32,858 bases of DNA from a virus: IMG/VR virus record IMGVR_UViG_3300027906_000072, positions 1 through 32,858 of that record; one strand, 5' to 3'. Positions 1 through 32,858 of this stretch are shown here, one piece after another. The position numbers and the translations under genes are program-made. The notes under the pieces were generated by a model. That model had not been told where the DNA came from and did not search any database. It was given only the letters and a program-made list of their open reading frames with translations. Position 1 is the stretch's first letter, and every line of letters starts with the position of its first letter.

Positions 1-78
1 AAAATAGGGGACACAATTAAGGTTCCAGTACCACTGGAAGAAGTACAAGAGCAAATATTTAATGTGGTGATTTTGTAA
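1..78 (+). CDS. C-terminal end of an unknown protein (5' partial)
   Basis: Frame 1 is open from the first base and ends at TAA 76-78. It encodes the last 25 residues of a protein that starts outside the window (ends ..EQIFNVVIL). The next ATG follows one base after the stop, the same tight packing seen between the other genes, so this is probably the upstream gene of the same structural operon. The fragment is too short for a functional call. Confidence 0.55.
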   Translation, partial: KIGDTIKVPVPLEEVQEQIFNVVIL

Positions 79-79
79 C

Positions 80-2476
80 ATGTCAAGGAGAATATTTACA
101 CAACAATCTTATTTAAATTATTTGTTATTAAGAGATTTGAAAAGCCTATCAGCTTCGACACCTCGAAAGAACTTGCCTGTTTTAAAAAATGTCAGCAAAC
201 TAACAAAAACTAGGACTGCAAAAGTATTAAAATTGACAGGCGCCTACGAACCTACGACCGTAATTAGTCGGTTTAAAATGCCGAAAAAAAGGTCTAAAAA
301 CTGGAATAAAAACTTTTTAAATCTTACCCCGGCAAAACTATCTATGCTAGTGCCAGAAGTCAGGTTATATTTACTGGACCCATCTGATGAAAAAGGAAAA
401 AAGTTGAAACCTTTTTATTTCCCTGTATCAACTGATTATAGCGTTAGTGACGTGAGCGGCCGCATTATAAATAAAGCCCCAGGAGTAGGTGCCAGCGGTG
501 GAGCAACGGTGGATACTTTAATGTCCCCCTTTACAGCAGCCGCAGCATCTATAGAGAACTTTTCAGTAACTTTACGAGGCAACAATCTTTTCGAAGTGGG
601 TAGAAAACAATTAGACGCTAAACTTTCTATTAATTTGGATAACCTGACAAAGTTGTTTGATACCCCAAGCGACTTATACGCCCCTTTAGCTGATTTATTT
701 ATGATCCGAACTTCAACAGCCCGTAAAAAACTTGCAGCCACAGCCAACAAGCCGGCTGGAAATGCTTTGAAAAATGGAAAAAGCCTCCAAGTAGTAGCAA
801 CGATGGGTTACTCGACATCTTTGAATAGTGATGTTTTCACATCAGATGAACTTAAACAAATTCAGAAATCAAAAATAATAATAAATCTTTTCTACGGAGG
901 ACAACATGATATATCGCTAAAAGAGGATGGCTCAGCAAAGGTGTCAGTTAGTTATAATGGCTTCCTTTCCGCTACCGAAGGAGATTATGATTTCGATGCT
1001 ATAGCTTCGATGAAAGCAAAGAAAAAAAACTTAGAAAGAAGAGCGGCTTTGACTATTGATAAAACAGCCGACGCCAAATCCCTGGCTAAACCAAAAGCAG
1101 ACAACGCTAAAAGTTCTAAGAAAAAGAAAGAAGATGCATTACAAGAAATTAATGATGTAGATTTCTCTAAAAGAAAAATTATATTTAAAAAAACAATAAA
1201 AAAACTTTTTGGAACTCCAGAAAAAGCTGGACAATCAAAAATATATACATTTGCTTATAAAGACCCAGAGGATTCTTATTTTGATAGCAAATCCACAGGA
1301 AAGGCCGCCAAGACTGCCCCACCCGGGAAGCAAAAATCTTGGTTAGCTTCTTTTGAGTTTGATTCCTTGCCGGGTACTGAGCCAAATAAGAGGTCGCCTT
1401 TAGATATATATAAATCAAATAGGTATATAAATTATATACTTTTGGGTGATTTTGCACACTCATTTATTAAGCAAATGGAAGACCAACTGCTTGGCCTCTT
1501 GGCCACGACGGACAAAGCCGCGCTGAAAGACCCGGCAATCCTTGCGCAGAGGAAAGACCTTCAGCAAGCAATATCCGCGGTTTCGAAACAAGCACTACTA
1601 TTTTCAGATATAGATCTAATGCCGGCAGTCAATCCCAGTAAAGAAACTTATAGGTTGAACTTAGCAGATCTGCCCATAACTTTAGGAAATATTTGTACAA
1701 CATATTATGATGAAATATCCTCTAGAAGCACTAAAAATGCATATAGTTTGAAAGAATTTATAGAAAACTTTATTCTTAGCCTAGCTGGAAATTCACTTAG
1801 AGAGATCGCAGGTACATCAGTTTTTAAAAATGTTGTATTGAAAGCTGTTCCAACTTTCGCACCGCCCCCGGCGGTAAAGACTATAGGTGGCTCGCAAACA
1901 GTTAATATAGGGAGAATATCGAGAGGGACTCAGCAAACTATAAAAAACAATACTCAATACACGATATATTCCCAACAGGCAACTTGGTCTAGTAAGCCGC
2001 CAGGAGACGGTGATGTCAAAAAAGATGCAGATAACGGTATAATACATTTGCTGGTTTCTAAAAATCAAGGATTAGTCAAAACAATACAGTTTACACAAAT
2101 AGATATCCCGGGAAAGAAAGAATACCACGTCGCGTCAGATGGTCACATGTTCGACGAACTGAGGGTGCCAACCAACGCAACAGTAACTTTATTCGGAAAC
2201 AGTATTTTCAACCCAGGTATGATTATATATATAAACCCAACGTCTATTGGTTTTGGTGACCCAAGAGGTTTCGATTCTGCAGCCGTCAGGTTAGGCATTG
2301 GAGGTTACTATACTGTGCTTACTGTCGACACTAGCTTTAGTAAAGCCGGAACGCTAACAACCACATTATCCTGTGCATATTTAGGCCCACCTGAGACTGC
2401 AAAAGATAAGTGGCTCACTCCGGGTAGGCAAAAGGCGAATGAGGAGGCGATGAATATGGCCCTCCCGCAGAGGTGA
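80..2476 (+). CDS. large probable virion protein (tail/baseplate-like)
   Basis: This 798-residue protein has no signal peptide or membrane segment. No enzymatic motif was recognised. A Lys-rich, low-complexity stretch lies near residues 310-390, with repeated KKK runs. The C-terminal 80 residues contain a Gly-rich beta pattern (NPGMIIYINP, then LGIGGYYTVLTVD, then a Thr-rich strand). From memory this resembles the C-terminal domain of large tail or baseplate proteins of marine myophages. Its size and its position directly upstream of a second large structural-like gene fit a virion role. A baseplate hub or tail-associated protein is the best guess, but the exact identity is not established. 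Confidence 0.6.
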   Translation: MSRRIFTQQSYLNYLLLRDLKSLSASTPRKNLPVLKNVSKLTKTRTAKVLKLTGAYEPTTVISRFKMPKKRSKNWNKNFLNLTPAKLSMLVPEVRLYLLDPSDEKGKKLKPFYFPVSTDYSVSDVSGRIINKAPGVGASGGATVDTLMSPFTAAAASIENFSVTLRGNNLFEVGRKQLDAKLSINLDNLTKLFDTPSDLYAPLADLFMIRTSTARKKLAATANKPAGNALKNGKSLQVVATMGYSTSLNSDVFTSDELKQIQKSKIIINLFYGGQHDISLKEDGSAKVSVSYNGFLSATEGDYDFDAIASMKAKKKNLERRAALTIDKTADAKSLAKPKADNAKSSKKKKEDALQEINDVDFSKRKIIFKKTIKKLFGTPEKAGQSKIYTFAYKDPEDSYFDSKSTGKAAKTAPPGKQKSWLASFEFDSLPGTEPNKRSPLDIYKSNRYINYILLGDFAHSFIKQMEDQLLGLLATTDKAALKDPAILAQRKDLQQAISAVSKQALLFSDIDLMPAVNPSKETYRLNLADLPITLGNICTTYYDEISSRSTKNAYSLKEFIENFILSLAGNSLREIAGTSVFKNVVLKAVPTFAPPPAVKTIGGSQTVNIGRISRGTQQTIKNNTQYTIYSQQATWSSKPPGDGDVKKDADNGIIHLLVSKNQGLVKTIQFTQIDIPGKKEYHVASDGHMFDELRVPTNATVTLFGNSIFNPGMIIYINPTSIGFGDPRGFDSAAVRLGIGGYYTVLTVDTSFSKAGTLTTTLSCAYLGPPETAKDKWLTPGRQKANEEAMNMALPQR

Positions 2477-2489
2477 TAGGAATATTATA

Positions 2490-3848
2490 ATGGAAGATAA
2501 TGACGAAAATAACACACCCTTCATGGGTGGTTTGGTAGAGACAGATGCCGAACAATATGAAGAAAGAAGAAGGTATTCTACGTATGCATCAAACTACGCC
2601 ATAGGTACCCCTCTTCTAGATACCATAGAAGAAAGAAAGCTTTATGGTTTTTTGGATCATAATTATCACCCAATAGAGCCAAACGCAGAAATACAACCCA
2701 CAACAGGTCAACCAATCGGAGTAAAAACTTTTGAAGATTACTCACCAGAAATTTATGGTTTAACCTTCGTAGTGGACCTGTTTACTGATTTTAGAGATTA
2801 TTATATAGACCTAATGAGAAAAACCGGTTTAACCCTACCGGAAGAGATTTCTTCATTGGTACCAACTAGATCATTTAATGAGGTAGATATAGATATCATA
2901 CAATACGAGAGAGAACTGTCTACAAATATAAATAATTTTATTCTTTCAGAAGAAAACACCCCTCAAAGTAGGCACCCTCTAGAACTAAAAGAATACTTGA
3001 AAAAAGTATCTGTAGCTATGTTTGAAAACAACATGATTAAGTTTAGCATAACAAAATCAGGGTTTTTACTATCTCAAAGAAGCACAGTTTACAACACAGG
3101 TTTATACATAGATTTGTTTTCAGGCGGAGATCCTGAAATAGATGTTGACAAGCAGAAGATTTTAGAGTATGATGGATTTAAATGTTTTGTAGAAAAAGCT
3201 TGGGAGCACGGATTTTATGTAGATAAGAACTGTCCCTGGCGTTTAGTTTTAAATCTAGATTCTCTGAAGGTGAAAAAAAATATTATGTTTTCTGATGGTG
3301 AGAACCCTACAAGGGAACTTTTAAGGTTTAATGATTTTTATTCCAATCAAAAAACCATAAAAACAGGACTAGATGATTATTGGTTTTTGAGAGAGTTCAT
3401 CAGAAAAGCGTACTATGAATACAGAATCGCGTTAGGATCTGAAGAGCAGCCCGTTGAAGTTTATATGAATAACCAAATGACAGAAATAAACGATAACGTT
3501 TGGCTTGAACACTTGATCAAATATCGTTTAAAAGAGCTTGGATACCTCAAAAAAAGAGACCTCTCAACAGACTCAGAAGGCGCCACATCGATGTATCTCT
3601 TATACCAAAATATGCTTTCGGGCGCTAAAAGAAGACTACAATTAAGAGGCCAACTCCCAGAGGGTACAAATGTCCCCATGGCACAGTTATATGGACTTGA
3701 GGGAACTTCCGGGGCCTTAAGATACATTGAAACCCGCTGCGCAAAAATAATAAAACACGAAATAGAAAAGTCAAAAAACAAAAATTTTAATAATAGACAC
3801 ACCAGTGGATATTTGTCGGAGAGCACGATTGATCTTACAGACTCTTGA
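2490..3848 (+). CDS. probable virion structural protein
   Basis: This 452-residue soluble protein begins 13 nt after the previous stop, with AGGA about 8 nt before its ATG. The N-terminus is acidic (MEDNDENNTPFMGG). The middle contains HGFYVDKNCPWRLVLNLDS, a pattern I associate with conserved but uncharacterised virion proteins of T4-like marine phages. No enzymatic motif is visible. It probably forms an operon with the preceding large protein. Its 3' end overlaps the start of the family A polymerase gene, so structural and replication genes are transcriptionally linked here. Structural role is inferred from context and a weak motif resemblance. Confidence 0.55.
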   Translation: MEDNDENNTPFMGGLVETDAEQYEERRRYSTYASNYAIGTPLLDTIEERKLYGFLDHNYHPIEPNAEIQPTTGQPIGVKTFEDYSPEIYGLTFVVDLFTDFRDYYIDLMRKTGLTLPEEISSLVPTRSFNEVDIDIIQYERELSTNINNFILSEENTPQSRHPLELKEYLKKVSVAMFENNMIKFSITKSGFLLSQRSTVYNTGLYIDLFSGGDPEIDVDKQKILEYDGFKCFVEKAWEHGFYVDKNCPWRLVLNLDSLKVKKNIMFSDGENPTRELLRFNDFYSNQKTIKTGLDDYWFLREFIRKAYYEYRIALGSEEQPVEVYMNNQMTEINDNVWLEHLIKYRLKELGYLKKRDLSTDSEGATSMYLLYQNMLSGAKRRLQLRGQLPEGTNVPMAQLYGLEGTSGALRYIETRCAKIIKHEIEKSKNKNFNNRHTSGYLSESTIDLTDS

Positions 3849-4959
3849 TATAAAGAATAATTGCAAAGGTGTATTTTACAGAAATAGAGTAATAGAAGAT
3901 CCTGATTCACAAATTTTAAAAAAGTGCAAATATACATGGAAATACTCAAATATACTAGAGAATTATGATTATGAATATCTTTCTTTGTATTTAAGGGGGC
4001 AGGATCTCGAACAATACGCGGATGACATCGATGCATTTACCGAAATAAGAGACACAATATTAAGCCAACAAAAAGCGGCCAAAATAGCGAAAGTTGAATT
4101 ACAAAATCAATGTTTTTTCAATATCCTACCAGAATTTCAGATCAAAAAATGGTTTTCTCTCCGTCACAGCGCTCTGGAAAGAGTATTAGATCAGGTACCA
4201 CGCCCACCCGAATACGATATATTATATAAGGCCCATGTTTTATGTAGTTTTATATCCAAAAGAAATTTTATTTACCAAGATAAGCTAGGGAGCATCGACT
4301 ACAATATTTTTGGATCCGTTACAGGTAGGCTGACAACAAAAAAAGGATCCATTCCTATCTTGACAATGAAGAAAAAAGAAAGGCGCCATTTAAGACCAAA
4401 CAACACGGCCTTTTTAGAATTGGATTTCAATGCTGCAGAAGTTCGAACCCTGATTGCCCTCTCGGGCCAAGAGCAGCCTATTGGAGACATACACAACTGG
4501 ATCTCAAAGCTCATATATGATGGAAAACTTCCTAGGGAGAAAGTAAAGACAGAACTTTTCGCATGGTTATATAATTTTTCAGCTTCAGAAAATGAATTAT
4601 CTAGAATTTTTTCTCGGCAAATTTTTCGAGATTTTTATTCTAAAAGGACGGGTATTTTAAAGACACCTTTTAAAAGGGAGATAAAAGTAGAGGAGCGAAA
4701 GGCACAAAATTATTTGCTTCAATCAACAACTTCTGATATAGTGATAGAAAACGCATATAAAATAATGAAAATCCTAAGTGATAAAAAGTCTGACATTGCA
4801 TTTTTATTACATGACTCAATAATTATTGATCTCCACAAAGATGATATTCAATTGATAAAAGATTTAAAATCTATTTTCGAGAAGACCGCTTGGGGTAATT
4901 TCAAAAGTACTTGTAAAGTGGGTAAACACTTTGGTTTATTGAGGGAGATGAAAATATGA
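3829..4959 (+). CDS. small DNA polymerase A family protein (palm/fingers only)
   Basis: The family A core motifs are visible in order, numbered from the longest GTG start at 3805. They are TGRLTT (173-178), motif A with D207 (ELDFNAAEVR), DIH (228-230), an O-helix with R244-x3-K248-x3-F252-x3-Y256 matching the Pol I R/K/F/Y spacing, QNYLLQS (301-307), and motif C HDS with D337. The catalytic carboxylates and nucleotide-binding residues are therefore present. No 5' nuclease or 3'-5' exonuclease domain fits in about 376 residues, compared with about 600 for a Klenow fragment. I chose TTG 3829 because GGAGAG (3818-3823) sits 5 nt upstream; GTG 3805 gives 8 more residues. It overlaps the preceding gene and abuts the tubulin-like gene. 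It probably acts in gap filling or repair, because a full DnaE replicase lies downstream. Confidence 0.85.
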   Translation: MILQTLDIKNNCKGVFYRNRVIEDPDSQILKKCKYTWKYSNILENYDYEYLSLYLRGQDLEQYADDIDAFTEIRDTILSQQKAAKIAKVELQNQCFFNILPEFQIKKWFSLRHSALERVLDQVPRPPEYDILYKAHVLCSFISKRNFIYQDKLGSIDYNIFGSVTGRLTTKKGSIPILTMKKKERRHLRPNNTAFLELDFNAAEVRTLIALSGQEQPIGDIHNWISKLIYDGKLPREKVKTELFAWLYNFSASENELSRIFSRQIFRDFYSKRTGILKTPFKREIKVEERKAQNYLLQSTTSDIVIENAYKIMKILSDKKSDIAFLLHDSIIIDLHKDDIQLIKDLKSIFEKTAWGNFKSTCKVGKHFGLLREMKI

Positions 4960-5834
4960 AAAACGTCATAGGTATCGGCACTGCAGCATGCAAATTAGTT
5001 AACCAGCTTAAGAAATACCCTGTTTACAACTGTTTTTTTGTATCAAACGAGATAACAAAAACCTCCAAATACAAGTTTTCATTACCCACTTTATCAGGTC
5101 CCGAAGAATATGAAGACATTGATATGTCAAAGCTGTGTAAGTGGCTTGAAAAAATAGAAAAAAAAGTAACTATTTTTTTGAATGGAGGCTCTGATTCAAC
5201 CGGTATATCTTTGAGAATGCTGGAAATTTTACATAACAGATCTGTAAAGATGGATATTGTTTATTTTATGCCGGAAATAGAGGTACTTTCAGAAAAGAAG
5301 ATCCTTCTTGAGCGCTCAGCCAGGGGAATTTTGCAGAATTTTGCACGTTCAGGCCTTTTTGAAAAAATAACTTTAATATCAAATACTGAATTAGAAAAAC
5401 TGGCAGGATCAACCAACGTTTTTGATTATTTTGATCAAATAAATCATGTATTTACGTCCTCATATTATATGTTGGACGTATTTAAAAATACTAAACCAAT
5501 TACATCAACATTTAAAATTCCTAAGGAATCTTGTAGGATTTCATCAATAGGGTTATCCACCCTCACCGGCGAAGATAAATTATTTTTTCCTTTCAAGGGA
5601 GAAGTAGAGGTGGTATACTATTTTGGTATCAACGAAGATAAACTTAGGACTGAAGAGAACCTTTTCCGAAAAATTACTGATATTGTAAAATCAAAGATAA
5701 CTAAAGAAAAAAAAGTCTCCTTTGGAATCTATCCGACAAAATATGATCAAGATTACGTCTATATAGAGTGTTATTCGCCAAAAATTCAACAATTTATGAA
5801 AGAAGAAAATGAAACAGAGAACAATCCAGGATGA
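4956..5834 (+). CDS. divergent tubulin/FtsZ superfamily-like protein
   Basis: The 292-residue protein follows the FtsZ/tubulin order. An N-terminal strand and T1-like Gly loop GIGTAACKL (6-14) come first. A strand running into a T4-like loop NGGSDSTGIS (76-85) stands where FtsZ has GGGTGTG. Then come a strand DIVYFMPE, a helix ERSARGILQNF, the strand LISNTELEKL (140-149) resembling the FtsZ IPNDKLLK segment, and a helix FDYFDQINHVF (157-167) resembling LDAFGAANDVL. The C-terminal part (about 215-280) matches the pattern of the FtsZ activation domain. The T7 loop, NVDFADVR in FtsZ, would align with TSTFKIPK (183-190), which lacks catalytic Asp residues. If the fold is right, GTP binding may be altered and GTP hydrolysis weak or absent. 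The gene overlaps the polymerase by 4 nt and the nuclease-like gene by 26 nt. The call rests on alignment by eye. Confidence 0.62.
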   Translation: MKNVIGIGTAACKLVNQLKKYPVYNCFFVSNEITKTSKYKFSLPTLSGPEEYEDIDMSKLCKWLEKIEKKVTIFLNGGSDSTGISLRMLEILHNRSVKMDIVYFMPEIEVLSEKKILLERSARGILQNFARSGLFEKITLISNTELEKLAGSTNVFDYFDQINHVFTSSYYMLDVFKNTKPITSTFKIPKESCRISSIGLSTLTGEDKLFFPFKGEVEVVYYFGINEDKLRTEENLFRKITDIVKSKITKEKKVSFGIYPTKYDQDYVYIECYSPKIQQFMKEENETENNPG

Positions 5835-6372
5835 TGTGCGAGAAGTTTCGCAAGCAAAAATATTTAAACTAAAATTAACACAAGGAAGATCAAACAGGTA
5901 CCTGCCCGATGCATCTCTAACAATCGGCCCTCGGTCACTGGATGTTGAATTAAAAACATGTAATGTATCCACTGGCAAGAACCAAGTTTCTACGGCAAGA
6001 GGTGTTAACCTTTCGAAAATCAATGAGTGGAGAAAGGTTCATTTGTGGATATTTTCAAAACATGAGAACAATATATTAATAAATGACCACTACGTTTTAA
6101 CTTCCTCTCAGATGGAAACATTTTTCAAAAAATGTGAAGAAAAACTAGGCACAGGGTCAAAAAAGCTAGCCGGCTTAAATGACTGGAAAAAAGCCTCAGT
6201 AATTTTGAAAGAAAGTGGCCTAGATACAGAAGTTCTAGATAAGCTGGAATATGCATTCAGTCACAAGGGCGTAGCTCTCAACGATCCCAAAATCTCTTGG
6301 TCGTATGTGGAGCAAAACGGGACAAAAATAAGCTCTTCGGCCGAATTAAGAAAAATAGCAAAAAACGCTTGA
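5809..6372 (+). CDS. PD-(D/E)XK nuclease-like protein
   Basis: This 187-residue protein contains YLPDASLTIG followed by SLDVELKT, giving P33-D34 ... E47-x-K49, the core of the PD-(D/E)XK nuclease/restriction endonuclease fold. A Ser/Gln-rich strand (NQVSTARG) follows, then a long strand VHLWIFSKH that would complete the sheet. Small length and a single nuclease core resemble stand-alone type II restriction-like or phage recombination nucleases. No methyltransferase is adjacent. The gene overlaps the tubulin-like gene and ends where the SSB promoter begins, so it closes the polymerase/tubulin/nuclease group. Substrate is unknown: host DNA, competing phage DNA, or branched replication intermediates are all possible. 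Confidence 0.55.
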   Translation: MKQRTIQDDVREVSQAKIFKLKLTQGRSNRYLPDASLTIGPRSLDVELKTCNVSTGKNQVSTARGVNLSKINEWRKVHLWIFSKHENNILINDHYVLTSSQMETFFKKCEEKLGTGSKKLAGLNDWKKASVILKESGLDTEVLDKLEYAFSHKGVALNDPKISWSYVEQNGTKISSSAELRKIAKNA

Positions 6373-6397
6373 CTTAATCATCAAAATAAGATATTAT
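6369..6397 (+). promoter_or_regulatory. sigma70-like promoter for the SSB-UvsX operon
   Basis: TTGACT (6369-6374), a 17-nt spacer and TATTAT (6392-6397) form a near-consensus promoter. The -35 box overlaps the stop codon of the preceding gene. Transcription would start near 6404 and give a leader of about 75 nt before the SSB start. Confidence 0.75.
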
Positions 6398-6407
6398 ATA
6401 AACAGTT

Positions 6408-6440
6408 GGTCGGGATATTTGCCGACCTGCTATAGCCAAA
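6408..6440 (+). promoter_or_regulatory. leader hairpin / possible pseudoknot upstream of the SSB gene
   Basis: GGTCGG (6408-6413) pairs with CCGACC (6422-6427) around an 8-nt loop. The loop end TTTG (6418-6421) can pair with CAAA (6437-6440), which would make an H-type pseudoknot. An A-rich, weakly structured stretch follows up to AGGAGG (6464-6469), 9 nt before the ATG. T4 gene 32 mRNA has a 5' pseudoknot followed by an unstructured A/U-rich operator through which gp32 represses its own translation. The layout here is the same, so autogenous control is inferred. Confidence 0.45.
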
Positions 6441-6478
6441 CGTGCAAAAAAACAACATACCATAGGAGGTAATATAAA

Positions 6479-7228
6479 ATGGCACTTAATTTAGACGCAA
6501 TGAAAGCGAAGTTAGATAAACTTAATGGAAAGGGAGACGGAAAGAAAAATTTCTGGCGCCCTGAAGATGGAGAAAGCAATATTCGTATTGTTTCAACTCC
6601 CGACGGAGACCCTTTTAAGGAAAAATTTTTCCACTACGGTGTTGGGGGACAGTCTTTTCTCTGTCCCAAGCGAAACTTTGGGGACGACTGCCCTGCATGC
6701 AATTTTGCAAACCAGCTTTGGAATGAGGGTACAGAAGAAAGTAAGAAGCAGGCAAAGGAGATGTTTGCAAAACAGCGTTTCTTTTCACCTGTCCTTGTAA
6801 GAGGGGAGGAAGATCAGGGAATCCGAGTCTGGGGGTATGGCAAGATGGCTTATGAAAAGCTCCTTACAATTGTACTCGATCCTGACTACGGAGATATTAC
6901 CGACCCTGAGACTGGAAACGACCTCAAATTGATGTATGGAAAGTTGCCCGGAGCTAGCTTTCCACGGACAGATATCCGCCCACGACCGCGCAAGACCGCT
7001 CTATGTGATGAAGCTGTCGGGGGCGACGATCGTTGTGCGGAGTTGCTAGAAACTATCCCGAACTTTGAAGATCTTTTTGAAAGAAAGTCGACAGAAGAGG
7101 TACAATCAATTCTGGATCAATTTATGGCCTCTTCAACAGGAAGCCCAGAGATGGAGAAGTTTGGTTCAACCCATACAAGTGAAGAAAGTAGCGTCGAGGC
7201 AGCTTTTAATGATCTCCTGAATCAGTAG
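6479..7228 (+). CDS. single-stranded DNA-binding protein, T4 gp32-like
   Basis: This 249-residue protein coats ssDNA during replication and recombination. The candidate zinc site H52-x9-C62-x8-C71-x2-C74 (FHYG .. LCPKRNFGDDCPAC) mirrors the H-C-C-C zinc ligands of T4 gp32. The N-terminus is basic (KAKLDKLNGKGDGKK) and could serve cooperative self-interaction. The C-terminus is acidic and Ser-rich and ends in AAFNDLLNQ, typical of the protein-interaction tail of SSBs. It has the strongest Shine-Dalgarno in the region (AGGAGG) and its own promoter, consistent with abundant expression. It is co-directional with UvsX, its expected partner, 7 nt downstream. gp32-like identity is well supported by motif and context. 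Confidence 0.88.
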   Translation: MALNLDAMKAKLDKLNGKGDGKKNFWRPEDGESNIRIVSTPDGDPFKEKFFHYGVGGQSFLCPKRNFGDDCPACNFANQLWNEGTEESKKQAKEMFAKQRFFSPVLVRGEEDQGIRVWGYGKMAYEKLLTIVLDPDYGDITDPETGNDLKLMYGKLPGASFPRTDIRPRPRKTALCDEAVGGDDRCAELLETIPNFEDLFERKSTEEVQSILDQFMASSTGSPEMEKFGSTHTSEESSVEAAFNDLLNQ

Positions 7229-7235
7229 GTAAAGA

Positions 7236-8369
7236 ATGCCAAAATCCAAAGTAACCAAATTAAAGAAGGGCGCCCTAGACATAGCCTCTATCCGAGGAAT
7301 CATCAATAAGAAAGCAGGCAGAGAGGTGGCTCATTCACTTCAGGACAGTAATCCAACAGAAGTGAATGAGTGGATACCTACTGGCTCACGGTGGCTTGAT
7401 GCTATCATTTGTAAAGGCCGCGCCGCAGGGATCCCCGTCGGCAAGATCTCAGAAATTGCAGGTTTACCAGGAACCGGCAAGTCATTCTTAGCTGCACAAA
7501 TCGCTGGAAATGCTCAAAAGATGGGTATTGACGTAGTTTATTTCGATTCAGAGTCTGCTATTGATCCTTCTTTTATGGAACGCGCAGGATGCGACTTGGA
7601 CAGGCTTATGTATGTTCAGGCAGCATCTGTTGAGTTTGTTTTGGAAACCATCGAAGAATTGTTAGCTACTGGTAATAAGTGGCTCTTCATTTGGGATTCT
7701 CTGGCACTCACTCCATCGATTTCAGATGTTGAGGGGGACTTCAACCCTCAGTCTTCGATGGCAGTAAAGCCTAGAATCCTAGCTAAGGGAATGTCTAAAT
7801 TAACTATCCCTATCGCTGATGCAGATGCTACCTTTCTGGTCCTCAATCAACTGAAGACTAACCTAGGAGCAAGAACACCAGCACAGGCCATGACTGAACC
7901 ATATACAACTCCAGGTGGAAAGGCTATGATTTATGCTTATTCCCTTCGTGTGTGGCTCACTGCAAGAAAAGCTAAAGCTAGCTTCATCGTCGACGACAAT
8001 GGCTTTCGCATTGGGTCTGAAGTTAAAGTAAAGCTAGAGAAGTCCCGTTTCGGTACTCATGGCCGCACCTGCAACTTCAAAATCCTATGGGGTGACGACT
8101 CAGTTGGTGTTCAAGATGAAGAAAGCTGGTTTGATGCGATCCAAATTTCTGAAAGACTTGAGCAGTCTGGTGCATGGTTTACACTGATTCACAACGATGG
8201 GTCGAAGGAAAAGTTCCAGCGCAAGCAATGGGTCACTAAACTTGAGAGTGAAAAATTTAGAGAAAGTGTCTTGACTATTATTGAAGAAGATGTTATTATG
8301 AAGTTCAAGAATAGAGAAGGCAAAGCAGACGACTTCTACGACGCGGATGACGCCCCGCCGACAGAATAG
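7236..8369 (+). CDS. uvsX: UvsX/RecA-like recombinase
   Basis: This 377-residue ATP-dependent strand-exchange protein forms filaments on ssDNA for recombination-dependent replication and repair. Walker A GLPGTGKS lies at 76-83. The catalytic Glu is probably E106 in YFDSES, matching FIDAEHALD of RecA. Walker B WLFIWDS ends at D154. An L2-like region around NQLKTNLGARTPAQAM and a PGGKAMIYAYSLRVWL strand follow the RecA core order. Length is close to T4 UvsX (about 390). It is encoded immediately after the SSB gene and ahead of a strong terminator, so the two form a short operon. The acidic C-terminus (DDFYDADDAPPTE) is typical of RecA/UvsX proteins. Confidence 0.93.
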   Translation: MPKSKVTKLKKGALDIASIRGIINKKAGREVAHSLQDSNPTEVNEWIPTGSRWLDAIICKGRAAGIPVGKISEIAGLPGTGKSFLAAQIAGNAQKMGIDVVYFDSESAIDPSFMERAGCDLDRLMYVQAASVEFVLETIEELLATGNKWLFIWDSLALTPSISDVEGDFNPQSSMAVKPRILAKGMSKLTIPIADADATFLVLNQLKTNLGARTPAQAMTEPYTTPGGKAMIYAYSLRVWLTARKAKASFIVDDNGFRIGSEVKVKLEKSRFGTHGRTCNFKILWGDDSVGVQDEESWFDAIQISERLEQSGAWFTLIHNDGSKEKFQRKQWVTKLESEKFRESVLTIIEEDVIMKFKNREGKADDFYDADDAPPTE

Positions 8370-8380
8370 TCACCCACACA

Positions 8381-8405
8381 AGCCCGGCTCTTTGCCGGGC
8401 TTTTT
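8381..8405 (+). terminator. rho-independent terminator after uvsX
   Basis: AGCCCGGC (8381-8388) and GCCGGGCT (8394-8401) form a perfect GC-rich 8-bp stem with loop TCTTT, followed by a T-run to 8405 and ATTT. It lies 11 nt after the uvsX stop and separates the SSB-UvsX unit from the HNH gene. Confidence 0.92.
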
Positions 8406-8419
8406 ATTTGGAGAATTTA

Positions 8420-8938
8420 ATGAGAACAATTGAATTATGGGAAAACAAAAATACAAAGTCAGATAAAGTGTGCATAATCGACGATGAAGATTACGATAAA
8501 GTAGTAAAGTCAATAGGCCCGCGGGCAAAATGGTATGCTCACAAGCCGCCAGGCGCCACTTCATATTATGCGGTAAATGGAAACCGTCGCATCTCCATAC
8601 ACAGGATTGTAATGAACCCGCCTAAAGGTATGGTAGTGGATCATATAAATGGCAATGCGTTGGATAATAGAAAAGAGAACTTGCGAGTTTGTACATATTC
8701 GCAAAATAGTTGTAATAAAAAAATTAGATCAGATAGTCAAACGGGATACAAAGGCGTTACTAAAGTTGGTAATCGCTTTGCAGCTTACATCGCGGACCCC
8801 GTAACCCCGGCAACAAAAAAAAGACAAATTAGATTGGGAACCTATGATAGTCCTGAGGAAGCAGCCATGGTGTATGATAAAAAAGCAAAACAGATTCACG
8901 GAGAGTTTGCTCTCCTAAATTTTCCAGAGGATAAATAA
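8420..8938 (+). CDS. HNH endonuclease with AP2 DNA-binding domain (free-standing homing type)
   Basis: The N-terminal half carries an HNH core: HRIVMNPPKGMVVDHINGN with D74-H75, then LDNRKENLRVCT. The C-terminal 65 residues are an AP2-like DNA-binding domain (GYKGVTK.. to RQIRLGTYDSPEEAAMVYDKKA). This pairing is typical of mobile intronless homing endonucleases in phages. I chose ATG 8420 because GGAG (8410-8413) is 6 nt upstream; an in-frame TTG at 8408 lies at the terminator T-run and is less likely. The gene sits between a terminator and the exonuclease gene, whose ATG shares one base with its stop codon. Insertion between replication genes is the usual location for such elements. It nicks or cleaves DNA and is probably dispensable. 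Confidence 0.9.
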   Translation: MRTIELWENKNTKSDKVCIIDDEDYDKVVKSIGPRAKWYAHKPPGATSYYAVNGNRRISIHRIVMNPPKGMVVDHINGNALDNRKENLRVCTYSQNSCNKKIRSDSQTGYKGVTKVGNRFAAYIADPVTPATKKRQIRLGTYDSPEEAAMVYDKKAKQIHGEFALLNFPEDK

Positions 8939-9897
8939 TGAAAAGAATGATGATAGTAGACGCGTATAACCAGTTTATCCGTGGTTATATAGTAGACCCT
9001 AGCAAGAACCCAAACGGCTCCCCTATCGGTGGTATGAGGACGTTTATCAACATCCTGAACAAACTTACTAGAGAGGTGAAGCCAGATTTATTAGTTTTGG
9101 TTTGGGATGGTAAAGGCGGCAGCAAAAAGCGACGCTCAATGAATAAAGATTACAAAGGCGGCCGCAAGCCACCAAGAACTAATTGGTCTCAGGTCGGGAT
9201 GAGCGAAGAAGACATCCTGGACAATAAGGTTTGGCAACAGATGAGAGTAATTGAATACTTTAATCAGACACCAATTATTCAGTTTATGGAACCTCTCGTC
9301 GAAGCGGACGATGTAATTTCATATGTCAAGAATAGCTCCATGTTTTCGGAGTGGCAAAAAGTTATTGTCTCTGCGGATAAGGATTTTATCCAGCTTCTTG
9401 ATGATAAGACTATTTTACATAGACCTATTCAAAAAGAGTATCTTAATAAAAACAGTATAGTAGAGAAGTTTGGAATTCACCCGCTCAACTTTGCATTAGC
9501 TCGGGCCATAGTGGGAGACTCTTCAGATAACCTTCCGGGTGTTCCTCGTGTGGGTATCTCAACCGTCGCGAAGCGATTTTCTTTTTTAAGTGAGGAAAGA
9601 ATATACTATTTATCTGACGTTGTCACTGAATGTGAAAAAACCGAGAACAAACAGAAGGTATACACAAATATTTTAGACAATGAGGAATTAATAGAAAACA
9701 ATTATGATATTATGCAATTATCCTCCCCCATGTTATCCATCCAGGCTAAACAAGGAATTGATGATACGTTTGAACAATATAAGCCTCATTACAATCAGAC
9801 GGAAATAAGAAAGCTCATGCTCCAAGACGGAGTACTCACAGTATCAACAACTGATTTGGAGCAGAGATTTAACAATATTATTGCTTCCTTTTCTTAA
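8938..9897 (+). CDS. 5'-3' exonuclease / RNase H of the FEN family
   Basis: This 319-residue flap nuclease would remove RNA primers from Okazaki fragments. Metal ligands are visible along the family pattern: D8 (IVDAYN), D57 (VWDG), E122-x-D124-D125 (EADDVIS), D147-x-D149 (SADKDF) and D194/D197 in GDSSDNLPGVPRVG (193-206). That last segment is also the helix-3-turn-helix DNA-binding motif. Length and isolated nuclease domain match T4 RNase H (about 305) rather than the N-terminal domain of Pol I. This fits the mini Pol A at 3829, which has no 5' nuclease of its own. It lies directly upstream of the helicase with a small promoter-bearing gap. Confidence 0.92.
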   Translation: MKRMMIVDAYNQFIRGYIVDPSKNPNGSPIGGMRTFINILNKLTREVKPDLLVLVWDGKGGSKKRRSMNKDYKGGRKPPRTNWSQVGMSEEDILDNKVWQQMRVIEYFNQTPIIQFMEPLVEADDVISYVKNSSMFSEWQKVIVSADKDFIQLLDDKTILHRPIQKEYLNKNSIVEKFGIHPLNFALARAIVGDSSDNLPGVPRVGISTVAKRFSFLSEERIYYLSDVVTECEKTENKQKVYTNILDNEELIENNYDIMQLSSPMLSIQAKQGIDDTFEQYKPHYNQTEIRKLMLQDGVLTVSTTDLEQRFNNIIASFS

Positions 9898-9916
9898 TAA
9901 AGTATGATATTATAAT
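9881..9916 (+). promoter_or_regulatory. probable promoter for the helicase-nrdJ unit
   Basis: An extended -10 TG-A-TATTAT (9905-9913), overlapping a TATAAT (9911-9916), lies 20 to 25 nt before the helicase ATG. A weak TTGCTT (9881-9886) is 16 nt from an overlapping TATGAT. The GATATTATA core is shared with the promoter at 6369. The -35 box is poor, so strength is uncertain. Confidence 0.45.
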
Positions 9917-9935
9917 CTAAATAAAAGGAAGACTA

Positions 9936-11312
9936 ATGGAACAAGAGAAGAGTTTCTCAAAATTTGGTAAGAACTTTCAAGAAGATTTGTGTCATTTAAT
10001 ACTCAATGATCGTGGTTTCGCAGATCAAATCTTTGAAGTTTTAGATTTAAACTTTTTAGAGTTAAAACACCTCAGAGTTTTCATTGGAAAGGTTAGTGAG
10101 TATCGTAAAAAATACGGAGTCCACCCTACATCTAACATTATGCTGTCCATCATACGAACAGGTTTGGATGGGGAAGCAGAATCAGTTAAGGTCAGAATAC
10201 GAGAATATTATGCGAGAGTGCTCGCGAACGGACAAGTGCCGGATAGCGCCGATTTTATCAAAGATACAGCACTTGATTTTTGCAAAAAACAAAAACTCAA
10301 AGAAGCACTAATTAAGTCGGTTGATTTAATAAAGTCGTCATCGTTTGACGAAGTATCAAAAGTCATCGATAATGCTCTTAAGTTGGGATCTGATAATACT
10401 CTTGGGTATGATTACTTGGCAGATTTCGAAGCACGTTTCACTAAAAAAGCCAGAGACCCTGTAACTACGGGCTGGAAAGATATAGATGATATTTCAAAGG
10501 GAGGTTTAGGTAAAGGTGAATTGGGTGTCGTGGTTGCTCCTACTGGGGCAGGTAAGTCTATGGTTTTGGTCCATCTGGGCGCTCAAGCACTTAAGAGTGG
10601 TAAAAATGTCCTCCATTACACTCTGGAGCTTGCTGACACTGTCGTCGCAAATCGTTATGACTCTGCTATTACTGGCGTGGAGCTTAAAAATTTAACAATC
10701 TTTAAAGAAAAGATATATGACGAAATTAAGGATATTGAGGGCAAACTGATAGTAAAAGAATATCCTACACGAAGCGCCAACATACAGACAATTAAAAACC
10801 ATGTAGACAAGCTAAAAAGGCGTAATTTCATCCCAGACCTGATCATCGTAGACTACGGAGACCTAATTCGACCAGAAAATAGCAGAAAAGATGAGAAAAG
10901 ACACCAATTAGAAACTATTTACGAAGAGCTTAGAGGAATAGCTCAAATTTGCGAGTGTCCACTCTGGACAGCATCACAAACCAACCGGTCCGGGTTGAAC
11001 GCAGAAGTGATCACAATGGAGTCTATCTCCGAGGCGTTTAACAAGTGTTTTGTAGCAGATTTTATCTTTACAGTCTCTAGAACTGTTGAGGATAAAAACA
11101 CAAACCAAGGTCGTATTTTTGTTGCAAAAAACAGAAACGGGCCCGATGGACTGGTATATCCAATATTCATGGATACCAGTAACGTTAAAATAAAAGTTTT
11201 ACCCAAAACGGGCGAAACTGCTAATGATATTATCCAAAAATCTTCTGCGGAGAGGTTACAGAACCTAAAAGAGAAGTATGCGGTTTTCAAAAGAGAAGGA
11301 GGAAAAAAATAA
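9936..11312 (+). CDS. replicative DNA helicase, DnaB/T4 gp41-like
   Basis: This 458-residue hexameric ATP-dependent 5'-3' helicase would unwind DNA at the fork. A helical N-terminal domain spans about 1-155. The RecA-like motor follows: GWKDIDDISKGGLGKGE, Walker A APTGAGKS (201-208), catalytic Glu in YTLELAD (E231), Walker B LIIVDYGDL (302-310), the Gln-containing strand TASQTNRSG, and the arginine-rich VAKNRNGPDG segment. Length matches T4 gp41 (475). It is preceded by the FEN exonuclease and followed with no gap by the ribonucleotide reductase, so fork progression and dNTP supply are co-expressed. No primase is recognised in the window. Confidence 0.93.
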   Translation: MEQEKSFSKFGKNFQEDLCHLILNDRGFADQIFEVLDLNFLELKHLRVFIGKVSEYRKKYGVHPTSNIMLSIIRTGLDGEAESVKVRIREYYARVLANGQVPDSADFIKDTALDFCKKQKLKEALIKSVDLIKSSSFDEVSKVIDNALKLGSDNTLGYDYLADFEARFTKKARDPVTTGWKDIDDISKGGLGKGELGVVVAPTGAGKSMVLVHLGAQALKSGKNVLHYTLELADTVVANRYDSAITGVELKNLTIFKEKIYDEIKDIEGKLIVKEYPTRSANIQTIKNHVDKLKRRNFIPDLIIVDYGDLIRPENSRKDEKRHQLETIYEELRGIAQICECPLWTASQTNRSGLNAEVITMESISEAFNKCFVADFIFTVSRTVEDKNTNQGRIFVAKNRNGPDGLVYPIFMDTSNVKIKVLPKTGETANDIIQKSSAERLQNLKEKYAVFKREGGKK

Positions 11313-13175
11313 ATGGAATTATCAAATCAAATCTTATCAGAAATCACGGTGCACATGAAATATGCCAGGTATATACCTGAAAAAAAGAGGCGCGAAACTT
11401 GGAGAGAGTTGGTAACTCGAAACATGAACATGCATATAAAGAAGTTCCCCGAGCTTGAACTGCAAATTCGTAAAGCTTATAAGATGGTTTATGATAAGAA
11501 GGTGCTCCCCTCGATGAGGTCTATGCAATTTGGGGGTAAGCCAATTGAAGTCGCTCCAAATAGAATATTCAATTGCGCGTTTATGCCAGCAGATGATTGG
11601 CGCTGTTTTGGGGAGTCTATGTTCTTACTCCTGGGCGGAACAGGAGTGGGGTACTCGGTACAAAAGCACCACGTTGAAAAGCTTCCTGAGATTACACGAC
11701 CTAATATGAATCGCACTCGCCGTTTTCTTGTTAACGATTCCATCGAGGGCTGGGCGGACGCAGTAAAGGCATTGGTACGTTCTTATTTTAATGGAGGTTC
11801 ACGCCTAAGATTTGACTATTCAGATATTCGCCCGAAAGGTGCTGCTCTCATTACTTCTGGAGGCAAGGCCCCTGGACCACAACCTCTTCGAGAATGTTTG
11901 GTCAAACTAGAGGGAATGCTCTCGCAGAAGGAAAACGGAGATAAACTAACGCCAATCGAAGCACACGATATGATCTGCCATATAGCTGACGCTGTACTGG
12001 CAGGTGGTATCCGTAGGGCTGCTCTCATTTCACTCTTTTCAGCCGATGATGAGGATATGATAGCCGCTAAGACCGGCAACTGGTGGGAGACCAATCCTCA
12101 ACGAGGCCGCGCTAATAATTCCGTAGTTCTCTTGAGGCATAAGATTGATAAAGAATATTTTATGAATTTATGGGACAGAGTTAAGGCCTCCGGCGCCGGC
12201 GAGCCTGGGTTTTATTTTTCAAATGACAAGGATTGGGGGACCAATCCTTGTTGTGAAATAGGTCTACGTCCATATCAATTTTGCAACCTTACAGAAGTTA
12301 ACGTATCTAATGTGCAATCACAACAAGACCTTAATGAACGCGTCATTGCCGCGGCCTTCATCGGGACGTTACAAGCCAGCTATACTGATTTTCATTATCT
12401 TCGTGATATTTGGCGTAGGACCACTGAAAAAGATGCACTCATTGGGGTTAGTATGACGGGTATTGCATCTGGCGCGGTCTTAGCCCTGGATATGAAAGAG
12501 GCTGCTAATTGCGTAAAAGAAGAGAATGCAAGAGCGGCAGAATTATTAGGTGTGCGCCCTGCGGCAAGAACTACTTGTGTGAAACCCGCGGGCACTACAT
12601 CTTTAGCACTTGGAACTAGTTCGGGTATTCATGCATGGCATAATGATTATTACATTCGTCGCCTCCGCGTCGGGAAAAACGAGCCGATTTATAATTATTT
12701 GGTTAAAAATCACCCGGAACTGGTGGAGGATGAATATTTTAGCCCCCACACCACCGCGGTCATCTCAATCCCTCAGAAGGCCCCGGATGATGCAATATTG
12801 CGAATTGAGTCAGCATTGCAGCTTCTAAAGAGAGTGAAACTGGTCACCGACTCTTGGGTCAAGCCCGGGTTTCGAAAAGGTCAAAATACACATAATATTT
12901 CTGCTACTATATCGATAAAGGATACAGAATGGGTCGATGTGGGTGATTGGATGTGGGAAAACAGAAAAAGCTATAATGGCTTGTCAGTCTTACCTTATGA
13001 TGGAGGCAGTTATACCCAGGCCCCTTTTGAGGACTGCTCCAAAGAGACCTATGAGGCAATGATGAATTCTCTGTCAAACATAGACCTGACTCAAGTTTTG
13101 GAGGAACAGGACAACACAGATCTTAAGGGAGAGGTTGCCTGCGCAGGCGGAGCCTGTGAAGTAAAATTTGTATAA
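11313..13175 (+). CDS. nrdJ: adenosylcobalamin-dependent (class II) ribonucleoside-triphosphate reductase
   Basis: It reduces ribonucleoside triphosphates to dNTPs using a radical from adenosylcobalamin. The key residues fit the monomeric Lactobacillus leichmannii enzyme. C88 (NRIFNCAF) corresponds to C119, NPC313-x-E315 to the radical Cys408 and Glu410, and C324 in FCNL to Cys419, with the same 11-residue spacing. The C-terminal relay pair C610/C615 (CAGGAC) corresponds to C731/C736. At 620 residues it is shorter than the 739-residue archetype, mostly in the N-terminal and inserted regions. Start ATG 11313 follows the helicase stop directly with AGGAGG upstream. It needs B12 from the host. 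A phage glutaredoxin at 30795 could help recycle it. Confidence 0.95.
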   Translation: MELSNQILSEITVHMKYARYIPEKKRRETWRELVTRNMNMHIKKFPELELQIRKAYKMVYDKKVLPSMRSMQFGGKPIEVAPNRIFNCAFMPADDWRCFGESMFLLLGGTGVGYSVQKHHVEKLPEITRPNMNRTRRFLVNDSIEGWADAVKALVRSYFNGGSRLRFDYSDIRPKGAALITSGGKAPGPQPLRECLVKLEGMLSQKENGDKLTPIEAHDMICHIADAVLAGGIRRAALISLFSADDEDMIAAKTGNWWETNPQRGRANNSVVLLRHKIDKEYFMNLWDRVKASGAGEPGFYFSNDKDWGTNPCCEIGLRPYQFCNLTEVNVSNVQSQQDLNERVIAAAFIGTLQASYTDFHYLRDIWRRTTEKDALIGVSMTGIASGAVLALDMKEAANCVKEENARAAELLGVRPAARTTCVKPAGTTSLALGTSSGIHAWHNDYYIRRLRVGKNEPIYNYLVKNHPELVEDEYFSPHTTAVISIPQKAPDDAILRIESALQLLKRVKLVTDSWVKPGFRKGQNTHNISATISIKDTEWVDVGDWMWENRKSYNGLSVLPYDGGSYTQAPFEDCSKETYEAMMNSLSNIDLTQVLEEQDNTDLKGEVACAGGACEVKFV

Positions 13176-13180
13176 ACCAC

Positions 13181-13212
13181 TTGACATATTTTATAAAATA
13201 GTCTAATATTAT
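13181..13212 (+). promoter_or_regulatory. sigma70-like promoter for the 13240-13831 genes
   Basis: TTGACA (13181-13186) is followed after 17 nt by TAATAT (13204-13209) and, slightly later, by TATTAT (13207-13212) and TATAAT (13210-13215). The AATATTATAATA block is related to the other promoters of this phage. It starts 5 nt after the nrdJ stop. Which -10 is used cannot be decided by eye. Confidence 0.65.
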
Positions 13213-13239
13213 AATAGAGCTTAAAAAGAAAGGAAAAAA

Positions 13240-13515
13240 ATGAGTTTTAATAAAGAAGAAGATTTGATCACCAAAGAACAGCATTTGGCTAATTATATCA
13301 AAACATTTGTAGCCATCGAAGACGCAATGGAGCCCTTCAAAGAACAAAGGAAAGACCTAAGAGAGTCTTACAATGAAAATGGCTGGTTAACTAAAGAGGA
13401 AATGAGGCTTGCCGTAAAGGCATATAGGCTTTATAAATCTGAAACAGATATGGAACTTTTAAACGATTATGTGAATAAATGCCAAAGATCTGTTGGGAGA
13501 CTAACCGGTGTCTAA
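13240..13515 (+). CDS. small helical protein, possibly GapR/DUF2312-like
   Basis: This 91-residue, highly charged, mostly helical protein runs NYIKTFVAIEDAMEPFKEQRKDLRE, then an NGWLTK turn, then RLAVKAYRLYKSETDMELLNDYV. That arrangement of a long amphipathic helix, a short turn around Gly, and a second helix with KxYRLYK resembles GapR/DUF2312 proteins, which bind AT-rich or overtwisted DNA. The resemblance is by pattern only. It has its own promoter and AAGGA Shine-Dalgarno, and is translationally coupled to the GroES-like gene (8-nt overlap). A DNA-binding role in replication or nucleoid structure is a reasonable guess. Confidence 0.5.
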   Translation: MSFNKEEDLITKEQHLANYIKTFVAIEDAMEPFKEQRKDLRESYNENGWLTKEEMRLAVKAYRLYKSETDMELLNDYVNKCQRSVGRLTGV

Positions 13516-13831
13516 TATACATAGGTTAAAACCGACAAACAGGCATATTTTGATAGTTCCTCATGAAAAAGAAAATAAGACTCAAACCGGGGTACTTCTA
13601 CCTGAAAATTATGAGCCTGAAAAATCAAGATACATCGAAGCAACAGTCATAGATGTTGCGGAAGATTGTAATGAATGTTTCAGACGCCTCAACACCAGCG
13701 CGCCTCAAGATGACAAAACAATTCTTATAGATAGAGCTATGATACAAGAAGTGAATATGTCAGACAAAAAACATTTTCTAGTTCTTGAGAATTATGTGTT
13801 AGGTTTTTATACTAATACTTCAACAATTTAA
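13508..13831 (+). CDS. GroES-like co-chaperonin
   Basis: This 107-residue protein has the Cpn10 beta-barrel start LKPTNRHILIVPHEKENKTQTGVLLPE, equivalent to the GroES RPLHDRVIVKR segment and mobile loop with its hydrophobic GVLLP edge. EATVIDVAEDC then matches the A-V-x-x-V-G strand. The middle (NECFRRLNTSAPQDDK) is longer than in GroES, as in T4 gp31. It would cap either the host GroEL or the phage GroEL at 28642. The GTG start at 13508 overlaps the preceding stop by 8 nt, with GGGAG upstream. It is not next to the phage groEL gene, which is unusual compared with bacterial groESL operons. Confidence 0.8.
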   Translation: MSNIHRLKPTNRHILIVPHEKENKTQTGVLLPENYEPEKSRYIEATVIDVAEDCNECFRRLNTSAPQDDKTILIDRAMIQEVNMSDKKHFLVLENYVLGFYTNTSTI

Positions 13832-13844
13832 ATAATTATTTAAA
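13827..13844. repeat. 18-bp perfect AT palindrome after the co-chaperonin gene
   Basis: TTTAAATAATTATTTAAA reads the same on both strands and covers the stop codon of the GroES-like gene. It could be an operator for a dimeric regulator. It has no GC stem, so it is a poor terminator. AT-rich palindromes also arise by chance in this genome. Confidence 0.4.
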
Positions 13845-13902
13845 AAGAAGTGAAAATGTGAAATGATAGTACTAAGATTGTTTTAAAATTGATAGGATCT
13901 TT

Positions 13903-16026
13903 ATGAAATATAAAATATTGGCAATAACCCTAATACTGACAGCGGCATGCCAGGATAACCAACCAAACTCCTCTTCTTCCGACGAAGACGCCTCCAGAAT
14001 AATCTCAAATACAATGGATGCATCCGCAGTCGACCAAGAAGTAAATGTAATTGAATGGGTCCCCCCCGATATGTACATCGACCCATGTGTGGATATTACA
14101 AGTACAGACCCACGCTTTTGTGATTGTAAGCCACAATGTTGTCAACGGCAGATGTGGTATTGCCCCCCTTCGGGGCTGGGAGTTCAGGCAGCAGAAGTTA
14201 CGATGAACATTTGCGATGATGAATACAACATTTGTGACAGGTCCATCGATTTGACCTGTCCCCCGAACGAGATTTTATCTAGATCAAATTGCAACACCAT
14301 TTTAGAGTGTCCACCTGGAATACAAAACGACATAACGATTACAGTCCAATGCGAAATTGAAGGCGTTCAAGGAGAACAAGAAATCTTATGTCAAAAGGGA
14401 GAAATAATATATGGAGAGTGCGTGATCTGTGAGCCTTCGGAGGAAAGATGCAATTATCAGGATGATGATTGCGATGGTCAAATTGATGAAGAACAGAGAA
14501 ATGCTTGTGATGAATGTGGGCCTCTACCACCCGAATCCTGCGACAACGTCGATAATGATTGTAATGGTCAAATAGATGAGGAACTTGTCAGGGAGTGCCA
14601 GACTGCCTGCGGCCGCGGCCTTGAAGTATGTGAAGCGGGTAACTGGATATCTTGCACAGCGCGCCAACCGATAGAAGAGGAGTGCGATGGTGAAGATAAT
14701 GACTGCGATGGTCAAATTGATGAAGGCTTAAATTGCCTTTGTACAATCGATGATGTGGGAAATCTTATACCCTGCTCGGAGCCTCCGCTTGTCTGTGGAC
14801 AGGGGTTTAAGACTTGTGAATGTGTTGATCCCAATTGCACAGAGATGAGGATGACCGACTGCGCAGCGCTTTGCAATTATGTTCCGATCCCATCCCCACC
14901 TGCATGCGATCCATTGCGTGGGTTAATCACACAAGAAGAGTGTAATAATTTTGATGAGGATTGCGACGTACAAATTGATGAAAACCTCTCTCAAGCATGC
15001 TACACTGGTCCCCCAGACACTCTTTTGGTCGGCGTGTGCGCACCGGGCGAGGCATATTGTTTAAACGGTGCCTGGGGCGGAGATAGGAATAATCAATTCG
15101 AACCCGGTTTTTGTCCAGGCGAAATTACCCCCCAAGAAGAAATCTGTGACGGCGCCGACAACGACTGCGACGGTGAGGTGGACTACGGAGAAGAAATTAG
15201 AGAAACAGATATATTATTCATAGTTGACTGGTCAGGCTCTATGGATGATCAAATCGGCGCTGTAAAGGTCGCTCTTAATCGGTTTGCTACCCATTTTGCT
15301 GCTGAGGAGCCATTGCAATGGGGCTTGGTCATCGGCCCTAAGGAGCTTGTTGAGGATGGGGACGAGACACTAGTTTTGGTTTCTGATATCTCTCCCTTTG
15401 ATCAATTTTTAAATTCTTTTGCCGCCCTTGGCAGCGCAGGTATGGACACCGGTAGCGAAATGTTATTAGACGCCGTTTACCTAGCAGTTAGAAACATCTC
15501 AGCCGCGGCCAACGTTGACCTCGCGACAACTACCTGGTGGAGAAACACTGCATCTGTCCCTGAGAAAGAAAACTTTATAATTAATTGGCGCCCTACATCT
15601 GAAAGAATAGTAATAGTTTTTAGTGACGAAGAAGAGCAGTCATACCTGAGGGATATAGGGGACCCTGAAGGGCCCGGCAGACCAATCACACAAGCGATTG
15701 TCGAAGACGCCGTACGCGGTGGTATAAATCTCAAAGTATATACATTTTCGTCCGGCAGAGCTTTCGGAGGTAGAAATTTCGACTGGGAAGATATCGCGCT
15801 AGCAGGAAATGGTTCTCATTTTGAGTTAACCTCTGACGCACTCAGTATGTATAACGATTTAATGTCTATTATAGATGAAGCTTGTTTACCCAGAGAACAG
15901 GATCAGCAGCCAGCAGCCCAAGAAGACGAAAATCAGCAAGGGGCATTTAACATCCCAGGTGGTTTTTTTTTCTCAAAGGCATCATATTCGGCACGGTATG
16001 ATTACAAATATAAAGTATGCTTTTAA
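13903..16026 (+). CDS. secreted lipoprotein with MopE-like Cys/Asp repeats and a VWA domain
   Basis: The 707-residue protein begins with a lipoprotein signal peptide (MKYKILAITLILTAAC, lipobox Cys16) and a Ser/Asp-rich tether. A Cys-rich region (about 50-175) follows. Then come five copies of a Cys-Asp motif of the type CDxxDNDCDGQIDE (about residues 180-430), known from MopE-like putative metal-binding repeats. From about residue 435 there is a von Willebrand A domain with MIDAS DWSGS (in FIVDWSGSM), a Thr in GMDTGSE and the strand IVIVFSDEEEQ. It would be exported, lipidated and bind divalent metal and probably a protein partner on the cell surface or periplasmic face. Such proteins are frequent in Myxococcota and relatives, so capture from the host is likely. 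It may act in superinfection exclusion or host-surface change, or modify adsorption. It overlaps the next gene by 10 nt. Confidence 0.82.
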   Translation: MKYKILAITLILTAACQDNQPNSSSSDEDASRIISNTMDASAVDQEVNVIEWVPPDMYIDPCVDITSTDPRFCDCKPQCCQRQMWYCPPSGLGVQAAEVTMNICDDEYNICDRSIDLTCPPNEILSRSNCNTILECPPGIQNDITITVQCEIEGVQGEQEILCQKGEIIYGECVICEPSEERCNYQDDDCDGQIDEEQRNACDECGPLPPESCDNVDNDCNGQIDEELVRECQTACGRGLEVCEAGNWISCTARQPIEEECDGEDNDCDGQIDEGLNCLCTIDDVGNLIPCSEPPLVCGQGFKTCECVDPNCTEMRMTDCAALCNYVPIPSPPACDPLRGLITQEECNNFDEDCDVQIDENLSQACYTGPPDTLLVGVCAPGEAYCLNGAWGGDRNNQFEPGFCPGEITPQEEICDGADNDCDGEVDYGEEIRETDILFIVDWSGSMDDQIGAVKVALNRFATHFAAEEPLQWGLVIGPKELVEDGDETLVLVSDISPFDQFLNSFAALGSAGMDTGSEMLLDAVYLAVRNISAAANVDLATTTWWRNTASVPEKENFIINWRPTSERIVIVFSDEEEQSYLRDIGDPEGPGRPITQAIVEDAVRGGINLKVYTFSSGRAFGGRNFDWEDIALAGNGSHFELTSDALSMYNDLMSIIDEACLPREQDQQPAAQEDENQQGAFNIPGGFFFSKASYSARYDYKYKVCF
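14438..15190 (+). repeat. five degenerate Cys/Asp repeats encoded in the lipoprotein gene
   Basis: Repeat units start near 14440, 14534, 14676, 14935 and 15140. Each encodes a C-x4-D/N-x-D-C-D/N-x-Q-I-D-E type unit (NDCDGQIDE in the cleanest copies). Three copies share GGTCAAAT(T/A)GATGA at the DNA level, while the last two have diverged. They are separated by Cys-containing spacers of unequal length. The acidic Asp pattern suggests Ca2+ or other metal binding. Confidence 0.8.
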
Positions 16027-16778
16027 AAAATATAGTAATTGGTAGCGATTTGGCTTCTATAGCGTATGCCTTTGTTAATGATTATTATTTTTTAGTCAAC
16101 AATAGCATTGGTCCTTTATTTTTTGAGCAGGGATTTGCTTTGTTTGGGAAGAAGAGATCAGATTATACTTGGTCAAGATTACAGATGCTACTTTCACTAC
16201 AAGGCAAATTGTTAAACTATAACAAAAATAAAACAATAAGACTACGAGAGCGAGAAATTAAAATATCCCAATCTGGATCTACGTTTAAATATAAATTTGA
16301 AAAATGTGAAATATTTGACCCTACTGGTCTAGTTTTTGAAAATATTGTCTCGTCACCAATCGGGATATTTTATGAAGTTTATGACGATTTCGAATTAAGT
16401 TGCTTGGGGAAAAAACATAATTTTATAGAACCCAAACTGTCCGATGAACAGTTTGCAAAAGAAATACATTATTATACATCATCCCGTGTAGACGGAGCTA
16501 ATTACGTAACTGATTGCGTTGTAAAATCAATACTGACACATAAGCAGCTAATGAACTTTGATTTTTCTGACACAATGGCTCGCTTCGCCGTCGATCGTCA
16601 CCTGACCTCTCTTGGAATAAGGGGCAATTTTATGAATTTATATAAAAACGGAAATCCTAAGTATAGGAGGCCTAAAATTTTACATAAAAAAAGATTAGTG
16701 ACTGAAAGGGATATGAATAAATACATAGATTCTGAAACGATAAAATTTTCGAATAAAAAAATGGAGAACTTATTTTGA
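16017..16778 (+). CDS. hypothetical protein, paired with a nucleotidyltransferase-like gene
   Basis: The function of this 253-residue protein is not recognised. The N-terminus LLKNIVIGSDLASIAYAFVNDYYFLVNNS has the look of a Rossmann first strand and Gly loop, but GSDLAS is not a clear dinucleotide signature. The C-terminal half is basic (NGNPKYRRPKILHKKRL). There is no signal peptide or transmembrane segment. It overlaps the lipoprotein gene at its start and the nucleotidyltransferase-like gene at its end by 4 nt, so the two downstream genes are likely co-translated and may act together. One possibility is a nucleotide- or DNA-modifying pair, which is inference from adjacency only. Confidence 0.6.
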   Translation: MLLKNIVIGSDLASIAYAFVNDYYFLVNNSIGPLFFEQGFALFGKKRSDYTWSRLQMLLSLQGKLLNYNKNKTIRLREREIKISQSGSTFKYKFEKCEIFDPTGLVFENIVSSPIGIFYEVYDDFELSCLGKKHNFIEPKLSDEQFAKEIHYYTSSRVDGANYVTDCVVKSILTHKQLMNFDFSDTMARFAVDRHLTSLGIRGNFMNLYKNGNPKYRRPKILHKKRLVTERDMNKYIDSETIKFSNKKMENLF

Positions 16779-17644
16779 TAACACCTTCTCCACGAGGAAT
16801 AAGCCTCGCTGGAATTATTCCTCTTTCTGGTTGGAAAAACTCGTTTGATTTCCCTTGGCCTGACTATTTGCAACCGTTAAGGGAAGGTTTTTTGGCAATC
16901 GAAAGATCCGTTCATGAGTGTGCCCTAGCCGGCTGTGACACCATTTGGGTTGTCTGTAACGATGATGTGGCACCTTTAATTAGGAAGAGAGTGGGAGACT
17001 ACGTTATGTCCCCGAGATATTTTCAGGAAAAAGATTTTGTAAAAAGAAAAGATTATCACGAAAAATGGATCCCAGTATTCTATACTCCGATAAACCAAAA
17101 AGATAGAAACCGCCGCGATTCTTTGGGTTGGTCTGTTTTGCACGGCGCCTTAACTGCTTTTAAAATTTCTCACAACATGAGTAAGTGGGTTTGTCCTACA
17201 AAATATTATATTTCTTTTCCATATGGTATTTATAATCCAGAAATAGTCACAAAGAATAGGGCTTTAATCAGAGGCCGCGAATCAATATTTTTGGCCCACA
17301 AAGACGAGACAGTTAAGGATAAAAAGTATTTAGGCTTCACCCTGTTTCCTAGCCAATGGGTTGAATTAAAGAGGCATATAAAGAACTCTTGCACCGGGGG
17401 CTCTAGAATATTACCACCCCAGGAACGATGGTCTAGTCGTAATTTTACCCTTGACAAAATCTTTAATAATGATATAATGAATATAGATAAAAAATTAGAA
17501 ATCATAGAATACTACGACATGGACACCTGGCAAAATTTAAAAAATTATTATAGCTCCAAAATAAAAATACCGAGACCTACTAGAAAATTTATGAAACCTT
17601 ACACTTTTGATAGCAAAGGACAAGATGAATACGAAATACATTGA
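16775..17644 (+). CDS. GT-A fold nucleotidyltransferase-like protein
   Basis: The N-terminus GISLAGIIPLSGWKNSF (8-24) resembles the first strand and Gly loop of sugar/nucleotide NTP-transferases. It is followed by PLREGFLAIERSVHECALAGCDTIWVVCNDD, which fits the pattern of a helix, AGC-DTIWVV and an acidic pair closing the nucleotide-binding half. The region GWSVLHGALTAFKIS then WVCPTKYYISFPYGIY would carry the acceptor site. I have seen this architecture among uncharacterised marine phage proteins but know of no assigned substrate. It starts with TTG, GGAG being 8 nt upstream, and overlaps the preceding gene by 4 nt. A strong promoter for the next genes lies inside its coding region. It may activate a sugar or a modified nucleotide. 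Confidence 0.5.
   Translation: MITPSPRGISLAGIIPLSGWKNSFDFPWPDYLQPLREGFLAIERSVHECALAGCDTIWVVCNDDVAPLIRKRVGDYVMSPRYFQEKDFVKRKDYHEKWIPVFYTPINQKDRNRRDSLGWSVLHGALTAFKISHNMSKWVCPTKYYISFPYGIYNPEIVTKNRALIRGRESIFLAHKDETVKDKKYLGFTLFPSQWVELKRHIKNSCTGGSRILPPQERWSSRNFTLDKIFNNDIMNIDKKLEIIEYYDMDTWQNLKNYYSSKIKIPRPTRKFMKPYTFDSKGQDEYEIH
17451..17478 (+). promoter_or_regulatory. consensus sigma70 promoter inside the nucleotidyltransferase-like gene
   Basis: TTGACA (17451-17456), a 16-nt spacer and TATAAT (17473-17478), with an extended TGA before the -10, form a consensus-like promoter. It has exactly the geometry of the groEL promoter at 28588. It lies within the coding sequence, about 145 nt before the small ORF at 17625, and would drive that ORF and dnaE. 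Confidence 0.75.
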
Positions 17645-17828
17645 ATCCATATACAACGAAATCCCATACCAGATAAAAGCAATGGTGAATTTCCCAGATG
17701 CCTATATTTTCTTGACAAACGAGCAAGAAAATTTTATAATCAATTTGTTTGAAAATGAAAGACAATTGGTAAAAGAGACACTACTTGAAACAATTGATGA
17801 AATGAAAGGAATAGTAGATGAAATCTAG
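17625..17828 (+). CDS. small acidic protein upstream of the DNA polymerase III alpha gene
   Basis: This 67-residue protein is acidic and helical in its second half (NFIINLFENERQLVKETLLETIDEMKGIVDEI). ATG 17625 is chosen because AAAGGA (17615-17620) lies 4 nt before it; an in-frame TTG at 17607 has no such site. It overlaps the nucleotidyltransferase-like gene by 20 nt and the dnaE start by 11 nt. Translational coupling to the polymerase suggests it could be a polymerase partner, but there is no motif to support this. Confidence 0.6.
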   Translation: MNTKYIESIYNEIPYQIKAMVNFPDAYIFLTNEQENFIINLFENERQLVKETLLETIDEMKGIVDEI

Positions 17829-20800
17829 AGTCAAAAATTCAATACCATTTGTGGGTCTTCACGCCCATTCTGTCGCAGGTTCTCCCTTCGACGCCCTCGG
17901 TTACCCGCCAGATCATATGGATTTCGCATATCAAAACGGAATGGACGCGCTAGCACTTACAGACCATGGCAACATGAATGGTCTTGCTTGGCAAGTTTTG
18001 CACGCGAAAAAGATGCTCCAAGCAGGTAAAGAATTCAAGCCTATTTTTGGATGCGAAGCATACTTTATTCCGTCTGTTAAGAAATGGAAAAAAGAATATG
18101 ATGATGTCAAGGCAGCTTCAAAGAAAAAATCGGACTATGAGGCAGGCAATTCTGGCACCACAGTGGAGAATGAGGGAGCCTCAAAGAAGAAGATCAAGTC
18201 AATTTTAAATAGGCGCCGCCACCTCATCTTATTAGCCATGAACCAAACAGGACTACAAAACATCTTCAAAATGATTTCACAGTCTTACTCTGGAGATAAC
18301 TTTTATCGGTATCCCCGAGTCGACTATGATATGCTGCAAAAGCATAATGAAGGTGTTATAGCTGCCTCAGCATGCTTGGGTGGTATATATGCTGGGAATT
18401 ATTGGGAGAATCGAGACACAGGTCCTGATGCAATTCTTCACGCGATGAGGGAAACAACGCAGAATATGCAGTCCATCTTTGGGGATAGGTGGTATGGAGA
18501 ACTGCAGTGGAACAACGTCCCGGAGCAGCACGATCTCAATCAATATATTATCCAGATGCATCAGGAATTCGGAGTTGAACTCATCTCAACCGCTGATTCT
18601 CATTATTATAATGCGGATGTTTGGAAAGATCGAGAACTCTATAAACGACTAGGGTGGTTGGGCAAAGGCAAGCCAGATTACTTATCTGATGAACTTCCAC
18701 TCTCCGTCGAAGAAGTTGGATACGAACTATACCCAAAGAACGGTGACCAGATGTTCGAATCTTACAAGAAATATTCGAAAGAGTGCGGAGTGGAATATGA
18801 CGATAAATTGATTCTTGATTCAATTGCCAGAACTCATCAAATTGCTCACGATAGAATTGACACGTTCCTACCAGACAATACCGTCCGACTACCCGATTTC
18901 GTCGTCCCAGAGGGCTCAACCGCCGCTCAAACCTTGGCAGCGCTGTGTGTCGAGGGCCTTCGTTCTCTTGATTTACACACAAAGCCGGAGTATGTTACTC
19001 GTCTTAAACACGAGGTTGGCGTTATTGAGGAAAGAGGCTTCTCTAAATATTTCTTGACGATGAAGTCCATCGCCGATGTTGCAGTAGACAAGCAGCTAGT
19101 CGGAGCCGGTCGCGGTTCGGCTGCTGGGTCGCTTGTTGCATATGTTTTGAACATTACTCAAGTGAACCCTATTAAATACGGCCTTCAGTTCGAGAGATTT
19201 TTGACTAAGGGAGGCGCCGGATACCCAGATATCGATTATGATGTGTCTGACCCGATGGTTCTTAAAGAGATTCTAATTGACCAATGGGGAGATAACTCCG
19301 TTGTACCTATTACAAATTGGAACACGCTTCAGTTGCGGTCTCTCATCAAAGACATTTCTAAGTTCTATGGTATTGAATTCACTGAGGTTAACAATGTTAC
19401 TAGCAAGATGGTTTATGAAGCCACTCCGCTTGCAAAGAAAAAACATGGAATAACCGCCGGCGTTTATGTGCCAACATTCGAAGAGTTGATGGAATTTTCA
19501 GAGTCCTTGCAGAAGTTTTTACAAAAATATCCACATATTAAGACCCACATTGAAAAATTATATGGTCAAACACGGTCTGCCTCTCGCCATGCCGGCGGAG
19601 TTGTTGTAGGAGAAAACCTAGATCAGTGGATGCCACTTATCAATTCCGGAGGCGTCCGCCAAACGCCCTGGTCTGAAGGTCAAAATGTGCGACATCTTGA
19701 GCCAATGGGGTTCATCAAATTTGATATCCTTGGCCTTGCTTCCTTGCGAATGTTGGAAGGAGCCATCGAGCGTATCCTTAAACGACACCATGGGATGGTC
19801 AAGCCTACATTTGCGGATATTAAAGATTTTTATGATAAGAATCTACACCCAGAAAAGATTGATTTGGATGATAAGGAAGTTTGGCAAAATATCTTCCACA
19901 AAGGTAAGTGGGCTGGTATATTCCAATTTACTGAACCAGGCGCTCAGTCATTTTGCAAAAATGCGAAGCCAGATAATATCATTGACTTGTCTGCGATCAC
20001 TTCTATTTACCGACCAGGCCCATTGGGCGCGGGAGTGGATAGAAAGTATATTGGAGCAAAGTCAAACCCAGAGGATGTGGAGTATGTTAATAATCATGTT
20101 CGCGAAGTGACGGAAGAAACATACGGTTTCCTTATTTTTCAGGAGCAGATTGCTATGTTGGCTCACAAACTGGGCAAGGACCTATCCTTGGATGAAGGCA
20201 ACAAATTGAGAAAACTTCTAACAAAGAAAGGCACTGGCGAAGTCCAGACCCAGAAAGACAAGATCTTTGATAAGTTCAAGCGAGGGTGTTTGGAGAAAGG
20301 AATGAAAGACTATGAAGCTAGAGAACTTTGGGAAACTTTTGAATATTTTTCAGGCTATGGCTTCAATAAGTCTCACGCTGTATCCTATTGCGTGCTGTCT
20401 TATCAGTGTGCTTATCTTCTTAACTATTATCCTGCGGAGTGGCTTGCAGCTTTTTTAGATAAAGAACCAGAAACACGCAAAGAACGGGCCATTGCCACAG
20501 CTAAGTCCCTGGGATATATAGTTGAGCCTTTGAATATTAATACATCAGGAGCCAACTGGGAAATCAGTGAAGATGGTCAGACGCTTATTCAGCCTCTGTC
20601 ATCCATCAAGGGTCTCGGCATTAAAGCTATCGAACAAATTATTAATAATCGCCCGTTCAATACAATTGAGGAATTTCTCTTCCATCCGGATATAACTTAT
20701 TCTAAATTAAATAAAAAATCGATCCACGCTTTAACCTTGGCGCAAGCACTAAATATTTTAATGGATGACAGGTTCACAGGATTAAAACACTTCTGGACCG

Positions 20801-21252
20801 CGATATCAGAGAAGCGCCCACGGAAGGAGAAAAATTTAATTGAAAACATTAAATTGTATGCCCCGGAAGGAGATTTCTCAGAAGAGGAGAAGCTCGAACA
20901 TTTGGTTAATTTGACCGGGGTTTTTCCTATTAGCGCAGTTGTTACACCGAGAGTCAGACAAAAACTAGATGAACTTTACATTCCGCCCATTTCTGAGTTT
21001 GATCCTGAGCTTGGAGTCACTTGGTTTATCCCTCGCGAGTGCAAGTTGAAGAAGTCAAAAAACGGTAAGAACTTTTATGTCGTTAAGGTTATCGATGATA
21101 ATAACGAAGCAAGAGTGATACGTTGTTGGGGAGTGGACCCGGAGAGAGATATCGTACAAATTAATCGCCCATACATGGCTAGGTTAAATTATAATCAGCA
21201 GTGGGGATTTTCCACTTTTAGTATGAGAAAAATGTTTAAATTATTAGCTTAG
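17818..21252 (+). CDS. dnaE: DNA polymerase III alpha subunit, DnaE-type, with PHP domain
   Basis: This 1144-residue replicative polymerase is close to the length of E. coli DnaE (1160). The N-terminal PHP domain keeps likely metal ligands H15-x-H17, H50 (LTDHG), E80 (GCEAYF), H135, C186 and D260-x-H262 (ADSHYY), so it may have intrinsic nuclease activity. A Lys/Ser-rich insert lies at about 90-130. The palm contains GAGRGSAAGSL (429-439), PDIDYD with D471 and D473, and D636 in KFDILGL, which match catalytic D401, D403 and D555 of E. coli. YRPGPLGAG, LIFQEQ and GYGFNKSHAVSYC follow in normal order. A short C-terminal region has a weak OB-like strand. No epsilon exonuclease, clamp or clamp loader was seen nearby. 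Confidence 0.96.
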   Translation: MKSRVKNSIPFVGLHAHSVAGSPFDALGYPPDHMDFAYQNGMDALALTDHGNMNGLAWQVLHAKKMLQAGKEFKPIFGCEAYFIPSVKKWKKEYDDVKAASKKKSDYEAGNSGTTVENEGASKKKIKSILNRRRHLILLAMNQTGLQNIFKMISQSYSGDNFYRYPRVDYDMLQKHNEGVIAASACLGGIYAGNYWENRDTGPDAILHAMRETTQNMQSIFGDRWYGELQWNNVPEQHDLNQYIIQMHQEFGVELISTADSHYYNADVWKDRELYKRLGWLGKGKPDYLSDELPLSVEEVGYELYPKNGDQMFESYKKYSKECGVEYDDKLILDSIARTHQIAHDRIDTFLPDNTVRLPDFVVPEGSTAAQTLAALCVEGLRSLDLHTKPEYVTRLKHEVGVIEERGFSKYFLTMKSIADVAVDKQLVGAGRGSAAGSLVAYVLNITQVNPIKYGLQFERFLTKGGAGYPDIDYDVSDPMVLKEILIDQWGDNSVVPITNWNTLQLRSLIKDISKFYGIEFTEVNNVTSKMVYEATPLAKKKHGITAGVYVPTFEELMEFSESLQKFLQKYPHIKTHIEKLYGQTRSASRHAGGVVVGENLDQWMPLINSGGVRQTPWSEGQNVRHLEPMGFIKFDILGLASLRMLEGAIERILKRHHGMVKPTFADIKDFYDKNLHPEKIDLDDKEVWQNIFHKGKWAGIFQFTEPGAQSFCKNAKPDNIIDLSAITSIYRPGPLGAGVDRKYIGAKSNPEDVEYVNNHVREVTEETYGFLIFQEQIAMLAHKLGKDLSLDEGNKLRKLLTKKGTGEVQTQKDKIFDKFKRGCLEKGMKDYEARELWETFEYFSGYGFNKSHAVSYCVLSYQCAYLLNYYPAEWLAAFLDKEPETRKERAIATAKSLGYIVEPLNINTSGANWEISEDGQTLIQPLSSIKGLGIKAIEQIINNRPFNTIEEFLFHPDITYSKLNKKSIHALTLAQALNILMDDRFTGLKHFWTAISEKRPRKEKNLIENIKLYAPEGDFSEEEKLEHLVNLTGVFPISAVVTPRVRQKLDELYIPPISEFDPELGVTWFIPRECKLKKSKNGKNFYVVKVIDDNNEARVIRCWGVDPERDIVQINRPYMARLNYNQQWGFSTFSMRKMFKLLA

Positions 21253-21261
21253 GAGTATATA

Positions 21262-21426
21262 ATGAATTTATACACAATTGTGTTAAAGAACACAGATCAG
21301 AATTCGATAAAAAAACAAACTGTAAAAAAGATAACCTTCCCTGAGGCCGCCATGGTCGCAAATAAACTCAAAGCCAGTTTGGGTTTTGAGTGGGAAATCA
21401 CAAGTATCGTGAAAAAGGAGAAATAA
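21262..21426 (+). CDS. 54-residue hypothetical protein
   Basis: ATG 21262 to TAA 21424-21426, preceded by AGGAG (21251-21255) 6 nt upstream. The protein starts MNLYTIVLKNTDQNS and ends WEITSIVKKEK. It is basic, with two strands around one helix (FPEAAMVANKLKASLGFE). It fits exactly between dnaE and the transpeptidase-like gene, whose ATG follows the stop directly. No function is recognised. Confidence 0.65.
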   Translation: MNLYTIVLKNTDQNSIKKQTVKKITFPEAAMVANKLKASLGFEWEITSIVKKEK

Positions 21427-22083
21427 ATGGCTAGAGTAAAGGGACTGAACGCAAAAATTGTAGCAAATCAGTATAAACAAATTTTTGATAATAAGGGTTA
21501 TGCTTTTTTTGAAAATGGGGATTTCAATTTGAATATTGTAGGGGTCAGAAATGATTCTGGAGATGCCTCAAAATTTGATGATTTTATAATCATTCTGTAT
21601 AAAGATTCCGCACAGTGGGTATACGACGTTTACGCGGCAACTACGGAGCCTGGAACAAACATATTACGTCGACCAATAAAGGAAGTTAGACACAAAGGGA
21701 CAGCAATTTTGGTACCAGATCAATACCGATCTACTTATCGAATCGGTACCCACGGCGGCCGCAGAAAATATACTGCACTTTGCCAACGCGGAGGAAAGGT
21801 CCGAGTTGTCAGGGATAATAACAGAGATACAAAGCCAGACTACCACAATCCAGAGGAAACTGGATGGTTTGGGATCAATATCCATAAGCACTGGGGATCC
21901 GACGCGCGAATTAATACTGGCGGCGTATCTGCAGGCTGTCAGGTTTTTCAAAGTAGTAAAGACTTTTACGAGTTTATGGATACTTGTGAAAAAGCATCGG
22001 ATAAGTGGGGTAACAGCTTTACTTACACGCTTATTGAGGAAGTCGATTTAAAGAATTATGGATTGGAGTATGACATTGTCTAA
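21427..22083 (+). CDS. L,D-transpeptidase-like protein (candidate cell-wall enzyme)
   Basis: The 218-residue protein has a C-terminal segment GWFGINIHKHWG .. GGVSAGCQVF with H153, S168 and C171. This is the H...SxGC arrangement of YkuD-type L,D-transpeptidases, which use the Cys to cleave and form peptidoglycan cross-links. Upstream strands (WVYDVYAATTEPG, TAILVPDQYRSTYRIGTHG) also follow that fold's order. The usual second His and Arg after the Cys are not evident, and no signal peptide is present. It could therefore be a cytoplasmic endolysin awaiting a holin, a virion-bound wall enzyme, or a non-catalytic relative. The gene starts immediately after the 54-aa ORF and overlaps the dUTPase gene. 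Confidence 0.55.
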   Translation: MARVKGLNAKIVANQYKQIFDNKGYAFFENGDFNLNIVGVRNDSGDASKFDDFIIILYKDSAQWVYDVYAATTEPGTNILRRPIKEVRHKGTAILVPDQYRSTYRIGTHGGRRKYTALCQRGGKVRVVRDNNRDTKPDYHNPEETGWFGINIHKHWGSDARINTGGVSAGCQVFQSSKDFYEFMDTCEKASDKWGNSFTYTLIEEVDLKNYGLEYDIV

Positions 22084-22537
22084 AGAAGTAAGAATATTTA
22101 AGGTCAGAGAAAATTCAAAATTACCGTCGCGCGCTCATTCGACCGACGCTGGTATGGATCTATTCTATTGCCCCGATGGGGGCATAAAATTCACAACCCT
22201 ATTGCCTGGAGAATCAAAATTATTCTCAACAGGTCTAAAAATACAAGTACCCAGCAATCACATGCTTCAGATTATGAATAAATCTGGCATTGCCTCGAAA
22301 AGATCTTTGATTGTAGGCGCCTGTGTGGTCGATGAGGGATACACAGGAGAAGTGTTTGTAAACCTGCACAATATTGGAAAACACACACAAATAATTGAAG
22401 CCGGCAATAAATTAGCCCAAGGAGTTTTTGTAAAAATAGAAAAACCACCTTTCAAAGTAGTCAAAAACTCAGAAGATCTTTACGGAGAAGCCACCAGCCG
22501 CGGCACCGGGTCTCTTGGGTCAACTGGAGATACATGA
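22076..22537 (+). CDS. dut: dUTPase (deoxyuridine triphosphatase)
   Basis: This trimeric enzyme hydrolyses dUTP to dUMP, keeping uracil out of phage DNA and feeding dTMP synthesis. All five motifs are visible. They are STDAGMDLF, NKSGIAS, VVDEGYTGEVFVNLHN (catalytic Asp and Tyr), KLAQGVFVKI, and the C-terminal RGTGSLGSTG that closes over the active site. Total length of about 153 residues is typical. I prefer TTG 22076 (protein begins MSKEVRIFKV) because GGAG at 22065-22068 is 7 nt upstream. In-frame ATGs at 22058 and 22070 are alternatives; the longest gives 159 residues. It overlaps both neighbours by a few bases within the nucleotide-metabolism cluster. Confidence 0.95.
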   Translation: MSKEVRIFKVRENSKLPSRAHSTDAGMDLFYCPDGGIKFTTLLPGESKLFSTGLKIQVPSNHMLQIMNKSGIASKRSLIVGACVVDEGYTGEVFVNLHNIGKHTQIIEAGNKLAQGVFVKIEKPPFKVVKNSEDLYGEATSRGTGSLGSTGDT

Positions 22538-22779
22538 TGACGAGTTTTGCTAGAAAATTAAAGAGAAAACAACTTACTTTAGCAAGAAAACAATTTATGA
22601 AAGATTTTAAAAAATCAATGAAAAAGTTCAAGAGACAAGTTGTGTGTTCAATTTGCCAGAGGCCACCCGTTTCTGGTGAAAATATAGATGATTGGCACAT
22701 CGAAAAAAAGTCAAATAATATTGACTTAGTGTGCACAAGCTGCTACTCTGATAAAGGTGAGGACAAAAATAATGATTAA
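22534..22779 (+). CDS. small basic protein with a CxxC..CxxC zinc-binding site
   Basis: The first 35 of 81 residues are very basic and helical (KLKRKQLTLARKQ .. KKSMKKFKRQ). They are followed by C38-x2-C41 (VCSICQRPP), H55 and C67-x2-C70 (VCTSCY), a compact zinc-ribbon or HNH-like knuckle. Catalytic HNH residues after the first pair are not apparent, so a nucleic-acid-binding or transcription-associated role is more likely. The start overlaps the dUTPase stop (ATGA) and GGAG lies 4 to 7 nt upstream. It ends inside the start of the IMPDH/GMPR-like gene. Function unknown. Confidence 0.6.
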   Translation: MMTSFARKLKRKQLTLARKQFMKDFKKSMKKFKRQVVCSICQRPPVSGENIDDWHIEKKSNNIDLVCTSCYSDKGEDKNND

Positions 22780-23806
22780 AGACTCTTTGTGTTTTGACGA
22801 TGTTCTACTTGTGCCAAAAAGAAGCAATATCAACAGTAGAGATGAGATAAGTTTATCGACAGAATTAGGAAAATATAATTTTAGACTTCCAATAATTTCT
22901 AGCCCCATGGATACGGTAACTGAAGCCTCAATGGCAATCTCTATGTTCGCCGCTGGTGGCCTTGGGATAATTCACAGGTACAACTCTATCCCCGACCAGA
23001 AGATGATTGTGAGAAAAGTTTTCGAGCATCTCGAGGAGACAAACGACTCAAATGTCTCCCGAATCGCTGCCGCAATTGGCACGTCGAGTGATTTTCTTGA
23101 GCGCGCCCTTTGTCTCTTTGCCGCCGGGACGCGAATTTTGTGTATTGATGTCGCCCACGGCCACCACACTTTGGTAGAGAGGTCAATAAAGGCAATAAGG
23201 GACGCATTAGGCTCAGAGGTGACAATTGTTGCAGGAAATATAGCAACGCCCGAAGGGTTCAAAGACCTGTCGGATTGGGGTGCTGATGCAGTCCGTATTG
23301 GGATTGGTGGCGGATCTATATGTTCAACCCGAATACAGACTGGCCATGGAGTCCCTACTTTGCAATCAGTTTTAGACTGCAGAGATGCCGCAGACGCCTC
23401 AATAATCGCCGATGGGGGAATTAAAACTGCCGGCGATATTACCAAGGCCCTCGCCGCCGGCGCAGACATGGTAATGCTTGGGTCAATGTTGGCGGGATCT
23501 AAGCAGACTCCGGGAGAAATATTTCAGAGTAACGATAATAAGAAATATAAAGTATATAGGGGTATGGCCTCGCCCGAAGCCCAAATAGCTTGGAGGGGCC
23601 AAGCACGATCTCTAGAAGGTGTTTCAACGACTATAGATTATAAGGGATGCGTATCGGATATTCTATATAAGCTTGATAGAAATATAAAATCAGGCCTTTC
23701 ATACACAGGCGCCCGGAATCTTGCTGAATTTCGCCACAAAGCCGAGTTTATAAAACAAACCCCCTCTGGCCTACTTGAAAGTAAGACTCATATTTTAGCA
23801 AAATGA
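22772..23806 (+). CDS. IMP dehydrogenase / GMP reductase family enzyme
   Basis: This 344-residue TIM-barrel enzyme of guanine nucleotide metabolism has LCFDDVLLVP, LPIISSPMDTVTE, GGLGIIHR and DVAHGH in family order. The catalytic loop GGGSICSTRIQTGHGVP (active Cys about 184), IIADGGIKTAGDITKALAAGADMVMLGSMLAG and YRGMASPEA follow. There is no CBS-pair insert, and the mobile-flap Arg-Tyr dyad of IMPDH is not visible. Length and these absences favour GMP reductase (about 347 residues). The GVP after the Cys loop and the ending TPSGLLESKTHIL look more like IMPDH. The reaction direction cannot be settled by eye. ATG 22772 is chosen (AGG about 9 nt upstream); GTG 22757 is an alternative. Confidence 0.9.
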   Translation: MIKDSLCFDDVLLVPKRSNINSRDEISLSTELGKYNFRLPIISSPMDTVTEASMAISMFAAGGLGIIHRYNSIPDQKMIVRKVFEHLEETNDSNVSRIAAAIGTSSDFLERALCLFAAGTRILCIDVAHGHHTLVERSIKAIRDALGSEVTIVAGNIATPEGFKDLSDWGADAVRIGIGGGSICSTRIQTGHGVPTLQSVLDCRDAADASIIADGGIKTAGDITKALAAGADMVMLGSMLAGSKQTPGEIFQSNDNKKYKVYRGMASPEAQIAWRGQARSLEGVSTTIDYKGCVSDILYKLDRNIKSGLSYTGARNLAEFRHKAEFIKQTPSGLLESKTHILAK

Positions 23807-24126
23807 TGGAAGATAAAGTAAGGGTGGTATTTTCCTGTGAAGAACACTTATCAGCGCGCTTTAAAATAAGACTACAGTATGATAATTTACAGCAAACACA
23901 GTTTTTTAAATATATCATAAAGAAGTATTTAAAAAACGACCCTAGGATGATTCAGATAATTCAAGAGATTAAAGAAGAAAAAACAACAATGAGCAAAAAG
24001 AAGATTCATTCGTCAGCAAAAGAGCATGCATCCGCGGATGATTTAATGAAGAACCTAGGCCTGACGGATTCTGATAAAAACGAAATTTTTGATTTGATAG
24101 AAAATAGTTTGGAGGATTATGACTAA
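23803..24126 (+). CDS. small protein, possible ribbon-helix-helix N-terminus
   Basis: This 107-residue protein overlaps the preceding stop by 4 nt (ATGA). The first 50 residues (KVRVVFSCEEHLSARFKIRLQYDNLQQTQFFKYIIKKYL) have the strand-helix-helix shape of ribbon-helix-helix DNA-binding proteins. The middle is Lys/Ser-rich (MSKKKIHSSAKEHAS). The last 30 residues are acidic (DSDKNEIFDLIENSLEDYD). It is followed with overlap by the sigma region 4-like protein, so the two may be co-expressed regulators. This family is common in marine phages as a conserved hypothetical; DNA binding is inferred. Confidence 0.55.
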   Translation: MMEDKVRVVFSCEEHLSARFKIRLQYDNLQQTQFFKYIIKKYLKNDPRMIQIIQEIKEEKTTMSKKKIHSSAKEHASADDLMKNLGLTDSDKNEIFDLIENSLEDYD

Positions 24127-24334
24127 AAAAACAACTAAAAGTTGCTGCAAAAAAGAAGAGTGCCGATGTTGGATCGATTTTCCAGAAGACGACAATTGTA
24201 TAAACACAGCCATAGAAAAACACGGAGCAATGACTCTAGAGCAAATAGCTAAAAGGTTGGGAATATCTCTTGTTAGGGTCTCCCAAATAGAAAAAGCTGC
24301 TCTTAAGAAACTGTCAAAAAGGATAAAAATCTGA
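24119..24334 (+). CDS. small sigma70 region 4-like HTH protein with Cys-rich N-terminus
   Basis: The C-terminal half of this 71-residue protein, MTLEQIAKRLGISLVRVSQIEKAALKKLSK (38-67), matches the sigma70 region 4.2 helix-turn-helix that reads the -35 element. The N-terminal part has C9, C10, C15, C17 and C27, and could bind a metal. Regions 2 and 3 are absent, so it cannot be a complete sigma factor. It may act like an anti-sigma, appropriator or coactivator by occupying the beta flap, analogous in principle to small phage transcription switch proteins. It overlaps the preceding gene and is followed by an intergenic gap leading to the head-assembly genes, whose transcription it may influence. 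Confidence 0.75.
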   Translation: MTKKTTKSCCKKEECRCWIDFPEDDNCINTAIEKHGAMTLEQIAKRLGISLVRVSQIEKAALKKLSKRIKI

Positions 24335-24416
24335 CTTTAATCTCTTGAACAACTATTTATAATTGTATTGTAAGAATCTGTATTTTTACGCAAAATAAAC
24401 AAAGGAGAAATAAGTA
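24331..24416 (+). promoter_or_regulatory. intergenic region with weak promoter-like elements
   Basis: The 82-nt gap before the acidic protein gene holds CTGACT (24331-24336), TTGAAC (24345-24350) and a TATAAT (24358-24363). None has normal 16 to 18 nt spacing. A strong AAAGGAG Shine-Dalgarno precedes the ATG at 24417. A promoter read by a phage-modified polymerase is possible but not demonstrated. Confidence 0.3.
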
Positions 24417-24947
24417 ATGAGTGGTAATAAGCTTCTAAAGGAAAATACAATCAGAAGATTTATGAAATTGGCCAATGTCGGGCCCCTTTCCGATAATTTT
24501 ATAAGCGAAATGGGTATGAAGAACCCAGGCGAGGAAGAAGATGATCTTGAAGAAGGTGTCTACAAAGAAGAAGATGAAGAGACCTTAGAGGAACAAGAAG
24601 AGGAAGAGGAGATGGATCTTGACATGGGTGAAGAAGAGCCTCTTGCTGATGATGACATAGAGATGGTAGATGACGAAGCACCTTCAGAACTCGGCTCAGC
24701 GGATATCAGCCTCACCGAAGAAGAAGCTCAGCTTCTAATTGACTTAGGCGAGCGACTCGGCGCCGCAATGGAAGCAGATCCCGAAGAAGAATTAGATATG
24801 CCCGATGATGAAGCAGACCTTGAATTAGATGATTTGGGTCCACCAGAAGATGCGCCCGAAGAGATGGGGGAAGAGGAAAGAGAAGAGATTATGCAAGAAG
24901 TCTTGAAAAGGGTCACGAAAAGACTGTTGTCCTCAAGAAGAAAGTAG
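24417..24947 (+). CDS. highly acidic protein, scaffold/prohead-core-like
   Basis: The N-terminus of this 176-residue protein, NKLLKENTIRRFMKLANVGPLSDNFI, is basic and helical. A long Glu/Asp-rich central region (about 38-155) follows, containing many EEE and DDD runs. The end is a basic amphipathic helix, EIMQEVLKRVTKRLLSSRRK. Acidic, low-complexity proteins with short helical ends are typical of prohead core or scaffold components, and the first segment resembles conserved marine phage virion proteins. It is followed by a terminator and then by a ClpP-like protease gene, a common partner in head maturation. Structural role is inferred from composition and context. Confidence 0.55.
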   Translation: MSGNKLLKENTIRRFMKLANVGPLSDNFISEMGMKNPGEEEDDLEEGVYKEEDEETLEEQEEEEEMDLDMGEEEPLADDDIEMVDDEAPSELGSADISLTEEEAQLLIDLGERLGAAMEADPEEELDMPDDEADLELDDLGPPEDAPEEMGEEEREEIMQEVLKRVTKRLLSSRRK

Positions 24948-24979
24948 TTCCCCTCGATATAGCATATTACCAAATTAAG

Positions 24980-25005
24980 CCCCACACTTCGTGGGGTTTT
25001 TTTTT
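24980..25005 (+). terminator. rho-independent terminator after the acidic protein gene
   Basis: CCCCAC (24980-24985) and GTGGGG (24991-24996) form a perfect stem around ACTTC, followed by nine T residues (24997-25005). It stops transcripts coming from the regulator/acidic protein unit. Confidence 0.93.
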
Positions 25006-25007
25006 GC

Positions 25008-25036
25008 TTGCTTAAAAACATTATTTGTGGTATATT
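25008..25036 (+). promoter_or_regulatory. promoter for the ClpP-like protease unit
   Basis: TTGCTT (25008-25013), a 17-nt spacer and TATATT (25031-25036), with TGG directly before the -10, fit an extended -10 sigma70 promoter. It lies just after a terminator and about 40 nt before the protease start, as expected for a new transcription unit. Confidence 0.55.
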
Positions 25037-25072
25037 TATTTTAGGTGAAAAAACAAAAAGGAGCAAGAAACA

Positions 25073-25711
25073 ATGGCAAAGAAGAAGAAAAGTAAAAATG
25101 ATCAAATTGTTATTATTAATAATATCCCCGGTACCGAGCCATCGGATGAAAATCAATTAAGAACAATCAATCTTTACGGGGACATTTCAGAGAGAAAAGC
25201 ATCAGAGGTCGTCGCCGGGTTATTGTTTCTAGAAAACACATCGCATATTCAAATGCCTCAAAAGACAGAAAAAGACGAACCAATAATAATGGCGCGCCCA
25301 ATAAGCATGGTTGTATCGACCCATGGTGGCATCGCCTCTGAAATGTTCTCGATCCTTGACTCTATGGATATGATTAAATCCAGAACTTGCGACATCGAAA
25401 CAATTGGTTTAGGTAAAGTAATGTCAGCAGGGGTTCCAATCCTCGCCGCAGGAACCAAAGGCAAGAGGGCAATAGGGAGAAATTGCAGGATTATGTTACA
25501 CAACGTTCTCGCCGGTACCGGCGGTACAATATTTTCTATGGAAAATGAACTGGAAGAAATAAAATGGACCCAAGAGAGATATATTTCATGTCTCGCTAAT
25601 TACACTAAATTAACCCCATCAAAAATCAAGAGATTATTAAAGGCACAAAAGGATGTATATATCTCCCCAGAAGAAGCAATAAAAATGGGAATTGTAGACG
25701 AAATTATCTAA
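25073..25711 (+). CDS. ClpP-like serine protease
   Basis: This 212-residue member of the ClpP/crotonase fold starts its core at TINLYGDISE. STHGGIASEMFSILDSM forms the oxyanion region. GKVMSAGVPILAAGTKGKR carries the nucleophile S118, MLHNV carries H143, and KDVYISPEEAIKMGIVDEI carries D194, about 51 residues after the His as in ClpP. The catalytic triad is thus complete. A 20-residue Lys-rich N-terminus precedes the core. Phages use ClpP-type proteases for prohead maturation. The acidic scaffold-like protein upstream and structural-like genes downstream favour that role over general proteolysis. It could also assemble with host Clp ATPases. AAGGAGC precedes the ATG. Confidence 0.92.
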   Translation: MAKKKKSKNDQIVIINNIPGTEPSDENQLRTINLYGDISERKASEVVAGLLFLENTSHIQMPQKTEKDEPIIMARPISMVVSTHGGIASEMFSILDSMDMIKSRTCDIETIGLGKVMSAGVPILAAGTKGKRAIGRNCRIMLHNVLAGTGGTIFSMENELEEIKWTQERYISCLANYTKLTPSKIKRLLKAQKDVYISPEEAIKMGIVDEII

Positions 25712-25733
25712 TTATTAAGGAGATACTAATATA

Positions 25734-27593
25734 ATGTGGTTTGATAAATACCTAAAAACTAAAGAGAGTAGCCCTATTTTGAAAATAGCAGACATCTACA
25801 GCCTCATAGAGGAAGTTTTCGAAGTTGAGAAGGGCAAATTTTTTGGAGTGCAAAAATCAGAATTACAAATTCTGAAAGAACAGTTCCTTAACGAACGAAA
25901 GTCTATGACCCTGACTTTGGATGCTATTCCTGAAATAGCAGTCACAGAATTGGGTTGGACCGACGTCACCGGCGCTGGCGGCGACAATCCAGTGAACGGT
26001 CCTGAGAGGCAAAAACTGCTGCAGTTCTTGGAGAACATTCCAGGCGGAGACTTTGTAGAAAAGATTAGGTCGCTTTCTAATTTCTATGACAATCCTGATG
26101 CTGCAATGCAAGAGATGTTTGGCGACGGGGGAAGTACCTCAACCGCGCAACAGATAGCGGTAGCTTTATCTTATTTGGTCTTCTACAAAACCTTAACGAA
26201 GGTCATAGCGAATTTTAACGCTGCCTCTGCGGGTTTTAGTTTTGAAGCATTTCTAGCGGTCTTGATGGAGGGTGAACAAATACCAGCTAATACTGGAACT
26301 ATTGCAGACTTTCTTTCTAGAAGTGACGGTACCGCCATGCCTGTAAGCTTGAAGCTGTATCAAGACGGAAACCTGCACGTTGGAGGCTCTTTCAGAGATC
26401 TCGTTGGAGATATAACGAACCCTAAATTTGATAACGATCTTATGCGTTATGTTGCTGTGACTAAGCGGTTCGAAGGCGGCAAGAAAGAAGGGCAGGACGT
26501 CAATGGTTTCTTGAAATGGTATAGATTTGACTTTACTCTAGATAACATTTTTGATATACTTTCCAGGTCTTCAAAACACTCCAGGCTGTGTATTCAGCTT
26601 CCGAAAAAAGGCCAAGCTTTTATAAACAGTTTGCCGGGCATTGCAGCCCCGTCTTCAGAAGAGATGGAAAACAAATATGCAGTAGCTTTCAAAAAGGAGC
26701 TAGAAATAGTAAACCAGAAGAATTCGGAAGAATTTCAAGTTGATGATGCATTCGCACAACAGTTTCTTAAAAACTTGAGTTGGGCCACGCAATTGAGTGA
26801 CAAGTTTTTCCAGCCGTTTGATCCCGATGCGGGATTATCAGATGAAGAAAAAGCATCCCCTGACTATGAAACGCGGCTACCATATGTAAAGAGGGGTACA
26901 TCTAAGATGCCAGCGTCGCCCGCCCACAAATCTGACATGCGAGATATTGTTCTTGGCACATTGTCGGCGATTAATGGTGAAACACAGCAGACTCGATATA
27001 ATCTCGAAAACACCAAGGCTTTTAAAGCTCTTGCTGACCAAATAGGCAAAGCAGCGCGCGATGCCAATAACGGTACCGGAGTCTTTCCTAAATTAAGTAT
27101 CCTTAAGCAGTATTCGGCTACGAAAGAAACTGCGAAGCGTAATAGAATTTTGAATCTAAAAAGCAACTGGTACACACCAGAGCAATCTGCAAAGTTATAC
27201 AACGGCATGAACAGAGAACAAAAGCTGGCAGCCTTAGTTCAGACCCGCGGTTTTCTCTCTACAGAGCAGTTTGGTTTAACTCAGAATATGGTAGCAGAGA
27301 TTGACACTTACAGCAAAAGCCGCGTTCTTGGGCCTAATCAAGAAAAGGCGTGGTTCGGTACAATAAACGTCGGAAGAAAGAACACACAGAAAATGTTAAA
27401 CAGAGTTACGGGAATCCTTAACGAGTCTTTGTTTGACATTTTTGTGAATGTAAAAGCAATACAAGATAACACCCATGCTTATATCGCCGGCGGAATGCAG
27501 AAAGACGAACAAGCAGAAGAAGCAATCAAAGCCTCTACAAATGTTATCTCAAAGACAGAAGAACTTCAGACCACAAAGGGCGGGAGTGTATAG
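25734..27593 (+). CDS. large hypothetical phage protein, possible nuclease-like core
   Basis: This 619-residue soluble protein has no assigned function. Near residues 168-210 it shows GFSFEAFLAVLMEG, then TIADFLS, then MPVSLKLY, giving E171 ... D192 ... S-x-K207. This spacing recalls the E..D..(D/E/S)xK core of PD-(D/E)XK nucleases, although the third acidic residue is Ser here. The rest is mixed alpha/beta with an AKRNRILNLKSNWY basic stretch near 460. Large size, AAGGAG Shine-Dalgarno and position between the protease and a Lys-rich protein suggest a virion or DNA-processing protein. It is followed with a 1-nt overlap by the next gene, so the pair is translationally coupled. Confidence 0.55.
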   Translation: MWFDKYLKTKESSPILKIADIYSLIEEVFEVEKGKFFGVQKSELQILKEQFLNERKSMTLTLDAIPEIAVTELGWTDVTGAGGDNPVNGPERQKLLQFLENIPGGDFVEKIRSLSNFYDNPDAAMQEMFGDGGSTSTAQQIAVALSYLVFYKTLTKVIANFNAASAGFSFEAFLAVLMEGEQIPANTGTIADFLSRSDGTAMPVSLKLYQDGNLHVGGSFRDLVGDITNPKFDNDLMRYVAVTKRFEGGKKEGQDVNGFLKWYRFDFTLDNIFDILSRSSKHSRLCIQLPKKGQAFINSLPGIAAPSSEEMENKYAVAFKKELEIVNQKNSEEFQVDDAFAQQFLKNLSWATQLSDKFFQPFDPDAGLSDEEKASPDYETRLPYVKRGTSKMPASPAHKSDMRDIVLGTLSAINGETQQTRYNLENTKAFKALADQIGKAARDANNGTGVFPKLSILKQYSATKETAKRNRILNLKSNWYTPEQSAKLYNGMNREQKLAALVQTRGFLSTEQFGLTQNMVAEIDTYSKSRVLGPNQEKAWFGTINVGRKNTQKMLNRVTGILNESLFDIFVNVKAIQDNTHAYIAGGMQKDEQAEEAIKASTNVISKTEELQTTKGGSV

Positions 27594-28579
27594 TGAGGGC
27601 CTACAAGCAAATATGGCAAACTTGGGACGATTATTTGCTTTTAGAACAAGCCACCGGCAAACTATCTAACGCCACAGACAAACGACTTTTTGAGCTTGCA
27701 AGAACCCTGCAATTAAAATTACATCCGGATAATCTCGGCAGAGAAGCCGAAAAAGTTGTTACCCAAGTTCTAAAAAACGACGGCACCTTCGAGAAAAAGG
27801 TAAAGTTTCTTTTATCACCAGAGGTCATTTCTGATTACAAAAAACAACTCTCATTACTAAGCGATGAGGTTTCAAAAAGAATACGCACTAATAAAAATAG
27901 TGATTTTCTAAGAAGAGCCGCGGAGAAAATCGAGTTCGCAAAAGTTAGATTAAGAAGCACTGTCTTACCAACAACATATTCATCCAAGAAGAAGAAGATA
28001 AAAAGGATTTCAACCAACACTGCGAAGAAAAAACCAAGTGGAGGAAATATCTATTCAGCAGATTCACCAGAAGCAAAATCAGCAAAGGCAGCCTTTCAAA
28101 AGAAAGACCCCAAAATAAGCCAACCATCCTGGGCTCAAAAGCGTCAACCAACTATTACAAAGCCAAATTGGGCAGAAGCTCCCAACTCAGCAGAAAAGAA
28201 AGACTTAACCAAAGAGGTTGAAAAGGCCCTGGAGAAAAGCACAAAGCCAGTTTCAAAAAAGAAGGCCGAGCGAGCCCTTAAGAGTGCTGCAAAAAAAGTC
28301 GGAGGAAGGATTCTTAAAAAAGTCCCAGTCATTGGTTGGGGCATCCTTGCTAGTTCTATAGCAACACAAGCGGAAGCCGCCAGCAAAGAAACTGATCCAC
28401 AAAAGAAAGAGAAAATCTATGCTAGTATAACAGATGAAATCATAGCAGCTTCCCCGGTAGGCATACCATATGATGTTATGAAGTTATTTTTCGCCGCATT
28501 GAAAAGTAATATATCGTCTGATCCTGAAAAAGCACGCGTGGTCCATCACAATAAGAGAGCGATGCTGGATTTATTGTAA
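27593..28579 (+). CDS. Lys-rich protein with C-terminal hydrophobic segment
   Basis: This 328-residue protein starts at GTG 27593, sharing a base with the upstream stop, with GGGAG 6 nt before. The N-terminal 100 residues are helical (RLFELARTLQLKLHPDN). The middle is a disordered Lys/Ser/Pro-rich region (130-235) with many KKK runs and two near-repeats ending in SWAQKRQPT and NWAEAPNS. The C-terminal region has an amphipathic to hydrophobic stretch KKVPVIGWGILASSIAT (about 240-257), resembling the Gly-rich membrane-active linkers seen before toxin domains. It could be a DNA-packaged internal protein ejected with the genome, or a membrane-interacting protein. No enzyme motif was found. Confidence 0.5.
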   Translation: MRAYKQIWQTWDDYLLLEQATGKLSNATDKRLFELARTLQLKLHPDNLGREAEKVVTQVLKNDGTFEKKVKFLLSPEVISDYKKQLSLLSDEVSKRIRTNKNSDFLRRAAEKIEFAKVRLRSTVLPTTYSSKKKKIKRISTNTAKKKPSGGNIYSADSPEAKSAKAAFQKKDPKISQPSWAQKRQPTITKPNWAEAPNSAEKKDLTKEVEKALEKSTKPVSKKKAERALKSAAKKVGGRILKKVPVIGWGILASSIATQAEAASKETDPQKKEKIYASITDEIIAASPVGIPYDVMKLFFAALKSNISSDPEKARVVHHNKRAMLDLL

Positions 28580-28587
28580 AATATTAT

Positions 28588-28615
28588 TTGACATTTGTAA
28601 AAAGTGTGATATAAT
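28588..28615 (+). promoter_or_regulatory. strong sigma70 promoter for groEL
   Basis: TTGACA (28588-28593), a 16-nt spacer and TATAAT (28610-28615), preceded by TGA, match the consensus. The same geometry occurs at 17451. The start point would be about 20 nt before the ATG at 28642, with GAAAGGA Shine-Dalgarno in between. Confidence 0.85.
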
Positions 28616-28641
28616 ATTATATATCACTAGGAAAGGAAATC

Positions 28642-30210
28642 ATGGATACACATCTACAAGCCGGACCAGAATTACGCAGCAAAATTCTGGAAGGTGTTAA
28701 TATTTTAAGCGACTATGTTGCTGCAACACTTGGCCCAAAGGGCCAGAACGTAATAATCAGACAGAAAGACAGGAGGCCTTTTGTGACGAAGGATGGTGTA
28801 ACAGTTGCTCAAAATGTCTTTCTTGAGGACCCTCACGTAAACGCCGGCGCGGAAATCGTAAAACAAGTCTCTGCAATGACTAACGCAGAGGCGGGTGATG
28901 GTACCACTACCAGCACTATATTGGCAAGAGAGATTCTATCACAAGCAAACAAGCATATATCGACAGGTACATCTCCAGTTGATATAAAGAGGGGCCTTGA
29001 AAAATGTCTAGATCAGGCTGTCGCTTTGATTGAGGATATCTCAAAGCCCATATCCTCATCGGAAGATATAAGACATATAGCTTCAATATCAGCAAACAAC
29101 GACAAGGTCATCGGAGAACTTATTTCCACCGCGGTAGATAAGGTGGGCAAAAACGGCACCATAACTATCACAGAGGCCCGGTCCATGGACACTACTTTGG
29201 ATTTGGTGGAGGGTTTTAGGTTTTTTTCAGGATATGCTGCAACAGCTTTTATCACTGATGAGAGAAAAAACGCGTGCTTTTTTGACAGGCCGATGTTTTT
29301 CATTACAGATACCCGAATTGAGCAAGTAAATCAAATACTTCCGGCTCTTGAAATTGCAGCTAGAGAATCACGCCCATTGGTTATTGTTGCTGAAGAAGTG
29401 GAAGGTCAGGCTTTAGCAGCACTAATTATGAACACAGTCAGAGGCTCAATGAAGGTCGCTGCAGTAAAAGCTCCAAAATATGGCGAAGAGCGCATAGCAA
29501 TAATGAGTGATCTAGCAATCTCTACTGGTGCAAGGTTTTTCCGACAATCATCTGGAGATAAACTGACAGATGTTTCGCTTTCTGACTTCGGCCAGGCATC
29601 GAGCGTGGAGATTACCAAAAATACAACTACCGTTGTAGACGGAGAGGGGGACGGTGATCAAATTGAAAAAACAATTAATCAAATTAAAAGGCAAATTAGA
29701 GAGACTGAAGATACTCATGAGGCAGAACGACTCCAAGATCGTGTTACTCGCCTCTCTTCTGGTGTTGCTATTGTCCGCGTTGGCGCATCATCTGAGGTAG
29801 AAATGATAGAAAAAAAACACCGAATCGAAGATGCGTTAGAGGCAGTGAGATCCGCACAACAGGAAGGCATAGTGCCTGGAGGCGGAATGACGCTTCTTAG
29901 CATCGCAGAGAAAGTAGCTCCTAATTTTGATAACCTAGAACAGTCTGTGGCTTTGCCCATATTTAAGACAGCGCTCAGGGCCCCCTTTAGAACGATGGCA
30001 ACAAACTCCGGCCTGTCACCAGATACAATGCAGTGGGTTGTCGCAGACTGTAAAGAGTTCGAAGGTATTGACTTTTCTACAGGCAACAAAGAGAATTTGA
30101 TAGAAAGAGGGATCATAGACCCTGCAAAAGTCACGAGGTGTGCACTTAAGAACGCTGTATCAGTAGCGGGAACACTTTTGTTGACAAATCACAGTATTGT
30201 CCATCAGTAG
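28642..30210 (+). CDS. groEL: phage-encoded GroEL-like chaperonin
   Basis: The 522-residue chaperonin subunit would form an ATP-driven ring that folds proteins such as the major capsid protein. ATP-site motifs are present: LGPKG (30-34), KDGVTVA (50-56) and GDGTTT (85-90). Near the C-terminus, VGASSEVEMIEKKHRIEDALEAVRSA and EGIVPGGG keep the catalytic Asp and nucleotide loop. The apical domain is present (GYAATAFITDERKNACFF). The protein is slightly shorter than bacterial GroEL (about 545) and ends LLTNHSIVHQ without the GGM-rich tail. It has its own consensus promoter and is 15 kb from the phage GroES-like gene. Host capture followed by divergence is likely. Confidence 0.97.
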   Translation: MDTHLQAGPELRSKILEGVNILSDYVAATLGPKGQNVIIRQKDRRPFVTKDGVTVAQNVFLEDPHVNAGAEIVKQVSAMTNAEAGDGTTTSTILAREILSQANKHISTGTSPVDIKRGLEKCLDQAVALIEDISKPISSSEDIRHIASISANNDKVIGELISTAVDKVGKNGTITITEARSMDTTLDLVEGFRFFSGYAATAFITDERKNACFFDRPMFFITDTRIEQVNQILPALEIAARESRPLVIVAEEVEGQALAALIMNTVRGSMKVAAVKAPKYGEERIAIMSDLAISTGARFFRQSSGDKLTDVSLSDFGQASSVEITKNTTTVVDGEGDGDQIEKTINQIKRQIRETEDTHEAERLQDRVTRLSSGVAIVRVGASSEVEMIEKKHRIEDALEAVRSAQQEGIVPGGGMTLLSIAEKVAPNFDNLEQSVALPIFKTALRAPFRTMATNSGLSPDTMQWVVADCKEFEGIDFSTGNKENLIERGIIDPAKVTRCALKNAVSVAGTLLLTNHSIVHQ

Positions 30211-30239
30211 ATACTATTTACCTATGGGAGGGTTCACCG

Positions 30240-30509
30240 ATGGTTGATCAACAAGATTTGAATTTAGAAATACAATCAAAATTAGATAGAATATGCTCAG
30301 GCATGGATGTTATGAGCGACAAACAAGAGTCTATGTCCGAAGATGTAGCGAAAATAAAAGAGGCTGTTTATAATCCTGATCAGGGGTTATATGCTAGACT
30401 TAGAGAGCTAGAAACCTGGAAACAAACTTCATCCAGAATGATTTGGACCTTGTTTACCTCAGTTGTTGGACTCATCGGAGCATTTGTGTTGAAAAGTATA
30501 GGATCATAA
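30240..30509 (+). CDS. small coiled-coil protein with C-terminal membrane segment (holin-like)
   Basis: This 89-residue protein has a predicted coiled coil (about 8-60, LNLEIQSKLDRICSGMDVMSDKQ .. ARLRELETWKQ). One C-terminal transmembrane helix follows (MIWTLFTSVVGLIGAFVLKSI, 67-87). This topology is like XhlA-type or other small phage membrane proteins associated with lysis. It could also be a host-envelope anchor. GGGAGG at about 30226 precedes the ATG. It lies right after groEL, with the next ATG overlapping its stop. The wall-acting genes of the window (21427 and 31706) are separate, so the lysis assignment is only a suggestion. Confidence 0.55.
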   Translation: MVDQQDLNLEIQSKLDRICSGMDVMSDKQESMSEDVAKIKEAVYNPDQGLYARLRELETWKQTSSRMIWTLFTSVVGLIGAFVLKSIGS

Positions 30510-30802
30510 TGTTAGTAGAACTAAAGAAACTAAATATTATAAATGATGGATATGCCAGGAAGATATCCATAGATAATATCTATATCAATTCTTCTCACAT
30601 TATAAGTATAAAAGATTACAACGAGGTCAGGGAATTTTTGATTACTGAGGGTCACACCTCAGCAGGAGAGAAGGAATATTCAATTATCAAAGTTATGAGT
30701 GGAGACAAGACAGAAGAGATTATAACCCTGGGCACTTCTAGTGAAATATTTTCTTCGATTCAAAATTCTGTAAAAAATCAAAAAAGGTTACTAAATGGAT
30801 AA
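30509..30802 (+). CDS. small beta-rich hypothetical protein
   Basis: ATG 30509 is chosen because AGGA (30500-30503) is 5 nt upstream and it overlaps the previous stop by one base; the frame is open further upstream to 30443 without a good start. The 97-residue protein has a strand pattern (KISIDNIYINSSHIISIKDY .. SIIKVMSGDKTEEIITL) ending in a helix (SSEIFSSIQNSVKNQ). It recalls the layout of small FlbD-like and other phage conserved proteins, but no function can be assigned. It overlaps the glutaredoxin gene by 8 nt. Confidence 0.55.
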   Translation: MLVELKKLNIINDGYARKISIDNIYINSSHIISIKDYNEVREFLITEGHTSAGEKEYSIIKVMSGDKTEEIITLGTSSEIFSSIQNSVKNQKRLLNG

Positions 30803-31040
30803 TAAATACATTATTATTGGAAGATCAACTTGTAAATTCTGTATATTAGCGGAAGAATTTTTAATTGCAAGCCAGAGACAATTTCAGTTTCTCGATTATG
30901 TTCAGCGCCCAGACATATTAGAAGAGTACAAGAGCTTTTATGGCCAAAATACAGTGCCAATTATTTTAGCTTCAAATATCGATACCGGAGTGACCCACAG
31001 GGTGGGTGGCTACACAGACTTGTTAGACTTTGAAAAGTGA
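30795..31040 (+). CDS. glutaredoxin
   Basis: This 81-residue thioredoxin-fold protein has the redox motif C13-K-F-C16 (GRSTCKFCILAEEFL), the cis-Pro loop TVPIILA, and the glutathione-binding GGYTDLLDF end. All glutaredoxin landmarks are in order. It would reduce disulfides using glutathione or thioredoxin reductase. An obvious client is the C-terminal Cys pair of the class II ribonucleotide reductase encoded at 11313, and phage glutaredoxins commonly serve nucleotide reduction. It overlaps both neighbours by a few bases. Confidence 0.92.
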   Translation: MDNKYIIIGRSTCKFCILAEEFLIASQRQFQFLDYVQRPDILEEYKSFYGQNTVPIILASNIDTGVTHRVGGYTDLLDFEK

Positions 31041-31366
31041 AAAAGATCCCCGTAAAACTTCAGGTGCTAAAATTAATACAAACTAGTAATTTGTCCTCTT
31101 TAAATAGACTTCAAGCACTACTAGAAGGTCTTGCAAAAAAAGAATACAATATGAGTCAAATAGACCATTCAGCTTTATTGGAATCTTTGTCTTGTTCTAT
31201 GGCACTCAACGTATTATTTGAAGAATTTTCTGAACAAGCATCTGATGCATCAGTGGATGTTCTTTATTTACCAGAAGATGAGTTCGCAAACATAATTCAA
31301 ATGGCAAAGATTGTAGAAAAGTCTAATTCGCACCTTTATGGGTTTTCAGGTACCTGGACTCATTGA
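31037..31366 (+). CDS. hypothetical helical protein
   Basis: The GTG start at 31037 overlaps the glutaredoxin stop (GTGA). The 109-residue protein is mainly helical (LNRLQALLEGLAKKEYNMSQ, SMALNVLFEEFSEQAS) and moderately acidic, without membrane segments or known motifs. Its stop overlaps the start region of the downstream membrane protein. No function recognised; the tight coupling suggests it is a genuine gene of the glutaredoxin operon. Confidence 0.55.
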   Translation: MKKIPVKLQVLKLIQTSNLSSLNRLQALLEGLAKKEYNMSQIDHSALLESLSCSMALNVLFEEFSEQASDASVDVLYLPEDEFANIIQMAKIVEKSNSHLYGFSGTWTH

Positions 31367-31704
31367 TGGCTCTTTATCTCGGAATCTTATTATTTTTTCT
31401 GGGACAGATAATGGGTTGGTTTCAGCTTAATGCTCAATATTTATCAGATTGGTGGAGTGATAAACCGTTTGTGGCAGCATTAACTATCGGCGCGCCAACG
31501 TCCGTAGCCTTTTGGTATGCTTGGAGAATTATTGTAGAGTCAACAGGCTCAGTGTGGACAGCCAGGTTTATAGGATCTTCAACTGGCCTGATTATATTCC
31601 CAATTCTAACTTGGTTTTTGTTGGGAGAATCAATGTTTACTGCAAAGACTATAATTTGCTTAAGTTTGGCTGTTTTGATTATTGTTATTCAATTAGCTTG
31701 GTAA
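31366..31704 (+). CDS. small multi-pass membrane protein
   Basis: This 112-residue protein has three to four hydrophobic helices: ALYLGILLFFLGQIMGWF, ALTIGAPTSVAFWYAW, ARFIGSSTGLIIFPILTWFLL and IICLSLAVLIIVIQLAW. ATG 31366 is preferred to the adjacent TTG 31363. Similar proteins occur widely among T4-like marine phages as conserved hypotheticals. A holin-like or membrane-remodelling role is possible, but nothing decisive is visible. It ends 1 nt before the convergent beta-lactamase-fold gene, with no clear terminator between them. Confidence 0.6.
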   Translation: MALYLGILLFFLGQIMGWFQLNAQYLSDWWSDKPFVAALTIGAPTSVAFWYAWRIIVESTGSVWTARFIGSSTGLIIFPILTWFLLGESMFTAKTIICLSLAVLIIVIQLAW

Positions 31705-31705
31705 G

Positions 31706-32858
31706 TTATACAATCCCGTTTTTATTTAGTATTTCGTAAATTTTTCCGGCTAGCAATTTTCTTAAAGCATTATTGCCTACCTGCTTATTTTCTCTACCGT
31801 AGTCAGTGTATATAGATAAGATATATTCTTCATTGATTACAAATGCCAAGTGAAGTGCTTGATTGTATTTTCTTGTGACGCCACCTTTGCCCCACATTTG
31901 CAAAGATCCTCCTCGACCACCAGATCTTTTAAATATTTCTCGATTGATAAAATCGAAAGTATCCTTTTCCGGCTGATTAGGTTTTTCAAATTTTGTTCTT
32001 AGTCCCTTGGTTAGTGCTTGGATTTCATCAAACACTGGTCTTAAAAAAGTATTAATAACGCTGCTCTCAAGAGCCCTTGGATCTATCTCTGGCTCTTTGG
32101 GCCGCGGCTCATCTAAGGACATTCCTGCTTCTTGTTCTCTTGCCTCTAAATCCTTCTTTAACTTTACAAATTCATCATATAAACCAGTTCTAGAAGATTC
32201 ATCATGGGCTAATTCATCAGCCTGGTAGATCAAGGACATAAATTTAAAAAAACCTAACGCTGTCTGTCGATTAGGGGCCACCCACTTTCCCTTGCGGGAC
32301 CCAATTCCCGCGCGACTTCTACAAATCCCAGGCAATAATTTTTCTAGACCCATGCCTTTTAGAAATTTTTCTTCTTCTTTTCTACTGACAATGCCCAATG
32401 AGAGCGACTTATCCGGCACCATCTGTCCTGTTTTCGGATCCTTTTTCAGCTTAGCTTTTCTTGTATATGATTGTCCCTGTGGACTAGTATAATCACCTCT
32501 ACATAACGACCTGAATATCTCATTCGATGAAGCACTTGACTTATGCTTTCCTCTTAGGGCTAGTTGATAAGCTTTGGAATAATCCAATAACATACTCAGT
32601 TCTTTATTTGTTAAGGCCATGCCTGTTCCTTTAAATTTCCTAAGCTGAGCTAAAGCCATTGGCAATTTTGGCATCGAGGCGCCATAGAAAACCTTTTCTG
32701 GATTTTGTTGATCTATTATTTGTCCGTCAACAGTTCCAAGGACGTAACCAACACTTCCTTTTTTGTATTCTAAATCCTGTCTTTCAATTATCAGTCTTAT
32801 TTTTTTCATTTCTTTTTTATCTTCTTCTTCTTCTTCTTCTTCTTCAACCCGCCGGCTG
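31706..32858 (-). CDS. serine beta-lactamase/PBP-fold-like protein (5' partial)
   Basis: On the - strand the frame is open through the window edge, so ATG 32807-32809 may be internal. Upstream codons encode SRRV, eight Glu and DKKE. Numbered from that ATG, the protein shows YGASMPKLPMAL with S45-x-x-K48, the nucleophile motif of serine beta-lactamases and DD-peptidases. SASSNEIF carries S94-x-N96, a candidate SxN motif. WGKGGV (306-311) carries K308-G-G, the KTG-equivalent strand, followed by QALHLAFVINEEYILSIYTDY. A long insert with a Pro/Glu-rich linker (about 220-260) separates them. It would act on penicilloyl or D-Ala-D-Ala type substrates if active, for example in wall degradation. The N-terminal domain is unseen. 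Assignment rests on these three motifs in order. Confidence 0.65.
   Translation of the reverse strand, partial: SRRVEEEEEEEEDKKEMKKIRLIIERQDLEYKKGSVGYVLGTVDGQIIDQQNPEKVFYGASMPKLPMALAQLRKFKGTGMALTNKELSMLLDYSKAYQLALRGKHKSSASSNEIFRSLCRGDYTSPQGQSYTRKAKLKKDPKTGQMVPDKSLSLGIVSRKEEEKFLKGMGLEKLLPGICRSRAGIGSRKGKWVAPNRQTALGFFKFMSLIYQADELAHDESSRTGLYDEFVKLKKDLEAREQEAGMSLDEPRPKEPEIDPRALESSVINTFLRPVFDEIQALTKGLRTKFEKPNQPEKDTFDFINREIFKRSGGRGGSLQMWGKGGVTRKYNQALHLAFVINEEYILSIYTDYGRENKQVGNNALRKLLAGKIYEILNKNGIV
32822..32845 (-). repeat. (GAA)8 microsatellite encoding poly-Glu
   Basis: Eight consecutive TTC on the + strand are GAA codons in the frame of the - strand gene. They give Glu8, flanked by Val and Asp-Lys-Lys-Glu. 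Trinucleotide runs of this kind can change length in frame by slippage and often mark a linker between domains. Confidence 0.85.

Follow-up and report, generated by a model that had tools for sequence, protein, structure and literature searches.

A divergent tubulin/FtsZ-superfamily protein encoded beside a short DNA polymerase in T4-like marine phages, with a putative GTP pocket and without a canonical T7 loop

A gene directly downstream of a phage DNA polymerase gene, carrying several motifs that recall tubulin and FtsZ, raises the question of whether its product is a tubulin at all and, if so, what such a fold does at a replication locus. The gene lies in a viral DNA of 32,858 nucleotides (positions 1 to 32,858 of IMG/VR record IMGVR_UViG_3300027906_000072), which was analysed at its full length and is referred to here as the window. 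An earlier note made from the letters of this DNA had read it as a divergent tubulin/FtsZ-like protein within a phage replication cluster:

4956-5834, plus strand: TUB, open reading frame for a protein of 292 aa with a predicted divergent tubulin/FtsZ fold

The name TUB is used for this product and for its family. The first 4 bp of the gene are also the last 4 bp of the upstream polymerase gene (PolA), start and stop sharing ATGA at 4956-4959, and the reverse strand across 4956-5834 contains many stops. Iterated searches (successive yields of 4, 28, 189 and 440) retrieved at least 440 related IMG/VR loci, mostly on contigs named after JGI metagenomes with sizes up to 190 kb, and the identity of the family members to the TUB of the window ranges from about 70% down to 27%. 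An alignment of 81 diverse members served as the basis of the conservation counts and of the AlphaFold2 model. Codon comparison of 135 close pairs gave a median dN/dS of 0.067, indicating that TUB is under purifying selection, and the gene is present in single copy in 14/14 long records. TUB is a conserved gene and belongs to the core of a single lineage of T4-like marine phages, with records of 130-190 kb. The T4-like character of the lineage is evidenced by gp23 (13/14 long records) and Terminase_6N (12/14), and the nearest terminases are those of Flavobacterium phage immuto (46%) and Microcystis phage Mel-JY01 (41%). The latter has PolA, a single-stranded DNA-binding protein, RecA, exonuclease and helicase in the same order; a 428-aa gene at the place matching that of TUB was considered as a homologue and discarded, being a SAM-lyase-like protein and not a tubulin. 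The photosystem gene psbA, sought as a host marker, was not found, and the terminase relatives hint, with uncertainty, at marine Bacteroidota as hosts. The T4 late-promoter motif TATAAATA showed no excess in the window and was rare upstream of the genes of the locus.

Searches by sequence gave little. The TUB of the window had no match in Pfam, PHROG or the PDB, and tblastn of INPHARED (50,697 phage records) with this sequence and two distant members returned no match. Nothing usable was obtained from a search of GTDB contigs or from hhalign of single sequences of TUB and Escherichia coli FtsZ; an hmmsearch of the PDB with TUB family profiles reached FtsZ at E=2 only, and the PHROG matches listed for TUB members included no tubulin family. 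Weak matches to YjeF_N, TrkA_N, phrog_10453 and phrog_24253 were taken as chance or generic Rossmann similarity.

The structural comparison points in one direction. The AlphaFold2 model built from the 81-member alignment has a pLDDT of 94.3 and a pTM of 0.91 (an earlier model from 5 sequences was poor, with a pLDDT of 53, and Foldseek still returned FtsZ). When the better model was compared with the PDB, the best 50 Foldseek matches were all FtsZ, with E-values down to 5e-14; the matches to FtsZ are full length, with TM about 0.63-0.70, ~310 aligned columns and 12-16% identity. In a viral structure library every entry named FtsZ, PhuZ or tubulin is among the first nine matches (8-11% identity), and no relative closer than these was found there. 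The model shows the two-domain architecture of the superfamily, namely a Rossmann-like N-terminal GTPase domain, a central helix H7 and a C-terminal domain, so that TUB almost certainly has the tubulin/FtsZ fold.

Profile comparison gave an independent line of evidence. The TUB family aligned by hhalign over residues 4-179 to a set made up of FtsZ and PhuZ, with six sequences each, plus another phage tubulin, with Prob 92, a score of 55.7 and E=5e-7, this E-value belonging to a one-profile comparison and being valid for that one pair only. As controls, 40 column-shuffled alignments scored 20.7 or less, the reversed alignment scored 19.1, and comparisons with two unrelated families gave E-values of about 0.3; the real score thus reflects an agreement in motifs that exceeds chance. 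The matches to FtsZ alone (E 0.0015) and to PhuZ alone (E 0.0035) were weak, global alignments to either of them added no information, and against phiKZ PhuZ alone hhalign found no sequence relationship (E=0.26). Similarity to the superfamily is therefore significant with family profiles on both sides, and not with single sequences or Pfam alone. Fold and profile place TUB in the tubulin/FtsZ superfamily, as a minimal and divergent member, and both checks that the earlier note had proposed for this identity, a predicted structure and a profile match, bear it out.

The segments that the note had quoted (GIGTAACKL, NGGSDSTGIS, LISNTELEKL and FDYFDQINHVF) are all present, and in the model each sits in its counterpart among the tubulin/FtsZ elements: T1 after S1, T4 before H4, S6-T6, and the long H7 (residues 155-177). 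The nucleotide-binding and catalytic elements map to the gene as follows:

4965-4997, plus strand: T1 loop region, residues 4-14 (VIGIGTAACKL; family consensus IIGLGxAGCNI)
5091-5117, plus strand: T3-like loop, residues 46-54 (LSGPEEYED)
5184-5204, plus strand: T4-like loop, residues 77-83 (GGSDSTG), aligned to FtsZ GGGTGTG by hhalign
5382-5384, plus strand: Asn143 of T6, putative guanine contact, aligned to FtsZ ITIPN
5418-5486, plus strand: long central helix H7, residues 155-177, with an aromatic residue at 159 and Asn163 (tubulin-like LNH motif)
5487-5537, plus strand: position of T7 and H8, residues 178-194, from the AlphaFold2 model and the 81-member alignment

In the S1-T1 segment (residues 2-14), which hhalign aligns to FtsZ VIGVGGGGGNAV, G8 is conserved in 81/81 members, A10 in 75/81 and G11 in 72/81. 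Residues 46-54 are probably equivalent to the T3 of FtsZ, judging by their position, and E50 (80/81), Y52 (81/81) and E53 (81/81) are nearly or fully invariant in them. The T4-like loop is looser: G77 occurs in 78/81 members and the remaining positions vary (GASNSSG, GGSGDIS and CGASIVS in other members), so that the departure from GGGTGTG seen in the window holds across the family. TUB does not conform to the signature [SAG]GGTG[SAT]G, and this does not exclude it from the superfamily since accepted PhuZ proteins fail it as well. The contention that PhuZ keeps the GGGTGTG signature turned out to be wrong, as six PhuZ read GGASGST, GGGSGST, GGGSGSV, SGASGSS, SGGSGSV and AGASGST, making the T4 departure less distinctive than the loss of T7 and H8 described below.

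In both tubulin (Y224, N228) and FtsZ, the guanine site consists of an Asn (or Asp) in T6 and one in H7, together with an aromatic residue four positions ahead of the H7 one. The residues expected for it are found in TUB, with Asn143 in 80/81 members, N163 in 80/81, and a Y, F or H in 75/81 at position 159, four residues before N163; the QINHVF of the window is close to the LNHLV of tubulin. In one outlier member (L156) both pocket asparagines are missing in the alignment.

The segment in which T7 and H8 would be expected is different. Residues 178-194 count exactly 17 in 81/81 members and contain no predicted helix, hence no H8. NxDxxD in this segment was found in 0/81 members, in agreement with the suspicion that the catalytic T7 Asp residues were missing; D..D occurs in the segment in three of the 81, and D..[DE] near T7 in 10/81. 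At the end of the segment, just before strand S7, position 194 is basic in every member (R in 76, K in 5) and would lie at the lower face of the protein. FtsZ uses its two T7 aspartates to activate a water molecule for attack on the GTP bound to the adjacent subunit (PMC8936486). With the pocket residues conserved and the T7 aspartates and H8 absent, TUB appears to have kept the pocket and lost the known activating element. Q127, R131 and S132 are also conserved in 81/81 members.

The protein shares with FtsZ the whole-length two-domain fold, the order of T1, T4, T6 and the long H7, and the guanine-contact Asn in T6 and H7. It differs in its low identity (~14%), in T4, in the loss of NxDxxD and H8, in a shortened region between S2 and S4 and in being encoded in a phage replication locus. 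Its C-terminus follows strand S10 by no more than about 20 residues, and neither the C-terminal linker nor the conserved tail peptide of FtsZ, of the type that binds FtsA or ZipA, is present. Lacking T7, H8 and the C-terminal tail, TUB is not FtsZ proper.

The neighbourhood of TUB in the window is that of a replication module:

3805-4959, plus strand: short family-A DNA polymerase (PolA), 384 aa (PF00476 E=3.6e-10; PDB profile matches to Taq and Klenow)
5809-6372, plus strand: PvuII-like endonuclease (PF09225 E=6.3e-08), an accessory insertion between TUB and SSB
6479-7228, plus strand: gp32-like single-stranded DNA-binding protein, SSB (PF08804 E=2.7e-11; phrog_1192 3.5e-23)
7236-8369, plus strand: UvsX/RecA-like recombinase (phrog_97 1.8e-58)
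8938-9897, plus strand: 5'-3' exonuclease (PF02739 1.5e-24)
9936-11312, plus strand: DnaB-like helicase (phrog_19 1.1e-76)

No exonuclease domain was found in the 384-aa PolA. Across 167 loci the gene order is a baseplate-type gene, two variable genes (~920 and 407 aa), short PolA and TUB, followed by the gp32-like SSB, UvsX, the 5'-3' exonuclease, DnaB and a class II ribonucleotide reductase. PolA lies directly upstream of TUB in 154/167 loci, with a gap of 20 bp or less in 117 of the 154, and SSB lies downstream in 162/167. A search anchored on PolA found TUB directly downstream in 77/78 loci, the sequence of the exception ending ~290 bases after PolA. The earlier note had placed TUB between a polymerase and a nuclease; the polymerase stands as a fixed neighbour and the nuclease does not, the PvuII-like gene being present in 3/167 entries, two of which are this window itself, and the constant downstream neighbour being SSB.

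The TUB-SSB interval (5834-6479 in the window) is a preferred site of accessory genes, with more than 400 bp inserted in 22/162 loci. In 23 loci a short ORF is found between PolA and TUB (e.g., L098:7661-7996); it begins with NKLVRDKIP and resembles, by eye, a MazG-like pyrophosphohydrolase, and a PHROG search of it returned no clear family. A conserved element was also observed just upstream of the SSB gene:

6404-6431, plus strand: ssb-leader stem-loop

It has a near-invariant loop with an ATTTG core, compensatory changes at 9/10 pairs (19 sequences) and a z-score of -2.6 in the window, and corresponds to no Rfam family; it may serve as a translational operator, comparable to the leader of gene 32 in T4.

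Upstream of PolA (80-3848 in the window) lie two hypervariable genes, ~37% identical where UvsX is 96% identical, which in relatives adjoin a baseplate-type LysM protein and for which no Pfam or PHROG family was found above noise. For pairs of loci with UvsX at least 90% identical, the mean identity rises from 37% in the two variable genes to 66% in PolA, 72% in TUB, 90% in SSB and 96% in UvsX. This gradient suggests recombination around a variable tail-type locus, with a hot spot at the variable genes. In one recombinant pair PolA is 58% and TUB 91% identical, showing that the two genes can be separated. Considering the gradient and this pair, the parallel divergence of PolA and TUB was not taken as proof of physical contact, and the pair itself argues against a tight interface between the two proteins.

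Altogether, we favour the reading, to which we assign a probability of about 0.45, that TUB is a GTP-binding tubulin homologue with slow or no hydrolysis that scaffolds phage replication. Its gene is coupled with that of the short PolA as a pair and is retained by the whole lineage. From the residues of the pocket, it is very probable that the protein binds GTP; canonical hydrolysis is probably weak or absent, which fits the loss of T7 and H8, as no TUB subunit could supply a catalytic T7 loop to its neighbour. The products would then be stable oligomers or protofilaments of TUB, joined head to tail with GTP bound, which would scaffold or position the phage replication complexes, unlike the dynamic cytomotive filament of PhuZ; this role as an oligomeric scaffold is proposed tentatively, at somewhat less than even odds. 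Inside the tubulin dimer lies an interface that does not hydrolyse GTP; by analogy with it, the invariant R/K194 may stand in at the lower face for the T7 aspartates.

Oligomers without T7 are conceivable, as truncation of the T7 loop to a non-catalytic form still allowed FtsZ to crystallise as a filament with GTP bound (PMC8936486). Among the matches listed for TUB is PDB 3wgm, an FtsZ engineered to have a truncated T7 loop; it is a T7-defective FtsZ fold that binds GTP, although this is a laboratory construct and retains the remainder of FtsZ. On the other hand, the T7 of FtsZ also carries assembly contacts and the D210N mutant is impaired in assembly (PMC8936486), and so the loss of T7 might prevent TUB from polymerising; the absence of a filament-stabilising C-terminal helix or tail of the PhuZ type also counts against filaments. 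In addition, the nearest isolates, Mel-JY01 and immuto, replicate with no TUB homologue detectable in them, and this counts against the scaffold reading, although a remote homologue could have been missed.

If TUB does not polymerise, it could be a GTP/GDP-responsive replisome accessory, acting as a monomer or dimer on PolA, SSB or another protein and using the fold to sense nucleotide and not to build filaments. The strict adjacency and overlap with PolA, the loss of the polymerisation-linked T7/H8 segment, the invariant Q127, R131 and S132 as candidate contact residues and the fact that a T4-type sliding clamp (PF02916) was not found in 15 records are all in line with it. Gene adjacency alone, however, does not show contact, and the identities of PolA and TUB are decoupled in at least one pair. 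The window also encodes a DNA polymerase III alpha (DnaE with a PHP domain, 1144 aa, 17818-21252) alongside the short PolA; since DnaE is likewise present in 12/14 long records (and not in Mel-JY01), PolA need not be the main replicase. An accessory of this kind seems unlikely on balance.

The asymmetry of TUB, with the pocket kept and T7 lost, is what would be needed by an FtsZ mimic that blocks host division, the intact top face joining the end of an FtsZ filament and the defective lower face stopping its growth. The closest structural matches are FtsZ and not TubZ or PhuZ, and phages do attack FtsZ, through Kil (PMC3961180), Icd (PMC11897509) and T5.008/Hdi (PMC10714956). However, these published inhibitors are unrelated proteins of small size; TUB, unlike typical host-takeover genes, has a fixed core place within the replication locus and is under purifying selection; and with only ~14% identity to FtsZ a matching interface is not evident. 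A capping function is distinctly improbable.

A slightly slimmer chance is given to a dynamic cytomotive filament of the PhuZ/TubZ kind, centring or segregating phage DNA with a GTPase that would use residues outside T7. The fold, the pocket and the phage setting are shared, T4 departs from GGGTGTG in both PhuZ and TUB, and residue 194, basic throughout the family, might contribute to catalysis. But PhuZ keeps its T7 aspartates, and its filaments involve a C-terminal helix and tail (PMC3678025), whereas TUB has neither NxDxxD nor H8 nor a C-terminal tail. PhuZ is 8-11% identical to TUB by structure alignment and comes from nucleus-forming jumbo phages, a different lineage. TubZ of plasmid and phage partition systems has the tubulin fold and was matched by Foldseek with the first, poor model of TUB; it is longer (about 360-410 residues in the matched structures), and no TubR-like partner gene was identified. 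A second tubulin (L263:1887-2981, minus strand, 364 aa) was observed in one of the 14 long records (G006, the record of L099), at a locus other than that of TUB and near apparent tail genes; it matches CetZ 3zid (E=1.7e-6) and has no relative in INPHARED. It belongs to the same superfamily and phage lineage as TUB and differs in keeping a GGGGGTGSA signature and the T7 D..D.

Lastly, the possibility that TUB is another Rossmann-like nucleotide-binding enzyme with a T1-like glycine motif by chance, to which weak matches of single members to NAD-binding Pfam families (TrkA_N E=0.016, YjeF_N E=0.00084) might point, is very remote given full-length PDB matches to FtsZ only among the best 50, the recovery of every named tubulin/FtsZ protein of the viral library within its first nine matches and a profile alignment that includes T6 and H7.

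The scaffold reading has a more far-reaching version that we regard as doubtful, in which the family would be a static, GTP-locked scaffold fixed in a viral replication module, that is, a naturally non-hydrolysing homopolymeric tubulin for DNA replication whose T7 switch was lost in every member and replaced by an invariant basic residue at the lower interface. Other genes of the window were noted in passing. An IMP dehydrogenase/GMP reductase-family gene (22757-23806), also found in 12/14 long relatives and in Mel-JY01, is possibly linked to guanine nucleotide supply. GroES-like (13508-13831), ClpP-like (25073-25711) and GroEL-like (28642-30210) genes are present as well, together with a gene for a 707-aa protein (13903-16026) with repeated MopE-type copper-binding motifs (PF11617 E=3.9e-10).

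Tubulin homologues have been reported to distinguish the Chimalliviridae, with a handful in other large phages (PMC11835377), and the profile cut-off applied in that study (E below 1e-5, over 30 bits) may have missed the TUB family, which within the open full texts appears to be an undescribed branch of the superfamily. The phage tubulins described so far come mainly from jumbo phages that form a nucleus, in which they serve to position DNA. The present phages are smaller, T4-like and marine, and they carry the fold as a core gene beside a DNA polymerase and an SSB, in a family of at least 440 IMG/VR loci that goes undetected by Pfam, PHROGs and sequence searches. A natural family with the GTP pocket kept and T7 lacking in all members would allow a direct test of what hydrolysis does in tubulin-type proteins, and TUB would add a role in DNA replication to the tubulin fold.
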